From Hydrococcus rivularis NIES-593 (GTDB lineage: Bacteria; Cyanobacteriota; Cyanobacteriia; Cyanobacteriales; Microcystaceae): a DNA stretch of 64,000 nucleotides. The stretch spans positions 124,001 through 188,000 of the forward strand of contig NZ_MRCB01000001.1 in assembly GCF_001904635.1 (NCBI RefSeq). Direction: 5' to 3'. The notes under the pieces were generated by a model. The model was not told where the DNA came from. It saw only the letters and a list, made by a program, of their open reading frames with translations, and made no database searches. The position numbers and the translations under genes are program-made. Shown here in pieces: positions 1 to 64,000 of the stretch; within the stretch, counting starts at the first letter, position 1; each line of letters opens with the position of its first letter.

Positions 1-2
1 TT

Positions 3-554
3 GTTACAGCCGGAATGGCAGAAATTGCAGCAGGATCAATTGCAATGGGTTTAGGTGGATACCTTGCTGCTAAAACTGACTTTGAACACTATCTGACAGA
101 AAGAAAGCGGGAGTTACGCGAAATTAGAGAAACCCCAATACAGGAATCGGAGGAAGTTGCACAAGTTTTTCGTCGATATGGGTTAAATGATCAACTTATT
201 GCTCCCCTTGTCGCAGCCATTCGTGCTGAACCTACACAATGGACAGATTTTATGATGCGCTTCGAGTTGGGACTTGAACCACCCAATCCTATTCGTGCGC
301 GACAAAGTGCTTTTACCATAGCAGCTTCCTACATTGCTGGCGGATTAATACCGCTTTCACCCTACATATTCATCAGTGACCTGACAATAGCACTCAAAGT
401 ATCAACGATAACAACACTAGTTGCATTATTTGCTTTTGGTTATGTAAAAGGACACTTTACTGGAGTAAATTCATTGCATAGCGGACAGCAAACAGTTTTA
501 GTGGGAGGGCTAGCAGCAGCAGTTGCTTTTGGTATTGCTCGGATAATTGGATAG
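3..554 (+). CDS. VIT1/CCC1-family Fe/Mn transporter, 5'-truncated by window edge
   Basis: The frame is open from position 3, so the true start lies before the window; a Met at 15 is internal. The first visible residues (AGMAEIAAGSIAMGLGGYLA) match the VIT/CCC1 family segment after TM1, where an AxSMGxGxYLA motif precedes a cytoplasmic metal-binding helical domain (here about residues 25-100, rich in Glu). Three hydrophobic helices follow (IAASYIAGGLIPLSPYIF, a central one and a C-terminal one). Family members move Fe2+ or Mn2+ across membranes, which fits the metal genes further along. The substrate cannot be told from sequence. Confidence 0.8.
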   Translation, partial: VTAGMAEIAAGSIAMGLGGYLAAKTDFEHYLTERKRELREIRETPIQESEEVAQVFRRYGLNDQLIAPLVAAIRAEPTQWTDFMMRFELGLEPPNPIRARQSAFTIAASYIAGGLIPLSPYIFISDLTIALKVSTITTLVALFAFGYVKGHFTGVNSLHSGQQTVLVGGLAAAVAFGIARIIG

Positions 555-598
555 TATTGAATATACATCTATAAAGATAAGTTAGAAATAATATCTAG

Positions 599-1390
599 TT
601 AGATGAGGGGAGACTTGGCCTCACTTATCCGCCTGTTGAGTAATGTTAAGCTGGTGTAAGCAACAAGCATACTCAGCAACTCTAAATTAATAGATGCAAT
701 AAATGTAGCGCCTCTGAAACCGTTAAATATATCCCACAAAGCATGGAGTAAAACAGCTGTTAAAAAAGCTCCTAATACTTGCCAATTTAAGACCGCACGT
801 CCTGCTTTCTCTCGTTCTCTCCATAGTACAGCGCAGACCAGCCCAGTCCAAGCTGCGTGTCCAGCAGGAGATAACAGTCCGCGAGCAAATAAGACCCCAT
901 CAAGGACAAGTAGATTCCCCTGCGATCGCAAAAGTGTAACGAAGGCATAACCCATCGTTTCCAGTGCAGCAAAACCCATTGCAGAAGCAGTTCCTAAAAG
1001 TATTCCCGTTGCCTCAGAACGCAGGCGACCTTTAAGATAAAATCCTAAAGGGAAAATTAACTTAGCACTTTCCTCAATTAATCCCACGCCAAGCATTGGT
1101 AAAAACCCCAGTGTTTTTAGAACATTGTACTCAAGGGTTCCTGCTACAAGTGTTCCTACTGCTCCCCCCCAAAGAAAACAGATAGCCATTGCAGGAAAAG
1201 ACACTTCCCAATTTGGTAGAGTTTCGTAGAGGTAAGTTACAAAGGTAATAGGTATTAAAAAAGACCCAAGTAAAATGACGCTGGGGACAAAGTTGAGGTT
1301 GTTGGTTGCTATGAGCGTTTTTTCCATTGCGTATAGCAGAACAAGCCCGCCAATGAATATTTGAAACCACTTGCGTCTAATAAAACCCAT
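599..1390 (-). CDS. PrsW-family intramembrane protease
   Basis: A 263-residue polytopic membrane protein with the marks of PrsW/PF13367: an EExxK motif (LIEESAKLIFPLG), a following segment with Glu (FAALETMGYA) and two conserved His in helices (HAAWTG and HALWD). B. subtilis PrsW cleaves an anti-sigma factor within the membrane; cyanobacterial members are uncharacterised. No anti-sigma gene is visible beside it, although a group 2 sigma gene lies 2 kb away. It is convergent with the upstream transporter gene, and no Shine-Dalgarno is obvious before the ATG. Confidence 0.75.
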   Translation of the reverse strand: MGFIRRKWFQIFIGGLVLLYAMEKTLIATNNLNFVPSVILLGSFLIPITFVTYLYETLPNWEVSFPAMAICFLWGGAVGTLVAGTLEYNVLKTLGFLPMLGVGLIEESAKLIFPLGFYLKGRLRSEATGILLGTASAMGFAALETMGYAFVTLLRSQGNLLVLDGVLFARGLLSPAGHAAWTGLVCAVLWREREKAGRAVLNWQVLGAFLTAVLLHALWDIFNGFRGATFIASINLELLSMLVAYTSLTLLNRRISEAKSPLI

Positions 1391-1469
1391 ATTAAAACGA
1401 TCAATATTTTGACAACTTAACTAATTAAATCAGATATAGTGATAGATAAGTATATCAACATAATTTTAT

Positions 1470-2237
1470 TTACTTAATTACACTAGCAATCTCCGTATAA
1501 CCAAAGTAAAGTGCTAAGACAATTAAAAAAGTGCTGTACAAGCGACTCAACATCAGACCTGGCAAATGGAGGGCAAGTTTACTTCCCAAATAGGTAGATG
1601 GAAAAACTCCCACGGCTAGCCAACCAGTCAACTCCCAGTCAATATGTCCCAAGAAAGCATGAATTATTGTTGAAGGGATTGCCATGAGTGTAACGGTTGC
1701 GAGGGAGGTTGCTAAGGCTGCTCGTAACCCCAACCCAATACCCAATTGATAAAGAGGGACTAACAAAAGTCCGCCACCATTGGCAAGCAAGCCATTGATT
1801 AATCCCAACAAAGGCGACCAATAGGGAATGATTGCCTCATGCAGTTGTACTTTCGTTTCAGGTAAGCTGCGATTTCGGAGTCCACTTAAACCGTAAACTC
1901 CTACGGACAGGATAAACCCTGCCGTTAAAAGCATCAGGATTGTCCCTGGAAGAAATTCAGTAATCCAGGCTCCGAGTAAGACACCAGGGAAGCCCCAAAG
2001 ACTAGTTAATAAGGCAATACGCCAGTAAATGAGGTGTTCCTTTCGATAGGCGATCGCGCCTCCGATTCCACTCGGTAATGTAAGTGGAAGCGGACTAGCC
2101 AGAGCAATTAAAGGTGGTAGTCCTAACAGCCGTAGAATGGGCGTACCAATTGAACTCCCGCCTAAACCAAACAGCCCAGAACAGAAACCCATGCCGACTC
2201 CAACCAATATTTCTAAAAACCAAGGTAAGGAAGTCAT
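1470..2237 (-). CDS. TSUP (TauE/SafE) family membrane permease
   Basis: 255 residues, about eight hydrophobic helices in two homologous halves. The N-terminal half carries the glycine-rich TSUP signature (GFCSGLFGLGGSSIGTPIL) and the C-terminal half a second copy (LLGLINGLLANGGGLLLVPL). TSUP proteins export sulfite or sulfonates, or take up organic anions; no substrate can be assigned. It runs in the same direction as the PrsW-like gene 79 bp downstream, so the two may be cotranscribed. Two further TSUP genes lie at 4,407 and 4,906. Confidence 0.8.
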   Translation of the reverse strand: MTSLPWFLEILVGVGMGFCSGLFGLGGSSIGTPILRLLGLPPLIALASPLPLTLPSGIGGAIAYRKEHLIYWRIALLTSLWGFPGVLLGAWITEFLPGTILMLLTAGFILSVGVYGLSGLRNRSLPETKVQLHEAIIPYWSPLLGLINGLLANGGGLLLVPLYQLGIGLGLRAALATSLATVTLMAIPSTIIHAFLGHIDWELTGWLAVGVFPSTYLGSKLALHLPGLMLSRLYSTFLIVLALYFGYTEIASVIK

Positions 2238-2629
2238 GTTAAATAGAACCTGATATTTTTCATAAAGACTGAGTATGCTTACTGAATGCGTGATTGTAGT
2301 TATTTAATTTCGATAGACATCACTTTTTCAACTCTTTGACAAGAGCCTGTAACATTAAGCTCTTAACTTAAAAAATATCAGTTTTAGCTGAATTAAGCAT
2401 ATCTGCTCACCACCAGAGAAATCTTTCCGAGTTCTTAACTTTTACCCCTTAATGTGAAATTGCAAAACGAGATTACAGGAATTAAAAGCTATGAATACTT
2501 TAGACTGCAATTCTTAAAATTTTACTCCCAAAGACTTAATTGATGGCTAAAGCTAACACCAACATATTTGCTCACTAATAACTTTTAGGGTTTATCTCTG
2601 TCTAATACTTGTTATTTATTGTCAGCATT
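2238..2629. other. 392-bp divergent intergenic region
   Basis: AT-rich spacer between the minus-strand TSUP gene and plus-strand lepB. It must hold both promoters, but I see no convincing operator, hairpin or small gene. Confidence 0.5.
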
Positions 2630-3190
2630 ATGTCTAGTATTCGTCAACAACAATCACATCCGTCAAAGAATGAAAATATTTTATTTGAAACAATTAAAAC
2701 AATTGGTTTAAGCTTGTTTCTTGCTTTTGGTGTTCGCACCTTTGTTGCTGAAGCCCGTTATATACCCTCTGGGTCAATGGAACCAACGCTCCAGATTAAT
2801 GACCGCTTAATTATTGATAAAGTTAGCTATGACTTTATCTCACCTCAACGAGGTGATATTGTTGTTTTTAATCCGACCAAAACACTGCTTTCTGAAAACT
2901 ATCACGAAGCTTTCATTAAACGTGTAATTGGCTTACCAGAAGAAAAAGTTGAAGTTAATAATAGACTAGTTTATATTAATGGTTCGCCTTTAAAAGAGAA
3001 TTATCTTGAAGCTAAACCAGACTATCAATGGGGGCCTGTAATTGTACCAAATAATTCTTATCTAGTTCTTGGAGACAATCGCAATAACAGTTATGACAGT
3101 CACTATTGGGGTTTTGTTCCCCGCAATAAAATCATAGGTCGAGCCATTGTTCGCTTTTATCCCTTCAACCGAATTGGATTTGTCAATTAA
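2630..3190 (+). CDS. lepB: signal peptidase I
   Basis: 186 residues from the ATG at 2630; an in-frame TTG at 2609 would add seven residues but has no support. Type I signal peptidases remove signal peptides from exported proteins at the cytoplasmic membrane. One N-terminal membrane anchor (about 20-40) is followed by the catalytic Ser in PSGSMEPT (Ser49), the general base Lys in FIKRVIGLP (Lys97) and the box [17 protein letters not shown]. The length is normal for cyanobacterial LepB. This copy sits in accessory DNA beside a sigma gene, so it is probably additional to a housekeeping copy and could serve the many exported proteins of the metal block. Confidence 0.93.
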
Positions 3191-3312
3191 ACTGTTTATT
3201 GAATAAAATTCATTATTTCATTCTAATTTCATTTCTTGATGCCATACTAACTACACAGAGTCACAAATCATTTACTCCAAGTCAATCAGTATTTACGAAG
3301 GTTCAAAAAACT

Positions 3313-4311
3313 ATGAAAAATATATCTCATCCATCTATAGAAGTAAGTGATAAAAATGAAAAATCCTTATCCAATGCTGATATTGTGCGTACCTATCTGC
3401 ACGAAATCGGACGTATTCCTTTGTTAACTCATGAACAAGAAATTGATTTGGGTAAGCAAGTTCAACAAATGATGAACTTACTCGTCGCCAAAGAAAAATT
3501 AGCTATTCAATTAAAGCGTCAACCTACACAAAAAGAATGGGCTGAAAATATAAATATCAGTGAAGCATTACTAGTGCAACAACTACACCAGGGACATCAA
3601 GCCAAGCAAAAAATGATTAGGGCTAATCTACGACTTGTAGTGTCTATTGCTAAGAAATATCAAAGACGTAATCTAGAATTTCTCGACTTAATTCAGGAAG
3701 GAAGTTTAGGTTTAGAGCGAGGAGTTGAAAAATTTGACCCTAGCAAAGGGTATAAGTTTTCAACTTATGCTTATTGGTGGGTTCGTCAAGCAATTACACG
3801 AGCTATCGCTCAACAAGGACGCGCCATACGTTTACCTATTCATATTACAGAAAAACTGAATAAAATCAAACGAACCCAACGAGAACTAGCTCAAAAATTA
3901 GGTCGTACTCCTACAGCAGTTGATATTGCTGAAGAACTATCTTTAGACCCCAAACAAGTTCGAGAATATTTACTCATAGCACGTCAACCTGTCTCTCTGG
4001 AATTACGAGTTGGCGCAGAAAGAGAGACGGAATTACAAGATATGTTGGAAGATGAAGGAGTTTCTCCTGAATTTTACACCGATCAAAAGTTTCTACAACA
4101 AAATATTCAAAATTTATTGTCAAAACTAACTCCCCAGCAACGGGAAATATTAACTTTACGTTTCGGTTTAGTAGATGGAAATGAACTGTCCTTAGCGGAA
4201 ATTGGTCAACGCATGGGTGTTAGTCGAGAACGAGTAAGACAGGTAGAGCTACAAGCTTTGAGTACCCTACGCAGGTATAAAGAACAAGTGCGTAGTTATC
4301 TGGCTAGTTGA
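3313..4311 (+). CDS. RNA polymerase group 2 sigma factor (SigB-like)
   Basis: 332 residues from the ATG at 3313. An upstream in-frame TTG (3199) would add 38 unconserved residues and is rejected, because the paralogue at 22,312 is also 332 residues. Region 1.2 is [16 protein letters not shown]; regions 2.1-2.4 include [34 protein letters not shown] and [14 protein letters not shown]; region 4.2 is [21 protein letters not shown]. Region 1.1 is missing, as expected for group 2 (nonessential, stress-responsive) sigma factors. lepB lies 122 bp upstream in the same direction. Confidence 0.92.
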
Positions 4312-4406
4312 TGCTGAGAGCATAATACGAATAGCAACATCAATTTCAGCTAACAAAAAATTCTGTGATACTAGCAAAAGTACATTAATTAGGAATAAGT
4401 TTAATC

Positions 4407-4784
4407 ATGACTAATATTTGGCTTTGCATAATTTTGGGATTGGTAGCAGGAATTGTTAGTGGCATGACAGGCATTGGTGGTGGAATAATTATCTTACCTG
4501 CTTTGATTTTTTTCTTAGGATTCTCTCAGCACCAAGCACAAGGAACAACATTGGCTTTGTTAGTTCCACCAATAGATTTATTAGCAGCATGGACTTATTA
4601 CAAGCAAGGATATGTAGATATAAAAGTAGCTGCACTTCTCTGTCTAGGATTTATTTTAGGTGGGTGGTTCGGTGCCAAAATAGGAACGATTTTACCGAGT
4701 GGGGTTTTAACTAAAATATTCGCCTTGCTACTAATTATGAGTGCTGTTAGAGTTTTATTTGCAACCCCTAATGATTCCGTATAA
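4407..4784 (+). CDS. half-length TSUP permease
   Basis: 125 residues, about four hydrophobic helices, with the N-terminal TSUP signature (LVAGIVSGMTGIGGGIIILP) and a typical end to one repeat. Normal TSUP proteins have two such halves (about 250 residues). The next gene is a complete TSUP starting 121 bp later, so this is either a half-size subunit that pairs with itself or the neighbour, or the surviving half of a broken gene. No second half follows in any frame. The start is an ATG after a weak purine run (TTAGGAATAAG). Confidence 0.7.
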   Translation: MTNIWLCIILGLVAGIVSGMTGIGGGIIILPALIFFLGFSQHQAQGTTLALLVPPIDLLAAWTYYKQGYVDIKVAALLCLGFILGGWFGAKIGTILPSGVLTKIFALLLIMSAVRVLFATPNDSV

Positions 4785-4868
4785 TTAATTATTTCTTAAC
4801 TTGTTTATCATATAATGCAGGCGTTGCTATTGAGTTTTTCAATCAGCAACGTTTAATTTAGAAGCGAG

Positions 4869-4904
4869 GGTGCGTTGGCGTGACGCGCCCACCGGAGGTG
4901 TTCG
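4869..4904. repeat. Nostoc-type dispersed GC-rich repeat, supplies an SD sequence
   Basis: A GC-rich stretch (GTGCGTTGGCGTGACGCGCC, then CACCGGAGGTGTTCGC) in AT-rich surroundings resembles the small dispersed repeats common in filamentous cyanobacteria. Its GGAGG (4894-4898) stands 7 nt before the TTG at 4906 and appears to be the ribosome binding site of the following gene. Confidence 0.55.
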
Positions 4905-4905
4905 C

Positions 4906-5742
4906 TTGAATGTTTTAGAATTTACCCTACTAGTCTGGATTAGTTCTGCTACGGCAGGCTTTTTGGGAGCGTTGACAGGCTTAGGTGGTGGAGTGGTGCT
5001 TGTTCCTCTGTTAACTTTGGTTTTTGGTGTTGACATTCGTTACGCAATCGGTGCTTCGCTAGTATCCGTAATTGCAACTTCTTCCGGCGCTGCTTCTGCT
5101 TACGTCAAAGAAGGCTATACTAATTTACGCTTGGGAATGTTCTTGGAAGTAGCAACGACATTTGGAGCGATCGCAGGTGCAACCCTAGCCGCTTTTGTTT
5201 CTACTAGAATACTCGCTGTGGTGTTTGGATGTGTTTTACTTTACAGCGCCCATCTCTCGCGTCAATCCCGTCCTGAACACTCAGCTGATACTCCACCTGA
5301 TCGTTTAGCAACTCGTTTAAAGCTAAATAGCACTTACCCAACACAGTCAGGTGAACAATCTTACAATGTCTATGCTGTTCCCGTAGGATTTAGTCTGATG
5401 TTTGTCGCCGGAGTGCTTTCCGGGTTACTTGGTATTGGTTCTGGCGCACTCAAGGTACTAGCAATGGATCAATTCATGCGGATTCCATTTAAAGTTTCTA
5501 CTACTACCAGTAATTTTATGATTGGGGTGACAGCAGCAGCTAGCGCGGGTGTGTACCTAAAACGAGGTTACATTGATCCTGGACTAGCAATGCCTGTCAT
5601 GTTAGGAGTACTTTTAGGCGCATTGTTGGGAGCTAGGGTATTGGTAAAAGCAAGAGTAGGCGTTTTAAGAAATATTTTTAGTTTAGTCATTGTGCTATTG
5701 GCAATTCAAATGATTTATAACGGCTTTACTGGGAGAATTTAA
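4906..5742 (+). CDS. TSUP (TauE/SafE) family permease, full length
   Basis: 278 residues from a TTG start at 4906, chosen because GGAGG precedes it by 7 nt. A GTG at 4870 would translate the GC-rich repeat and is less likely. Both TSUP halves are present, with glycine-rich signatures (GALTGLGGGVVLVPLL; VAGVLSGLLGIGSGALKVLA) and a hydrophilic loop of about 40 residues between them. The stop is immediately followed by a DUF1634 gene, a common pairing for this TSUP subgroup. The transported anion is unknown. Confidence 0.85.
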   Translation: MNVLEFTLLVWISSATAGFLGALTGLGGGVVLVPLLTLVFGVDIRYAIGASLVSVIATSSGAASAYVKEGYTNLRLGMFLEVATTFGAIAGATLAAFVSTRILAVVFGCVLLYSAHLSRQSRPEHSADTPPDRLATRLKLNSTYPTQSGEQSYNVYAVPVGFSLMFVAGVLSGLLGIGSGALKVLAMDQFMRIPFKVSTTTSNFMIGVTAAASAGVYLKRGYIDPGLAMPVMLGVLLGALLGARVLVKARVGVLRNIFSLVIVLLAIQMIYNGFTGRI

Positions 5743-5743
5743 A

Positions 5744-6127
5744 ATGTCCCAAAATCGACGCAACTTGAGTGAAAGACAAGTCGAACTTTTGGTTGGAAAT
5801 TTGTTAAGATATGGCGTACTTTTAGCTTCATCTGTAGTCTTGTTTGGCGGAGTTTTATACCTAATTTATCACGGCAAAGAAACTCCTAATTATCAAATCT
5901 TTCGCGGTGAACCTCCAGCTTTTCGCTCTCCTGAAGGAGTCGCAACCTCAGCATTATCAGGTCGCCGTCGTGGCATCATTCAACTTGGATTGTTGTTATT
6001 AATTGCTACTCCTGTTGCTAGAGTTGCTTTTTCTCTGTTAGCTTTTATACGTCAGCGAGATATCACCTATATTATTTTGACTTTGATTGTTTTGACTGGG
6101 CTGATTATTAGTTTTATAGGTGGTTAA
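5744..6127 (+). CDS. DUF1634 membrane protein, TSUP partner
   Basis: 127 residues with three hydrophobic segments (about 18-40, 75-95, 105-125). The segment order and the LLRYGVLLASSVVLFGGVLY start match DUF1634 (PF07843). It starts one base after the stop of the TSUP gene, so the two are almost certainly cotranscribed and perhaps translationally coupled. DUF1634 proteins are usually found next to TSUP genes and may be accessory subunits; the biochemical role is unknown. Confidence 0.8.
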   Translation: MSQNRRNLSERQVELLVGNLLRYGVLLASSVVLFGGVLYLIYHGKETPNYQIFRGEPPAFRSPEGVATSALSGRRRGIIQLGLLLLIATPVARVAFSLLAFIRQRDITYIILTLIVLTGLIISFIGG

Positions 6128-6216
6128 CAAATAATTATCTACTGTTTTGATTTTGAGCAATTATAGAGAAGTTTAATTTTAATATTATTTTGAGATAATA
6201 ACCAAGGAAATTATAG

Positions 6217-7134
6217 ATGAAGTTACGATGGTCAAATATTTTACTAGCAGGTATAGCTATAGTTGCTACCTTGTTGGCAACTGGCTATTGGTATGTATTC
6301 ATTGCTGGTGCGCCGCAACTCGACCCTCCGCAGGTAGAGAAAAATACAGGATTGTCATTTGAGCTAAAGACTTTCAACAGCAAAGCAATGGGAGAAGTGC
6401 GACAATATGGCTTAATTCTCCCTCCCGATTATGCCAAGAACCTAAAGAAGCGCTATCCAGTAATCTTCCTACTCCACGGGGGACATGGCGATGCTCGTGC
6501 TTATCAGGATAAAGCAGCCGTCACCTCCGTGCTACATGACCTTTACAAAAGTGACAAATTACCTTATTCAATAGTTATTACCCCAGATGGCAACGACAAG
6601 CGCGGTACAAGTCCGTTTTGGGATTCAGATTACTATGATGGCCCCAATGGTAAAGTTGGCACTTTGATTGGTTCAGAGTTAGTCAAAATTGTGAAATCTC
6701 GTTATCGGACGTTGAATGAACCGCAGTTTTGGGCAATGGGAGGACAGTCAAGCGGTGGTTGGGGAGCTTTTAATATTGGTTTACGCCACTTGAATAACTT
6801 TAATATTTTCTTTAGTTCTAGCGGCTACTTTACTGATATCAGTGGTACGGCAAATAGTCCCCAAGATTTTATTGAAAAAATACCAGTGGCAGAACGTAAA
6901 CGCATTAGAGCATATTTGGATGCTGGAGAGCAAGATAAAGAATTTCTTACCTCAACTCAGCAGTTTCATCAAACTCTAGATAAGTTAGGAATTGCAAACG
7001 AATTCCATGCTTTTCCTGGCGGTCATGGTATTTTTGGCGCAGATGTTGGCTGGAACTATTGGCACAAACATCTAGCAGACCAACTTACTTATGTGGGAAA
7101 GCAATTTCAGCAAGCCTCAGCGCAGAAGAATTAA
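6217..7134 (+). CDS. secreted/anchored alpha/beta-hydrolase of the esterase family (PF00756)
   Basis: 305 residues. An N-terminal hydrophobic segment (about 8-28) anchors or exports the protein. The fold landmarks are the oxyanion-hole strand VIFLLHGGHGDA, the nucleophile elbow in MGGQSSGGWGAF (GxSxG, central Ser), a candidate acid in YLDAGEQDKEF, and a C-terminal His in FPGGHGIFGADVGWNYW. This family includes esterase D, mycolyltransferases and enterochelin esterases; the substrate is not predictable. AAGGA precedes the ATG. It lies between the TSUP/DUF1634 pair and the K+ transporter gene, all in one direction. Confidence 0.8.
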   Translation: MKLRWSNILLAGIAIVATLLATGYWYVFIAGAPQLDPPQVEKNTGLSFELKTFNSKAMGEVRQYGLILPPDYAKNLKKRYPVIFLLHGGHGDARAYQDKAAVTSVLHDLYKSDKLPYSIVITPDGNDKRGTSPFWDSDYYDGPNGKVGTLIGSELVKIVKSRYRTLNEPQFWAMGGQSSGGWGAFNIGLRHLNNFNIFFSSSGYFTDISGTANSPQDFIEKIPVAERKRIRAYLDAGEQDKEFLTSTQQFHQTLDKLGIANEFHAFPGGHGIFGADVGWNYWHKHLADQLTYVGKQFQQASAQKN

Positions 7135-7182
7135 TCTGCTTTCTACGTTGGGGTTGTTCTACCGTTTTCAAAAGTTGTTTTT

Positions 7183-9018
7183 ATGTCTTTTTACTCTAAA
7201 ATTAAGCGTCAGCTGATTGGATCATCCCTACCAACTAGCTCTCATTCTACAGAAAGATTAAGCAATGCGGCTGCATTAGCAGTTCTCTCGTCTGATGCAC
7301 TTTCCTCTGTTGCCTATGCGACTGAGGAAATTTTAACCGTGCTAGTTTTGACAGGTAGTAGTACGTTAGGCTTATCTCTTCCTATTGCTCTAGCCATTAG
7401 TCTGCTGTTAGCGATCGTTACGCTTTCATATCGGCAAACGATTCGTGCCTATCCTACTGGTGGCGGAGCTTACACGGTAGCAAGTGAAAACTTGGGTCTT
7501 TTCCCTGGTTTAGTTGCTGCTGCCTCCTTACTAATAGATTATGTCCTGACGGTAACGGTAAGTGTTGCAGCTGGGATTGCTGCTCTCATCTCTGCTTTCC
7601 CTCTTTTGCAAGGCTTCACTGTTGAGCTTTGCGTGATTTCTATTTTTTTATTAATGTTAGCTAACTTACGAGGCTTGCGAGAATCTGGTAATTTATTTAT
7701 GGCTCCCACTTATGCTTTTATTATTTGCATATTTATCCTACTAATCTTAGGTATTTATCATCAATTTACAACATTAATTCCTCAAACTTATCCAGTAATT
7801 CCAGTAAAAGAACCTTTGAGTTTGTTTTTGATTTTACGAGCATTTGCAGCAGGCTGTACAGCAATGACAGGGGTAGAAGCTATCTCTAATGGAGTCATGG
7901 CTTTTAAACAACCAGAGTGGAAAAATGCTCGTATGACAATGTTATATATGAGCGTAATTTTAGGCACAATGTTTTTGGGTATTACTTACCTTGTTCACGT
8001 TTATCATGTTGTCCCAGAATCTAATCAAACTGTAGTTTCTTTGCTAGGTCGTCAAATCTTTGGTGGCGGAATACTATATTATTTTTTGCAGTTTACGACA
8101 TTATTAATCTTGCTACTAGCTGCAAATACCAGTTATGCGGATTTTCCCCGACTTGCCTCACTGTTAGCCAGAGATAGTTTTCTACCTCGGCAGTTGTTAC
8201 TGTTGGGCGATCGCCTGGTGTATTCTAACGGTATTATTTTACTGAGTGTTTTAGCTGCTATTCTCATCATTATTTTCCAAGGCGAAGTCAGCGCGATTAT
8301 TCCTCTGTATGCTGTTGGGGTGTTTACCTCTTTTACCCTCTCGCAAGCCGGAATGGTACGTCATTGGTTTAAGGAACAAACTTCAGGTTGGGGTACTAGT
8401 GCAATCATCAATGGTATGGGGGCGATCGCTACTTTTATTGTTTCTGTCGTAATTATTGTGACAAAATTCCAAGCAGGAGCTTGGGTTGTAGTTCTGGCTA
8501 TTCCCCTGGTTGTCAGTTTATTTCTCTTAATTCGCCGTCACTATCAATATGTAGCTAATCGTCTCAGTATTGAAGGAATTCAAATTAGAAATTATCCAAC
8601 CAGATTAAAAGCAGAAACTATTACCCATCCTGCTGTCATCCTTGTTGGGCAACTGCACAAAGGTACTGTAAAAGCTCTTGATTACGCCCGCAGCATGGCT
8701 GATGAAATTGTGGCAGTTCACGTTGATATTGGTTTTACAGATCGAGAACAACTTCAGCAGCAGTGGCAGCAGTTAGAGTCGGATATTCCTTTAGTAATTT
8801 TAGACTCTCCCTATCGCTCAATAGTCACTCCCCTGGCTGAATTCGTAAGTGAATATGAAACACAACACCCAAATGTATTTACTACCGTCGTCATACCCGT
8901 TTTTATTACGCGTCACTGGTGGGAAGATTTACTGCACAACCAAACATCTTTGTTTTTACGCAGAGCTTTACGCAATAAACACAGCAGCGTAGTTACAAGT
9001 GTTAGGTATTATTTGTAA
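7183..9018 (+). CDS. kimA: KimA-like potassium transporter (APC superfamily)
   Basis: 611 residues. The opening (LSSDALSSVAYATEEIL), the YPTGGGAYTVASENLG loop, the MTGVEAISNGVMAFKQPEW segment and the universal-stress-like cytoplasmic tail (from about 470; VILVGQLHKGTVKALDYARS) align throughout, as I remember the sequence, with B. subtilis KimA/YdaO (about 607 residues), a high-affinity K+/H+ symporter controlled by c-di-AMP. About twelve membrane helices precede the soluble domain. Its tail may therefore also be a nucleotide sensor. The alternative is a generic APC amino-acid permease, but the tail argues against it. It starts 48 bp after the esterase gene. Confidence 0.8.
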   Translation: MSFYSKIKRQLIGSSLPTSSHSTERLSNAAALAVLSSDALSSVAYATEEILTVLVLTGSSTLGLSLPIALAISLLLAIVTLSYRQTIRAYPTGGGAYTVASENLGLFPGLVAAASLLIDYVLTVTVSVAAGIAALISAFPLLQGFTVELCVISIFLLMLANLRGLRESGNLFMAPTYAFIICIFILLILGIYHQFTTLIPQTYPVIPVKEPLSLFLILRAFAAGCTAMTGVEAISNGVMAFKQPEWKNARMTMLYMSVILGTMFLGITYLVHVYHVVPESNQTVVSLLGRQIFGGGILYYFLQFTTLLILLLAANTSYADFPRLASLLARDSFLPRQLLLLGDRLVYSNGIILLSVLAAILIIIFQGEVSAIIPLYAVGVFTSFTLSQAGMVRHWFKEQTSGWGTSAIINGMGAIATFIVSVVIIVTKFQAGAWVVVLAIPLVVSLFLLIRRHYQYVANRLSIEGIQIRNYPTRLKAETITHPAVILVGQLHKGTVKALDYARSMADEIVAVHVDIGFTDREQLQQQWQQLESDIPLVILDSPYRSIVTPLAEFVSEYETQHPNVFTTVVIPVFITRHWWEDLLHNQTSLFLRRALRNKHSSVVTSVRYYL

Positions 9019-9227
9019 CAGATAGGAGAGGTTGAAAACAATCCGAAAATTATAATAATTAGTTTGACTTTATAATACGATTTCCATCAATTGCTACAAC
9101 ACCCTTCCTTCTCGTGGTAGATGAGTTAAGGACAGGATGCTTCTACTATAAATTATGTATTAAGTATGTATAAGCCAAAACAGAATAAGTTGTTAATGAC
9201 AGTAAATTACTGTTCTTGACTTTAAAG

Positions 9228-10169
9228 ATGAATCGAAAACGCCTTTCTCAAATTAGTTTATCTGGTTTTGGCTTGTTGTTGTTTGCTTTATCTCTTTGGA
9301 CAATCAACAACGAACTGCGGCAGCATAACCTTAGTGATGTTCTTCGTAGTTTGACAGAAATTCCCTCAAATCGCTTGTTTATAGCCATTGGATGCTCCAT
9401 CGGAGGCTATCTAGTACTCACTAGTTATGATTTTCTAGCCTTCCGCTATATCCGTCATTCGCTTCCTCCTAGTGCAATTATTTTTACAGCTTTTATCAGC
9501 CATGCTATCAGTAATTCTGTTGGCTTTGCTCTTTTGACAGGTGGTGCTATCCGCTACCGTCTTTATTCAAATTGGGGGGTATCAGTAGGAGCGATCGCTC
9601 AAGTAATTGCCTTCGAGAACCTGAGTTTCTGGTTAGGACTATTCGCCGTAAGTGGGATAATATTTCTCCTTGAACCACTCACCATTCCTACCCTACTAAA
9701 TTTACCCTTTGTGTCTGTTTATCCAATCGGAGTTATTTTTCTAATCCTTGTAGGAGCATATTTGCTGGGAAGTTATTTTTATCATCAACCCTTAAGAATT
9801 CGCGGACAGACATTTTCTTTTCCTTCCTTTCGACTTTCCTTGAAGCAAATAGGAATTTCTTTAGTGGATTGGGGATTGGCGATCGCTGTTCTCTATCTTC
9901 TGTTACCCCCAAGTATTCCTTTGTCGTATTTCGGCTTTGCTGGTATCTACTTATTAGCAATGATTGCAGGCATTGTTAGCAATGTTCCTGGTGGCTTAGG
10001 AGTGTTTGAAACCGTAATACTTTTGCTACTGCCATCAGAAGTAACAGCCCCAGCAGGTTTGGGTTCGCTAATAGCTTACCGAGGAGTTTACTACATCCTG
10101 CCTTTGACAGTTGCAGTGGTGTTGCTGGGTTTGTATGAAATTAATCAACGGCTAAAAGCGCGTTCCTAG
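9228..10169 (+). CDS. MprF-type lipid flippase domain protein (stand-alone)
   Basis: 313 residues from the ATG at 9228 (an in-frame TTG at 9216 is not needed). About eight hydrophobic helices; the family signature includes FISHAISNSVGFALLTGGAIRYRLY and the C-terminal IAGIVSNVPGGLGVFETVILLLLP of the LPG synthase TM/UPF0104 family. In MprF this domain flips lysyl- or alanyl-phosphatidylglycerol to the outer leaflet. Here it is encoded separately from the synthase, which is the next gene 81 bp downstream. Confidence 0.85.
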   Translation: MNRKRLSQISLSGFGLLLFALSLWTINNELRQHNLSDVLRSLTEIPSNRLFIAIGCSIGGYLVLTSYDFLAFRYIRHSLPPSAIIFTAFISHAISNSVGFALLTGGAIRYRLYSNWGVSVGAIAQVIAFENLSFWLGLFAVSGIIFLLEPLTIPTLLNLPFVSVYPIGVIFLILVGAYLLGSYFYHQPLRIRGQTFSFPSFRLSLKQIGISLVDWGLAIAVLYLLLPPSIPLSYFGFAGIYLLAMIAGIVSNVPGGLGVFETVILLLLPSEVTAPAGLGSLIAYRGVYYILPLTVAVVLLGLYEINQRLKARS

Positions 10170-10250
10170 CTTAATTTATGTTTAACCCAACTTGAAATTA
10201 AACTTGCTCCACGACACAATCAAATAGTTAAGCAAAGTGAGGAAAAGCAA

Positions 10251-11918
10251 TTGCTAAATAAACGTCAACGGATTGGATTGTGGACAGCCTCTATTTTAAC
10301 CGCTATGGTAGGGGTTGTTAATTTGATATCTGCGGTTACTCCTAATTCACCTAGACGCACAGAATTAATAGAGCAATTTGTTCCTTTTGATATCCGCGTA
10401 GGTGGACATTTTTTTGCAGCCATTTCTGGATTTATATTGTTAACTCTGGCAGCTAATTTATTACGACGTAAGCGAGTAGCTTGGTTACTAACAGTTGGGT
10501 TGTTAATTGTAACTATTATTAGCCATTTAATCAAAGGTTTGGACTATGAAGAAAGTTTGTTAGCTGGAGTTTTACTAGCTCAACTTATTTTAATGCGTAA
10601 TGTTTTTACAGCGCAATCAGATCGTCCTTCTATTACTCAAGGAATTCGAGTTTTAATTGGTGCATTGCTGTTTACATTAGCTTACGGCACTGTAGGTTTC
10701 TTTCTACTAGATAGGCAATATACGGTTAATTTTGACTTACCACAAGCGTTGCTGCAAACTTTGGCAATGTTTTTCACAGCTGATAATGCAGGGTTAGAAC
10801 CTACAACCCGATTTGGACAGTTTTTCGCTGATTCAATATATTTCGTAGGTGCTTCTACATTAGCTTATGCTTTATTCATGCTCTTGCGTCCGGTATTATT
10901 AAGAAATCATACTTTAGAAGTAGAAAGAAAACGAGCAAAAGAAATTGTAGAACAATATGGAAAATCTTCTCTAGCAAGATTCACTCTCTTTGATGATAAA
11001 ACTTATTATTTCAGTCCTTCTGGAAAAAGCTTCATTGGTTATGTAGCAAAAGGTAGAGGTGCAATAGCTTTGGGCGACCCCATTGGCCCTCTTGAAGAAA
11101 GACAAGAAGTAATTGTTGGATTTCAGCTATTTTGTGAGAAAAATGACTGGTATCCCGCATTTTATCAAACTTTACCAGATGATTTAGATATATATAAATC
11201 TTTAGGCTACCGTACTGTTCAAATTGGTGAGGAGGCAATTGTTGACTTACATAGCTTCACTCTTCAAGGCAAAGCTAACCAAAACTTAAGAAATGCTCTT
11301 AATAGGCTTACTAAGTCGGGTCATCAAGTTAAATTTTATCAACCACCCATTGCAGATGAATTATTAAAAGAATTGAGGTCAGTAAGTGACGAATGGCTTA
11401 AAATGATGCAGGGAGCAGAGAAAAAGTTTTCTGTTGGTTGGTTTGATTATGACTACTTGCATGAATGCGAAATTGTGGTTGTATATACTCCAGAAGGAAC
11501 AATTAGTGCCTTTGCAAATGTGGTATCGGAGTATCAGAAAAATGAAATTACTATCGACTTGATGCGACGACGTACAGAAATTGAGAAAGGGACAATGGAA
11601 TTTTTATTTGTCTCAATGTTTCAGCATTTCCAGAAACTCAAATATGACGGTTTCAATTTGGGATTATCTGCACTTTCTGGAGTTGGAGGAACACAAGATT
11701 CTCCCGCTTTGGAGAAAGCATTAAAATATCTCTACGAACACTTAAATAAGTTTTATAACTTTAAAGGTTTGCATACATTTAAGGATAAGTTTAGTCCTCG
11801 TTGGGAACCTCGTTACCTAGTATATCCCAATTTAGTTGCACTACCCGATATAGTGGTAGCTCTGGTAAGGGCAGATTCAGGGGATAGATTACTCGATTAC
11901 TTTAAACCAGGTGCTTAG
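10251..11918 (+). CDS. phosphatidylglycerol aminoacyltransferase (MprF synthase domain)
   Basis: 555 residues from a TTG start with GAGG 8 nt upstream. About five or six N-terminal helices (to residue about 210) are followed by a cytoplasmic GNAT-like DUF2156 domain, which in MprF transfers Lys or Ala from charged tRNA to phosphatidylglycerol. Landmarks include YVAKGRGAIALGDPIGP, NLRNALNRLTKSGH, FANVVSEYQKNEITIDLMRR and the end HTFKDKFSPRWEPRYLVYP. With the preceding flippase gene it reconstitutes a complete, split MprF. Modified phosphatidylglycerol lowers the net negative charge of the membrane and protects against cationic peptides and some stresses. The transferred amino acid is not predictable. 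Confidence 0.85.
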   Translation: MLNKRQRIGLWTASILTAMVGVVNLISAVTPNSPRRTELIEQFVPFDIRVGGHFFAAISGFILLTLAANLLRRKRVAWLLTVGLLIVTIISHLIKGLDYEESLLAGVLLAQLILMRNVFTAQSDRPSITQGIRVLIGALLFTLAYGTVGFFLLDRQYTVNFDLPQALLQTLAMFFTADNAGLEPTTRFGQFFADSIYFVGASTLAYALFMLLRPVLLRNHTLEVERKRAKEIVEQYGKSSLARFTLFDDKTYYFSPSGKSFIGYVAKGRGAIALGDPIGPLEERQEVIVGFQLFCEKNDWYPAFYQTLPDDLDIYKSLGYRTVQIGEEAIVDLHSFTLQGKANQNLRNALNRLTKSGHQVKFYQPPIADELLKELRSVSDEWLKMMQGAEKKFSVGWFDYDYLHECEIVVVYTPEGTISAFANVVSEYQKNEITIDLMRRRTEIEKGTMEFLFVSMFQHFQKLKYDGFNLGLSALSGVGGTQDSPALEKALKYLYEHLNKFYNFKGLHTFKDKFSPRWEPRYLVYPNLVALPDIVVALVRADSGDRLLDYFKPGA

Positions 11919-12026
11919 GAGCCTAGTTTGAGCAAAATAACTCAATTTTTGATTCAAAATGCCTTTTCAAGTTCTTAACTATTGTTCTGTAAGCTATAAG
12001 TCCATAACAGATTTAGATATAACTCA

Positions 12027-12725
12027 ATGATACGAAAAATTTCTACCTTTTGGTTACGCCATATATATCCTCGTTTAGCTCCTTTAATTGCCACGATTGG
12101 TATAGTTGGACTTACTGCTTGTCTGCTAATTTTGTTTGTTGTTGCCAAGCTTGCGGAAGAAGTTTTAGAGAAAGAAGCTTTTGCATTTGATACAACTTTC
12201 TTATTATGGCTACATCAATTTGCCAATCCGAGTCTTGATAATTTAATGTTATTTATAACAAATCTTGGTAATCCAAAGACAGTAGTAGTAGTTGCAGGAG
12301 TGACTTTAGGAATACTTTGGTGGCGACGTTACCGAGTAGAAATATATGTTTTTGTGCTTACTTGTTTAGGAGGGTTAATTCTAAATACAGGTTTAAAGTT
12401 ATTTTTCTCAAAACCCCGTCCGCAACTTTGGACACTTCTAATCTCTGAAAAATCTTTTAGTTTTCCTAGCGGTCATGCACTAGGCTCTATGGTATTGTAT
12501 GGTTTTATTGCTTATATACTAGCTACTTATTATCCTCAATTTTCGCGGTTAATCTATGTTTTAGCGGTTATTCTAATTGTGGCAATTGGCATCAGTCGCC
12601 TATATTTAGGAGTACATTGGCCGACAGATGTAATTGCTGGGTATGGTGTTGGATTTTTGTGGTTAATGATATGTATCACGATGCTGAAACTACAAAGATT
12701 AAGCCAAGGACAATTACTAGACTAA
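12027..12725 (+). CDS. PAP2-family membrane phosphatase
   Basis: 232 residues, five or six hydrophobic helices. All three PAP2 motifs are intact: KLFFSKPRP (K-x6-RP), FPSGHA, and SRLYLGVHWPTD (SR-x5-H-x3-D). Such enzymes dephosphorylate phosphatidic acid, phosphatidylglycerol phosphate or undecaprenyl pyrophosphate at the membrane. Its place just after the split MprF genes (108 bp) suggests a role in lipid metabolism, but the substrate is open. The downstream gene is convergent. Confidence 0.88.
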   Translation: MIRKISTFWLRHIYPRLAPLIATIGIVGLTACLLILFVVAKLAEEVLEKEAFAFDTTFLLWLHQFANPSLDNLMLFITNLGNPKTVVVVAGVTLGILWWRRYRVEIYVFVLTCLGGLILNTGLKLFFSKPRPQLWTLLISEKSFSFPSGHALGSMVLYGFIAYILATYYPQFSRLIYVLAVILIVAIGISRLYLGVHWPTDVIAGYGVGFLWLMICITMLKLQRLSQGQLLD

Positions 12726-12782
12726 AACATTCAATAACGTTCGCTAAACCTTACTCATTCCAGTAGAATATGCGTCATTTAC

Positions 12783-15293
12783 TTAATTTTTCAAAGTTTT
12801 GGTTTTAAATAGCCGCATTCCATTTGCAGTTACTAGCAGGGAAGTTCCTGTATCAGCTAAGACGGCGATCGCTAAACCAACAAACCCAAACGTCCCCAAT
12901 AGCAAAAATAAAGCCTTAGTTACCAGAGAAAAAACCACATTCTGTTGAATCAATGACACAGTACGTCGGCTTAAATCTACTGCATAAGCAAGCTGTCTCA
13001 AGTCACTACCTACCAGCACCACATCTGCTGTCTCCAAAGCGATATCAATTCCACCCACAGCAAAACTAATATCTGCCGTAGCTAAAGCAGGTGCATCGTT
13101 AATGCCATCTCCAACCATACCTACTACTCCGTGACGACGCAACTGTTGAATTGCTTGCAGTTTATCTTCAGGTAACAGTTCTGCCTGATACTCTGTAATT
13201 CCAACTTGTTGGGCAATTTGCTTGGCCACAACAGTGCGATCGCCACTCAACATCACCAACCGCTTCAATCCAACCTGCTTCAACTGTCGCAGGGCTTCGG
13301 TGGCTTCCAAGCGGATACCATCAGAGAGTGCGATCGCTCCTAGTAACCCTCCGTTTGTCCCTACTAGCACCGGAATTTGACCGAGTTGTTCAATTTCAGT
13401 TAACAAAGATTCAGCTTCATCAGACAAGCAAATACCTTGGTCTGCAAACAACCGTCGATTACCAACTAAATACAACATCTGACTTAAGTTTGCCTGAATT
13501 CCTTTACCGGGTAATGCGGTAAAATCAAGAGGCGTTGCTAACTCCAGCCCTAAATCTTGAGCCTTTGCCACAATAGCCTTTGCTAAGGGATGTTCAGACT
13601 GTTGTTCTAAGGAAGCGGCAATCTGTAATACCATATCTGCACTTACTTTCCCCAAATCATAAACCTGCTGCACAATGGGTAGCCCTTGGGTAATTGTGCC
13701 AGTTTTATCAAAAGCAAGGGTAGTCAGATGTCCAGCAGTTTCCAGTGCATTACCCCCTTTAAATAAAACACCCCGCCGAGTTGCCGCACCAATAGCACTG
13801 ACAATTGAAACTGGGGTAGAAATGACTAAGGCACAGGGACAAGCAATTACTAGCATGACCAGTGCGCGGTAAAGCCAGACGTTAAAAGGTTGAGCAAATG
13901 CCAAGGGTGGTATTAGAGCAATGGCGATCGCTGCTAAAATCACTATCGGAGTGTAGACCTGTGCAAACTTATCCACCCACTGCTGTGAAGGTGCGCGGCT
14001 TTCTTGAGCTTGTTCCACCAAATTAATAATTTTGGCAACGGTTGTATCACTAGAAGTGTGCGTAACTTTAACTTCTAAAAAACCTGTCTGATTTAGTGTT
14101 CCAGCAAAGACAGTATCCCCAACGGCTTTATCTTCTGGAATTGACTCTCCTGTAATTGGAGACTGGTCAATGGCACTGTTACCAGAAACAACCACACCAT
14201 CCAACGCCACACGCCCTCCTGGTCGAATCGTCAAAATTTCACTTAGCTGAATACTCTCGACCGGAACTGTAAATTCCTGATTCCCGCGCTTAACTGTAGC
14301 AGTAGGTGGAGTCAAATCCATTAGTGAGCGAATGGCATTGCGGGTACGACCAAAGGTGAAAACTTGTAATGTTGTGCCTAAAGAGAACAAAAAGACAACC
14401 AGCCCCGCTTCAAACCAGTCTCCTAAAATCACTGCCCCAATCACCGAAATAGTCATCAGCAGATTCATATCGGCGCGACGCAAGCGCAACTCAAACAAAC
14501 CAGCCCGTGCGATCGGATAGCCAGCAATTACTATACCAATGCCATAAAAAGCTCGTGCAATCCAGATGGGTAGCACTAGATATTGAGTAAGTAAACCTAA
14601 AACTAAACCTATACCTGCAAGTATGACACTCTGTCCTCGACGATTTTCAATCCAGAATCTCCAGCTTGTTAAGTCGGATTTTTGTTTGGACTTGTTTATT
14701 GGCTGAGAATGCTCGTGGTTATGGCTATAGTCATGGTCGTGATGATGGGAACTTGTTTCAACACCCTCCTCAACCGTGTAACCTAAATCTTGAATCAGGT
14801 CATAAATTGCTTTCTCATTCACCAATTGTGGGTCATAGGATATATGCAATCTTTGGCTGGCAAAGCTGACCGATGCTTCTTGTACACCTATTATCTTCTG
14901 CACCCCAACCTCAATGGTTTTCGCACAACTGCCACAATCCATCCCGCCAATTTGTAGCTCTAGCGTTTGCAGAGAAACTACATCTACGTTATGGTCATGA
15001 TTTTGATGGTCATGGTCGTGTTCACCGCCACAGGAATGAGTATGCTGATGGGATTGCGCCTGATGACTTTGTTCTATCGTATAACCCAAACCTTTAATTT
15101 GGTTATAGATACTCTTTTCACTCAATACCTCTGGATCATAAGAAACCCTAGCCTTACCAGTTGTAAAGTTTACCGTTGCTTCTGTCACACCATGTAACTG
15201 TTGCAAAGCGACTTCAATTGTCTTGGCGCAGCTTCCGCAGTCCATACCGCCAACTTGCAAAGTTTGGGTTTTGGGGGAAGGAGTTTGAGTCAT
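12783..15293 (-). CDS. Zn2+/Cd2+/Pb2+-type P1B ATPase (ZiaA/AztA-like)
   Basis: 836 residues from the ATG at 15293. An upstream ATG (15380) would put the operator inside the gene and adds 29 unconserved residues, so it is rejected. Two N-terminal HMA domains, each with GGMDCGSCAKT (first Cys pair 19/22), are each followed by a His/Asp-rich linker. Then come the membrane helices, the transport motif VIACPCALV, the phosphorylation site DKTGTIT, the HP motif SEHPLAKA, the hinge GDGINDAPAL and the C-terminal VLADTGTSLLV, whose Asp marks the Zn/Cd/Pb group (ZntA type) rather than Cu. The enzyme pumps divalent soft metals out of the cytoplasm. It is divergent from an SmtB/ArsR repressor gene, the arrangement of ziaA-ziaR and aztA-aztR. 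Confidence 0.95.
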   Translation of the reverse strand: MTQTPSPKTQTLQVGGMDCGSCAKTIEVALQQLHGVTEATVNFTTGKARVSYDPEVLSEKSIYNQIKGLGYTIEQSHQAQSHQHTHSCGGEHDHDHQNHDHNVDVVSLQTLELQIGGMDCGSCAKTIEVGVQKIIGVQEASVSFASQRLHISYDPQLVNEKAIYDLIQDLGYTVEEGVETSSHHHDHDYSHNHEHSQPINKSKQKSDLTSWRFWIENRRGQSVILAGIGLVLGLLTQYLVLPIWIARAFYGIGIVIAGYPIARAGLFELRLRRADMNLLMTISVIGAVILGDWFEAGLVVFLFSLGTTLQVFTFGRTRNAIRSLMDLTPPTATVKRGNQEFTVPVESIQLSEILTIRPGGRVALDGVVVSGNSAIDQSPITGESIPEDKAVGDTVFAGTLNQTGFLEVKVTHTSSDTTVAKIINLVEQAQESRAPSQQWVDKFAQVYTPIVILAAIAIALIPPLAFAQPFNVWLYRALVMLVIACPCALVISTPVSIVSAIGAATRRGVLFKGGNALETAGHLTTLAFDKTGTITQGLPIVQQVYDLGKVSADMVLQIAASLEQQSEHPLAKAIVAKAQDLGLELATPLDFTALPGKGIQANLSQMLYLVGNRRLFADQGICLSDEAESLLTEIEQLGQIPVLVGTNGGLLGAIALSDGIRLEATEALRQLKQVGLKRLVMLSGDRTVVAKQIAQQVGITEYQAELLPEDKLQAIQQLRRHGVVGMVGDGINDAPALATADISFAVGGIDIALETADVVLVGSDLRQLAYAVDLSRRTVSLIQQNVVFSLVTKALFLLLGTFGFVGLAIAVLADTGTSLLVTANGMRLFKTKTLKN

Positions 15294-15342
15294 AGCAGCT
15301 TTAAAATCAAGGCGAAAAGTTAACTGCCAATATTCTAATACA

Positions 15343-15366
15343 ACAATTGAACAACTATTCAATTGT
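15343..15366. promoter_or_regulatory. SmtB/ZiaR-type operator
   Basis: A perfect 9-bp inverted repeat (ACAATTGAA / TTCAATTGT, 6-bp spacer) contains TGAACA-AC-TATTCA (15348-15361), matching the TGAACA-nn-TATTCA core of cyanobacterial SmtB-family operators as I know it. It lies 50 bp upstream of the ATPase start and 60 bp upstream of the repressor start. On the minus strand TTGAAT (15362-15357) and TAGAAT (15337-15332) could be -35/-10 elements, so binding would block the ATPase promoter. Confidence 0.8.
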
Positions 15367-15367
15367 A

Positions 15368-15410
15368 CAATGGTTATCATTTTAGGTATTATTGAGATTG
15401 ATAACCATTG
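15368..15410. promoter_or_regulatory. second perfect inverted repeat in the ziaA/ziaR-like spacer
   Basis: Arms CAATGGTTATCA (15368-15379) and TGATAACCATTG (15399-15410) are a perfect 12-bp inverted repeat with a 19-bp spacer. It differs in sequence from the SmtB-type operator next to it and lies directly before the repressor gene. It may be an operator for another regulator, a repressor autoregulation site, or a hairpin in the repressor mRNA. Confidence 0.5.
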
Positions 15411-15426
15411 CTAAGTAAAACTTGCT

Positions 15427-15819
15427 ATGAATAAGCACAAGAAAAAGCAGGACTTAGACTTAATTCAAAGTTCTGACACCCCTACCTGTGATACTCATCT
15501 GGTGCATTTAGATAATGTACGCTCATCTCAGGCGCAAATTTTACCGACAGATAAAGCACAACAAATGGCAGAAATTTTTAGTGTGTTAGCAGATACAAAC
15601 CGTATACGCCTCCTATCAGCTTTGGCTTCTAGTGAGTTGTGTGTTTGCGATCTAGCTGCATTAACCAAAATGAGTGAATCAGCAGTTTGCCATCAGCTGC
15701 GGTTATTGAAAGCTATGCGTTTAGTCAGCTATCGTCGAGAAGGTCGGAATGTTTATTATAGTTTGGCTGACAGTCACGTTATTAACTTATATCGCTCTTT
15801 AGTGGAAAACTTAAATTAA
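15427..15819 (+). CDS. SmtB/ArsR-family metal-sensing repressor (ZiaR/AztR-like)
   Basis: 130-residue winged-helix repressor. The helix-turn-helix is SESAVCHQLRLLKAMRLV and the wing is YRREGRNVYYSL. The alpha-3N metal site is complete: CVC (Cys72, Cys74) in the ELCVCDLA helix plus N-terminal Cys21/His24/His27 (TCDTHLVHL). The alpha-5 zinc site is degenerate: Asp115 and His117 remain, but the following His is Asn128 and the chain ends before the final Glu. AztR of Anabaena is, to my knowledge, described as using alpha-3N only, so this is probably an AztR-type Zn/Cd/Pb sensor. It should repress the divergent ATPase through the operator at 15343. Confidence 0.9.
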   Translation: MNKHKKKQDLDLIQSSDTPTCDTHLVHLDNVRSSQAQILPTDKAQQMAEIFSVLADTNRIRLLSALASSELCVCDLAALTKMSESAVCHQLRLLKAMRLVSYRREGRNVYYSLADSHVINLYRSLVENLN

Positions 15820-15891
15820 TAAAATATTGAAGTTTTAACTTATTGGTTTATCAATTTTATTCTATAAAAATCAAAATACATAAAAAAATTT

Positions 15892-15939
15892 ATATATATG
15901 CTTTGCGTATGCCTACAGCAATCCCAAAGCGTATATGTA
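15892..15939. terminator. possible hairpin after the repressor gene
   Basis: The 400-bp AT-rich gap before the adaptor gene holds a hairpin with near-complementary arms ATATATGCTTTG and CAAAGCGTATAT (one mismatch) around a loop of about 18 nt, followed by a T-rich run. It may terminate the repressor transcript. The gap also holds the operator at 16043; no gene is visible. Confidence 0.35.
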
Positions 15940-16042
15940 TTATATATTTTTGAGGTATTTTGTAGTTATGAATAATGTAACATTATAAACATTAATATAG
16001 CCTAAATATCATAGTTATTCCTAACAAAAATTCCAACTAAAA

Positions 16043-16059
16043 ATTTCACCCAAATTTCA
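16043..16059 (+). promoter_or_regulatory. ATTTCA direct-repeat operator, upstream of RND adaptor
   Basis: ATTTCA-CCCAA-ATTTCA with half-sites at 16043 and 16054 (11-bp phase), identical in its first 18 bases to the copies at 33054 and 33204. No good -10 hexamer stands at the usual distance, so promoter spacing is less clear than for other copies. The adaptor ATG is 160 bp downstream. Confidence 0.65.
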
Positions 16060-16219
16060 TATTGATATGAAACACTGGAAAAAGACTACTATTCAAACTC
16101 CTTAAACTACTCACAAAAGCGATGTAACTAGCTAAAAAAAGCGGTAGTCCAAATTTGCACATTAAATGCCAACATCCAAAACGATTCTGCTTTCTCACTA
16201 ACTTAGGACACAACAAGCG

Positions 16220-17899
16220 ATGGGAATCTCTAATTTGTTTCAATGTTCTGCTCCACTGCGTTATGTTTCGTTGACAATGTTGAGTTTGTTACTACTAAAT
16301 ACTCCTACTACTGTTTTGGCTGGTGCTGGACACGACCATAGCGGTGCAAGTTCATTTCAGGGTAGTGGAAGCGAAGCACCTGGTTCTGTTGAAGTTGACG
16401 CAGAAACCGCAAAATTGCTAGGAGTTAAGGTCGAACCAGTGCAACGCCAACGATTAGCTATTGGCATTAAAACTACTGGACAGATTGAAACCTTACCTAG
16501 CCAGAAAGTGGAAGTCACCACCCCAATTCAAGGGGTAAAAGTAGTTGAACTGCTGGTAGAGCCAGGCGCATCAGTAAAGAAAGGTCAACCTGTCGCTGTT
16601 GTAACCAGTCCAGATTTAGTGACATTGCGCGTGGAATCTCAAGACAAATTAGCACAAGGTCAGGCTGATTTACAGCAGGCTGAAGCTGACTTGAGGCTGG
16701 CTCAACAAAATTACGATCGCTATCAACAAATAGCCGCAGCAGAAATCGCCCAAGCCCAAAGCCAAGTAGCATTTGCTCAAGAAAAGTACCAAAAAGATCA
16801 AGTATTAGCCACTGAAGGTGCTTTAGCACGTCGCAACGCTCTTGAATCTCAAACCCAACTAGCAGAAGCTAAAGCTAAACTAACCACAGCCAACAGCCGC
16901 CGCGATGTCATTGCGGCTGAAAATCAACTCAAACGCGCTCAAGCAGCAGTTAGCCTAGCAAAATCCAATATTAATCGCAGCAGTGCTATTTATGAAACTC
17001 GCCTTTCTCAACTAGGAAACCGTGCTAATGCTAAGGGACTAATAACAGTAACGGCTCCAATTTCAGGCAAGGTTATTTATAGGGAAGTTACTATCGGTCA
17101 ATCATTTCAGGACGCGGGTGGTAAATTAATGACGATCGCAGATGATAGTCAGGTTTTTGCCACAGCGAATATCTATGAAAAAGATTTAGATAAAGTGAGG
17201 ACAGGTCAACAGGTAAGGATGAAGGTTGCTAGTGTGCCTAATCAAACCTTTATAGGCAGGATTACACGGATTGGCTCAGTAGTCGAAGGAGAAACGCGAG
17301 TAGTACCAGTACAAGCCGAAATCAATAACGCTAGAGGGCAGCTAAAACCCGGAATGTTTGCCGAACTTGAAGTTGTAACAGACCAGACATCTACAGCTAC
17401 TTTGGCAATTCCCCAGTCTGCTGTAGTAGATGCAAATAATAAGAAATTGGTCTATGTCCGAAACGGCAATGCCTTCCAATCTGTTGAAGTTGAGTTAGGA
17501 CAAACCTCTGGAGATTTAATTGAGATTAAAAGCGGTTTATTCGAGGGAGATTCAGTCGTTACCCAACGTGCGCCACAACTTTATGCACAGTCATTGAAGG
17601 GTGGTAGTAAATCCAACGAAAGAGAAGAACAGGAACAAGCACATTCAGAGGATACTAAGGCTAACACCTTACCGCTACCTCTGTGGTTATTTGGAGCAGG
17701 AGGAGTGACCCTTGCTACTTTGGCTTTCCTAGCTGGTAGTTTCTGGTCTAGCCGTCGTAACCGTTCCCGTCTAATACCAATAGGTGACGGTTTTAATTAT
17801 GAAACCGAGGTTTATATCGACAACCACAAACAACCAAGCTCCTCTACTCCCACCACTTCTGTTGAGAAAAATGACAAGGATACTCATTCCAATTACTAA
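16220..17899 (+). CDS. RND efflux periplasmic adaptor (CzcB/HlyD family) with C-terminal membrane segment
   Basis: 559 residues. A signal sequence (about 15-35) leads into a short His-containing stretch (GHDHSG), a barrel-sandwich lipoyl half (VVELLVEPGASVKKGQPVAVV), a long coiled-coil hairpin (about 140-260, rich in Ala/Gln/Glu), the second lipoyl half (APISGKVIYREV), a beta-barrel and a membrane-proximal domain. Such adaptors join an inner-membrane RND pump to an outer-membrane channel. Unusually, a hydrophobic helix (LPLWLFGAGGVTLATLAFLA, about 485-505) and a hydrophilic tail of about 50 residues follow. It is the only adaptor gene in the window although three RND pumps are encoded; the first follows 280 bp downstream. 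Confidence 0.88.
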   Translation: MGISNLFQCSAPLRYVSLTMLSLLLLNTPTTVLAGAGHDHSGASSFQGSGSEAPGSVEVDAETAKLLGVKVEPVQRQRLAIGIKTTGQIETLPSQKVEVTTPIQGVKVVELLVEPGASVKKGQPVAVVTSPDLVTLRVESQDKLAQGQADLQQAEADLRLAQQNYDRYQQIAAAEIAQAQSQVAFAQEKYQKDQVLATEGALARRNALESQTQLAEAKAKLTTANSRRDVIAAENQLKRAQAAVSLAKSNINRSSAIYETRLSQLGNRANAKGLITVTAPISGKVIYREVTIGQSFQDAGGKLMTIADDSQVFATANIYEKDLDKVRTGQQVRMKVASVPNQTFIGRITRIGSVVEGETRVVPVQAEINNARGQLKPGMFAELEVVTDQTSTATLAIPQSAVVDANNKKLVYVRNGNAFQSVEVELGQTSGDLIEIKSGLFEGDSVVTQRAPQLYAQSLKGGSKSNEREEQEQAHSEDTKANTLPLPLWLFGAGGVTLATLAFLAGSFWSSRRNRSRLIPIGDGFNYETEVYIDNHKQPSSSTPTTSVEKNDKDTHSNY

Positions 17900-17938
17900 T
17901 AAAAAATTTGCGGTGCTGATTAAGAGTATGAATTTATC

Positions 17939-18030
17939 GGGCTACTACGCCTCGCTAACGCTAACACGCAGTACCGCTTTCGCGTAGAGTCCCGTAGGGA
18001 AGGCGGAACCCGCAGGGTGGCGCAGAGAGT
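17939..18030. repeat. cluster of small dispersed GC-rich repeats
   Basis: A GC-rich stretch of imperfect palindromes in the 280-bp gap between the adaptor and first RND gene. TTCGCGTAGAGTCCCGTAGG (within 17979-18003) matches 42036-42060 with two mismatches in 25 bases. This is the type of dispersed repeat known from Nostoc genomes. No gene is visible in the gap. Confidence 0.65.
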
Positions 18031-18179
18031 AGGAGTTTTAAATCCTTGATTTTTTATTTCATACTTCAATTCAGCAACGCCAAAAAATTAATGTGGAATT
18101 TTAAATTCTCCCTTATAAAGTTGTGGATTTTAAATAATTAACAACTAATAACCAACAACAATTAACAACTAAATAGATA

Positions 18180-21100
18180 ATGATTAGTACAGTTGCTAAA
18201 TGGGTAATTTCTCGACGCTGGTTAGTAGTGATTGCGGCACTTATTTCCACAATAATCATATTATTTAATACCATCCCGCAAATGCCGTTGGATGTTTTCC
18301 CCAACTTTGCACCTCCCCAGGTCGAAATTGAAACAGAAGCTCCCGGACTCGCTCCTGAAGAAATAGAGTCTCTGGTGACATTACCAATTGAAAGCTCAAT
18401 CAACGGTACTCCAGGAATCAGCGCAGTTCGTTCTTCCTCCTCAGCAGGGCTTTCTGTAGTCAGAGTTGTTTTTGGCTGGGGAACAGATATCTATCAAGCC
18501 CGCCAGTTGGTACAGGAACGACTGCAACAAGTAGTAAGTAAGCTACCTCAAGGAATTGAAACACCAAAACTCGCTCCTATCAGTTCACCTATCGGCACTG
18601 TATTAAAATATGCTTTCACAGTGGAAGATGAGGGACAGAAAGGAGAAACATCCATCCAAAACCCAACATCTAAAATCGACTTGATGGAAGTACGCCGAAT
18701 CGTTGATTGGCAAGTTACAAACCGCCTTTTAGCAGTTCCTGGCGTTAGTCAAGTACTAGTGTATGGCGGTGATGTACGCCAGTATCAAGTACTAGTAGAC
18801 CCGAATAAACTCAGAGCTTTTAATGTATCCTTACAGCAAGTATCTGAGGTAGTACAGGGAGCAAATGTCAATGCTCCTGGTGGCTTTTTAATCAGCCCTG
18901 ACAAGCAAACTCTGATTCGGGGAATTGGCCGAATTGAATCCTTGGATGATTTAAAACAATCTGTAATTGTTGCCCGTCAAGGAACGCCTGTGCGCTTGGG
19001 AGATGTTGCCGAAATTCAAATTGGCGGTGCGATTAAGATAGGCGATGGCAGCTTAAATGGCAAAGATGCTGTAGTAGTGATGGTGAATAAGCAACCTCTA
19101 GCTGATACTCCCACCGTCACCCGTGCGATTGAAGCCGCAATATCTGAGCTAGCAGCAGGTTTACCGAAAGGAATTAAAGTAAATGCAACCTTCCGTCAAG
19201 CTGATTATATTGATGCTTCAGTAGAAAATGTTAGATCAGCCTTGGTAGAAGGTAGTATCATTGCAGCCGTTATCCTCATCCCTTTTTTAATGAATTGGCG
19301 GACTCTTGGAGTTGTGCTGTTAAATTTTGCCCTGACTTTTATATTTTCATTGCAAGTATTATCTTTTTTGGGCTTGGGGCTGAATACAATGACTTTGGGA
19401 GGATTAGCGATCGCCATTGGTACAGCGATTGATGATGCCATTGTCTATGCAGAAAATGTTTTTCGTTTGTTGCGACAAAATAAATATTCTCCTAATCCTA
19501 GTCCAATACTGAAAGTTGTCTTTGAAGGAGTAGAGGAAGTCCAGGAATCTCTGATTGGGGCAACTTTAATTACTATTGTCGTTTTTTCTCCAATATTTGC
19601 CCTCGCTGGTGTAGAGGGTCGGATTTTTGGCCCGATGGGTCTTAGTTATCTGGTGGTAGTTATAGTTTCTAGTTTAGAAGCGCTGCTTGTAAGTCCGGCT
19701 TTGTGTGCAATTTTACTTCCACACGGAAAAATGCCGTTAAAGGAACCATTAATACCCCGAATTTTCAAGCGGCTGTATTATCGTTGTCTAAATTTTGCTA
19801 TCCGCAGCCCCATGATCATTATCTCTGTGGCTCTGGCGGGGATGATAGCGGCAATAGTGATTTTTCCAGCTTTGGGACGGGCTTTTTTACCAGAATTTCA
19901 AGAATCAACTTTGGTCAATACTTTAGCTCTTTATCCAGGTTCATCTTTAGAAGCTACTAACAGTGCCGCTTTTGTGTTGGAGAATAAACTCAAAGATGAT
20001 CCCAGGTTAAAATATGTGCAGTTACGGGCAGGACGCGCCCCTAGCGATCCAGATGCAGCACCCGTAAATCTTGGTCATCTCGATATTGGTCTGAGTGACA
20101 AAGGAATGGAAAAGCGTAAAGAAACAGTAGAATGGTTGCGGGAAGAATTTAATAAAATACCTGGTGCTGCTGCAAATATTGGTGGATTTATTTCTCACAG
20201 AATTGATGAAATACTATCCGGGGTCAGAAGTCAAATTGCTGTAAAAATATTTGGTTCAGACTTAGAAGAACTCCGCCGGATTGGTCAACAAGTTGAAGGT
20301 GCAATGTCATCTGTGTCTGGGCTTGTAGATTTACAATTAGAACCGCAAGTTCCTATCGAACAAATTCAAATAAAATTTGACCGTGTTGCGGCATCACGTT
20401 ATGGTTTAACAGTTGGGCAACTATCTGAACTTGTCGAAACTGCGCTTAATGGCAAAGTAGTATCGCAAGTTTTGGATAAGCAACAAAGTTTTGATTTAAT
20501 TGTCTGGTTGCAGTCAGAATACCGGAATAATTTACAAACAATTGAAAATTTGTTAGTTGATACCTCTTCCCAAGGTGGAAATGAAGGGGGAAATAAAATT
20601 CCTTTAGCTAACGTGGCTAAAGTTACCTATGGCACTGGCCCAAATACCATTAACCGGGAAAATGTCTCGCGTCTAATTGTAGTATCTGCTAATGCTCAGG
20701 GCAAAGATTTGCGATCGGTAGTCAACGAAATTAAAAACAAAGTCAAGGCACAAGTGCAATTGCCCTCTGGTTACTTTATTCAGTATGGCGGTCAATTTGA
20801 AGCCGAAGAAAGAGCCTCACAAAATATTTTAATTTTCAGTGCTATTTCCTTTGTAGTGATTACGGTATTAATGTATCTTTCTGTCAAATCCATTGCCTCT
20901 ACAGCAATGATTATGATTAACTTGCCCATCGCTTTAGTCGGAGGTGTAATTGCTGTAGCACTAACAGGGGGCGTTGTTTCAGTCGCTTCCTTGGTAGGTT
21001 TTGTGACTTTATTTGGTGTAGCTACTCGCAACGGACTACTTTTAGTAGACAATTACACTACTAAATTTTCTAGCGGAATGTCATTAAAAGAAATCCTTCT

Positions 21101-21371
21101 AGTCGGGTCAATGGAAAGACTCAATGCTATTTTGATGACATCCTTTACATCCGCTTTGGGATTAGTACCGTTAGTAATTGCATCGGGGCCAGGTAAGGAA
21201 GTTTTGCAGCCACTTTCGATAGTGGTTTTGGGTGGTTTGTTTACTTCTACAGCGTTAACCTTGCTGGTTTTACCTGCTTTGTACTCGAAGTTTGGTAGGT
21301 TTTTATTACCTAAGCGAAGTACGGCTGTTGAGGAAAATGGGAAGGTAGCTGGGGTGGTGTTGGAGAATTAA
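18180..21371 (+). CDS. heavy-metal RND efflux pump, copy 1 (CzcA/CusA family)
   Basis: 1,063 residues, normal for RND. The N-terminal TM1 plus LDVFPNFAPPQVEI, two large periplasmic loops and twelve membrane helices are present. The TM4 charge-relay region reads AIAIGTAIDDAIVYAENVF, with paired Asp as in cation-exporting RND pumps but unlike CzcA (DFGxxxDGAVV) or CusA (GAMVDAA); the metal is therefore unassigned. The protein uses the proton gradient to expel cations with an adaptor and outer-membrane factor. Compared with the other two copies it carries an extra hydrophilic loop of about 18 residues near residue 150. The adaptor gene is the nearest upstream neighbour. Confidence 0.93.
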   Translation: MISTVAKWVISRRWLVVIAALISTIIILFNTIPQMPLDVFPNFAPPQVEIETEAPGLAPEEIESLVTLPIESSINGTPGISAVRSSSSAGLSVVRVVFGWGTDIYQARQLVQERLQQVVSKLPQGIETPKLAPISSPIGTVLKYAFTVEDEGQKGETSIQNPTSKIDLMEVRRIVDWQVTNRLLAVPGVSQVLVYGGDVRQYQVLVDPNKLRAFNVSLQQVSEVVQGANVNAPGGFLISPDKQTLIRGIGRIESLDDLKQSVIVARQGTPVRLGDVAEIQIGGAIKIGDGSLNGKDAVVVMVNKQPLADTPTVTRAIEAAISELAAGLPKGIKVNATFRQADYIDASVENVRSALVEGSIIAAVILIPFLMNWRTLGVVLLNFALTFIFSLQVLSFLGLGLNTMTLGGLAIAIGTAIDDAIVYAENVFRLLRQNKYSPNPSPILKVVFEGVEEVQESLIGATLITIVVFSPIFALAGVEGRIFGPMGLSYLVVVIVSSLEALLVSPALCAILLPHGKMPLKEPLIPRIFKRLYYRCLNFAIRSPMIIISVALAGMIAAIVIFPALGRAFLPEFQESTLVNTLALYPGSSLEATNSAAFVLENKLKDDPRLKYVQLRAGRAPSDPDAAPVNLGHLDIGLSDKGMEKRKETVEWLREEFNKIPGAAANIGGFISHRIDEILSGVRSQIAVKIFGSDLEELRRIGQQVEGAMSSVSGLVDLQLEPQVPIEQIQIKFDRVAASRYGLTVGQLSELVETALNGKVVSQVLDKQQSFDLIVWLQSEYRNNLQTIENLLVDTSSQGGNEGGNKIPLANVAKVTYGTGPNTINRENVSRLIVVSANAQGKDLRSVVNEIKNKVKAQVQLPSGYFIQYGGQFEAEERASQNILIFSAISFVVITVLMYLSVKSIASTAMIMINLPIALVGGVIAVALTGGVVSVASLVGFVTLFGVATRNGLLLVDNYTTKFSSGMSLKEILLVGSMERLNAILMTSFTSALGLVPLVIASGPGKEVLQPLSIVVLGGLFTSTALTLLVLPALYSKFGRFLLPKRSTAVEENGKVAGVVLEN

Positions 21372-21488
21372 TTAGCATCACTAAGTTAAGCGCAGATGGG
21401 ACAGTAATTTTGCTAAAGTACAGCCAGTGAATTCTTTACTGGCTGATAATACAAGAATTAATTTATAGGTACATATAAACTTCCAATA

Positions 21489-22220
21489 ATGGGCATCGCT
21501 GATCCAAGAAAATACTCGTACAATATCACTTTTATGAGATTTTTTGAAAAAAGTATAGGTGGAAAATATTTCAAGTTGTTCCGTTACCTGCAATGGATTT
21601 TGCTAGGTTTAGTAATTAGTGTATTAGCAAAACCTTTAATAGCAACGGCTTATATAGGTTTAATGACGAATGGCGATCGCTACCTTCAACCAGAATCAGT
21701 CCCAAAAGAACAGGTTGCAATAGTATTCGGCGCAGGAATCCTTCCTAATGGTAATCCCACACCCATGTTGTCAGACCGTGTAGAAGCTGCTGTCAAACTT
21801 TATAAAATGGGAAAGATTAGTAAACTCTTGATGACAGGAGATAACAGTACAGTTTCCTATAATGAGGTCAGGTCTATGCTGAAATATGCCCATGATCTGG
21901 GTGTACCGATGAAAAACATTACCCTAGACTATGCAGGTTTCAGCACTTATGAGAGTTGTTATCGCGCTCATAAGGTTTTTGGTGTACATAAAGCTGTTGT
22001 TATTACCCAAAATTATCATCTTCCCCGCACTGTTTATACCTGTCGCCAATTAGGACTAAAGACAGTTGGTTTAGGAACTCCAGATATAGAAATTTATGGA
22101 CTACGAGGAATGATTCCCGATTTATTACGGGAATCATTAGCGAATGTCAAGGCTTTGTGGGAAGTTGACATTACCCGTCCCCGACCTACTTTTTTAGGAC
22201 AGTTTGAACCAATTAATTGA
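21489..22220 (+). CDS. SanA/YdcF-family (DUF218) membrane protein
   Basis: 243 residues from the ATG at 21489 (a second ATG at 21534 is equally possible; neither has a clear SD). One hydrophobic segment (about 35-55) precedes the DUF218 fold: VAIVFGAGILPNGNPTPMLSDRVEAA, LLMTGDN, ESCYRAHKVFG and VVITQNYHLPRTVYTCRQLGL. E. coli SanA of this family affects the envelope permeability barrier; the enzymatic activity is unknown. It lies between an RND pump and a sigma factor gene, in the same direction. Confidence 0.82.
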   Translation: MGIADPRKYSYNITFMRFFEKSIGGKYFKLFRYLQWILLGLVISVLAKPLIATAYIGLMTNGDRYLQPESVPKEQVAIVFGAGILPNGNPTPMLSDRVEAAVKLYKMGKISKLLMTGDNSTVSYNEVRSMLKYAHDLGVPMKNITLDYAGFSTYESCYRAHKVFGVHKAVVITQNYHLPRTVYTCRQLGLKTVGLGTPDIEIYGLRGMIPDLLRESLANVKALWEVDITRPRPTFLGQFEPIN

Positions 22221-22311
22221 TGAAGTTTTTAAAATTTATCATTTCGATTATTTTATGCTTATTTATTTTTATGTGAACATTTGATTTTCTTCAATTGAGG
22301 CTAACATATTT

Positions 22312-23310
22312 ATGCCTAATTCAACATCCCAAGTAACTAAACTTAAGAGCAAGAATAACGAATTTTCATCTACAGCAGATGCAGTAAGTATCTATCTTCA
22401 TAAAATTGGACGTGTCCCTCTGTTAACCCATGAGCAAGAAATTTTTTTTGCTCAACAAGTTCAGCAAATGATGGCGATGTTTACTGCGAAGGAAGAGCTA
22501 GCTGAAAAATTACAGCGTGAACCCACTCTGCAAGAATGGGCTGACAAGATGCAGTTGAAAGAAGATGTGCTGCTGCAACAACTAAGTCAAGGACAAATTG
22601 CCAAGCAGAAGATGATTCAGGCTAATCTGCGGTTAGTAGTGTCTATTGCTAAAAAATACCAGAAACGCAATCTTGAGTTTCTAGACTTAATTCAAGAAGG
22701 TGCATTGGGGCTAGAACGAGGGGTAGAGAAATTTGATCCAACTCTTGGATACAAGTTTTCTACTTATGCTTACTGGTGGATTCGTCAGGGAATTACACGA
22801 GCGATCGCACAACAATCCCGCACTATTCGTTTACCCATTCACATGGCTGATAAACTGAACAAAATTAAGTGTGTTCAGCGAGAGTTATCTCAAAAGCTTG
22901 GTTACATTGCTGGCGTAACGGAAATCGCCCAAGCCCTCAATTTGGAACCCAGTCAGATTCGAGAATATTTGCAGCTTGTTCGTCAACCTGTTTCCTTGGA
23001 TATGCGAATTGGGTTTGAGCAGGATACCCAATTACAGGATCTGCTGAAGGATGATGGTATGTCTCCCGAACGCTACGCCGAACGAGAATTGCTCTATCAA
23101 GACATTCACAACCTATTAGCAAAGCTGACTCCCCAGCAAAAGGAAGTCTTAATCTTGCGCTTTGGTTTAGCAGGTGGATGCGAACTGACCCTAGTACAGA
23201 TTAGTCAACGGATGGGTATTAGTCGGGAACGAGTACGACAAGTGGAAAAACAAGCTCTCACGCTTCTACGAAGATATGGAATTGACTCACGCAGCTATCT
23301 AGCTGACTGA
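22312..23310 (+). CDS. RNA polymerase group 2 sigma factor, second copy
   Basis: 332 residues, clearly paralogous over its whole length to the product at 3313. Region 1.2 is AVSIYLHKIGRVPLL; region 2 contains [20 protein letters not shown] and YAYWWIRQGITRAI; region 4.2 is [21 protein letters not shown]. Region 1.1 is absent. The start has no strong SD. Two group 2 sigma genes 19 kb apart in a metal block suggest that part of its transcription uses an alternative holoenzyme. Confidence 0.92.
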   Translation: MPNSTSQVTKLKSKNNEFSSTADAVSIYLHKIGRVPLLTHEQEIFFAQQVQQMMAMFTAKEELAEKLQREPTLQEWADKMQLKEDVLLQQLSQGQIAKQKMIQANLRLVVSIAKKYQKRNLEFLDLIQEGALGLERGVEKFDPTLGYKFSTYAYWWIRQGITRAIAQQSRTIRLPIHMADKLNKIKCVQRELSQKLGYIAGVTEIAQALNLEPSQIREYLQLVRQPVSLDMRIGFEQDTQLQDLLKDDGMSPERYAERELLYQDIHNLLAKLTPQQKEVLILRFGLAGGCELTLVQISQRMGISRERVRQVEKQALTLLRRYGIDSRSYLAD

Positions 23311-23337
23311 TACTCTTTAATTTTGAAAGCTTGTAGT

Positions 23338-23444
23338 GTCAACTGGTAAGTGAAAAACCGCCTGCTTGCTGTCACTGGTCTAAATAATATCGTCATATTT
23401 GGTGGAGATGAGCGTCAGTATCAAGTGCTTGTAAACCCAGATAA
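23338..23444 (+). pseudogene. remnant of a heavy-metal RND pump gene
   Basis: 107 bases align without gaps to 27657-27763 of RND copy 2 with about 10 mismatches (roughly 91% identity by my count). Read in the same frame it gives VNW*VKNRLLAVTGLNNIVI and continues FGGDERQYQVLVNPDK, so a Gln codon has become TAA. Nothing homologous flanks it. It is a decayed piece of a duplicated pump gene, closer to copy 2 than to copies 1 or 3, 27 bp after the sigma gene. Confidence 0.92.
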
Positions 23445-23615
23445 ATCGTTGCAAATTTTTAAGTTAGTAAACTAAATGAGAACTTAACAGTAAAATAACT
23501 TACTTCTAGACTATACTGGCACAACATAAAATTAAGATTGCATTATGGTATGAAATAGTACAGTTTAAAATTAGTGTTTGCGTCATCATTACGAGAGGGT
23601 GTGAGGAAAAATAAT

Positions 23616-25262
23616 ATGTCGAATCTATTGTGGAAAACACTTATATTCAGCCCAGTATTTTTGGGAGTAACTCTTGCTATTTCAGCTAGTGCGATTGCTG
23701 CTGACAGCCAACAACAGCCATCACAAACTCATCAGCCGTTACTTGCTCAAACAAACGCTGACGAAAACGTTTTTTCACAAATAAACCAATACAATCTTGA
23801 AGCCAATAATCAAACTTCACTATCTCAAGTCACATCCGTTTCTCAATTTTCGGATGTACAACCAACAGACTGGGCTTTTCAAGCTTTGCAATCTTTAGTA
23901 GAACGTTACGGTTGTATTGCAGGTTATCCCAACGGTACTTACCGGGGTAATCGTGCCTTAACTCGTTATGAATTTGCAGCAGGTTTGAATGCTTGTTTGG
24001 ATAGAGTTAATGAACTGATTGCTACAGCAACTACTGATTTAGTAACAAAAGAGGATTTAGCTACCCTACAGCGTTTACAAGAAGAATTTTCTGCGGAACT
24101 AGCGACACTCAGAGGTCGAGTAGATGCGTTGGAAACACGGACGGCTGAGTTGGAAGCTAATCAGTTTTCGACCACCACAAAGCTAGTAGGTGAAGCGGTT
24201 TTTGCGGTTACGGATAGTTTTGGCAGCAACGATAGTAATAATACCGTTTTCCAAAACCGGGTGCGTTTAGACTTGCAAACTAGTTTTACAGGTAAAGATA
24301 CCCTACACACTCGGATTGCAGCCGGTAATGCTACTCCATTATCTTTACCTAATAGTACTACTGAAGGTACTCAAACTTTTAACTTGTTTCTTGGTAGTAA
24401 TAATAATGCTTTTATTGATTGGTTAGCGTATTACTTCCCTGTTGGCAACTCTCAAGTTTATGTAGCTGCTACTGGAGGTATTCAAAGTGATTATGTTCCC
24501 ACTGTCAACCCTTATTTTGAAGACTTTGATAATGGTAACGGTGCTTTATCTACCTTTGCTTCCGAAAGTCCTATCTATCGCATCGGTGGTGGTGCAGGAA
24601 TTGGTGTTAATGTCCCATTTGGTGGTGGTAGTACCTTTAAACCTTCATTAACTTTGGGTTATCTAGGATCTGAACCGAATAATCCTAGTCCAGGCTCAGG
24701 TTTATTCGATGGTAACTATGCAGCTTTAGCACAGTTGAATCTTAACGTTGGCGATCGCCTGACCTTGGCTGCAACCTACGTTCACGGTTATCATGGTGCA
24801 AATAGTGCTTTATTTGATGCTGGTTCGGTAAGTGCTGCTGTAGTTGGGACTTCACAAGCTAATTTTGTCGGTGGTGGCAATCCATTTGTAAGTAATTCTT
24901 ACGGCTTTGAAGCAGCTTTCAGACCTAGCGATAAACTGTCAATTAGTGGGTTTGCACTCTACAGTAATATTACAGGCTTTGGAGCCAACGATAACGATGA
25001 AGTTTGGAGCTATGGATTGGGTGTAGCTTTACCCGACTTTGGCAAGAAGGGCAATCTTTTAGGCATTTTTGCAGGCGCGCAACCATATTTAGGTAGTAGC
25101 AACGGTGATAAACCCTATCACATTGAAGGCTTTTACAGGTATCGCATTAGTGATAACATTTCTATTACTCCTGGTGTGATTTGGTTAACTAATCCTGGTC
25201 AATCTGCTAACAATAACAATGATGCTGTGATTGGTACATTGAGAACAACTTTCACTTTCTAA
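23616..25262 (+). CDS. SLH-domain OprB-family outer-membrane porin
   Basis: 548 residues from the ATG at 23616, with GAGGA about 8 nt upstream; an in-frame TTG at 23574 is rejected. A signal peptide (to about AIAA) is followed by one SLH domain (FSDVQPTDWAFQALQSLVER to LTRYEFAAGLNACLDRV), a coiled coil (about 150-190) and a carbohydrate-selective OprB barrel ending in Phe. Cyanobacterial proteins of this layout anchor the outer membrane to the wall and act as porins, some for inorganic ions including iron. It may let metals through the outer membrane, but a general porin role is equally likely. Confidence 0.9.
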   Translation: MSNLLWKTLIFSPVFLGVTLAISASAIAADSQQQPSQTHQPLLAQTNADENVFSQINQYNLEANNQTSLSQVTSVSQFSDVQPTDWAFQALQSLVERYGCIAGYPNGTYRGNRALTRYEFAAGLNACLDRVNELIATATTDLVTKEDLATLQRLQEEFSAELATLRGRVDALETRTAELEANQFSTTTKLVGEAVFAVTDSFGSNDSNNTVFQNRVRLDLQTSFTGKDTLHTRIAAGNATPLSLPNSTTEGTQTFNLFLGSNNNAFIDWLAYYFPVGNSQVYVAATGGIQSDYVPTVNPYFEDFDNGNGALSTFASESPIYRIGGGAGIGVNVPFGGGSTFKPSLTLGYLGSEPNNPSPGSGLFDGNYAALAQLNLNVGDRLTLAATYVHGYHGANSALFDAGSVSAAVVGTSQANFVGGGNPFVSNSYGFEAAFRPSDKLSISGFALYSNITGFGANDNDEVWSYGLGVALPDFGKKGNLLGIFAGAQPYLGSSNGDKPYHIEGFYRYRISDNISITPGVIWLTNPGQSANNNNDAVIGTLRTTFTF

Positions 25263-25417
25263 AATAGAAGTTTGGGTTGACCATAGCTCAACTCAACAAT
25301 TATGAATTAGGTGTTTTTAGTTTGTAATATTTTGATGCACTCTAATAACGTGTTTTATTTCCAGGCTTCAGGATACCCACTCTACCTACATGACTCTTGA
25401 TTCAAGAACGCCGATTA

Positions 25418-26218
25418 TCATTTTTGGAATCCTTTTCCTCTATAATTAACTAATTCTTCATATCCAGACATATAGGCATAATTATCTTTAATATCTAAGC
25501 CTAAAAATCTAGAAAAACGTGCAGATTCGTTTCCTATTAATTCTCCTTTTCGGGGCTTACCGTGGTAATTAGCTAAAGCAATTTTAGCTTGACGTAAGGA
25601 TCTTACGGGTACAAAAACATCTGTTTGGTTAAAAGACCATAAACCTTCAGAATGTCTTGCCGCAAACAACAGTTCTCCTAATGCTTGGTTTTTTGCATCA
25701 TCTTGTTTATAAGTTAGAGCTAGATGCTTATCTAAATAGATAATTCTTCCTGAATTAATATTTTCTGTAATATCTAAAGAGTCAATCAGATTTGATAAAA
25801 ATTTTCGATGTTCAGGGTAAGTAGCACCGAGAAAAGGAATAACACCGACTACCCAACCCCTCGCTCCCGTTTCTTTATGAGTTTCATAATCTTGATAACA
25901 TTGTTTTAAACACGGTATATAAAATTTATCAAAAGGGATTTTCATCTGAGAAATTGTTTGCATATTAACAGCTAATATAAACTTTTTAAATGATTTCGAT
26001 TTCTCTAGTACCTTTATCAGAGTAGAATCATAAAATTTTTGGGGCTGATTCTGATATTTTTCCCATAACATATCAAATACAACTCTAAAATCTCTGCTAT
26101 CATTGAGCAAAAAATCGTTTACTCTTTGATAGCCATAACTAGTAAAAACTTGTGATTGTATTTGTCTTAATTTTTCATTACTTTTAACTACAGTATTGCC
26201 AATGCGGATTTTAGACAT
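25418..26218 (-). CDS. conserved-looking protein of unknown function (with 26244 gene)
   Basis: 266 residues; I do not recognise a family. The protein is soluble, Lys- and Tyr-rich, with no signal peptide or membrane helix. Conspicuous segments are ARGWVVGVIPFLGATYPEHR, a middle with GELLFAARHSEGLWSFNQTD, and FSRFLGLDIKDNYAYMSGYE. It lies 25 bp after the end of another unknown gene on the same strand, so the two form a probable two-gene operon set against the direction of its neighbours. Confidence 0.6.
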   Translation of the reverse strand: MSKIRIGNTVVKSNEKLRQIQSQVFTSYGYQRVNDFLLNDSRDFRVVFDMLWEKYQNQPQKFYDSTLIKVLEKSKSFKKFILAVNMQTISQMKIPFDKFYIPCLKQCYQDYETHKETGARGWVVGVIPFLGATYPEHRKFLSNLIDSLDITENINSGRIIYLDKHLALTYKQDDAKNQALGELLFAARHSEGLWSFNQTDVFVPVRSLRQAKIALANYHGKPRKGELIGNESARFSRFLGLDIKDNYAYMSGYEELVNYRGKGFQK

Positions 26219-26243
26219 AGTGTTTTTGTTTTTAAATGACTTT

Positions 26244-26888
26244 TTAGGAACTAGGAGGTAAAAGTTCTGTTAAAGGTATGGTTTCACGTTCAATTATGTT
26301 GATACTAAGAATTTCCTGTGCTTTGCTCGAATTGAGTGAAACAGTAAACATGAGATGCACATAATTTACTTGGTCATTTCCACTTGTATATGGAACAGCA
26401 TGATAGATAACCGGAAACCTTTCTTGAGAATACATAATTAGAGGTTCTGTTAATCTGGCAAGAATTCGCGTTCCACCAAATATGTAGCTTCGTTCTTGAG
26501 CAACTTTCAACTCTGGTAAAGTCCACCAATTAAAAACTATTTCACCGTCAGAGCTATCACTAAGTCCCCATTCTTGACGATAATGTTTTGGAGTTAGAGT
26601 TAGTAAACCCTTACCTTCTTCATTTCGTCGCCGCTTCGCCAGTCTAATCAATGAGGAGTCAAATGCGGTGGCAATAGCTGACCTAAAATCTGATGACTCT
26701 TTAGCAAGATCGTTATATTTTATAAATGTAAAGGCATCTCCAATCCCTTTATTATCGTCGGTGATTATGTTCACTAACAAAATTTGATTGCCATTAACTA
26801 ATTCTTCAAAATCTAATGAGCTATTGAGATATGGTGGCTTAGGTGGTTTACCAAATCCTTTTCCCCCGCTACGTTTTACTTTTGCCAT
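26244..26888 (-). CDS. protein of unknown function, first gene of a two-gene unit
   Basis: 214 residues from the ATG at 26888; GAGG stands 6-7 nt upstream and a GTG one codon earlier is possible. The N-terminus is basic and Gly/Pro-rich (KVKRSGGKGFGKPPKPP); then comes a mixed alpha/beta protein with no membrane segment. A basic patch (RLAKRRRNEEGKG) may bind nucleic acid or another polyanion. I recognise no family. It is followed by the unknown gene at 25418 and faces away from RND copy 2. Confidence 0.6.
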   Translation of the reverse strand: MAKVKRSGGKGFGKPPKPPYLNSSLDFEELVNGNQILLVNIITDDNKGIGDAFTFIKYNDLAKESSDFRSAIATAFDSSLIRLAKRRRNEEGKGLLTLTPKHYRQEWGLSDSSDGEIVFNWWTLPELKVAQERSYIFGGTRILARLTEPLIMYSQERFPVIYHAVPYTSGNDQVNYVHLMFTVSLNSSKAQEILSINIIERETIPLTELLPPSS

Positions 26889-27097
26889 CACTTACCTCTG
26901 CTGCTTAACCTAATCCAAAAAATATGATAATTACACAAATAGCGTCATTATTTTAACGTTTAGCTGACTCATTTACGGCAACTCATTGATGTTCAATAAC
27001 CCAATGATAATTAGTTATGGATTTCAAAAAAGGAGTAAAGGAATCGCGATCGCCTACGATGGAGCGTAGTTTATCACCTAAACTCTCCCTTGTAAAA

Positions 27098-27114
27098 ATT
27101 TCACCTGAATTTCA
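27098..27114 (+). promoter_or_regulatory. ATTTCA direct-repeat operator, upstream of RND copy 2 operon
   Basis: ATTTCA-CCTGA-ATTTCA (half-sites 27098 and 27109). A -10-like TAGAGA begins at 27131, 16 bp after the second half-site, with TGTCAT just before it. The RND ATG is 69 bp downstream. Confidence 0.75.
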
Positions 27115-27182
27115 TTCTAGTCTGTCATCCTAGAGAAAGTTAATGCTGACTCATCCTCAGTAAAACTTTATCTTTCTCACTA

Positions 27183-30100
27183 ATGCTTAATTCTATTGTT
27201 AAATGGTCGATCACTCAACGTTGGCTAGTGGTTATTGCTTCCATCCTCATATCTGTTTGGGGCTTTCTCGTCCTGACACAAATGCCACTCGATGTATTTC
27301 CCAACTTTGCTCCACCGCAAGTGGAAATTATGACCGAAGCCCCAGGACTTGCACCAGAGGAGGTTGAATCCCTAGTTACTCAACCGATAGAAAGTGTGAT
27401 TAACGGCACTCCCGGACTAGAAACATTGCGTTCTGCCTCAGCTGTCGGTCTTTCGTCTGTGAGAGCGACTTTTAGCTTGGATACAGAAATTTATCGCGCC
27501 CGCCAATTGGTAACGGAACGGTTGCAACAAGCACGCAGTCAACTACCGCAAGGTGTGGAAAACCCAGAGGTTCTGCCTGTTAGTTCACCCTTGGGATGGA
27601 CTGTCAAATATGCCTTTACTTCTGAAACCACTCCGATGATGGAGGTCTGGCGGATTGTCAACTGGCAAGTGAAAAACCGCCTACTTGCTGTCCCTGGCGT
27701 AAGTAATGTCGTCATATTTGGTGGGGATGAGCGTCAGTATCAAGTGCTGGTAAACCCTGATAAGCTGAAAGCGTTTAATGTTTCCCTTGATGATGTCACC
27801 AAAGCAGCACAAGCAGCCAACGCTAATGCACCAGGGGGATTTTTAATTACTCCTGACCAAGAAACTTTGGTGCGAGGGGTTGGACGGATTGAATCTATTG
27901 AACAGCTAAAGAAATCAGTAATTAAAGCCAAAAATGGCACGCCAATCCTGTTGGAACAAGTGGCGGATGTCCAAATCGGTGCAGCACTCAAACGCGGTGA
28001 TGGCAGTTTTGCGGGTAAAAAAGCGGTAATTTTGACAGTCAACAAACAGCCAGCAGCAGATACGCCAAAAGTAACGAAGGCAGTTGAGACAGCAATAGAG
28101 GAAATTCAAGTCGGTCTGCCCAAAGATGTCAAAATTACAACTACTTTCCGTCAGGAAGATTTTATCGAAGCCTCACTCAAAAACGTTGAAGAAGCTTTGC
28201 GCGATGGCACGATCATCGTCTGTGTCATCTTGATTTTATTTCTGATGAACTGGCGCACGGTGATTATTAGTTTGAGTGCGATTCCCGTGTCTTTGTTGTT
28301 GGGAATGATGATCCTGAATTGGACGGGACAAGGCATCAATACAATGACTTTGGGCGGACTTGTTGTTGCGATTGGTTCGGTGGTGGATGATGCAATTGTC
28401 GATATGGAGAATGTCTACCGCCGTTTGCGAGAAAACCAAATAGCAGGCAATCCTGTACCACCACTGCAAGTTGTTTTTAACGGCTCAGTGGAGGTGCGGG
28501 TAAGCGTACTGTTCTCGACAATCATTATTGCAGTCGTCTTTGCACCAATTTTTGCTCTTTCTGGTGTAGAAGGTCGGATTTTTACACCGATGGCTGTAGC
28601 TTATTTGCTGTCAATTGGCGCTTCTACCTTAGTAGCACTGACATTGACTCCAGCACTGTGCGCCCTTTTGCTAGTAAATCGGCGTTTACCAAGTACAGAA
28701 ACTTGGGTTGAACGACTTTCTCATCGCCTGTATCGTCCACTTTTGAAATTTTCTATTCGTCGCCCCAAGATTATTTTGACAGGTGCGATCGCTGCTTTTG
28801 TGGCTTCAACGATGATTCTACTCTCGTTAGGGCAAGTTTTTTTACCAGAATTCCAAGACCGCTCTTTGGTAATCGCCGCAGTTTTAATGCCTGGTCAATC
28901 TCTGAATGCGACTAATCAAGTAGGGATAGCGATCGAAGAAGCCCTGAAAAAAAATCCTGGGGTTGAAACGGCTCAATTGCGCTCTGGACGGGCTGTAGGG
29001 GATACTGAGGTAGCTGGTGTAAACGGGGCGGAAATAGATGTCCAACTCAGCGAGGAGGGAGGAAAAGATCGAGAAAAAACAATTGAAATGATTCGTAAAG
29101 AATTTGATAAAATTCCCGGAGTCGTTCCCAATATCGGCGGGTTCATTTCGCACCGGATGGATGAAGTGCTTTCTGGGGTACGGAGTGCGATCGCTGTGAA
29201 AATTTTTGGACCCGATTTGGAAGAACTCCGCACCCTTGGTCAACAAGTACAATCAGCTATGGGCGGTGTTTCGGGTCTAGTAGATTTGCAACTAGAACCG
29301 CAAGTACCAATTAAACAGGTACAAATTCAATTCGACCGCAATGCAGCAGCCCGCTATGGTTTAACTATTGGCGAATTGTCAGAGATAATAGAAACTGCAC
29401 TGAATGGGCGAGTCGTTTCCCAAGTATTGGAGCAACAACAAACCTTTGATATGGTGGTTTGGTTGCAAGAGAAATACCGTAACAATATTGAAATTATCGG
29501 TAATTTGTTAGTTGATACACCCAACGGACAAAAAATTCCCTTAGCCCAAGTCGCAAAAATTGACTACGGTACAGGCCCCAATACTATTAACCGCGAGAAT
29601 GTCTCTCGTTATATTGTTGTCTCCAGCAATGTGGCTGGACGTGATTTAGGTTCTGTGATTAAAGATATCCGGGACAAAGTTAAGCAAGAAGTACAATTAC
29701 CTCCCGGCTATTACATTGAATACGGCGGTCAATTTGAAGCACAAGAAGGAGCTACAAAAACTTTACTTTCGGCTGGTGGATTAGCTTTTGTCGCTATTGC
29801 AGTTCTGATTTACTTTGCTGTCAAGTCGATTCCTGCCACCATCATGATCTTGATAAACTTGCCCTTAGCCTTAGTGGGTGGAGTCATTTCCATCGCTTTA
29901 ACTGGTGGTATTCTCTCTGTAGCTTCAATGGTAGGATTTATTACCTTATTCGGCGTTGCTACACGTAATGGACTATTACTGGTTGAGAACTACAATTCTA
30001 GGATGGCAGAAGGACAACCTCTGCGACAGGCTTTGATGGAAGGGTCAGTAGAAAGGTTGGCTGCTATCTTAATGACGGCGCTATCATCGGCTCTGGGTAT

Positions 30101-30302
30101 GGCACCCTTGGTAATTGGTAGCGGAGCCGGAAAAGAAATCCTCCAGCCGCTAGCCGTTGTAGTGTTAGGTGGATTGTTTACCTCAACCGCTTTAACCCTG
30201 TTAGTGCTTCCGGCTTTGTATGTACAGTTTGGTAGATTTTTGGTGCCGAAAAAGACTGAGCCAATTATTCAGCCAGAAATTGCAGGAGAGGCAAGTTTTT
30301 AG
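27183..30302 (+). CDS. heavy-metal RND efflux pump, copy 2
   Basis: 1,039 residues with the standard RND layout (two periplasmic loops, twelve helices). The start (MLNSIVKWSITQRWLVVI) and the TM4 motif VVAIGSVVDDAIVDMENVYRR are shared almost exactly with copy 3. This VVDDAIVDxEN pattern differs from the CzcA and CusA motifs, so Zn, Co, Ni or Cu cannot be chosen. It heads an operon with a His-rich lipoprotein, DUF190 and a CDF exporter, all with short gaps. The direct-repeat operator stands 69 bp upstream. It is the likely parent of the fragment at 23338. Confidence 0.94.
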   Translation: MLNSIVKWSITQRWLVVIASILISVWGFLVLTQMPLDVFPNFAPPQVEIMTEAPGLAPEEVESLVTQPIESVINGTPGLETLRSASAVGLSSVRATFSLDTEIYRARQLVTERLQQARSQLPQGVENPEVLPVSSPLGWTVKYAFTSETTPMMEVWRIVNWQVKNRLLAVPGVSNVVIFGGDERQYQVLVNPDKLKAFNVSLDDVTKAAQAANANAPGGFLITPDQETLVRGVGRIESIEQLKKSVIKAKNGTPILLEQVADVQIGAALKRGDGSFAGKKAVILTVNKQPAADTPKVTKAVETAIEEIQVGLPKDVKITTTFRQEDFIEASLKNVEEALRDGTIIVCVILILFLMNWRTVIISLSAIPVSLLLGMMILNWTGQGINTMTLGGLVVAIGSVVDDAIVDMENVYRRLRENQIAGNPVPPLQVVFNGSVEVRVSVLFSTIIIAVVFAPIFALSGVEGRIFTPMAVAYLLSIGASTLVALTLTPALCALLLVNRRLPSTETWVERLSHRLYRPLLKFSIRRPKIILTGAIAAFVASTMILLSLGQVFLPEFQDRSLVIAAVLMPGQSLNATNQVGIAIEEALKKNPGVETAQLRSGRAVGDTEVAGVNGAEIDVQLSEEGGKDREKTIEMIRKEFDKIPGVVPNIGGFISHRMDEVLSGVRSAIAVKIFGPDLEELRTLGQQVQSAMGGVSGLVDLQLEPQVPIKQVQIQFDRNAAARYGLTIGELSEIIETALNGRVVSQVLEQQQTFDMVVWLQEKYRNNIEIIGNLLVDTPNGQKIPLAQVAKIDYGTGPNTINRENVSRYIVVSSNVAGRDLGSVIKDIRDKVKQEVQLPPGYYIEYGGQFEAQEGATKTLLSAGGLAFVAIAVLIYFAVKSIPATIMILINLPLALVGGVISIALTGGILSVASMVGFITLFGVATRNGLLLVENYNSRMAEGQPLRQALMEGSVERLAAILMTALSSALGMAPLVIGSGAGKEILQPLAVVVLGGLFTSTALTLLVLPALYVQFGRFLVPKKTEPIIQPEIAGEASF

Positions 30303-30337
30303 TTGTTAATTGACCAAAAATTGAGGAATGTAAATCA

Positions 30338-30880
30338 ATGAAATTTTTGAAACCCAGCTTCGTAATTTTAGGTAGTGTAAGCTTGCTTTTCTTAGGTGCT
30401 TGTAGTGGCAGTAATCAAGCTATAAATTCAGAGAATAAATCGGCATTAACAACAGAAACGGCTGCCAAAACTGAAATCGCAGCGAAAGATAATCACTCGG
30501 AAAATGATGGTCATTCTCATAGTAAAAATAATGCTCTTGAGCATTCCGAAGATGGTAAAGGTGAACATTCACATGGCGGTCAAGTTTTAGAGTCTGGGCA
30601 GTATCATTTGGAGTTTGTTACTGAAGCAAAGGATAATGAAACTCATTTAGATTTCTATTTAAAGAAAGGAGAAAAACATACTACAGTTTCGGATGCAAAA
30701 GTAACTGCTCAAGTTCAGCTACCTGATGGTAGTCAAAAATCGCTTCCCCTCACTTATGAAGCTAAAGAACAACATTACCATGCTGTACTTTCTGAAAAAG
30801 CAGCAGGTGAATATAAAGTTGCTATTCTTTCTGATGTCAATGGTGAAAAAGTAAACGGTCGCTTTACCTTCAAGCGATAA
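30338..30880 (+). CDS. His-rich periplasmic lipoprotein, companion of RND copy 2
   Basis: 180 residues. The signal peptide ends in a lipobox (LFLGAC), so the mature protein is lipid-anchored. A linker rich in His, Asp and Glu (HSENDGHSHSK; GEHSHGGQ) is typical of metal binding, followed by a compact beta domain (YHLEFVTEAKDNETHLDFYL to GRFTFKR). It starts 36 bp after the RND gene. A clear paralogue sits in the same position after RND copy 3 (42510). It probably buffers metal in the periplasm for the pump; the precise role is inferred. Confidence 0.8.
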   Translation: MKFLKPSFVILGSVSLLFLGACSGSNQAINSENKSALTTETAAKTEIAAKDNHSENDGHSHSKNNALEHSEDGKGEHSHGGQVLESGQYHLEFVTEAKDNETHLDFYLKKGEKHTTVSDAKVTAQVQLPDGSQKSLPLTYEAKEQHYHAVLSEKAAGEYKVAILSDVNGEKVNGRFTFKR

Positions 30881-30913
30881 TTAATAGCAAGTGGTAGCGA
30901 TAGGATAACAGTT

Positions 30914-31273
30914 ATGGTTCAACAGTACAATTACGAACCAATTAAATGGAAGGAGCTAACAATCTATATCAGTGAGTCTGATAGTTGGAAGCACCAACCA
31001 CTTCACCAAACTCTATTGGGAATCGCCCGCCAACAGGGAATAACAGGGATGACGGTGATGCGAGCAATTTCTGGATATGGCAAACATGGAATTTTTCGCA
31101 CTATGAACGAGCTAGATCCATCTATTGAGTCTTCTGTGCTACCACTTGTCATTACAGTTATTGATAGTGAAAGTGTAATAACCGAATTTTTTTCCTTGGT
31201 CAAAGATATGCTTAAAGATAAGTTTGTCACTTGTCAAAGCATAGAAATTCTTTCGCCATTAGTAACGCTTTAA
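30914..31273 (+). CDS. DUF190 (PII-like) protein
   Basis: 119 residues matching DUF190 (PF02641): KELTIYISESDSWKHQPLHQ, then GITGMTVMRAISGYGKHG and LPLVITVIDSESVI. The fold is PII/CutA-like, trimeric, and often encoded beside ion channels or transporters (for example CrcB), where it is thought to modulate them. Here it lies 33 bp after the lipoprotein gene and 11 bp before a CDF exporter, so it may regulate metal export; that is inference. Confidence 0.85.
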   Translation: MVQQYNYEPIKWKELTIYISESDSWKHQPLHQTLLGIARQQGITGMTVMRAISGYGKHGIFRTMNELDPSIESSVLPLVITVIDSESVITEFFSLVKDMLKDKFVTCQSIEILSPLVTL

Positions 31274-31284
31274 GGGCAGTATTC

Positions 31285-32199
31285 ATGTCTCACAATCACA
31301 GTCACGGACACAGCCACGAACCGACTAATTACAACCGTGCCTTCATTATTAGCGTTGCTCTCAACACTGGATTTGTTGTCATTGAAGTAATTTATGGGTT
31401 AGCTGCCAATTCCCTTGCCTTACTTGCCGATGCTGGTCACAATTTGAGTGATGTTCTAGGTTTGTTACTTGCCTGGGGAGCAAGCTTCCTCGGTCGTCGC
31501 CAACCGACACCACGCCGCACTTACGGGTTACGTCGCTCCTCGATTTTAGCAGCTCTATTAAACGCTATCCTCGTACTTGTAGCTTCTGGTGCAGTTGCCT
31601 GGGAAGCCATACAGCGTTTTGCTCAACCTAGTCCAGTATCAGGTAGTACAATTATCGGCGTGGCTGCGGTAGGTATTGCCATCAATATGGGAAGTGCCTT
31701 GATGTTTCTGCCTGGTCGTGAAAGAGACTTGAATATTAGGGGAGCCTTTATTCACTTAGTTGCTGACGCGGCGGTGTCTTTGGGTGCAGTCCTGGCTGGT
31801 ATTGCGATTGTTACCACTGGTTGGCTATGGTTTGACCCAGTTGTAAGTTTGATGATCGTTGTCGTGATTATTGTGAGTACTTGGCAATTGTTCCAAGAAT
31901 CTTTGAACTTAGTCACAGATGCAGTACCAGCAGGTATTGAACCACTTGCAGTCCGTACATTCTTAGCTGAACTTCCTGGTGTATCTAGTGTTCATGACTT
32001 GCACATCTGGGCAATGAGTACCACAGAAACAGCTCTCACTGCTCACTTAATTATGCCTACTAGAAATCCTAATGATGCTTTTTTAGTTGAGGTAAATCAA
32101 CAACTTCACGACCATTTTGGTATCGAACACACTACAATTCAGATAGAAACAGGCGATCCAAGTTATCCATGTCCTCTTGCTCAAGAAAACGTGGTTTAA
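31285..32199 (+). CDS. cation diffusion facilitator, Zn-type (CzcD-like)
   Basis: 304 residues from the ATG at 31285; an in-frame TTG at 31231 overlaps the DUF190 gene and is rejected. The N-terminus is His-rich (MSHNHSHGHSHE). Six membrane helices carry the tetrahedral site: HxxxD in TM2 (LLADAGHNLSD) and in TM5 (HLVADAAVS), the His/Asp set of Zn/Cd exporters. A cytoplasmic ferredoxin-like domain (LPGVSSVHDLHIWAMST) ends the protein. It exports Zn2+ or similar ions against protons and is the last gene of the RND copy 2 operon. Confidence 0.94.
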   Translation: MSHNHSHGHSHEPTNYNRAFIISVALNTGFVVIEVIYGLAANSLALLADAGHNLSDVLGLLLAWGASFLGRRQPTPRRTYGLRRSSILAALLNAILVLVASGAVAWEAIQRFAQPSPVSGSTIIGVAAVGIAINMGSALMFLPGRERDLNIRGAFIHLVADAAVSLGAVLAGIAIVTTGWLWFDPVVSLMIVVVIIVSTWQLFQESLNLVTDAVPAGIEPLAVRTFLAELPGVSSVHDLHIWAMSTTETALTAHLIMPTRNPNDAFLVEVNQQLHDHFGIEHTTIQIETGDPSYPCPLAQENVV

Positions 32200-32394
32200 A
32201 TCAATTTAGTACAAATAAAATGTTCTTGGCTTAATCTATTTTTAATCTTCAAAATATTTTTACTTTTAAGGCAGACAAAAAATCATCTTTTCTTATACAG
32301 CATAGAAAAAGATGATTGATCATATTAATCATTAATCACACTTTTAGGTAATGATAGATGGCTTTATGTTTTGATGTTAATTGCTCATGAAATA

Positions 32395-32495
32395 ATACCA
32401 ATTTCATTAATCTTTGCGACACATGAATAGCTGTAAGGGCGTACGTCGTACGCCCCTACCAAGCTATCTGTCGCATTCTTTTTTCAAATTGGTAT
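32395..32495. repeat. MITE-like inverted-repeat element with central palindrome
   Basis: The 311-bp gap between convergent genes holds an imperfect palindrome with termini ATACCAATTT (32395-32404) and AAATTGGTAT (32486-32495). Subterminal stretches are also roughly complementary (TTGCGACACATGAATAGCT versus AGCTATCTGTCGCATTC). In its centre is a perfect GGGCGTACG-T-CGTACGCCC (32437-32455). No coding sequence is inside. A related copy with the same terminus lies at 50160. Confidence 0.75.
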
Positions 32496-32510
32496 AAGTT
32501 AAAAATCATA

Positions 32511-32996
32511 TTATTTTAGACGAAATCCTACTGTACCTAAATGTATTGGTGTTTCACTACCTTCAAGCTTGGCAAGTAGACGGTAAACAGGTCCATTACC
32601 CAGAGTGACTCTTCTGACATTTTTGATATCAATTTCTAAGTCCGTATTAGGTGCTATGGATTCAGCAAAACTAAGGACTATGACTTTACCATTAATGCTT
32701 ACATTGGGGGTAACTTTTTTACCATTTCCATCTGTTACAACTAAATCTTTAGTTTTGTTACTCCAATTCACAACTTCTGGAACTTGAATAATTACTTGTG
32801 TTAGTGGATTACTATTTTTAGGAACGTGTATTTCAAAAGTATGTCTTACTATATCCGCACGAGTGGGAGGAAAATTATGGTGAGAATCGATATGAGGAAT
32901 ATTGGCACTATCATCATGAGCATTCGCACGGAAGTTTGTAGTAGATAAAACGGTGAGTAAAGTTATTGCAGGAATTAGAAGCAGTAATTTTTTCAT
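32511..32996 (-). CDS. secreted DUF2808 protein, copy 1
   Basis: 161 residues, signal peptide to about ANAH. The rest matches the cyanobacterial DUF2808 family: FPPTRADIVRHTFEIHVPKN, VIIQVPEVVNWSN, and SFAESIAPNTDLEIDIKNV. Three paralogues lie at 44713, 45439 and 46280. The function is unknown; these are small extracytoplasmic beta-rich proteins. Its ATG is about 60 bp from a minus-strand copy of the ATTTCA operator, and it is divergent from rppA. Confidence 0.85.
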   Translation of the reverse strand: MKKLLLLIPAITLLTVLSTTNFRANAHDDSANIPHIDSHHNFPPTRADIVRHTFEIHVPKNSNPLTQVIIQVPEVVNWSNKTKDLVVTDGNGKKVTPNVSINGKVIVLSFAESIAPNTDLEIDIKNVRRVTLGNGPVYRLLAKLEGSETPIHLGTVGFRLK

Positions 32997-33030
32997 GATA
33001 GATTTCCAATGACTTTTGTGACGTTATCTA

Positions 33031-33070
33031 TTATTAATTTTGGCTGCTGCAAATGAAATTTGGGTGAAAT
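33031..33070 (-). promoter_or_regulatory. ATTTCA direct-repeat operator and -10, upstream of DUF2808 copy 1
   Basis: On the minus strand ATTTCA-CCCAA-ATTTCA (half-sites 33070-33065 and 33059-33054) is followed 17 bp later by TAATAA (33036-33031) as a -10. The 18-base core is identical to the rppA copy at 33204, facing the other way. Confidence 0.75.
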
Positions 33071-33203
33071 TTCTCTAAAAGACACAAAACTCATCTATTG
33101 GTTCTACTAATCTTGATTATTGATATTCTTAATACAAAGTTATCTTTGTATCCGAAGCTACTTATTTGTTTTGATTTTTCAGAAATTTATTGAACTGGCT
33201 AAA

Positions 33204-33242
33204 ATTTCACCCAAATTTCATCTCACTTTGTCATGCTATATA
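33204..33242 (+). promoter_or_regulatory. ATTTCA direct-repeat operator and -10, upstream of rppA
   Basis: ATTTCA-CCCAA-ATTTCA (half-sites 33204 and 33215), then TTGTCAT and TATATA at 33237-33242, 16 bp after the second half-site. It is 93 bp upstream of the rppA ATG and implies autoregulation. Confidence 0.75.
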
Positions 33243-33334
33243 AGATGTCACTTCATCTACCAAAATTACTTTGGTAATCAAATAGCATAATGGAGTAATT
33301 AAATTAACCAATTATTAAAGTAAATTTACTGTTT

Positions 33335-34072
33335 ATGAAAGTTTTGCTAGTTGAAGATGAGCCAGATTTGGGTGCATCGATTCAGCGAAAGTTGAGTAAA
33401 GAAAGATATATTGTTGACTGGGTTTTGGATGGAAATGAAGCCTGGACTTATCTAGAACATGATTGGACTCAATATACACTGGCAATTTTTGATTGGTTGT
33501 TACCGGGAATGTCAGGCATAGAACTATGTAAGCGATTACGGGATCGGGGTGATGCTTTACCCGTGCTGATGCTAACTGCTAAAGATAGCATGGCAGATAA
33601 GGTAGCAGGACTAGATGCAGGGGCAGATGATTATTTGATCAAGCCGTTTGGCATGGCAGAACTACTGGCACGGTTGCGTGCCTTGCAACGGCGAGCTTCT
33701 TTTGGAGGCGCATCGCTTACGTCTCAGTTCCAGCCTTTACAATTGCAAGTTGGTGGACTTATCCTGGACTGCGGTAATTGTACAGTTTCTCGACAGTACC
33801 CGAATGGTGAAAATAAGGTAATTTATTTAACAAAAAAAGAGTTTCAATTATTAGAATACTTGATGAAACGTCCTAATACAGTTATTACCCGCGACCAAAT
33901 TTTAAATCATCTGTACGCCTTTAGTGCAGAGCGTGTTAGTAATGTAGTAGCAGCTCAAATCCGACTTTTGCGTCGCAAATTATCGGAATATGGTTGTGAT
34001 GGGCTAATCGAAACTGTTCCTAGTATGGGCTATCGTTTCAATCCTGGCAATGCAGATTCGACTATTTCGTAA
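33335..34072 (+). CDS. rppA: OmpR-family response regulator, RppA/NrsR-like
   Basis: 245 residues: a receiver domain (acidic pocket LVEDEPD; phospho-acceptor Asp53 in IFDWLLPG; Lys in LIKPFGMAE) and a winged-helix DNA-binding domain (LTKKEFQLLEYLMKRPN; SNVVAAQIRLLRRKL; ETVPSMGYRF). It resembles Synechocystis RppA/NrsR, which with RppB/NrsS controls nickel-responsive export genes and is also linked to redox regulation. Its 3' end overlaps the kinase gene by 23 bp, so the two are cotranscribed. The repeat at 33204 lies in its own promoter. Confidence 0.92.
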   Translation: MKVLLVEDEPDLGASIQRKLSKERYIVDWVLDGNEAWTYLEHDWTQYTLAIFDWLLPGMSGIELCKRLRDRGDALPVLMLTAKDSMADKVAGLDAGADDYLIKPFGMAELLARLRALQRRASFGGASLTSQFQPLQLQVGGLILDCGNCTVSRQYPNGENKVIYLTKKEFQLLEYLMKRPNTVITRDQILNHLYAFSAERVSNVVAAQIRLLRRKLSEYGCDGLIETVPSMGYRFNPGNADSTIS

Positions 34073-35450
34073 GACTCGCTGGCAATTGGCTACCTGGTAT
34101 GCGGTAGCTATGGCTCTGATTCTATCCTTATGCGGTTTCGTGGTTTACGAGGTAATCATTGATGCTTATGTGGCTTCTATCAACCGGGAACTGGAATCGG
34201 TAGCAGGTACACTACATGATGTAATTGAACCAACTTTGAAACAACCTGGTATTACAGAGCCAGTTTTCCAGCAGGTTTTACCAAATATTTGTTTAGCCCA
34301 GTCTAGTTGTCCTACCCAAAATATCCTGAGTCACAGTCAAAGCACCCATAATGAACACGGCATTTTTAGTACTGTATACAAAGAGAAGCAATATTACATC
34401 CGTTTTGTAGATGGTTCAGGACGATTAATTGCAGTGGCAGGTTTCCAACCTGATGAATTGCCACCGACTGTACAAACCCAAGTGTGGCAAGTAGTCAAAG
34501 ACTTGCAAGGTAATCGTTACAGTCAAAAATCTCTACTGCTGCACACTCAAGATAATCAAGATTGGGGCTATATTCAGGTAGGGCGTAATTTAAATGACCT
34601 GGATAGTCGTCTGGCTGCTTTGAAGTTAATTTTGGCGGTGGGATTGCCAATTACGGTATTGTTAGTTGGCGGTTCCAGTTGGTGGCTGGCAGGGTTAGCA
34701 ATGCGGCCAATTGACTCTTCGTATAAACAAATGCAACAGTTTACGTCTGATGCCTCTCATGAGTTGCGTACTCCTCTTGCAGCGATTAATGCAACGGTAG
34801 AAACTTTATTTGATATGGAGTATCTGTCTGAGGAGGCGCGAGATATTTTGGCATCTATTCAACGTCAGAATCATCGATTAGCTGAACTAGTTCAGGATAT
34901 GCTGTTACTGTCTCGATTGGAACAGCAAATGTTAGCGACACAACAAATACATTGCTGTCTGAATATTTTGATTAATGACCTGATAGAAGAATTTTCAGCG
35001 TTAGCGGCTGCGGCTTCTTTGCAGCTAACATCTTTGGTGTTATGCCAAGAGTTTTTATACGTGATGGGAGATGAAGATCAACTGTTGCGTGTGCTTTCTA
35101 ATCTAATTGCCAATGCTATTCAATACACCCCTGCTGGCGGTTATGTAACTGTTATCCTCAAACGCAGCAACGGTAATGCTGTAATTGAAGTTCAAGATAC
35201 AGGTATTGGTATTGCATCGCACGAACAAAAGCGGATTTTTGACCGTTTTTACCGAGTGAATAGCGATCGCTCGCGTAGTACCGGTGGCTCTGGATTAGGA
35301 CTAGCGATCGCTCAGGCAATTGTTCAAGCTCATAGAGGTAGTATACAGATGCAAAGCCAAATTGGTAAAGGTAGCACTTTCATCGTTCACTTACCCTTGA
35401 CAGACGAAGCGATCGCTCGTGTTGTACTGAGGGATCTGGATTTGGGTTAG
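34050..35450 (+). CDS. rppB: sensor histidine kinase, RppB/NrsS-like
   Basis: 466 residues. Two membrane helices (about 13-35 and 190-215) frame a periplasmic sensor of about 155 residues that contains two Cys (NICLAQSSC) and a His-rich stretch (SHSQSTHNEHG), plausible metal ligands. The link to the kinase is short, without a full HAMP. The H-box is SDASHELRTPLAA, the N-box NLIANAIQYTP, and the G-boxes DTGIGI and GGSGLGLAIA. It should phosphorylate the RppA encoded just upstream. The likely signal is a divalent metal or periplasmic redox state, inferred from the family and neighbours. Confidence 0.9.
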   Translation: MQIRLFRKTRWQLATWYAVAMALILSLCGFVVYEVIIDAYVASINRELESVAGTLHDVIEPTLKQPGITEPVFQQVLPNICLAQSSCPTQNILSHSQSTHNEHGIFSTVYKEKQYYIRFVDGSGRLIAVAGFQPDELPPTVQTQVWQVVKDLQGNRYSQKSLLLHTQDNQDWGYIQVGRNLNDLDSRLAALKLILAVGLPITVLLVGGSSWWLAGLAMRPIDSSYKQMQQFTSDASHELRTPLAAINATVETLFDMEYLSEEARDILASIQRQNHRLAELVQDMLLLSRLEQQMLATQQIHCCLNILINDLIEEFSALAAAASLQLTSLVLCQEFLYVMGDEDQLLRVLSNLIANAIQYTPAGGYVTVILKRSNGNAVIEVQDTGIGIASHEQKRIFDRFYRVNSDRSRSTGGSGLGLAIAQAIVQAHRGSIQMQSQIGKGSTFIVHLPLTDEAIARVVLRDLDLG

Positions 35451-35512
35451 CGATTCCAGGGCGTAGCGCTTCGCTATCGCGCAAGCAATTGAGAATTGAA
35501 TACTCTCCTAAA

Positions 35513-35540
35513 AAATATAGTATAAAAAAATACTGTATTT
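35513..35540. promoter_or_regulatory. AT-rich inverted repeat between rppB and mntH-like gene
   Basis: Arms AAATATAGTAT and ATACTGTATTT (one mismatch) around AAAAAA. In the 225-bp spacer it could be an operator for the Nramp gene 135 bp downstream or a weak terminator for rppAB. A separate GC-rich palindromic repeat lies just after the rppB stop (about 35460-35485). Confidence 0.35.
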
Positions 35541-35675
35541 ATAAGTGGTAAGACAAGGTTTTTACTTTTGAAATCTTGAGGAGATTAATATTCATGCCAG
35601 ATTTTTTCAAATAATGAGAAGAATATGAAAAAATAAATTATGAAAAGAATATGAGAATATTTTATAGCAAAGTAA

Positions 35676-37004
35676 ATGACTCCTCCAGAAAACAGACCTA
35701 GTTTACCAGAGGTTCACCGTAGTATTAGAGTCCCCAACAGCAACAGCTTTTGGCGCAAGATGCTGGCTTATGCAGGGCCAGGGTATTTGGTTTCAGTCGG
35801 ATACATGGACCCTGGCAACTGGGCAACAGACATTGCTGGAGGGTCAAAGTTCGGGTACACGTTGTTAACAGTAATCCTGCTGTCCAACCTGATGGCGATA
35901 TTGCTGCAATCTCTATGTGTGCGTTTGGGAGTTGCTACAGGGCGAGATTTGGCGCAGGCTTGTCGAGATTATTTCAAACCAAGGGTAAGCTTTTGTTTAT
36001 GGGTACTGTGTGAGATTGCGATCGCTGCTTGTGACTTAGCGGAACTATTGGGAAGTGCGATCGCACTGCAACTTCTATTTGGGATTCCGTTAGTGTGGGG
36101 TGTTTGCATCACAGCACTTGATGTCCTGGTGTTGTTATTCCTGCAACACAAAGGCTTTCGCTATACAGAAGCTTTGGTAATAATGCTAGTAGCAACTGTA
36201 GGCATCTGTTTTACAGCAGAAATTCTGTTCTCTCGACCTGATGTGGGGGGAATTTTATTGGGATATCTACCTAAAAAAGAAATTTTACAAAACCCAGAGA
36301 TGCTATACATTGCCATTGGCATTTTAGGGGCAACAGTGATGCCTCACAATTTGTATTTACACTCCTCTATTGTGCAAACCCGTGATTGGCAACCTAGTAC
36401 TGAAAAAAGATGGGAAGCGATTAAGTTCGGCACAATTGATTCAACTTTTGCTTTGTCATTAGCACTATTCATCAACTCAGCGATTTTAATTGTGTCTGCT
36501 GCAACATTTCATTTTTCTGGTAATCAGAATGTGGCAGAAATTCAAGATGCTTATAAATTACTTTCACCACTGTTAGGAGTCAGTACTGCTAGTGCTATTT
36601 TTGGCATTGCATTACTTGCTTCTGGGCAAAGTTCAACGTTGACTGCGACTCTAGCAGGACAAATTGTTATGGAAGGCTTTTTGCAATTTTGCCTTCCGTC
36701 GTGGTTACGCCGTTTAATAACCCGTCTGCTTGCCATCATTCCAGCGTTAATTACAATCATTCTGTTTGGTGAAAATAGTACAAGCAGCCTCATAGTTCTC
36801 AGTCAAGTCATCCTCAGTTTACAGTTACCGTTTGCAGTAATTCCCTTGGTGATGTTTACAAGTAATCGCCGCTTGATGGGTGAGTTTGTTAATCCCGTGT
36901 GGTTAAAATCTTTAGCTTGGTTAGTCGCTATTGTTATTGTTGGCTTAAATGCTTGGTTGCTATTACAAAGTCTTTGGGGATGGTTATCACAAGTTCCCAG
37001 TTAA
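35676..37004 (+). CDS. mntH: Nramp-family divalent metal (Mn2+) transporter
   Basis: 442 residues, about eleven helices. The TM1 metal-site motif is VGYMDPGNWATDIAGG (DPGN) and the TM6 motif is ATVMPHNLYLHSSIVQTR (MPH). Both are the canonical Mn2+/Fe2+ ligand set, so it is a true proton-coupled importer rather than an Mg or inactive relative. It lies 225 bp after rppB in the same direction. An importer among exporters fits replacement of Mn or Fe during metal stress, but this is inference. Confidence 0.93.
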   Translation: MTPPENRPSLPEVHRSIRVPNSNSFWRKMLAYAGPGYLVSVGYMDPGNWATDIAGGSKFGYTLLTVILLSNLMAILLQSLCVRLGVATGRDLAQACRDYFKPRVSFCLWVLCEIAIAACDLAELLGSAIALQLLFGIPLVWGVCITALDVLVLLFLQHKGFRYTEALVIMLVATVGICFTAEILFSRPDVGGILLGYLPKKEILQNPEMLYIAIGILGATVMPHNLYLHSSIVQTRDWQPSTEKRWEAIKFGTIDSTFALSLALFINSAILIVSAATFHFSGNQNVAEIQDAYKLLSPLLGVSTASAIFGIALLASGQSSTLTATLAGQIVMEGFLQFCLPSWLRRLITRLLAIIPALITIILFGENSTSSLIVLSQVILSLQLPFAVIPLVMFTSNRRLMGEFVNPVWLKSLAWLVAIVIVGLNAWLLLQSLWGWLSQVPS

Positions 37005-37064
37005 AATAAAGGAACAGATCCGTGGCAATCCAATGTCATGCTGCAAGAATGAAGGGGTAAAGCC

Positions 37065-37742
37065 ATGAAATATATCAAGCGAACAATAGCCATTCTGGGA
37101 ATAATGAGTTTACTGGGTGTAATGCCTGCTGCTGTTTCTGCGCGAGAAGCACAAATACCTTTGAAGGCGACGAACTTCCAAGAGTACTATAACCAAGGAG
37201 TGCAAAAGCTTGAGCAAGGCAACTTCAATGGTGCGATCGCAGATTTTAACTCTGTAGTACAGCTGAATCCAAAATTTTACGAGGGTTTTTGCCTTCGAGG
37301 TTTAGCTAAATCTCAATTGAGAGACTTTAATGCTGCAATTTCTGACTTTAACTTAGCATTGCGGTTAAATCCCAAGCATACAGATGCTTATAATGGTCGG
37401 GGAATTTCTTATGTAGAACTAGGAGATTTTCAGAAAGCAATTGCCGACTTTAACCAGACAGTGAAAATTGATCCAAACTCACAAGATGGTTATTACAATC
37501 TAGGAATGGCCCATTTTAGACAGGGAAATCATCAGCAAGCGATCGCAGATTTTAATCAAGCACTACAAATCAATCCCAATCTAGCTGATGCCTATGGCAA
37601 CCGAGGACTGGCACAATATGCTTTAGGAGACAGTAAGAGTGCTGTTACAGACCTTCAGCAAGCTGCAAAACTGTTTCTTAAACAAGGCGATACCCAAGCT
37701 TATCAACAAACACAAACTCTGATTCAGCAAGTTCAGCGTTAG
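37065..37742 (+). CDS. secreted TPR-repeat protein
   Basis: 225 residues, signal peptide to about VSA. Four or five tetratricopeptide units follow (for example AIADFNSVVQLNPKFYEGFC; AISDFNLALRLNPKHTDAYN; AIADFNQALQINPNLADAYG). TPR solenoids bind partner proteins; the periplasmic partner is unknown. It starts 60 bp after mntH and could share its transcript. A hairpin terminator follows. Confidence 0.85.
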   Translation: MKYIKRTIAILGIMSLLGVMPAAVSAREAQIPLKATNFQEYYNQGVQKLEQGNFNGAIADFNSVVQLNPKFYEGFCLRGLAKSQLRDFNAAISDFNLALRLNPKHTDAYNGRGISYVELGDFQKAIADFNQTVKIDPNSQDGYYNLGMAHFRQGNHQQAIADFNQALQINPNLADAYGNRGLAQYALGDSKSAVTDLQQAAKLFLKQGDTQAYQQTQTLIQQVQR

Positions 37743-37776
37743 TAATTTGTTTAGGGTAATGATATAAGTGTTAATA

Positions 37777-37802
37777 AACCCGGTTTCCTTGCGAATCGGG
37801 TT
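37777..37802. terminator. bidirectional hairpin terminator
   Basis: AACCCG and CGGGTT arms with a 14-nt spacer, followed by AAAAATTT, lie between the convergent TPR and acyltransferase genes. It resembles the AACCCGGTT-type terminators common in cyanobacteria. Confidence 0.6.
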
Positions 37803-37852
37803 CGTAAAAATTTAAATGCACACAATGATTTAGATTTCTGTGAGTAACAAGA

Positions 37853-38995
37853 TTATTTTTTGAGTTTCATCCCAAATAAAATTCGTGTCAGATTGAATCG
37901 TTTTATCAAAAAATGGTAAGCCACAAGAATACTAATACTTGAAGTCAGAAGAATACACAGAAACTTCAGCATCAGTGCAGTCTTCCATTGCACAATATAG
38001 AAGCCTATAGGTACAATAAATGTCATATGTATAATATAAATTGGATATGAAGCTTGATTTAAATATGCAAGGAATAAATGATTCCTGTTTAAGTATTTTT
38101 TTGCAAAATTTAAAATCACAATAACCCAACATAAAGTATTTAAACTAAGCAATAATTGATCCAGTATACTTCTAAATGAAAATCCCCATATTAAAGGAAA
38201 AAAATCATTTTTTGAATAGAGATAAAATAATGTGATTGTTAGAGCTAAAATTAATGAAGTTGAATTATTTTTATCAATAGCTTTTTGAAATTCTTGATCT
38301 AGGGGATATAAATATCCAAGTAAAAAATATATGATAAAGTAGACAGGATTATAATATGCTATTACTGTCATCCTAGCTAAAGCTAAAGGAACTACACATA
38401 AAAAAATTATTATAGGATTCTGAGCTAAATATTTAGCTGAATTGCTAATAAACTGTTGCTTATCTCTTATTTGTAAGTATTTGAAAATGGGTAAAGTGAT
38501 CAAAGAAAAACAAAATAAGTATAGAACAAACCATAAATGTGCAGGTGAAAAACCTCCTGTAAATATTGTAATGTTTTTATGACTAAAATTAAAGAAAGAA
38601 GGATAATATTCATAATAAAATAAATCAATATTTTTGTTATGACTAATAAACCCAAAGTAGCTAATAGGTGGAATGAGAAATAACACTCCAAAAATAAGTG
38701 GTATCAACAGTTTTTTAAACCTTTCTAAACAATATTGTTTTTGTGTTCTATTGTCTAAAGAATACTTTGCTGCTGCTCCAGCAATAAAAAAGAAAAGAGG
38801 CATAAACCACAGGTCTACAAAACTAACAAAGAGATTAAGTACAGGAGAAATAATATCATTCTGAACAAAATAACAACCAAAGCGAGGACAGTTAAAAATT
38901 CGAGCAGTATGGTAAGGAATCAGCAGGAGAGTCGCTAATATCCTCAAGGAATCTAAATCGTAACGCCTGACTGAATTTTCTTTAAGAGCGGACAC
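37853..38995 (-). CDS. acyltransferase 3 family membrane protein
   Basis: 380 residues, about ten helices. The start YDLDSLRILATLLLIPYHTARIF has the catalytic-type His of the acyltransferase 3 family (PF01757), followed by WFMPLFFFIAGAAA and later AHLWFVLYLFCFSL. These proteins O-acylate cell-surface glycans or lipids using acyl-CoA. The gene is very AT-rich even for this region and is transcribed against its neighbours, so it may be a separate acquisition. Confidence 0.82.
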   Translation of the reverse strand: MSALKENSVRRYDLDSLRILATLLLIPYHTARIFNCPRFGCYFVQNDIISPVLNLFVSFVDLWFMPLFFFIAGAAAKYSLDNRTQKQYCLERFKKLLIPLIFGVLFLIPPISYFGFISHNKNIDLFYYEYYPSFFNFSHKNITIFTGGFSPAHLWFVLYLFCFSLITLPIFKYLQIRDKQQFISNSAKYLAQNPIIIFLCVVPLALARMTVIAYYNPVYFIIYFLLGYLYPLDQEFQKAIDKNNSTSLILALTITLFYLYSKNDFFPLIWGFSFRSILDQLLLSLNTLCWVIVILNFAKKYLNRNHLFLAYLNQASYPIYIIHMTFIVPIGFYIVQWKTALMLKFLCILLTSSISILVAYHFLIKRFNLTRILFGMKLKK

Positions 38996-39095
38996 TAATT
39001 TTTTCCTTGTTTAGTTTCACATAAAGCATTTAAGTCTTGATGATATTGAGTGCAACAAAATCCTAGCTACACAACATCACAAATCTTCAACCTTG

Positions 39096-39134
39096 ATTTC
39101 ATCTTGATTTCATTTTCATTTGAGACATTAAATA
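39096..39134 (+). promoter_or_regulatory. ATTTCA direct-repeat operator and -10, upstream of RND copy 3
   Basis: ATTTCA-TCTTG-ATTTCA (half-sites 39096 and 39107) followed 16 bp later by TAAATA at 39129-39134. The RND ATG is 83 bp downstream. Confidence 0.75.
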
Positions 39135-39217
39135 CAGTGCCAGATTGTCATAATTACAGATTATTCCAGATGGATTAACTGTATCGTCAAGTAAAAAACC
39201 CTTGAGGGGTCTCAAAA

Positions 39218-42200
39218 ATGCTCAATACCATTGTCAAATGGTCGATCGCGCAACGGTGGCTAATCGTTATCATCTCTATATTAATTAGTCTGTGGGGACT
39301 TCACGTCCTCACGCGAATGCCGCTAGATGTATTTCCTGCCTTTGCTCCCCCGCAAGTGGAAGTTCAAGTCGAAGCTTCTGGTTTAGCACCAGAAGAAATC
39401 GAGTCTTTGGTCACTCGTCCGATTGAGAGCGCGGTTAACGGAACGCCTGGATTGGTATCGCTGCGGTCTTCATCTGCTATTGGAATTTCTGCTATTAAAG
39501 CTGTTTTTAGTTGGGACACTGACATTTACCGTGCGCGTCAACTGGTGACAGAGCGATTACAAGGGGCAAAGCTACCGCAAGGCGTAGGACAACCAGAAAT
39601 TCTGCCTGTCAATTCACCCTTGGGATGGGCTGTCAAATACGCTTTTGATGCTGAAAGCACTGACATGATGGAAGTGTGGCGCATTGTCAATTGGGATGTG
39701 AGAAATCGCTTGCTGGCTGTTCCTGGCGTGAGTAACGTATTTCTCTACGGTGGCGATGAGCGGCAATATCAAGTTTTGGTTGACCCAGAGAAGCTAAAAG
39801 CGTATGGTGTCTCCTTGCCAGAAGTTACTAAAGCAGTGCAGAATGCCAACGTCAACGTGCCGGGGGGATTTTTAATTACTCCTGACCAAGAAATGTTGAT
39901 TCGGGGAATTGGGCGCATTGAGTCAATTGATCAGCTGAAGCGTTCAGTCATAAAGGCGGTTCAGGGTACACCCGTATTACTTGAACAAGTAGCAGAGGTC
40001 AAAATTGGCCCAGCATTAAGACGAGGAGATGGACTATTTCAGGGCAAACGAGCAGTAATTTTAACTGTATCCAAGCAGCCTGCGGCAGATACTCCTACTG
40101 TTGTCAAAGCTGTGGAAGCAGCAATGGAGGAGATTAAGCCAGGATTACCGCAAGATGTCAAGGTTACTAAGACCTTTGACCAAAATTTATTCATTGAAGC
40201 TTCGGTCAAAAACGTTGAAGAAGCCCTGCGCGATGGCACTATTATCGTTTCAGTCATCCTGATTATCTTCTTGATGAACTGGCGCACGGTAATTATTAGC
40301 CTCAGTGCCTTGCCTCTGTCGCTACTGTTGGGGATGATTATTCTTAGCTGGACTGGACAGGGTATTAATACTATGACCTTGGGTGGACTAGTAGTTGCTA
40401 TTGGTTCTGTGGTGGATGATGCGATCGTTGATATGGAAAATGTCTACCGCCGTTTACGGGAAAACCAAATAGCAGGCAACCCGAAAAATCCTTTGCAGGT
40501 CGTGTTTGACGCTTCAGTGGAAGTGCGTGTCAGTGTATTATTTTCTACTGTCATTATTGCAGTGGTCTTTGCACCGATTTTCGTCCTGTCTGGGGTAGAA
40601 GGCCGCATTTTTACGCCGATGGGAATGGCATATTTACTATCGATTCTCGCTTCTACCTTAGTTGCATTGACACTGACTCCAGCCTTATGTGCTTTGTTAT
40701 TGGCAAATCGTCGTTTACCGAATACGGAAAGTTGGCTAGAGCGCAAAGCACATCAACTTTATAGTCCAGCACTAAATTTCTCAATTCGTCGTCCTCAGAT
40801 AATTTTGGGAGTTGCGCTTGCAGGCTTTGTGGCATCGATGATCATTCTACCGGGGTTAGGAAAAGTCTTCTTGCCAGAGTTCCAAGACCGCTCTTTGGTC
40901 AATTCAATAGTTCTTTTACCTGGTGAATCCTTAGATGCAACTGACCAAGCAGCTTTGGCAGTGATGGATGCCCTCAAAAACGATCGCCGCTTCGATGCCA
41001 TTGCGTTTCGCTCTGGATTTGCTCAAGGAGATCCGGAAGTAGCAGGAGTCAACTTTGGTGAGTTGGATGTGCAGATTAGCGAAACTGGAGCGAAAGATCG
41101 CCAGAAGACTGTTGAGGTACTCCGCAAAGAGTTTGAAAAACTTCCTGGTGTGGCGACTAATATAGGTGGATTTATTTCACACCGCATAGATGATATTCTT
41201 TCTGGGGTGAGGAGTGCGATCGCCGTCAAAATCTACGGCCCCGAACTCGAACAACTCCGCACCCTTGGGAAACAGGTACAAGTAGCTATGAGTGGTATTC
41301 CTGGCATTGTGGATCTGCAACTTGAACCCCAAGTTCCAGTCAAACAAATCCAAATTCAATTTGACCGCGATGCAGCCGCTCGTTATGGGTTAACTGTGGG
41401 AGAACTGGCAGAAACTATAGAGACTGGATTGAATGGAAAAGCAGTTTCTCAAGTATTGGAGAAGCAACAAACGTTTAATCTGGTTGTCTGGTTGCAAGAG
41501 CGCTCCCGTAACAATTTGGATGTGATTGGCAACTTGTTAGTCGATACACCCAACGGTCAGAAAATTCCCTTATCCCAGGTTGCTAAAGTTGATTATGGCA
41601 CAGGGCCAAGTACCATCAACCGCGAAAATGTTTCCCGGCTGATTGTGGTTTCTGCTAACGTTGCTGGACGAGATTTGGGTTCTGTAATTAAAGATGTACG
41701 CGATCGGGTTAAGCAAATTCAACTATCTGGAGGATACTATGTACAATTTGGCGGTCAGTTTCAAGCACAGGAGGAAGCAACACAGACATTAATTATTGCA
41801 GGTGCAGTTGCGATCGCAGTAATTTCCGTACTGATTTACTTTGCCATTAAATCAATTCCTGCCACTGTAATGATTATGGTTAACCTACCACTAGCATTAA
41901 TTGGTGGTGTAATCTCCGTCGCCTTGGGTGGTGGTATTATTTCCGTTGCTTCAATGGTTGGTTTTATCACTCTATTCGGTGTAGCTACTCGTAATGGATT
42001 GCTGTTAGTGGATAACTATAACAATCGCCTAGCTGTTCGCGAAGCGTCCCGTAGGGAAGGAATACCACTTAATGAAGTAATCGTTGAGGGTTCGATGGAA
42101 CGCCTGGTGGCAATTCTACTAACAGCCCTTGCATCAGCACTTGGTATGGTTCCCCTAGTAATTGGTTCTGGTGCAGGTAAAGAAATTCTACAGCCTTTAG

Positions 42201-42349
42201 CGGTGGTGGTGTTAGGAGGTTTGTTTACTTCCACTGCTTTGACATTGTTAGTTTTGCCAGCTTTGTATTCCCAATTCGGGAAGTTTTTGGTTCCGAAAAC
42301 TACTGCACCAGTACAAAATCCTGAAGTTACTCAAGGTTCAGTTGTATAA
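39218..42349 (+). CDS. heavy-metal RND efflux pump, copy 3
   Basis: 1,043 residues, closest to copy 2: same start (MLNTIVKWSIAQRWLIVI) and TM4 motif (VVAIGSVVDDAIVDMENVYRR). Near residue 940 it has seven extra residues (VREASRR) exactly where a dispersed repeat has entered the gene (42036-42060), while the frame stays open. GAGG precedes the ATG by about 10 nt. A His-rich lipoprotein gene follows, as after copy 2. No adaptor or outer-membrane channel gene is adjacent. Confidence 0.94.
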   Translation: MLNTIVKWSIAQRWLIVIISILISLWGLHVLTRMPLDVFPAFAPPQVEVQVEASGLAPEEIESLVTRPIESAVNGTPGLVSLRSSSAIGISAIKAVFSWDTDIYRARQLVTERLQGAKLPQGVGQPEILPVNSPLGWAVKYAFDAESTDMMEVWRIVNWDVRNRLLAVPGVSNVFLYGGDERQYQVLVDPEKLKAYGVSLPEVTKAVQNANVNVPGGFLITPDQEMLIRGIGRIESIDQLKRSVIKAVQGTPVLLEQVAEVKIGPALRRGDGLFQGKRAVILTVSKQPAADTPTVVKAVEAAMEEIKPGLPQDVKVTKTFDQNLFIEASVKNVEEALRDGTIIVSVILIIFLMNWRTVIISLSALPLSLLLGMIILSWTGQGINTMTLGGLVVAIGSVVDDAIVDMENVYRRLRENQIAGNPKNPLQVVFDASVEVRVSVLFSTVIIAVVFAPIFVLSGVEGRIFTPMGMAYLLSILASTLVALTLTPALCALLLANRRLPNTESWLERKAHQLYSPALNFSIRRPQIILGVALAGFVASMIILPGLGKVFLPEFQDRSLVNSIVLLPGESLDATDQAALAVMDALKNDRRFDAIAFRSGFAQGDPEVAGVNFGELDVQISETGAKDRQKTVEVLRKEFEKLPGVATNIGGFISHRIDDILSGVRSAIAVKIYGPELEQLRTLGKQVQVAMSGIPGIVDLQLEPQVPVKQIQIQFDRDAAARYGLTVGELAETIETGLNGKAVSQVLEKQQTFNLVVWLQERSRNNLDVIGNLLVDTPNGQKIPLSQVAKVDYGTGPSTINRENVSRLIVVSANVAGRDLGSVIKDVRDRVKQIQLSGGYYVQFGGQFQAQEEATQTLIIAGAVAIAVISVLIYFAIKSIPATVMIMVNLPLALIGGVISVALGGGIISVASMVGFITLFGVATRNGLLLVDNYNNRLAVREASRREGIPLNEVIVEGSMERLVAILLTALASALGMVPLVIGSGAGKEILQPLAVVVLGGLFTSTALTLLVLPALYSQFGKFLVPKTTAPVQNPEVTQGSVV
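42036..42060. repeat. dispersed repeat inserted inside RND copy 3
   Basis: TTCGCGAAGCGTCCCGTAGG (first 20 of 25 bases) matches 17979-18003 with two mismatches. The extra 21 bp (42035-42055) encode VREASRR, which is absent from copies 1 and 2. Confidence 0.8.
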
Positions 42350-42509
42350 AAATTTAAGTTTTTATTTGTTTTCTATCTTGCATCAGTTAATGAAGATTAT
42401 CAAATATCAAAGAGGGTAGCTGGAAAAGGGGTTTTCAAAAATAGGTGCAAGAACTAGGTCTACCCAAGTTTGTTTCAATTTTTAACTAATCCAGATGAGG
42501 AGTAAATCA

Positions 42510-43013
42510 ATGCAATCACTCAAACTAGGTTTTGTTATTTTAGCAAGTACAGGACTATTATTTTTAGGAGCTTGTGGTAATCAAGCATCTGAATCTAATA
42601 GTAATTCATCAGTACCAACCTCTGAAACCACAACTAAAATAGAACCTACAACTAAATCAGAAACCGCTGCCAAAACTGAGTCATCTGGTCATAGTAAAGC
42701 TAATCGCGGCGGTCAAGTTGTTGAGTCAGGTGCTTATCATTTAGAGTTTGTACCTGAGAAAGAAGATAATGGAACGCACATGGATTTCTACGTGCAGAAA
42801 GGCAATAATCACGAAGCAATACCTAACGCCAAAGTAACAGCTCAAGTTCAGATACCTGATGGTAGTCAGAAAACTCTAAATCTTACATACGATAAAGAAG
42901 GTAAACACTATACTGTTTTGCTACCAGAAAAAGCTTCTGGCCAGTATCAAGTGAAAATGCTTGTGGATGTTGATGGCAAAAAAGTAGACGGTCGTTTTAG
43001 TTTTAATAAGTAG
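42510..43013 (+). CDS. periplasmic lipoprotein, companion of RND copy 3
   Basis: 167 residues from the ATG at 42510, which has GAGGAG 7 nt upstream; an ATG at 42495 lacks one. Lipobox LFLGAC, a Ser/Thr/Lys linker with few His (SSGHSKANRGGQ), then the same beta domain as the product at 30338 (YHLEFVPEKEDNGTHMDFYV to GRFSFNK). It lies 160 bp after RND copy 3, mirroring the RND-lipoprotein order at 27183. It probably works in the periplasm with the pump; its metal affinity should be lower than that of its His-rich paralogue. Confidence 0.8.
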   Translation: MQSLKLGFVILASTGLLFLGACGNQASESNSNSSVPTSETTTKIEPTTKSETAAKTESSGHSKANRGGQVVESGAYHLEFVPEKEDNGTHMDFYVQKGNNHEAIPNAKVTAQVQIPDGSQKTLNLTYDKEGKHYTVLLPEKASGQYQVKMLVDVDGKKVDGRFSFNK

Positions 43014-43120
43014 ATTACCTGCAAGCAATTCTAAAAAAACAATCATTTCCTAGCAGCTTTTACTGTAATCTTTACAGTTTTGGGTTGGATTTACACCTCG
43101 CGGAAATTGATTGAGTTGGG

Positions 43121-43198
43121 ATGACTAAACTCTATGTTGCTTTAGTCTTGCTTGTACTAGGGGTAGAGATAGTTGGCTACTGCTGCTCTAATGAATAA
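43121..43198 (+). CDS. possible 25-residue membrane peptide, or remnant
   Basis: The 379-bp gap after the lipoprotein gene contains MTKLYVALVLLVLGVEIVGY plus CCSNE, a single hydrophobic segment with a Cys pair. Its ATG overlaps the TGA (ATGA) of a preceding open stretch (43035-43124) that reads NNHFLAAFTVIFTVLGWIY and then TSRKLIELG. That resembles a small CcmD-like helix but has no start codon. The pair may be a decayed small operon. Confidence 0.25.
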   Translation: MTKLYVALVLLVLGVEIVGYCCSNE

Positions 43199-43274
43199 TT
43201 CTACCACTTTTGGTAATTTACCTGATTATGAAATACTGGGCGATCGCCAAGAATAGTAAATAGTGTCGTGGTTG

Positions 43275-43291
43275 ATTTCATTCTGATTTCA
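43275..43291 (+). promoter_or_regulatory. ATTTCA direct-repeat operator, upstream of 43393 gene
   Basis: ATTTCA-TTCTG-ATTTCA (half-sites 43275 and 43286). The expected -10 position (43308) has only TTGTAG. The next ATG is 101 bp downstream. Confidence 0.65.
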
Positions 43292-43392
43292 TCTTTTCAA
43301 CCTAATGTTGTAGTTAGTGCAGTAGCTCTACTCTGCTTACTTTGTTTATCCCTTGTTCAACACTTAAAACGCACTAACTGGAAGCAAACTTT

Positions 43393-44322
43393 ATGAATCG
43401 TTTTGTTGCTGTATTAGTGAAATCCACTATAGGTATTGCTGTCCTTACAACCCTGCTCATAGCTCAAGGTTGCTCACCACGAGTAAAATCTCAGGAAGCT
43501 GCTGCTGATAAAGAAAAGCTTACTACAGCACAACCAATGGGTAGTATGGATCATCAGGAGCATGAGACAAGTAAATCAGAACATCAAAAGGGTGGCATAG
43601 ATCATTCAGAACATAGTGGTAATAAGGTAACTACTCAGGTAAAACTCACAACTCCAAAAGATATCAAGCCTAATACTACTGTGCCTTTGGTAATTAATGT
43701 GCAAGACAAAGATGGAAAAGCGATCGCCAATTTTGATACATTTCAAGAAAAACTGATGCACCTGATTGTGGTTAGTGATGACCTCCAGTTTTTCAACCAT
43801 ATTCATCCTATTTATAAAAACAATGGACGCTTTGAAGTCCAGGCTAATTTTCCTCAACCAGGTAGTTACACGCTTTTCAGTGATTACAAACCAACTGGAA
43901 ACACAGAACAAATCTCCGTACTCAAAACACAACTTCCGGGTAAAAGTCCATCCACACCACCAATTGACCTAAAACTAAATAAGACTTTTGGTGATATTAA
44001 GGCTAATCTCACCTTCTCTCAACCAACATTAAAAGTAGGTGAAGAAGTCACCTTGAGCTTCGATTTAAAACAAACGTCTAATAATCAACCGGTTCAAAAT
44101 TTACAACCATATCTGGGAGAATTAGGACATTTAGTAATTATCAAACAGTCATCACCATTGACAAGAGCCGATTATATTCATGCTCATGCGCTAAAAAACA
44201 CTCCATCTGGAAAGGTGAATTTTATGACGAACTTTCCGACTCCTGGTACATATAAAATGTGGGGTCAATTTAACCGCAATGGCAGAATTATTGTAGTTGA
44301 TTTCGGCGTAAATGTTCAATAA
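43393..44322 (+). CDS. His/Met-containing lipoprotein of unknown function
   Basis: 309 residues. Signal peptide with lipobox-like AQGCS, then a His-rich linker with some Met (MGSMDHQEHE; HQKGGIDHSEHSG). Two beta-sandwich domains of about 100 residues follow, with recurring His in FFNHIHPIYKNNGRF, GHLVII, YIHAHAL and the end KMWGQFNRNG. Proteins of this kind are often found next to heavy-metal efflux genes and are thought to hold Cu or other metals in the periplasm; no activity is known to me. An ATTTCA operator lies about 100 bp upstream. Confidence 0.7.
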   Translation: MNRFVAVLVKSTIGIAVLTTLLIAQGCSPRVKSQEAAADKEKLTTAQPMGSMDHQEHETSKSEHQKGGIDHSEHSGNKVTTQVKLTTPKDIKPNTTVPLVINVQDKDGKAIANFDTFQEKLMHLIVVSDDLQFFNHIHPIYKNNGRFEVQANFPQPGSYTLFSDYKPTGNTEQISVLKTQLPGKSPSTPPIDLKLNKTFGDIKANLTFSQPTLKVGEEVTLSFDLKQTSNNQPVQNLQPYLGELGHLVIIKQSSPLTRADYIHAHALKNTPSGKVNFMTNFPTPGTYKMWGQFNRNGRIIVVDFGVNVQ

Positions 44323-44332
44323 TTATGCTAAA

Positions 44333-44349
44333 TATTCATATAGATTTCA
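44333..44349 (+). promoter_or_regulatory. degenerate ATTTCA direct repeat
   Basis: TATTCA (44333) and ATTTCA (44344) at 11-bp phase, directly after the lipoprotein stop. It is weaker than the other copies, and no gene begins nearby other than the DUF2808 gene at 44713, which has its own better copy. Confidence 0.25.
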
Positions 44350-44404
44350 TCTCTTCCATTTATACTAATATTTAGCCGTTTAAACTTATGCTTTAATGCA
44401 GATT

Positions 44405-44446
44405 CAGGCTTTTTGGCTGTGCTGTCATGGTGCAAATAAAAGCCTG
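44405..44446 (+). terminator. possible terminator of the 43393 lipoprotein gene
   Basis: Arms CAGGCTTTT and AAAAGCCTG separated by 24 nt and followed by ATTTTTATT. The loop is long, so the assignment is tentative. Confidence 0.4.
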
Positions 44447-44609
44447 ATTTTTATTAAGAAATAAAAAAACTTTATATCCGAAAGCTAGTTTGTTTTTTAG
44501 TTGATTTTTCAGATTAAAATTATTGGATCTTTCGTTACTTCATCAAAGTTTTACTTTCGGACTGGCTACCTAACACAACATCAACAAATTATTTTTTGAA
44601 CCAGTCAAA

Positions 44610-44649
44610 ATTTCATCCTAATTTCATCCTGACCTGTCAGACTTATTAT
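44610..44649 (+). promoter_or_regulatory. ATTTCA direct-repeat operator and -10, upstream of DUF2808 copy 2
   Basis: ATTTCA-TCCTA-ATTTCA (half-sites 44610 and 44621), TGTCAG, then TATTAT at 44644-44649, 17 bp after the second half-site. Confidence 0.75.
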
Positions 44650-44712
44650 GTAAAGGTCTATTTAGTAGAAAATTGTAACTTATTTTACATAATGGCTGTT
44701 TCACAATTCAAG

Positions 44713-45177
44713 ATGAAGAAAATATGGATTTACACAGGTACAGTGTTTGCTCTTGGCACCATAGCTTTCATTTGCATGACCAAGGCAAATGCTAAGGAGA
44801 CTAATGTTGATAATAATTTGCAATATCCTACTAATAGCTGGCGTTTTGTAAAACATACTTTTCGGTTAAATATCCCCAAAAATAACAACGCTCTTTCTCA
44901 ACTTATTATTGAAACTCCATCTACTGTAGCAGTGAGTAATGATATTGATGTATTGGATGTGAATGATCAGAAAATTAATACTAATATTTCCGCCTATGGC
45001 AGACAAATTATTATAGAGTTCCCTGAAAAGGTTATTTCTAACACTAAGCTCTTAGTTAATTTTAATAAGGTTCAACAACCAGTTACAGGCCCGGATTCTG
45101 TATACCGCTTTTCAGTGAAAGTTGTTGGTAGTGAGGTAGAGATTCCCATTGGTTTAGCTAAATTCCCTACATTTTAA
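44713..45177 (+). CDS. secreted DUF2808 protein, copy 2
   Basis: 154 residues from the ATG at 44713 (MKKIWIY, like the MKKL starts of its paralogues). An ATG at 44692 is possible, and a TTG at 44596 lies before the operator and is rejected. Signal peptide to about ANAK. The DUF2808 core is recognisable (WRFVKHTFRLNIPKNNN; LIIETPSTVAVSND; FPEKVISNTKLLVNFNKV) but more diverged than in copies 1 and 3. Confidence 0.8.
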   Translation: MKKIWIYTGTVFALGTIAFICMTKANAKETNVDNNLQYPTNSWRFVKHTFRLNIPKNNNALSQLIIETPSTVAVSNDIDVLDVNDQKINTNISAYGRQIIIEFPEKVISNTKLLVNFNKVQQPVTGPDSVYRFSVKVVGSEVEIPIGLAKFPTF

Positions 45178-45203
45178 TATTTAGATTTTTATGTTAATCA
45201 AAA

Positions 45204-45220
45204 ATTTCATCCAGATTTCA
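45204..45220 (+). promoter_or_regulatory. ATTTCA direct-repeat operator, upstream of DUF2808 copy 3
   Basis: ATTTCA-TCCAG-ATTTCA (half-sites 45204 and 45215) followed by GACCTGCCAAAC, similar to GACCTGTCAGAC at the same place in the 44610 copy. The -10 match is weak (TGATCA, 45238). The gene begins 218 bp downstream, so a long leader or a second promoter is likely. Confidence 0.7.
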
Positions 45221-45438
45221 TTAAGACCTGCCAAACTTGATCAATAAAGGTAGTAGACCTTTTTGACTTAAAACAGTAAACGAGTTAATGAGAAGGCTTT
45301 TAACTTCTCTTAATTCTTGTGTGAATGTAGGAGATAGATAATTCTGTCTTTACCTAGTTGTTATGTATTAGTTGATAACGGCTTACTAAACACGAATCTG
45401 AATATTTGCTGATGTTACTGATTAAATTAGGAGTAAAT

Positions 45439-45927
45439 ATGAAAAAACTGCTAGCTTACATTGCTATATCTACTCTAGCTGCTGCATTTTTAATTCCTGC
45501 CAATTATGCAAGTGCCAATGAAGAAAATGATAGTCTTCCTCATGTTGAGGGTAACTATCAATTTCCTCCGACTCGCTGGGCGGTTGTTAGACATACTTTG
45601 CGAGTACACGTTCCTAAAAATAGCAAGGATGTTTCGCAGTTAAATATTGAAGTTCCAAGTACTGTAAGGTGGAGCAATGATATTAATGATGTTGTTGTAA
45701 AAAAAGAGAATAGTCAGAAAATTAATACTAATGTTTCTTTGAATGGTAAGACTATACTACTAGCTTTTGCTGAACCAGTTGCTCCTAACACTAAGCTAGA
45801 GATTGACATCAAGAATGTCAAACAACCATTTCTTGGTAACGGTCCTGTTTATTATTTATCTGCTAATCTCATTGGTAGTGATGCAAAAATACCTATAGGT
45901 GTAGCTAGATTTCGTATTAGTCCTTAA
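45439..45927 (+). CDS. secreted DUF2808 protein, copy 3
   Basis: 162 residues from the ATG at 45439 with AGGAG about 6 nt upstream. Signal peptide to about ASAN. Very similar to copy 1: HVEGNYQFPPTRWAVVRHTL, VHVPKNSKD, FAEPVAPNTKLEIDIKNVKQ, GNGPVYYLSANLIGSD. The function is unknown. A strong hairpin terminator follows 25 bp after the stop, so it is monocistronic. Confidence 0.85.
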   Translation: MKKLLAYIAISTLAAAFLIPANYASANEENDSLPHVEGNYQFPPTRWAVVRHTLRVHVPKNSKDVSQLNIEVPSTVRWSNDINDVVVKKENSQKINTNVSLNGKTILLAFAEPVAPNTKLEIDIKNVKQPFLGNGPVYYLSANLIGSDAKIPIGVARFRISP

Positions 45928-45951
45928 AATCTTTGCTATCCAAATAAAGCT

Positions 45952-45987
45952 CCTGATAGTTAACTGATTTTTGAGTTAACTATCAGG
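45952..45987 (+). terminator. intrinsic terminator after DUF2808 copy 3
   Basis: Perfect 14-bp stem CCTGATAGTTAACT / AGTTAACTATCAGG with an 8-nt loop, followed by ATAATTTTTAATT. Confidence 0.8.
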
Positions 45988-46095
45988 ATAATTTTTAATT
46001 GATTTTAAAATTTGAATATTTGATAGTTTAACCATAAATAATTTTGAGTAATTACGTTTAGCAACTACATTTTAAATTTCTCTTGGCATAACAAT

Positions 46096-46135
46096 ATTTC
46101 ATCTTTATTTCATCAATAGCTTTCATAATTATAAA
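46096..46135 (+). promoter_or_regulatory. ATTTCA direct-repeat operator and -10, upstream of DUF2808 copy 4
   Basis: ATTTCA-TCTTT-ATTTCA (half-sites 46096 and 46107) and TATAAA at 46130-46135, 17 bp after the second half-site. The ATG lies 145 bp beyond the -10. Confidence 0.7.
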
Positions 46136-46279
46136 TATATAGAATCCCATTTGATTGTTGAAAAGTCAACCTGACTGAAAGCCTGTCAAATAAGGTTTGG
46201 CTTCTCAGTATACATAGCAAGACTCAAGTTGGATTCCTATAGAGATATTTCATTGATTAACTAAATAAGGAGAATATCC

Positions 46280-46753
46280 ATGAAAAAGCTGATTTACACT
46301 GTTACTTTCACCTTATTTCTTGCATCTTCAGTTACTACTGCTTGGGCTAAAAATCCAAATGATGCTAAATTTTCTCATCTAGGCAATAGTGCTGCTGTTC
46401 CTAATATTGCCCGTATCCCAGATGCTACTCATAAATTTGATGTTCATGTCCAAGGTAAAGCACTTTCAGAATTGGCGATTGATTTACCAGAAGGAATAAG
46501 TATTAATAAAGGAATTGAAGTCCAAAACAAATTAGGTCAAAAAATTCCTACAACGGTTTCCATTAACAACAAAAAAGCTACTGTAGCTTTTTCGGAACCA
46601 ATAGTTCCTGGTACAACTATATCAATTCGTATGAAGGTAGTTAATACTCCAGATTATAAGGAAACTTGGCATTATCCCGTATCTGTCAAAAAGGTTGGTA
46701 TGAAAGAAGCAATTCCACTTGGTTTAGCTCGGATTCAGACTTACGGTGGCTAG
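46280..46753 (+). CDS. secreted DUF2808-like protein, copy 4
   Basis: 157 residues; AAGGAG precedes the ATG. Signal peptide to about AWAK. The most diverged of the four: HKFDVHVQGKALSELAIDLP, KIPTTVSINNKKATVAFSEP and IVPGTTISIRMKVVNTP align with the family, but the FPPTR box is missing. It is the last gene of the accessory block before the transposon remnant. Confidence 0.78.
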   Translation: MKKLIYTVTFTLFLASSVTTAWAKNPNDAKFSHLGNSAAVPNIARIPDATHKFDVHVQGKALSELAIDLPEGISINKGIEVQNKLGQKIPTTVSINNKKATVAFSEPIVPGTTISIRMKVVNTPDYKETWHYPVSVKKVGMKEAIPLGLARIQTYGG

Positions 46754-46863
46754 GGTGAGTAACTGCTGTTAATTTTGGGTGTGGCTGGCTGTCAACCAAA
46801 TTAATCGGTAGCTGTAGCGAACTGCAAACATAAACACTTCAAACTGCAAACAAGGCATTTTTG

Positions 46864-46979
46864 AAACCACAATAACTGCAAATAAAGGGGGTTTCAAAAC
46901 CAGATTATTTGCAAATGAAACCACATTCTCTGCAAACAAACCACATTCTCTGCAAATGAAACCACATTCTCTGCAAATA
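46864..46979. repeat. array of 20-21 bp direct repeats beside the recombinase gene
   Basis: Five copies of a 21-bp unit with consensus AAACCACATTCTCTGCAAAT(G) begin at 46864, 46897, 46918, 46938 and 46959. The last three are nearly identical and the first two diverged. Extra TGCAAAC pieces lie at about 46822 and 46843. There is no unique spacer sequence between the units. Such arrays are typical of transposase-binding sites at the ends of TniA/TnsB-type elements, or of plasmid iterons. Confidence 0.8.
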
Positions 46980-47146
46980 AGCCGTAACCCCTATGGGAAT
47001 TGAGATACAGGATTTATTGGCTCACAAGTGTCCAATTTATACGAACTTTTATACCGGACATATATGTACGTTTTTCGTGGTTTAATTTGAACTAATACCG
47101 TTCGATTAAATATCCCAAGCTGTTTAAACCGACAGCTAGTTTGGTC

Positions 47147-47896
47147 ATGGCCATTTATGCTTATCTGAGAGTCTCCAGCGACAAACAAGATGTACACAAC
47201 CAACGACATGGCATTTTAGAATATGCCAACATCCACGCTTTGAGTCCCATCCAGTTTATAGAGGACACAATTTCTGGACGGGAGAAATGGTTAGAGCGAG
47301 GTGTAGGACAACTACTGAATCAAACAGCACAAGAATCCGATGTAGTTATTTTTTCAGAAGTTAGTCGGATGGCACGCTCCACCCTACAAGTATTAGAAAT
47401 GCTGGAGTGTTGCGTGCGTCGGGGAATCAACGTCCATATCGCCAAACAAGGTATGGTACTGGATGACTCAATGCAAAGCCGAATTACAGCAACGGTTTTA
47501 GGCTTGGCAGCTGAAATCGAGCGGGAATTGATTGTACTCAGAACAACCGAAGCACTAGCTAAACGTAAAGCTGAAGGAAAAACGTTAGGGCGACCCAAAG
47601 GACGACAATCTGCACATTTGAAACTGGACACAAGGGAAGCAGAAATTCGCAGTTATTTAGCCAAAGGAATCAGCAAACGCTCAATTGCAAAACTGGTCGA
47701 TTGTTCACCTTCCACTCTCTACGATTGGTTGTCACGCAAACATCTCCACTCACGCCACGACAAAATCGTTATCTCAACAAATGGGGCTACGACCGCGATA
47801 CCCTTGTGCGACAACCGCCTGCTGTTCGCTTCCAGGCAGAATATAGCAATCAATGTTGGCATTTTGACCTCAGTCCATCAGACCTCAAGCAAGTGA
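47147..47896 (+). CDS. serine recombinase (resolvase/invertase family), 3' end fused out of frame to transposase remnant
   Basis: 249 residues from the ATG at 47147. The catalytic domain is complete: IYAYLRVSSDKQDVHNQRHG (Ser nucleophile of the YxRVSS motif), SEVSRMARSTLQVLEMLE and ATVLGLAAEIERELIVLRTTEAL. The helix-turn-helix GISKRSIAKLVDCSPSTLYDW binds DNA. After about residue 200 the sequence is a shifted reading of the transposase below and is probably not original. Enzymes of this type resolve transposition cointegrates or invert DNA. Confidence 0.82.
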   Translation: MAIYAYLRVSSDKQDVHNQRHGILEYANIHALSPIQFIEDTISGREKWLERGVGQLLNQTAQESDVVIFSEVSRMARSTLQVLEMLECCVRRGINVHIAKQGMVLDDSMQSRITATVLGLAAEIERELIVLRTTEALAKRKAEGKTLGRPKGRQSAHLKLDTREAEIRSYLAKGISKRSIAKLVDCSPSTLYDWLSRKHLHSRHDKIVISTNGATTAIPLCDNRLLFASRQNIAINVGILTSVHQTSSK

Positions 47897-48255
47897 AAGC
47901 ACCAGCCTTCCTAGAACCGGGGCGGGGGCATCCCTTGTTAATGCTTTATAGTGTCGTGGATGACCGGAGTGGTGTTGCATACCAAGAATACCACGGTGTT
48001 TACGGCGAGGATGTAGAAGCAGCACTGCGGTTTATGTTTGCTGCCATGTCACCCAAAAAAGAGACGGACTTTCCTTTTGAAGGCATTCCCCAAATGCTGT
48101 ATATGGACAATGGCCCCATTGCTAAGAGCTTAGTATTTCAAAAAGTTATGGGTTATTTGGGGATTGAAGTACGTACCCATTTACCGAATGGCAAGGATGG
48201 ACGACGGGTGACAGCTCGTTCTAAGGGGAAGGTAGAAAGACCGTACATTATTTGA
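47749..48255 (+). pseudogene. truncated DDE (integrase-core) transposase
   Basis: The frame overlaps the recombinase 3' end. It encodes the rve catalytic core with all three acidic residues in context: CWHFDLSPSD, MLYMDNGPIAKS and KGKVERP. The open frame stops three residues later, so the C-terminal DNA-binding half (probably more than 150 residues) is missing, and no independent N-terminal domain precedes it. It is a remnant unless completed elsewhere. It marks the junction with the core-gene half of the window. Confidence 0.8.
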
Positions 48256-48466
48256 GTAAAGGTTTACTATTGCCAACATGTATCGGGAGATGCAATAGGA
48301 GCTACCCCAGGGAAACAATTTTGCAAATTAGATTTTTGCTATTTTTTGAGATGTTTCTCAATTCAGGAACCAAGGCGTATAAAATAATCGATAAATCATA
48401 TAGAATAGAGCGGTCTTCGATTAGATTTCTAAAGAATTTGACGGCTCGCCATCATCGGAGATGTTT

Positions 48467-49135
48467 ATGCCACCCCGTTCAGACTCATTGACATCTGCTC
48501 TAGAAGCGATCGAGCAAGGACACTACACCGAAGCCGTTGAAGTGCTCGAAATGTATGAACAACTGATGTGTAATCCTCAATCCGAGCAGTACATACAAGT
48601 GCGAAAGGGGTTAATCGAAGCTTATCATCGTACTGGAAACCAAAAAAAAGCTTTCTGGCTTTGCCAACAATTGGTTGCCAATAAAGATCCAGAAGTTCAA
48701 ACCTGGGCGCAACAAATGCTAGACTCTATGAACCAGACAGAGAAAGCTGAAGAAACCAAGTCCTCAGAAGCACGGGCCGAAGAACCTACAGAGCTAGAAT
48801 CACCTCAGCCTTATTTAACCCCAGAACAGTCAGAAGAACTATTAGCCAATGGTACTAAAGCATTCAAAGGCGGACGCTATGTAGATGCAATTAGAGATCT
48901 CGAAGAATTTTATCGCGGCACTGATTCTAGTACCAAAAATTATTTTCTAGGACAGACTTATCTTGTTAAAGCTTATCAAGCAAGCAAACAAATAGAAGCT
49001 GCGATCGCCCTTGCTCAGAAAATGGCAGCAAGCGATAAGGAAATCATTCAGATTTGGGGAAAAAAATTTTTAGAATCGTCCTCCCCTCCACCAGCACCGG
49101 AAACTTCCGAATCGTCGAGCGAATCACTACAATAA
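48467..49135 (+). CDS. TPR-like helical repeat protein
   Basis: 222 residues from the ATG at 48467 (GGAG 6 nt upstream; an ATG at 48461 is also possible). Two similar helical halves (SALEAIEQGHYTEAVEVLEM; GTKAFKGGRYVDAIRDLEEF), each followed by YL/YHR-x-KKAF-type pairs, are separated by an acidic linker (EKAEETKSSEARAEEP). The C-terminus is Ser/Pro-rich. No signal peptide. It is a probable protein-binding scaffold of unknown role, and the first gene after the transposon remnant. Confidence 0.7.
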   Translation: MPPRSDSLTSALEAIEQGHYTEAVEVLEMYEQLMCNPQSEQYIQVRKGLIEAYHRTGNQKKAFWLCQQLVANKDPEVQTWAQQMLDSMNQTEKAEETKSSEARAEEPTELESPQPYLTPEQSEELLANGTKAFKGGRYVDAIRDLEEFYRGTDSSTKNYFLGQTYLVKAYQASKQIEAAIALAQKMAASDKEIIQIWGKKFLESSSPPPAPETSESSSESLQ

Positions 49136-49341
49136 AAGTCGCAACGGTCAGGGGAAATTGATACCCAAAGAAGAAAGAAGCGGGAATTAAAATCTCTTTA
49201 TTATTTATTTCACTCTACAGTCCATTTTCTCAGCTTAATATTTAATATAAGGGAAGCTGATTATCTTAACCCCTATCGGGCAGGCTCGCATTGCTAAACT
49301 CCCGATGTACTCGCTTACTTTTACCTAGTTTCAGTAGCGCT

Positions 49342-50064
49342 ATGAACCCCACCGATTATGCTGCTTTAATCCATCCCGCGATCGCGGTAGCGTTTGTCTT
49401 TCCCATTATCGGGATGGTTGTCAATTTTGCTTGGCAGACTCGTCAGCGACGGCTACAGTCTGTCGGGGAGGGAAAAAGCAAAATTCCCCCAATCGTCGGG
49501 CAAGAACACTTAAAACTGGGAAAATGGTTAACGGGTGCTGTTGTTGGGGTATGTCTGCTAGGAATGGCTTACCCGACATTTAGCAAGGCGATTGAAAATC
49601 AAGCCTTTACTAAGCAACCAGGAGAAATGGTTTTTCTCATCCTGATGTTTGCGGCAACGATCGCTTCTCTCGTCTTTTTATACAAAGCGCAGCCTAGACT
49701 CTGGCGAGCTATCTTTGCATTTCTTAGTAGCCTCGGCGTTTTAGTCATCGGCTTTCAGGATATTATCCTACGTCGAGAGGGTTTGGGCTGGATTTTCCGG
49801 CGGGATTACGAGTGGCAGTATTCCCATTTCTATTACGGCATCACCGTTACCCTACTGATGATTTTTTCCCTGGCGATCGTCAAAGAAATTTACCAAGATC
49901 GTTCAAATCGCTGGCGCTACATCCATATTTTTTTGAATTGCTTTGCCTTACTCCTGTTTATCGGGCAAGGCATGACGGGGACGCGAGATTTGCTAGAAAT
50001 TCCCTTGGGCTGGCAAGAAACCCATCTCTACAAGTGCGATTTCACAAATAAAATTTGTCCCTAG
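49342..50064 (+). CDS. DUF4079 integral membrane protein
   Basis: 240 residues from the ATG at 49342. About seven helices; His residues in ALIHPAIAVAFVFPIIG, EHLKLG, FYYG and YIHIFLNCFALLLF fit the cyanobacterial DUF4079 family, which resembles cytochrome b561-like proteins. Such His could bind haem, but that is inference. The function is unknown. Confidence 0.72.
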   Translation: MNPTDYAALIHPAIAVAFVFPIIGMVVNFAWQTRQRRLQSVGEGKSKIPPIVGQEHLKLGKWLTGAVVGVCLLGMAYPTFSKAIENQAFTKQPGEMVFLILMFAATIASLVFLYKAQPRLWRAIFAFLSSLGVLVIGFQDIILRREGLGWIFRRDYEWQYSHFYYGITVTLLMIFSLAIVKEIYQDRSNRWRYIHIFLNCFALLLFIGQGMTGTRDLLEIPLGWQETHLYKCDFTNKICP

Positions 50065-50159
50065 CTTGAGAGTAGCGGGGAGAATTTCAAGGGGAATGTC
50101 CTTACTACCTATGTTTCGTCGATTCAAAAGAGTCGCCATATTAATACCAAGCCATATTA

Positions 50160-50254
50160 ATACCAATTTGAAATAAGAAGGCGACAGATGAATTGACAAA
50201 ATTCAATCGTAGAAAGGGTTTCCCAATCCTTTCATCCAAAATCCAAAATGGTAT
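50160..50254. repeat. MITE-like element, relative of the 32395 copy
   Basis: Termini ATACCAATTT (50160-50169) and AAAATGGTAT (50245-50254, one mismatch from perfect). The next bases (GAAATAAGAAGGCGACAGAT) resemble the reverse complement of the right arm of the 32395 element (GAAAAAAGAATGCGACAGAT). A 15-bp tandem duplication GCCATATTAATACCA (50135-50149 and 50151-50165) overlaps its left end. It sits directly upstream of the NarL-type regulator start. Confidence 0.65.
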
Positions 50255-50257
50255 AAC

Positions 50258-50944
50258 ATGATTCGAGTGTTGCTCGTAGAAGACCAAGAGATTGTCCGTC
50301 GGGGCTTAAAGACCTTGTTAGGAACCAAGCCCGACCTTCAAATAGTGGGCGAAGCAGATAACGGACAAAGAGCGATCGAACAGCTAGAAGCGTGGCAGGC
50401 AGTCTCGCAACTGCCGGACGTGGTAGTAATGGACATTCGCATGCCCGTGATGGATGGGGTAGAAGCTACCCGATTGATTTGCCAGCAGTTTCCAGGAACA
50501 AAGATTCTCATCCTCACGACCTTTAACGATACTCAGTACGTCTCCGAGGCGTTGCGTTTTGGGGCGAAGGGGTATTTGTTAAAAGATACGCCTGCTGAGG
50601 AACTGGCAAAAGCGATTCGCTCGATTTACCAAGGCTATACCCAGTTTGGCCCGGGAATTCTGGAGCGGGCGATCGCGCAGGTGTCGGCAATCGAGTCAGA
50701 AAAGCCCAAAGATCCACCGCCAGAGCTACTGGAGTTGACCGCTAGAGAGCGCGAGGTTTTGCGCTTGATTGCAGCTGGTGCGAGCAATCGGGAAATAGCC
50801 CAGGCACTGTTCCTCTCAGAAGGGACGGTCAGAAATCATATCTCTCACATTCTAGCTCGACTAAATGTACGCGATCGCACTCAAGCGGCGCTTGTTGCTA
50901 ATACATTTCTCGATTGGCTGGAGAAGCCTAAAACTTCTGGTTGA
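50258..50944 (+). CDS. NarL/FixJ-family response regulator
   Basis: 228 residues: a receiver domain (LVEDQEIVRRG; phospho-acceptor Asp59 in VVVMDIRMPVMDG; Lys in YLLKDTP) and a LuxR-type helix-turn-helix (LTAREREVLRLIAAGASNRE to TVRNHISHILARLNVRDRTQ). No kinase gene is adjacent, so its partner is elsewhere. The MITE-like element ends 3 bp before its ATG and must form its leader. Confidence 0.92.
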   Translation: MIRVLLVEDQEIVRRGLKTLLGTKPDLQIVGEADNGQRAIEQLEAWQAVSQLPDVVVMDIRMPVMDGVEATRLICQQFPGTKILILTTFNDTQYVSEALRFGAKGYLLKDTPAEELAKAIRSIYQGYTQFGPGILERAIAQVSAIESEKPKDPPPELLELTAREREVLRLIAAGASNREIAQALFLSEGTVRNHISHILARLNVRDRTQAALVANTFLDWLEKPKTSG

Positions 50945-50999
50945 AGTTTATTTTATACTTAGGCTCTCAGTCCCTAATCTCAGCCAAACGAGTTAGGGA

Positions 51000-52583
51000 A
51001 TGTCCTTCAAAATGCTGCTTGGTGATGCGATCGTGACTTTTGTCAAACAACAACTACAGCTACCTCGAAAAAAGTTTTTTTCTCGCTTAGGAGCTTGGTG
51101 GGATAAAGGAATCGCACTTTTAGCTCTCGCCAATTTGATTTTAGTGCTGTTCGATCTAACTTACATTCCTCTACGAGATTTTTGGTTACAAGGAAGGGTT
51201 CAACTTTTTCTGAAAATTGGTCCGTTTGAGCGCGAATTTCCCGATCCTCCTTTAAGAATTCTTCCGTTTCGCGTCTCGGATTGGTATGACTGGGTCAAAG
51301 GAATTGAACCCCATCGAGACACGGAACAATATTTACAACTCGTAGAAGAACTCAATCAGAAGATTAATCGGGTGGCCTTGCCAACTTTGAATTCACCAAG
51401 GCAAAATCCTAACCGAGTCGAAGCTGAAACTGTCGATAGAATTCTAAAAGAATTGCGCGATCGCTCCGCAGAAATGGTTGATACCAATCCCTTTCTAATT
51501 GCTAATAAAACGGGGACGCTAGAAAGAATTAAAAATCAAATTCGAGAGCGAGTTTTTGGGACGAAAAATGTTTCTTCTAAGGAAGCTTTTTATAGATTTT
51601 GGAGCAGAGAGTATTTAAGAGAAAAAGGATTTCGACAAGAACTGAATTTTTTTGACAGAGAAATTAAACCGCTAATAGAAAGTAACTACTATCGTCCAGT
51701 TGGAGAAAATGGAGAACCTGTAGATAATTTTGGTCTCCTTGATTTCCCATTTTTTCTGGTCTTCTTGTTCGATTTTTTGCTAAGAACTTTTTTGATCGGT
51801 CGCCGTCATACGGGAGTAAGTTGGTTCGATGCCATGCTATGGCGCTGGTACGATGTTTTTTTGCTAATCCCTCTTTTTCGCTGGTTGCGCGTTATTCCCG
51901 TCACTATCCGCTTAAACCAAGCGAAATTAATCGACCTTCATGCCATTCAAAAGCAAGCAAGACAGGGATTTGTTGCCAATATTGCCGAAGATATTACCGA
52001 AGTAGTTGTCGTTCAAATTATCGACCAGCTCCAATCTACTATTCGCCAAGGAGAAATTGCCAATCTAGTTTCTAGACGGAATGTCCGAAAATACATCGAC
52101 CTCAATCAGGTCAATGAAACCACAGAAATCATTAAATTGGCAATGAATACGATAGTTTACCAAGTCTTGCCAAAAATTCGACCCGATCTAGAAGCGCTAC
52201 TGCAATACAACATCAAAAAAGCGATCGCGCAATCGCCTGCTTACGAAAGCATACGCTTGCTACCGGGATTGGAAAGACTACAAACTAATTTAACCGAACA
52301 ATTGACCAAACAAATTTACCAAGGTTTCTGGAAGGCAATGACCCTTCTTTTGAAAGAAGATCCCGCCTTCGATAAACTCTTAGAACGATCGATCGCGAAT
52401 TTTAGTCAGATTGTTAGATCTGAATTTCAGACAGAGGATAGCCTAGAAAAAATTGAGACTTTACTAATCGATCTTTTAGAAGAAATCAAGATCAATTACA
52501 TTCAACGATTATCGCAAGAAGATATAGAAAAGATTCTCGAACAAACCAGGGCAATCCGCCAAGTGACACAGACATCTAAATGA
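51000..52583 (+). CDS. large membrane protein of unknown function
   Basis: 527 residues; I recognise no named family. One hydrophobic segment lies near the N-terminus (about 35-55), a hydrophilic region reaches about 250, then come two or three helices (FFLVFLFDFLLRTFLIGRR; VFLLIPLFRWLRVIPVTIRL) with Arg spaced in the second, a little like a voltage-sensor S4 segment. The last 200 residues are helical and charged (IADEVVVVQII-like amphipathic stretches). It is probably a conserved cyanobacterial protein, since the surrounding genes are core. Confidence 0.6.
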   Translation: MSFKMLLGDAIVTFVKQQLQLPRKKFFSRLGAWWDKGIALLALANLILVLFDLTYIPLRDFWLQGRVQLFLKIGPFEREFPDPPLRILPFRVSDWYDWVKGIEPHRDTEQYLQLVEELNQKINRVALPTLNSPRQNPNRVEAETVDRILKELRDRSAEMVDTNPFLIANKTGTLERIKNQIRERVFGTKNVSSKEAFYRFWSREYLREKGFRQELNFFDREIKPLIESNYYRPVGENGEPVDNFGLLDFPFFLVFLFDFLLRTFLIGRRHTGVSWFDAMLWRWYDVFLLIPLFRWLRVIPVTIRLNQAKLIDLHAIQKQARQGFVANIAEDITEVVVVQIIDQLQSTIRQGEIANLVSRRNVRKYIDLNQVNETTEIIKLAMNTIVYQVLPKIRPDLEALLQYNIKKAIAQSPAYESIRLLPGLERLQTNLTEQLTKQIYQGFWKAMTLLLKEDPAFDKLLERSIANFSQIVRSEFQTEDSLEKIETLLIDLLEEIKINYIQRLSQEDIEKILEQTRAIRQVTQTSK

Positions 52584-52756
52584 AATCAGAAGGGGGTCTG
52601 GGTACCGCCCCATTCGAGGCAGGGTTAGAAAGCATATGGGGTCAGGAAAAAGACTCGGTCAACCCTCTCTTGTTACTTTTTTGATAAACTAGAGATGTAG
52701 GACACATTTCTGGCGAGAGTTGCGATCGCCGGATTAATTCATCCTAATTATGTAAG

Positions 52757-52780
52757 AAGTGGGTCTTGCCCGCTTTTTTT
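52757..52780 (+). terminator. intrinsic terminator-like attenuator in the rimP leader
   Basis: Stem AAGTGGG / CCCGCTT (one G-T pair, 5-nt loop TCTTG) ends in seven T and stands 14 bp before the rimP ATG. A terminator placed immediately before the first gene of a nusA operon suggests attenuation with NusA feedback, like the rimP leader RNA known in gammaproteobacteria. Confidence 0.6.
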
Positions 52781-52794
52781 GTTGCCCTATTCCG

Positions 52795-53250
52795 ATGACT
52801 CATCCGCTCATTCCCAAAATTCTAGAATTAGCGACTCCCATTGCCGAAGAACTGGGATTAGAAGTCGTAGAAGTCGTTTTTCAAACCAATAAGCGACCGC
52901 CAATTCTGCGCTTAGATATTCGCAATCCCAGCAGCGATACGAGTATAGATGATTGCGAACGCATGAGCCGCTCCCTAGAAGCCATCTTAGATACAACAGA
53001 AATCATTGCGGGGTCTTATGTCTTAGAGATTTCTAGTCCGGGAATCTCGCGACAATTAATTACGGATAGAGAATTCGCAGCTTTTAAAGGATTTTCTGTC
53101 ATCGTAACAACCCACACCCCCTATGAAGATCGACAGGAATGGCGAGGCAAGCTACAAGGACGGGATGAAGGAGCCGTTTACATCAATCAAAAAGGACGCG
53201 CGATCGCAATTCCTCGTCAGCTCGTTGCCACAGTCCGACTAGAGGGGTAA
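52795..53250 (+). CDS. rimP: ribosome maturation factor RimP
   Basis: 151 residues from the ATG at 52795; a GTG at 52759 would translate the terminator-like hairpin and is rejected. RimP helps assemble the 30S subunit. Recognisable parts are EELGLEVVEVVFQ, LRLDIRNPSSDTSIDDCERM, VLEISSPGISRQL (the SPG motif) and the C-terminal SH3-like domain. It is the first gene of the rimP-nusA-ylxR-infB cluster; nusA follows 61 bp later. Confidence 0.95.
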   Translation: MTHPLIPKILELATPIAEELGLEVVEVVFQTNKRPPILRLDIRNPSSDTSIDDCERMSRSLEAILDTTEIIAGSYVLEISSPGISRQLITDREFAAFKGFSVIVTTHTPYEDRQEWRGKLQGRDEGAVYINQKGRAIAIPRQLVATVRLEG

Positions 53251-53311
53251 AGACGCGACCGATCGCCCCTAGGATAGCCAATCATTAGAAAATTATATAG
53301 GAGTTTAGTGC

Positions 53312-54496
53312 ATGTCACTGGTTAACCTGCCCGGTCTACGGGACATGATTGAAGAAATTAGTCAAAGACACAACTTACCCAAATCCGCCGTTCAAGAAGC
53401 CTTGCGCGAAGCCTTACTAAAAGGTTACGAACGCTATCGCCGTTCTCAGAGCCTAGACCGCCATCAGTTTCACGACGACTATTTCGACAATTTTGAAGTC
53501 GAACTAGACACCGAAGAAGAAGGCTTTCGCGTTCTCGCGACCAAAACCATCGTCGAAACCGTCAGCAACAGCGATCGCGATATTTCGCTCGAAGACGTTC
53601 AAAAAGTAGCCGCAGAAGCCCAACTAGGAGACGAGGTAGTTTTAGACGTTACTCCCGATCAAAAAGAATTCGGTCGCATGGCAGCCATTCAAACCAAACA
53701 GGTGCTGCTGCAAAAACTGCGCGACCAGCAGCGAAAGCTCATTCAAGAAGAATTCCAAGACCTAGAAAACACCGTCCTCCAAGCCAGAGTCCTGCGGTTC
53801 GAGCGGCAAGCTGTTATCATGGCAGTACAGAGTGCCTTCGGTCAGCCAGAAGTCGAAGCCGAACTTCCCAAGCGAGAGCAGCTGCCCAACGACAACTATC
53901 GCGCCAACGCCACCTTTAAGGTCTATCTCAAAAAAGTGCGAGAAGGATCTCACCGAGGTCCTCAACTGATCGTCTCCAGAGCGGCGGCTGGTTTAGTTGT
54001 CGAACTGTTTACCGTTGAAGTTCCTGAAATCGAAGAAGAAGTCGTCCGCATCGTCGCCGTTTCTAGAGAGGCGAATCCGCCGTCTCGCCATGTCGGTCCC
54101 CGTACCAAAATTGCGGTGGATACTTTAGAGCGAGATGTCGATCCCGTCGGGGCTTGTATCGGCGCGAGAGGGTCTCGAATCCAAGCCGTGGTCAACGAAC
54201 TGCGAGGCGAGAAAATCGACGTGATTCGCTGGTCGCCCGACCCGGCTACTTACATTGCCAACGCCCTCAGTCCCGCACGGGTAGATAAAGTCATTTTAGT
54301 CAATCCAGACGAACGTCAAGCCTTGGTTTTAGTGGCAGAAGATCAACTGAGCTTAGCCATCGGCAAAGAAGGACAAAACGTTCGCCTAGCTGCTCGTCTG
54401 ACAGGTTGGAAAATCGATATCAAGGATATAGCGAGCTACAAAACCGAAACCGAACAACAACCAGAACCCGTCACCGCAGATGCCAGCGACTCGTAA
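53312..54496 (+). CDS. nusA: transcription termination/antitermination factor NusA
   Basis: 394 residues: an N-terminal RNA-polymerase-binding domain (LREALLKGYERYR), an S1 domain (about 130-200), and KH1/KH2 domains (DPVGACIGARGSRIQAVVNE; LSLAIGKEGQNVRLAARLTG). It lacks the C-terminal acidic repeats of E. coli NusA, as is usual for cyanobacteria. It acts on RNA polymerase pausing and termination and may feed back on the hairpin before rimP. Confidence 0.96.
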   Translation: MSLVNLPGLRDMIEEISQRHNLPKSAVQEALREALLKGYERYRRSQSLDRHQFHDDYFDNFEVELDTEEEGFRVLATKTIVETVSNSDRDISLEDVQKVAAEAQLGDEVVLDVTPDQKEFGRMAAIQTKQVLLQKLRDQQRKLIQEEFQDLENTVLQARVLRFERQAVIMAVQSAFGQPEVEAELPKREQLPNDNYRANATFKVYLKKVREGSHRGPQLIVSRAAAGLVVELFTVEVPEIEEEVVRIVAVSREANPPSRHVGPRTKIAVDTLERDVDPVGACIGARGSRIQAVVNELRGEKIDVIRWSPDPATYIANALSPARVDKVILVNPDERQALVLVAEDQLSLAIGKEGQNVRLAARLTGWKIDIKDIASYKTETEQQPEPVTADASDS

Positions 54497-54528
54497 CCGG
54501 AAAGAATAACCAATCGCTGAAACGATTA

Positions 54529-54798
54529 ATGCAGAAAAACTACAGACGTTGTATTAGTTGCCGCAAGGTAGCGCCAAAAGAATCATTTTGGAGAATCGTC
54601 AGAGTCTACCCCTCGCGACAGGTACAATTAGATCGGGGGATGGGGCGTTCTGCCTATATCTGCCCTCAAGCTAGTTGTCTGACAGCAGCTTGCCAGAAAA
54701 ATCGACTGGGACGAGCGCTAAAAGCCCCTATACCCGATCGCATTTATGAGAGCTTGTGGGAGCGTTTGGCGACTGTTTCTGGTCGGGAAGACATCTAA
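54529..54798 (+). CDS. ylxR: YlxR-family (DUF448) RNA-binding protein
   Basis: 89 residues from the ATG at 54529; the frame is open further upstream inside nusA but those residues are not YlxR-like. Conserved motif: RRCISCRKVAPKESFWRIVR, then GRSAYICPQASCL. YlxR proteins are small basic proteins between nusA and infB with roles in RNA processing or nucleoid function. It starts 32 bp after nusA. Confidence 0.9.
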   Translation: MQKNYRRCISCRKVAPKESFWRIVRVYPSRQVQLDRGMGRSAYICPQASCLTAACQKNRLGRALKAPIPDRIYESLWERLATVSGREDI

Positions 54799-54920
54799 AA
54801 CCCGAAGCTGTTTAAGCTCTAGAGGTTGTAGATGTCGTCATTGGTCATTCTCGCTAGCATAGGAGAAAAGCTTTCATTGTTGAAATAGCATAGCGCTCAA
54901 TTTTACCGAAAGGATTAACC

Positions 54921-54944
54921 ATGCCAAACTACAACAGCCCGTAG
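54921..54944 (+). CDS. possible 7-codon minigene in the infB leader
   Basis: AAAGGA stands 6 nt before ATG, followed by codons for MPNYNSP and TAG. It lies 44 bp upstream of infB. It may be chance, or a short leader peptide coupling translation. Confidence 0.2.
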   Translation: MPNYNSP

Positions 54945-54988
54945 TCAGGGGCATCGCGACAACTAGGATCTAGTCAGGGGGATAGTGG

Positions 54989-57900
54989 ATGAACAACGGA
55001 AAAGTTAGAATTTACGAATTATCAAAAGAATTGAACTTGGATAACAAAGACATTTTAGAAATTTGCGATCGGCTCAATATTGCCGTCAAAAGCCACAGTA
55101 GCACGATTACAGAAACAGAAGCGGGACGAATTAAGGTCATGGCAGAAAAATATACGCCCAGCCAAGCTGCCAGGAAAAGTCACGGAGCCGCCCAAGACAA
55201 GGGGAGCGATCGCTCGTCGCCAACTGCCAAAAGCGAGCGCAAACAGCAAATCTTAGCCATTCATCACAAGCAAGATCGTCCGAGTGCAACAGCCGACGCT
55301 CAAGCCTCGGCTCAGTTAGCTACTCCTCCGCGTCCTCCGGTCAAATCGCAACCGCCCACTCCCCCGACTTCCCCACAAGCAAGCCGTCCCGCAACCGCGC
55401 CTTCCCTGGCGGTTGCTACTAGCCAAGCAGAAGCTCCCAAACAACCATCAAAATCCCAACCGCCCCAAACAGAAGAACCAACAACAACCGCAGCTCGAGC
55501 AGAAGCTCCCCAAATGCTCAAACCTCCGATGCGACTGACTCAGCCAACCGTCGCCAGAGAAAAAGAAGCAGGCAGGCAGCCAAGTGCCGAATCGGCTCAA
55601 GCGACCCAAGCAGCAACCGCGCAGCCCATACAGCAGGTTCCCAGGAAAACAGAAAAGGCGTTGTCCGAACCTGGCGTTCGAGCGATGGCGGAAAAACCAG
55701 CAGAAAAACGGCAAACGCCCATCCAACTAGAATTAAAACGACCTCCTCAAAGACCTCAGGAGCGCAAACCCGTTCTGGAGGAATCAGTTGAAGCAACCGT
55801 CGAACTAGAAGCCGAACCTTTAGAGACAGCAAGACTAGAAGGCGAAGAACTGCTCGACCTCTCCAAAAAACCAAAGCAAAAATTGAAGCGCCCGACGCTG
55901 CCTCGCAGCGCTAAAAGTCATGCTTGGGAGGAGGAGGAAGAAGAAGAACAACGCGAAACGGTTAGCAAAGTCGGTAAAGTTAGCGGCAAGGGCAAGCGCC
56001 GTCCCGTCATCGTTGACGATCTAGACGAGGAAGACCTTGAAGACGAACTGGAGTCAACGGTTATTCCCAGTAGCATCAGCCTGTCAACAGCTCGTCCGCC
56101 CAAACCTAAATCTCTCGAATCGGCAGCCGCTACTGGCGCTAAAGCCAGAAAAGCTGCTCCCAAAGCAGATAGCAGTGCAGTAAAAGCCAAAGCAGAACGG
56201 CGCGATCGCAAAGAAGTCGTTCAGCGTCCCGATAAAATCGTTCTTACCAGTAGCTTGACGGTCAGAGAACTGGCTCAACTATTAGTCGTACCAGAAACCG
56301 AAATTATCAAAAATCTCTTCCTTAAAGGAATTCCCATTAATATTACCCAAACCCTCGACCTAGAAACGGCTCGCTTAGTTGCTGAAGAACTGGGTACGAC
56401 CGTAGAAACCGCACCCGAAGAAGCGTTGGCTGCCAAAAGTACCGAAATGATCGACGTGGCAGACCTAGAAAATCTCCAACGCCGTCCGCCCGTTGTCACG
56501 ATTATGGGTCACGTCGATCACGGCAAAACAACCCTGCTCGACTCGATTCGCAAAACCAAAGTAGCCCAAGGCGAAGCTGGCGGCATTACCCAGCACATCG
56601 GTGCCTACCACGTGGATGTAGAACACGATGGCAAGCAAGAGCAAATCGTCTTTTTAGACACGCCCGGTCACGAAGCCTTTACGGCAATGCGGGCGAGGGG
56701 AGCGCGAGTGACCGATATTGCCGTGCTCGTCGTCGCGGCTGACGACGGCGTTCAACCGCAGACGAGAGAGGCGATTTCTCACGCTAGAGCCGCTGGAGTG
56801 CCGATCGTCGTTGCCGTCAACAAGATTGACAAACCAGAAGCCAATCCCGATCGCGTCAAGCAAGAGCTTTCGGAACTGGGGTTGGTTCCCGAAGAATGGG
56901 GCGGCGACACAATTATGGTACCCGTGAGCGCTCTCAAGGGAGAAAACCTCGATGGTTTGCTAGAGATGATTCTGCTAGTATCCGAACTCGAAGAACTCTC
57001 GGCTAATCCCGATCGTCCCGCTAAGGGAACCGTCATCGAAGCCAACCTAGATCGCACTAGAGGTCCGGTAGCTACCCTGCTAGTCCAAAATGGAACGCTC
57101 AGAGTCGGAGATATCATTGTCGCCGGATCGGTATTCGGCAAGATCCGCGCCATGATCGACGATCGCGGCGAAAAAGTCGAAGTCGCTACTCCCTCGTTCG
57201 CAGTAGAGGTTCTCGGTCTCAACGACGTACCCGCTGCCGGAGATGAATTTGAGGTTTTCGAGAACGAAAAAGAAGCTCGCACCCTTGCCGAACGGCGAGC
57301 GGAAGAAAAACGCCAGTCTCGCCTGCAACAAGCGATGTCGTCTCGACGGGTAACCCTGGCTGACATCTCGGCTCAGGCTCAGGAAGGCGAACTCAAAGAA
57401 CTCAACCTCATTCTCAAAGCAGACGTTCAAGGTTCCGTAGAAGCCATTCTAGGAGCGCTCCAGCAACTGCCGCAAAAAGAAGTGCAAATTCGCGTCTTGC
57501 TAGCGGCTCCAGGAGAGATCACCGAGACGGATGTCGATCTCGCGGCTGCAAGCGGTGCCGTCATTATCGGCTTCAACACAACCTTGGCTAGCGGTGCGAG
57601 AGCGGCTGCCGATCGAGAAGGGGTCGATATTCGCGAGTACGACATCATCTACAAGCTCTTAGATGACGTTCAAGGGGCGATGGAAGGTCTGCTCGAACCA
57701 GAAGAGATCGAATCTCCCCTCGGACAAGCCGAAGTCCGAGCCGTCTTCCCCGCTGGGCGCGGTATGGTGGCTGGCTGCTACGTGCAGTCGGGTAAAATTA
57801 TTCGCAACCGCTATCTGAGGGTTCGTCGCGGCGGTCAAGTCATTCACGAAGGCATGGTAGATTCGCTCAAGCGATTTACCGAAGATGCCAGAGAAGTGGC

Positions 57901-58009
57901 TGCTGGTTACGAGTGCGGTATCGGCACAGCTAAGTTCAATGATTGGAAGCAAGGCGACATCATCGAAGTCTATGAAAAAGTCATGAAGCGCCGCACCCTT
58001 TCGGTGTAA
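54989..58009 (+). CDS. infB: translation initiation factor IF-2
   Basis: 1,006 residues. An IF2_N domain ([20 protein letters not shown]) is followed by a long Pro/Ala/Gln/Glu-rich linker (about 60-400) typical of cyanobacterial IF-2, a second IF2_N domain ([20 protein letters not shown]), then the GTPase: [12 protein letters not shown] (about 506-517), DTPGHEAF (about 557), NKID (about 610). Two OB-type domains and the IF2-specific domain ([15 protein letters not shown]) follow. It places initiator tRNA on the 30S subunit. The annotated ATG has GGGGGATAG upstream. Confidence 0.97.
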
Positions 58010-58082
58010 AAGCACAAGGATGAGGCATTCAAAGCAAGCGAAGCCGTCGCCCGCTCTCGGAACCTTCTCCAAGAAAACGGCG

Positions 58083-58103
58083 GTCTGCCATCGCACGGCA
58101 GAC
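58083..58103 (+). terminator. hairpin after infB
   Basis: Perfect 7-bp stem GTCTGCC / GGCAGAC with a 7-nt loop; the following bases (TTAGCC) are not a strong T tract, so termination is only likely. Confidence 0.4.
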
Positions 58104-58168
58104 TTAGCCTCCCCAGAAGGAAAAAATCTTTTTCTCTCCTACTTCTTCCTTCAAATGACAAAGGACAA

Positions 58169-58768
58169 ATGACAAAATCATTTCGCTGCGAACCATTTTT
58201 GTGGGTTCATTTAGCAGGGATTGCGATCGCGCCCCTACTTTTACAAATCGTTTGGTTGGGATTGGCAGTGGGCGATCCCCTGCCCTTCGTTTGGCTGGAG
58301 TTGCTGTTTCTCACCATTGTCGGCATCGTCCCCGTATTTTGGATGCAATGGCAGCGTCCTTTTGATATTTTTAGCCTTCTGCTCGTGGCCCTCAAACCAG
58401 AAACCTTGTCCCAACAGCAGCGACAAATCTTGAGCCAACTAAAAACCAACAAACAGCGAATCTTGAGTCTGGTCGTCGCTCTAGGAATGTTCTGGGTGCT
58501 GTGGCAACTCTATCGACTTGCCCCCCTAGCCGCGATCGCTGCCGCCGCTTTGCCTCAGTGGCGCATTCTGGGATTGTCAATCGCGGGCTTGGCTTTTTTG
58601 GCAAGCAACCTGTTCGTCCAAGTTCCTGTCAGCGTTTTAGGAGTTCTGGCAACCAGCGAGCAACAGCTTAGCGCCACAGAACCGTTTCCAAGCGAACAAA
58701 TTCCCCAACAATTTACCGTTCCCGGGTTTAAAGTAGACAAAATTTTACCGACCTTAGCCCTAGATTAG
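58169..58768 (+). CDS. low-complexity-tail membrane protein
   Basis: 199 residues. Three or four helices (VHLAGIAIAPLLLQIVWLGL; PFVWLELLFLTIVGIVPVFW; ILSLVVALGMFWVLW; plus one) and a hydrophilic C-terminal tail. Genes for this cyanobacterial family are often found just after infB, as here (160 bp). The function is unknown. Confidence 0.78.
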   Translation: MTKSFRCEPFLWVHLAGIAIAPLLLQIVWLGLAVGDPLPFVWLELLFLTIVGIVPVFWMQWQRPFDIFSLLLVALKPETLSQQQRQILSQLKTNKQRILSLVVALGMFWVLWQLYRLAPLAAIAAAALPQWRILGLSIAGLAFLASNLFVQVPVSVLGVLATSEQQLSATEPFPSEQIPQQFTVPGFKVDKILPTLALD

Positions 58769-59009
58769 CAATCGTTAAGCTCGCAATACGCTAAGCTAAA
58801 ACCGATATGATAAATATTTAGCAACCAGAACGATTGGGACTCGATAAATTTAGGTTTGATGCCTCTAAATCTATTCACCGCTCACTGGTCGCTTATGAGC
58901 CAGCGTCGCCAGAGGAGATTGGATTTGGGCGCCACTTGCTACAACGGATAGTCCCTCCGCAACGCAATGGCTCCCCACGAGCGACTGGCAAATCCGAAGG
59001 ATCCCTCAA

Positions 59010-60137
59010 GTGAGTCAATCCGCTCGTAAAGATAAGATTCTCGTTGTCGATGACTCTCCAGAAAATTTATTGCTGGTGGAGAGTATTTTGCAACAAGAGG
59101 GGTATGAAATCTTCCCAGCCAAAGATGGATGGGCTGCCCTCGCTCTGGTCAAACAATTTGCCCCTCACCTCATCTTGCTAGACGTAATGATGCCCGGCAT
59201 GGATGGCTTTGAAGTGACCAGGCGCATTCGAGAAGATCCCAGCCTGCCCTATATTCCCATTTTGCTGATCACGGTTCACGACCGACCGAGCGCAGTGAAA
59301 GGGTTAGACATGGGGGCAGACGATTTCATTCGCAAACCCGTCGATGTAGACGAACTGCTAGCGCGAGTGCGATCGCTGCTGCGGCTCAAGCACAGCGTCG
59401 ATCGGCAAGAACAGATGGTAAAGGTACGCGAGGACTACATGTCTCGCCTAGCCCACGACCTACGTGCGCCTTTATTCGCTGCCGAGCGCGTGCTAGGCTT
59501 ATTGAAGCAGGGAGCTTTCGGAGACCTATCGCCTCCCGTTCTAGAAGCGATCGCCATATTAGCTCGTAGCAACCGTAATTTACTGGAGATGGTCAACACG
59601 TTACTGGAAGTTTATCGCTATGAATTCGCTCAAAAAGCGTTGGACTTTGTTCGAGTCGATCTGGGAACCTTAGCCGAAGAAGTGGTTCGAGAGTTGACCC
59701 CCTTAGCCAACGAAAAGGGACTCTCCCTAACCTTGGAGTTAGACAGCAAAGACCGATCGCCCTCCAACCTTCAAGTTCTCGGCGATCGCCTGGAACTGCG
59801 CCGATTGTTGACCAACTTAATTGACAACAGCATCAAATTTACCGATCGCGGCTCGGTTCGAGTGCGCCTGTACCAGTCGCCAAAGCGATCGAATTCAGAC
59901 GAGGTAGCTAAGGCTTGGGCGATCGTGACCGTCGAGGATACCGGACCCGGCATCTCCGCTCAAGAGCAGCAGTTCCTCTTCGATCGCTATCGCGTCGGAA
60001 AACACAGACGATCTGGAAGCGGTCTGGGACTTCACTTGTCTCGCCAGATCGTGGAAACCCACCAGGGAACGATCGAAGTCAGTTCCGAACCGGGACGGGG
60101 TAGTATCTTTATCGTTCGCCTACCTGCAATAACTTAG
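59010..60137 (+). CDS. response regulator-histidine kinase fusion (REC first)
   Basis: 375 residues from a GTG start with GAAGGA 8 nt upstream. The receiver domain comes first (LVVDDSPENL; Asp58 in LLDVMMPGMDG; IRKPVD), then a HisKA domain with His149 in SRLAHDLRAPLFAAERVL, and an HATPase (NLIDNSIKFTD; DTGPGIS; GSGLGLHLSRQ). The order REC-HK is common in cyanobacteria and suggests that the receiver gates the kinase. There is no membrane segment, so the protein is cytoplasmic. The output partner is not nearby. Confidence 0.92.
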   Translation: MSQSARKDKILVVDDSPENLLLVESILQQEGYEIFPAKDGWAALALVKQFAPHLILLDVMMPGMDGFEVTRRIREDPSLPYIPILLITVHDRPSAVKGLDMGADDFIRKPVDVDELLARVRSLLRLKHSVDRQEQMVKVREDYMSRLAHDLRAPLFAAERVLGLLKQGAFGDLSPPVLEAIAILARSNRNLLEMVNTLLEVYRYEFAQKALDFVRVDLGTLAEEVVRELTPLANEKGLSLTLELDSKDRSPSNLQVLGDRLELRRLLTNLIDNSIKFTDRGSVRVRLYQSPKRSNSDEVAKAWAIVTVEDTGPGISAQEQQFLFDRYRVGKHRRSGSGLGLHLSRQIVETHQGTIEVSSEPGRGSIFIVRLPAIT

Positions 60138-60289
60138 ACCAAGCATTCCCTTGGCGATCGCGACGCGAACAATTTCTAGAAATTATTATTTCGTCAGGAA
60201 GATAGCCGTTTCGGGAACGATTTTTAATTAGCTTGTAGATCTTTACCAATAACTCCGCATCAGTCGTTCAACTAAAACAAAATACAGCA

Positions 60290-61072
60290 ATGACCAATAG
60301 CTCAACCAAAAACGATCCAAAAATTTATAGCTTGCTCAGTATTGGTCAACGAGGAGTAGGTAAGACAGTTTTTCTGATCGGTAGCTGTACGGAACTCTAC
60401 ACCAACCAATATCAAGAGAACGGTCAGCAAATATGGTTCGATTGTGAAGAGCCGGAAATTCAGCAAACTTTTGAAAGCATTCTCCGCCAGACGACTCAAA
60501 CGGGTCAATATCCGTCAGCAACGATGAAAATTACCAACTTTGACTTCTCTCTTAAGCTGCGCTCCCTATGGGGAAATAAAACCCTATGCCAATTTCGCTG
60601 GTGGGACCCTCCTGGAGAATCCTGTCAAATTTATAATCCAGCCTTTTTAATGATGGTTTTAAACTCGGACGGTTACTGCGCCTTTATCGACGCCTATAAC
60701 CTCGTCGAGCGAGCCAATGACCCCAAAGCATTAGCCCAGAGTTTCGAGCTAGTGAAGTCGATCGCCGAGGTGCTCCATAGCAATAATTTAGAGCATCCCC
60801 TAGCTATTGTTTTAACCAAATGCGATCGGCTTCGGCTCGACTCGCAAGACGGTCAGATCCTCGATCGAGGGATTCAGCCACTGCAAGCCTTTTTAGAGAA
60901 CCTTAAAATTAACTATCAAATCTTTTATTCCTCAATTCCAATCGTTGCAGGCGATGATGGATTTGACCTCAAAACCTCAGAAACGGCAAAGCCCATTCTT
61001 TGGCTAATCTCCAAACTGAGAAACACAGAAATTTTCAGTTTGAATGGCGACATTATAAATTCAGTAATCTAA
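60290..61072 (+). CDS. Ras-like small GTPase-domain protein
   Basis: 260 residues. P-loop GQRGVGKTVFL (G1), switch II FRWWDPPGESCQ (G3, with DPPG instead of DxAG), and LTKCDRL (G4, TKxD). It resembles the Rab/MglA-like group of bacterial GTPases, without membrane segments. The gene at 61159 encodes a roadblock-domain protein, the usual partner type for such GTPases. The effector process is unknown. Confidence 0.8.
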   Translation: MTNSSTKNDPKIYSLLSIGQRGVGKTVFLIGSCTELYTNQYQENGQQIWFDCEEPEIQQTFESILRQTTQTGQYPSATMKITNFDFSLKLRSLWGNKTLCQFRWWDPPGESCQIYNPAFLMMVLNSDGYCAFIDAYNLVERANDPKALAQSFELVKSIAEVLHSNNLEHPLAIVLTKCDRLRLDSQDGQILDRGIQPLQAFLENLKINYQIFYSSIPIVAGDDGFDLKTSETAKPILWLISKLRNTEIFSLNGDIINSVI

Positions 61073-61158
61073 TCTTCATTCATAATTTTTTAGCTAGAAC
61101 CAGACTATTTGGTTGTTAAAAAATCTTAAGCGCAACTCGTTAATCATCTATATAAATC

Positions 61159-62295
61159 ATGCCTTTGCTCGTCGGTCAAATCGTTTACACTAGCTTTCCT
61201 GGAATAGGATTTAAATCCCTTGTCAGTCAACAAATTCCTTTAGACATTCAACAAGCGTTTATTCAACAAGTAGTTTACAAGCACTGGGATACTTACAACC
61301 CGCCAAAAGCAGGCTATAAAGCGACTTATTTGTATCAATTCTCCGCAGATAAGACTCTATTTGGCTGGCTGTATAATGAAGGAACGGACGAACTGGGAAG
61401 GTCGAATATTCCCTATTGCATTGGCTATTATCTAGCAGGGCTTTTAAGTACCGTTCAACTAGAAAACATTTTGACATGCTTGGATATCGGTCCGGTAACG
61501 AGCGTCGATCGCCACAATCCGCCAGCGAGTTTAGAGAATATTATCATTCCCGATTTATGCAACTATCAACCCGCTCGCAGTGGAGTGGCAATTTCCTCAG
61601 ACATGCGCAAGCAAACCCATAAAGACCTGTTGCAAAAAAAATTGCTCAATTTGTTCGTTAGTTGCGATGAAATGGAAAAAGCAGCCTCTCGCGATCGCGC
61701 CATTAATCGCGAGGCAAGTCTCCCCATAAAAGCCTTATCGCCAGCAAGTTCGGAACTGGCCTTGGTCGAGGGGCAGTCGATGAACCCCTCCAACATTGAG
61801 AGAATCTTACAAGAGTTGATGGCAAAACCCATCGGCATTCAGGGAGTTGCCTTGGTTTCTGCCGAAGGACAGCCCATCATCCCGACCATTGGCATGGATA
61901 AAAATAGCTCCTTAATTATGGCTGGTAGCATGCTTTATTTAGCCAAAAGCACCCAGGACGAATTTCATTGGCAGGGAATTGAGACGATTGCCGTTCGCGC
62001 CCAAGAAGGTCATGTTATTCTCGCTTACTGCCATCCCGACGTTTTTCTACTCGTTAAGGCGGGTAAAGCATTGAGCGGCCTTTTAGATGGCGAAATCAAC
62101 CGCACGGTAGAAAAACTCAGAGTCGCCCTGCAACCCCTTCAAGATTCTCCAGTTCGAGCACAACCCGAAGCGCTGCCGCAATTGCCGTCAGAAGTCTTGC
62201 CGAAAATCGACGAGGTTTTATACGAATTCAATGCTGAAGCCTCGCCAGCCAACGACGACGAAGTTAGATACAGAGGCCGTCGGACGAACCTATGA
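61159..62295 (+). CDS. GTPase-associated protein with C-terminal roadblock/LC7 domain
   Basis: 378 residues. The N-terminal domain (about 1-175; QIVYTSFPGIGFKSL, LYQFSADKTLFGWLYNEG, NIPYCIGYYLAG) recalls the GAP1-N domain of GTPase-associated systems; this is from memory and uncertain. After a linker, a roadblock/LC7 domain (about 215-330; NIERILQELMAKPIGIQGVA, LIMAGSMLYLAKSTQ, GHVILAYCHPDVFLLVKAGK) follows. Roadblock proteins such as MglB regulate Ras-like GTPases. It lies 87 bp after the GTPase gene and ends 5 bp from the convergent amt gene. Confidence 0.75.
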   Translation: MPLLVGQIVYTSFPGIGFKSLVSQQIPLDIQQAFIQQVVYKHWDTYNPPKAGYKATYLYQFSADKTLFGWLYNEGTDELGRSNIPYCIGYYLAGLLSTVQLENILTCLDIGPVTSVDRHNPPASLENIIIPDLCNYQPARSGVAISSDMRKQTHKDLLQKKLLNLFVSCDEMEKAASRDRAINREASLPIKALSPASSELALVEGQSMNPSNIERILQELMAKPIGIQGVALVSAEGQPIIPTIGMDKNSSLIMAGSMLYLAKSTQDEFHWQGIETIAVRAQEGHVILAYCHPDVFLLVKAGKALSGLLDGEINRTVEKLRVALQPLQDSPVRAQPEALPQLPSEVLPKIDEVLYEFNAEASPANDDEVRYRGRRTNL

Positions 62296-62300
62296 GTCAA

Positions 62301-63818
62301 TTAAGAACCAGGCGGTGGCGGCATGCGTCGAGTTAGCAAAGTACGCAGCGATCTGGGCGGTAAATCTTGCTTGACCAAGAAATCGTTATAAGCGTGGAGT
62401 CCGTGCTCGCTAATATCCAATCCCTTCAGTTCTGCGTCAAAGGAAACTCTCATCCCGACTATCCATTTGATCGACGACCAAGCAAGCCAGCTCAAAATCG
62501 TCGTCAGAAGACTGATAGAGGCGATTCCCAGCAGTTGCACAAACAATTGTCTCAGACCGGCAAGACCGCCTCCGATTAACAATCCCCTCGCTGGTCCCTC
62601 TTCATAGAGAATGAAATTGGGATTGAGGTTAACGCCGGGTCCGAGAGCAAATAGGGCAACGGCGAGCGTTCCCCAGATCCCTCCTACTAAATGCACCGCA
62701 ATCGCTCCCACGGGATCGTCGATTTGCAACTTGTCGAAAAAGTCCACGGCAAAAACTACCACCACGCCGGCAACGAGACCGATGACTCCTGCCCAGCCGA
62801 TAGTGACAAAGCGACAAGAGGCGGTAATTCCAACTAAGCCCGACAAAACCCCATTAATCGTTACCGACAAATCGGGCTTGCCGAAATACCACCAAGAGGT
62901 GACGGTAGCAGCAATTCCTCCCGTCGCAGCAGCCATATTGGTGGTTAAGAGAACGTGGGTAATGACATGAGGTTCGACTGCTAGGGTGGAACCTGCATTG
63001 AAACCAAACCAACCCAGCCAGAGAATCAAGCCGCCTAGCGTCGCTGTCGTGAGGTTGTGACCGGGCAGTGCTAGAGAGTTTCCATTTTGGTATTTGCCGA
63101 TTCGCGGCCCGAGCAAAACTGCCCCGACTAAAGCCGCCCAACCCCCTACGGAATGAACGACTGTAGACCCTGCAAAATCCCAAAATCCGAGTCGATGCAA
63201 CCAACCGTTGCCCCAAATCCAGTGTCCGGCGATGGGATAGCCAATGCCAGCTAAAAAAAGACTGAACACAAAAAATGCCAAAAATTTGATCCGTTCGGCA
63301 ACCGCACCAGATACGATAGTTGTTGCTATTCCAACAAACCCCAAATGAAAGAAAAATTTGGCTTGCAGCGGTATTCCCGCCCAAGCCAAAGAACTGTATA
63401 CGCCTTGATAGGAAATTTCTGTTCTGGGGCTATTATCAGAACCGCTTAAAAAAAATCCGCTCGTGCCAACAATCGGATTGCCATCGCCGAACATCACGCC
63501 AAAGCCAACTGCCCAAAATGCAACGGTAGACAAAGCAAAAACGATAAAATTTTTCGCCAAAAGGTTCACCGCATTCTTTTGACGGCAAAACCCGGATTCG
63601 AGCATAGCAAAGCCAGCATTCATAAAGAAGACGAGACACCCTGTAAAGATTACCCAGATCGTGTCTAGTCCAACTTTCCACTCTCGCAGACTTGCTTCTA
63701 GGTTTGCAGAATTTAGCGATTGAGCGGCAGCACTTGCTATGCCGATCGACCAGAATAAGGTTACTAACAACAAGCAAGCTTGCCAACTTAGAGGTAATCG
63801 ATTGTTTGAGAGCTTCAA
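62301..63818 (-). CDS. amt: ammonium transporter
   Basis: 505 residues from a TTG at 63818, with no ATG in a better place and no strong SD. A cleavable-type N-terminus (ASAAAQ) precedes eleven helices. The landmarks are FMNAGFAMLESGFCRQKNAV, DFAGSTVVHSVGGWAALVGA and DPVGAIAVHLVGGIWGT, which hold both twin-His pore residues. The segment usually reading ITAGCA is ITASCR here. It imports NH4+; the C-terminal tail of about 45 residues is where GlnK/PII would bind. Confidence 0.95.
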   Translation of the reverse strand: MKLSNNRLPLSWQACLLLVTLFWSIGIASAAAQSLNSANLEASLREWKVGLDTIWVIFTGCLVFFMNAGFAMLESGFCRQKNAVNLLAKNFIVFALSTVAFWAVGFGVMFGDGNPIVGTSGFFLSGSDNSPRTEISYQGVYSSLAWAGIPLQAKFFFHLGFVGIATTIVSGAVAERIKFLAFFVFSLFLAGIGYPIAGHWIWGNGWLHRLGFWDFAGSTVVHSVGGWAALVGAVLLGPRIGKYQNGNSLALPGHNLTTATLGGLILWLGWFGFNAGSTLAVEPHVITHVLLTTNMAAATGGIAATVTSWWYFGKPDLSVTINGVLSGLVGITASCRFVTIGWAGVIGLVAGVVVVFAVDFFDKLQIDDPVGAIAVHLVGGIWGTLAVALFALGPGVNLNPNFILYEEGPARGLLIGGGLAGLRQLFVQLLGIASISLLTTILSWLAWSSIKWIVGMRVSFDAELKGLDISEHGLHAYNDFLVKQDLPPRSLRTLLTRRMPPPPGS

Positions 63819-63855
63819 TTCGTTAACTCGTCTTGCTTTCGTCTAAATACGCGGG

Positions 63856-63894
63856 ATTTTATCAGTTTGCATCCGGAAATCTAGCCAGTGCTAC
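63856..63894 (-). promoter_or_regulatory. candidate NtcA-dependent promoter of amt
   Basis: On the minus strand GTA-GCACTGGC-TAG (63894-63881) differs by one base from the NtcA consensus GTAN8TAC, and TAAAAT (63861-63856) follows 19 bp later as a -10. NtcA-activated amt promoters are known in cyanobacteria. The spacing is slightly short of the usual 20-24 bp. Confidence 0.35.
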
Positions 63895-64000
63895 TGTAGT
63901 AGGAACTATAACTCATCTTAAAGCGCTTGACCTCGTTTGGGTTGAAAATTTCACACTTCGGTTGCAAAAGCTGAGTTGAACAGAGAAACTAAAACGCGCT

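Follow-up and report, generated by a model that had tools for sequence, protein, structure and literature searches.

Hydrococcus rivularis NIES-593 very probably carries a conjugative plasmid of about 240 kb integrated in its chromosome between ruvB and the genes for a TPR-repeat protein and a DUF4079 membrane protein, the plasmid circle having been opened inside an apparently dead transposon of the resolvase-DDE-AAA type. We are equally confident of the order of the parts, which runs from ruvB through an insertion sequence (IS), the right half of the transposon, the roughly 240 kb of plasmid and the left half of the transposon to the TPR gene, so that the IS is found at one seam only. The genome is a metaSPAdes assembly of 2x100 reads (PMC5334580) of 5.14 Mb in 67 contigs, and the window, the whole stretch of 64,000 nucleotides analysed here, corresponds to bases 124001-188000 of contig C1 (517 kb).

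The seam between the plasmid (transposon) and the chromosome lies at 48242..48243, as located by the empty site in a same-genus relative (G002) together with the flank on contig C2, and no IS is present there. The last base homologous to the transposon is 48242, the chromosome begins at 48243, and positions 48230-48470 are single-copy in the genome. An earlier note, made from the sequence alone, had described a sharp accessory/core junction with a change in composition, and the change is confirmed. The median GC3 of the ORFs in the window is 0.311 to the left of the seam (34 ORFs) and 0.501 to the right (12 ORFs; Mann-Whitney p = 3.9e-6), and across all sampled ORFs it is 0.322 in the plasmid (147) versus 0.459 in the chromosome (56; p = 3.4e-17). 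The total GC content is likewise lower in the plasmid parts (0.39-0.40) than in the chromosome parts (0.45-0.46). The junction is real and its precise position is 48242|48243, inside the interval that had been noted. The raw GC step is not sharp at this position: the 500-bp bins read 0.346, 0.396, 0.452 and 0.488 up to the seam and 0.408, 0.406 and 0.470 beyond it, a blurring that is due to the higher GC content of the transposon genes.

The chromosomal side of the seam can be read against G002, in which the site is empty and the genome is complete in one contig. In G002, DUF4079 follows directly after ruvB (ruvB-CGAC|GTGCATT-DUF4079), and the sequence across the site is GTTAGTCAAGAAATCTATATCTATATCGCGATCGAC-GTGCATTACGTGCATTATTTAAGTAAACC. 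In the genome under study, ruvB is located at the end of contig C2, and its identity as RuvB was confirmed both on C2 and in G002. The C2 sequence equals that of G002, plus one extra A, through GATCGAC and then switches to the end of an IS, and the window from 48243 reads GTACATTATTTGAGTAAAGG, starting with GTACATT. The first 20 bases (48243..48262, plus strand) represent the ruvB-DUF4079 intergenic region that continues the C2 flank; they match G002 at 16 of 20 positions, and there was no other such place in the 646,198 genome positions scanned. Since the C2 flank and the window from 48243 continue one another in G002, they were formerly neighbours, and the plasmid therefore very probably lies between them. 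G002 contains a 9-bp tandem repeat at the site, so that a loss of as many as 9 bp from the present genome is conceivable.

Next to the seam is the chromosomal gene for the TPR-repeat protein (48461..49135, plus strand), which has orthologues with 62-65% identity in the draft relatives G001 and G003 and is missing in G002. It is followed by the chromosomal DUF4079 membrane protein gene (49333..50064, plus strand; PF13301, 1.8e-48), which has 93% identity in G002. A search with the DUF4079 protein returned 25 loci, the nearest of which (86-87%) were from Hydrococcus sp. Prado102 and a bin labelled Gracilibacteria. In G001 and G003, the TPR gene is flanked by mutS2 (its identity confirmed) to the left and by DUF4079 to the right, and in G002 the gene order past DUF4079 differs. 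We considered mutS2 as the lost left neighbour and rejected it, as it is located elsewhere in both G002 and this genome and ruvB is the neighbour. The sequence from 48243 onward was also considered as an IS end, which it weakly resembles by eye (the one on C20), and rejected as being single-copy, chromosomal intergenic sequence; a search of it against plasmids gave no match.

On the plasmid side, the transposon starts at 46813 with the tip TGTAGCG, which is found again in its relatives. Its left terminal repeat (46813..47073, plus strand) is 98.9% identical over 264 bp to a repeat on contig C20, with the tip aligned, and an inverted copy of it ends the right half on C20; the intact relative L008 likewise has an inverted copy at its right end. 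The recombinase and the truncated transposase that the earlier note had placed at the change are both there. The former is a serine recombinase gene of the resolvase/invertase type (47147..47764, plus strand), identified by Pfam Resolvase (PF00239, 4.6e-29) and by alignment to L008, with its start at the ATG at 47147 according to the alignment to an annotated relative; against NF009949 it scored 193 bits, below the cut-off of 272. The latter is the middle part of a DDE transposase gene (47765..48242, plus strand; 94.6% to L008), cut by the seam; its likeness to the rve integrase core is weak, at 20 bits against a cut-off of 32.6. The nearest model to the DDE transposase is IS481, with 80.9 bits that fall far below the cut-off of 224, and no match was found among the sequences of solved structures. 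A 409-bp internal deletion at 47764..47765, where position 8956 of L008 joins 9366 and position 8952 of L011 joins 9362, takes the end of the recombinase and the start of the transposase. The final codons of the recombinase are missing through this deletion, and its ORF extends out of frame to 47896. Judged from its sequence, the transposon would be inactivated by the deletion and is a putatively dead element.

When 46500-48800 was searched against the whole genome, one further match came up, a terminal repeat on C20. The end of this contig carries the C-terminal part of the transposase, an AAA ATPase gene and the right terminal repeat. With L008 as the reference, the window holds transposon positions 1-1840 (minus the 409 bp) and C20 holds positions 1838-5437, minus a stretch that is an insert in L008, and the two halves abut with an overlap of 2-3 bases (L008 positions 1840 / 1838). 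The transposon is split at one point and not merely truncated. The remnant taken in the earlier note as the marker of the junction is thus present, but it is one half of a split element that does not owe its place at the boundary to transposition; the element is the opening point of the plasmid circle, which was probably opened at an IS inserted within the transposon.

The transposon type is defined by a recombinase, a DDE transposase and an AAA ATPase, and relatives with both ends are found on plasmids of Nostoc CENA543 and Gloeothece. The stretch 46754-48466 was covered to at least 80% in 8 of the 503 plasmid records with any match. In having a DDE transposase gene followed by an AAA ATPase gene, together with a serine recombinase gene, the element resembles Tn5053/Tn402 and the Tn7-like elements. 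The Tn5053/Tn402 family has TniA, TniB, TniQ and TniR together and produces a 5-bp target duplication. In contrast, the annotation tables of L008 and L010 show the recombinase, DDE and AAA genes only, with no TniQ annotated beside them, and a 5-bp duplication is absent from the outer flanks of C1/C20, L008 and L010. These flanks instead have TAG in common at a fixed distance, rather than five bases, a hint that the element prefers certain targets. Those of C1/C20 share GTAG with an offset of one base, a possible target duplication. The TAG-bearing flanks are at 46800-46813 in the window, at position 9251 of L003 (C20:56000-67398), and in L008 and L010. In L010 (8001-11761), from a linear plasmid of Gloeothece verrucosa, the same transposon type adjoins a gene annotated as protelomerase. 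In L003 (6440-9165), an IS4-family transposase gene interrupts a cysteine-synthase-like (PALP) plasmid gene; the right end of the transposon lies a few hundred bases away.

The other seam, at ruvB, was reconstructed from the contig ends. C20 ends with the same 55 bases, in reverse sense, with which C10 starts, and the 55 bases at the start of C14 are in reverse sense those at the end of C2. A single magnesium-type P-type ATPase gene is divided between C10 and C14; the break falls in the GDGINDAP motif, and the two parts overlap by GG. From 770 bases inward on C10 and 867 bases inward on C14, the sequences are contiguous in G002. This relative has its own deletion over the break and hence no empty site for the ATPase gene; there, the same gene is broken by a deletion into the next ATPase gene (L150/L153, G002:C1:4028028-4031274). 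As C10 and C14 flank one IS copy, C2 and C20 are left as the flanks of a second copy, and one IS end adjoins ruvB (C2) and the other the right half of the transposon (C20). C2 and C20 would then flank the same copy, in the layout ruvB-CGAC-IS-CCCTTTCGG-transposon right half. No contig spans C2-IS-C20 or C20-C1, and the right seam is spanned by C1. With the opposite pairing, too, the plasmid would continue into contigs of the chromosome.

The body of the IS is absent from the assembly, and the printed copies in other genomes are short remnants. Either IS end was matched in 7 of 388 genomes of the order, this genome included, and neither the IS ends nor the tail of a reading frame found at one of them had a match when plasmids were searched. 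This tail is the terminal part of a frame carried on the left end of the IS, and it may be TnpB-like. With its 30 residues, it is a weak query that matched no model in NCBIfam or Pfam; it had matches in 4 of the 6 genomes searched, one of which is its source. The ends suggest that the IS is of the IS607 type, as they share with this family the GG/CC flanks, the 2-base overlap and the lack of obvious terminal inverted repeats. Elements of the IS607 family are described as inserting at GG, with the exchange taking place across two bases that are identical (PMC6188088; PMC4058570). Insertion at GG with a 2-base overlap fits the ATPase copy and nine of the ten left ends, but not the C2 seam. CC adjoins the left end in nine of the ten copies examined (C14 here and eight in other genomes; one further left-end match was left out), and the sole exception is AC at the C2 seam. 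The case also differs from the IS607 family in that a whole plasmid, rather than the IS alone, is joined at one end.

That the sequence between the two transposon halves, window positions 1-48242 included, is a conjugative plasmid of the Nostocales type is indicated by its alignment to plasmid3 of Aulosira laxa NIES-50 (AP018310.1, 216 kb), to complementary parts of which C1:3-85 kb and C20:1-59 kb align. The identity is mostly 92-97% in the backbone, with some parts at 80-90%, and is lower in the cargo (pieces shorter than 300 bp were left out, and C1:60001-64000 was not covered). The plasmid3 stretches at about 0-24 kb and 180-206 kb are without a counterpart in the aligned sequence. The reference, which is collinear with both contigs, is typed as conjugative in PLSDB, and its kin are plasmids of Trichormus, Tolypothrix, Microchaete, Scytonema and Nostoc; of the 48 plasmid records that matched an 8-kb piece of the backbone, 10 covered at least 80% of it. 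ParA, ParB, a relaxase and an FtsK-type ATPase were found on the plasmid parts, and three further backbone proteins had no match in Pfam. The start of C20 and the start of C1 face each other on the reference across 2.1 kb, an interval that holds an annotated reverse transcriptase; the assembly was presumably interrupted here by a group II intron present in several copies. C20:1 would thereby be joined to C1:1 via a missing element of about 2.1 kb, and the plasmid would total approximately 172 + 67 + 2 kb, or about 240 kb.

Two traits of an integrated conjugative plasmid are present: the partition and transfer genes, and chromosomal flanks (ruvB on C2 and the sequence from 48243 onward) that are contiguous in G002. 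Plasmid3 and its kin have the same backbone, but they are separate circular or otherwise extrachromosomal records, whereas the backbone here is very probably in the chromosome. As far as can be read from its genes, this looks like a conjugative plasmid that integrated naturally in a cyanobacterium and has kept its genes for partition and the relaxase. An integrated plasmid was one of three options in the earlier note, and it is the one upheld, in the form of the conjugative plasmid of about 240 kb. The option of a plasmid with a piece of chromosome on it is rejected to the extent of the tests made, as the two flanks are chromosomal and were formerly neighbours, and an assembly join is contradicted by the uninterrupted same-genus site, according to which 48243 continues the ruvB flank that ends C2.

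A single conservative exchange at one IS end accounts for every base, and it is a quite possible route of integration, to which we would give somewhat less than even chances, lowered by the TnpB-like tail being recognised by no library. An IS607-type IS, with a serine transposase that cuts and rejoins over GG, would have inserted at a GG in the transposase gene of the transposon. The IS transposase would then have exchanged the left end of the IS with AC/GT, a dinucleotide that matches poorly, in the interval from ruvB to TPR, and this one exchange between circle and chromosome would integrate the whole circle, with an IS at one seam and no base lost. Starting from GAAAGA[CC]-IS-[CC]CTTTCGG in the plasmid and GATCG[AC]GTACATT in the chromosome, the exchange would yield GATCG[AC]-IS-[CC]CTTTCGG and GAAAGA[CC]GTACATT, which are the observed sequences. 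In an alternative order, the IS would enter the chromosome first and its right end would recombine with the GG of the plasmid, giving the same product. The chromosomal dinucleotide is AC rather than CC, and whichever IS607 version is assumed, one of the exchanges must have departed from the GG rule. With 2-base overhangs, a serine-recombinase exchange would leave both seams mismatched, and the observed pair would represent the inheritance of one daughter strand. We tentatively suggest that a single end of an IS607-type element can act as an attachment site, where the serine transposase joins a circular conjugative plasmid to a nearly random chromosomal dinucleotide in an ICE-like manner. If so, no homology, no duplication and no second IS copy may be needed, and the seam dinucleotides would be a frozen strand signature of the exchange.

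The main rival to the one-end route is that the same integrated plasmid arose by homologous recombination between the IS in the transposon and an IS in the chromosome, followed by a clean loss of the IS at the window seam. Recombination between IS copies is the textbook integration route, this genome has at least two copies of the IS, and identical bases would result. We nevertheless consider it rather unlikely, since the IS must first have inserted once more, at the AC of the chromosome, though 9/10 other flanks are CC, and must later have been excised exactly, which makes more steps for the same product. An IS at both seams, as in integration between two copies, was not found: there is none at 48242|48243, where the sequence is unique and chromosomal. 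It is improbable that the broken ends of the plasmid and the chromosome were ligated by break repair without any transposase. The seam can indeed be read with one or two common bases on both sides (GAC/GACC), but no base was lost from the plasmid, nor from the chromosome save for the question of the 9-bp repeat, and the plasmid break falls exactly at the IS end.

An assembly artefact, in which a free plasmid and the chromosome were falsely joined at a repeat, would agree with the contigs breaking at this IS with 55-base overlaps, and with the likely source assembly having been made in metagenome mode and scaffolded (PMC5334580). It is very improbable, given that there is no repeat at the seam, that the seam resumes the chromosomal flank at the very base where C2 leaves it, in contradiction of such a join by the empty site in G002, and that a false join must trim two IS ends at their exact borders. 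Least credible, despite the recombinase and transposase fragment at the boundary, is that the metal genes were brought as an island by transposition, as they lie outside the left end of the transposon, which points toward the core genes and has its other half a few kb from the plasmid parAB, as the plasmid backbone runs on to the start of C1, and as the whole-genome search found no copy of the transposon end besides C20.

The integrated plasmid resembles Hfr-type and other integrated conjugative plasmids in that partition and transfer genes have come to lie in the chromosome through mobile DNA. The textbook Hfr-type cases have an IS copy at both seams; here, in contrast, the IS is at one seam only, and the Hfr-like state is a putative one. 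IS-mediated plasmid integration is already known, and the one-sided IS geometry is the unusual part. Among the literature matches listed, to the extent that their text was available, there was no report of a one-ended IS607 plasmid integration or of an integrated conjugative plasmid in a cyanobacterium, which is no proof of absence. In other bacteria, one paper describes IncHI2 in Salmonella as an example of a chromosomally integrated conjugative plasmid (PMC9019673).

An Hfr-like state could move chromosomal genes between species, and through the integration a large load of metal resistance becomes fixed in the chromosome. The one-sided geometry of the IS points to a way in which plasmids may integrate without homology or two IS copies. 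The case also illustrates that an integration can be separated from a false join in a draft assembly by pairing contig ends by the k-mers that they share, by a split transposon and by the empty site in a relative.

The plasmid cargo in the window (1..46812) contains genes for heavy-metal efflux and related functions. The plasmid-type character that the earlier note had ascribed to the metal genes left of the seam agrees with the similar metal genes on Nostocales plasmids and with the plasmid backbone upstream of the window cargo (C1:3-85 kb). Among these genes are an RND pump at 39218-42349 (Pfam ACR_tran, 4.6e-285, 39218-42346) and three DUF2808 genes at 44596-46753, identified with Pfam, the one at 44596 being slightly below the cut-off. 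Together with 32511-32996, there are four copies of such paralogous DUF2808-type genes among the metal genes in the plasmid region. Elsewhere on the plasmid part of C1, L069 (9834-15903) contains a Tn7-like module in which TnsA is identified by Pfam and another protein has the C-terminus of a Mu-type transposase, along with two further genes that we presume to be TnsC and TniQ/TnsD. Finally, L006 on C1 (4947-12695) encodes a plasmid protein of 2583 residues with no Pfam match, the DNA of which is 89-97% conserved on ten Nostocales plasmids.
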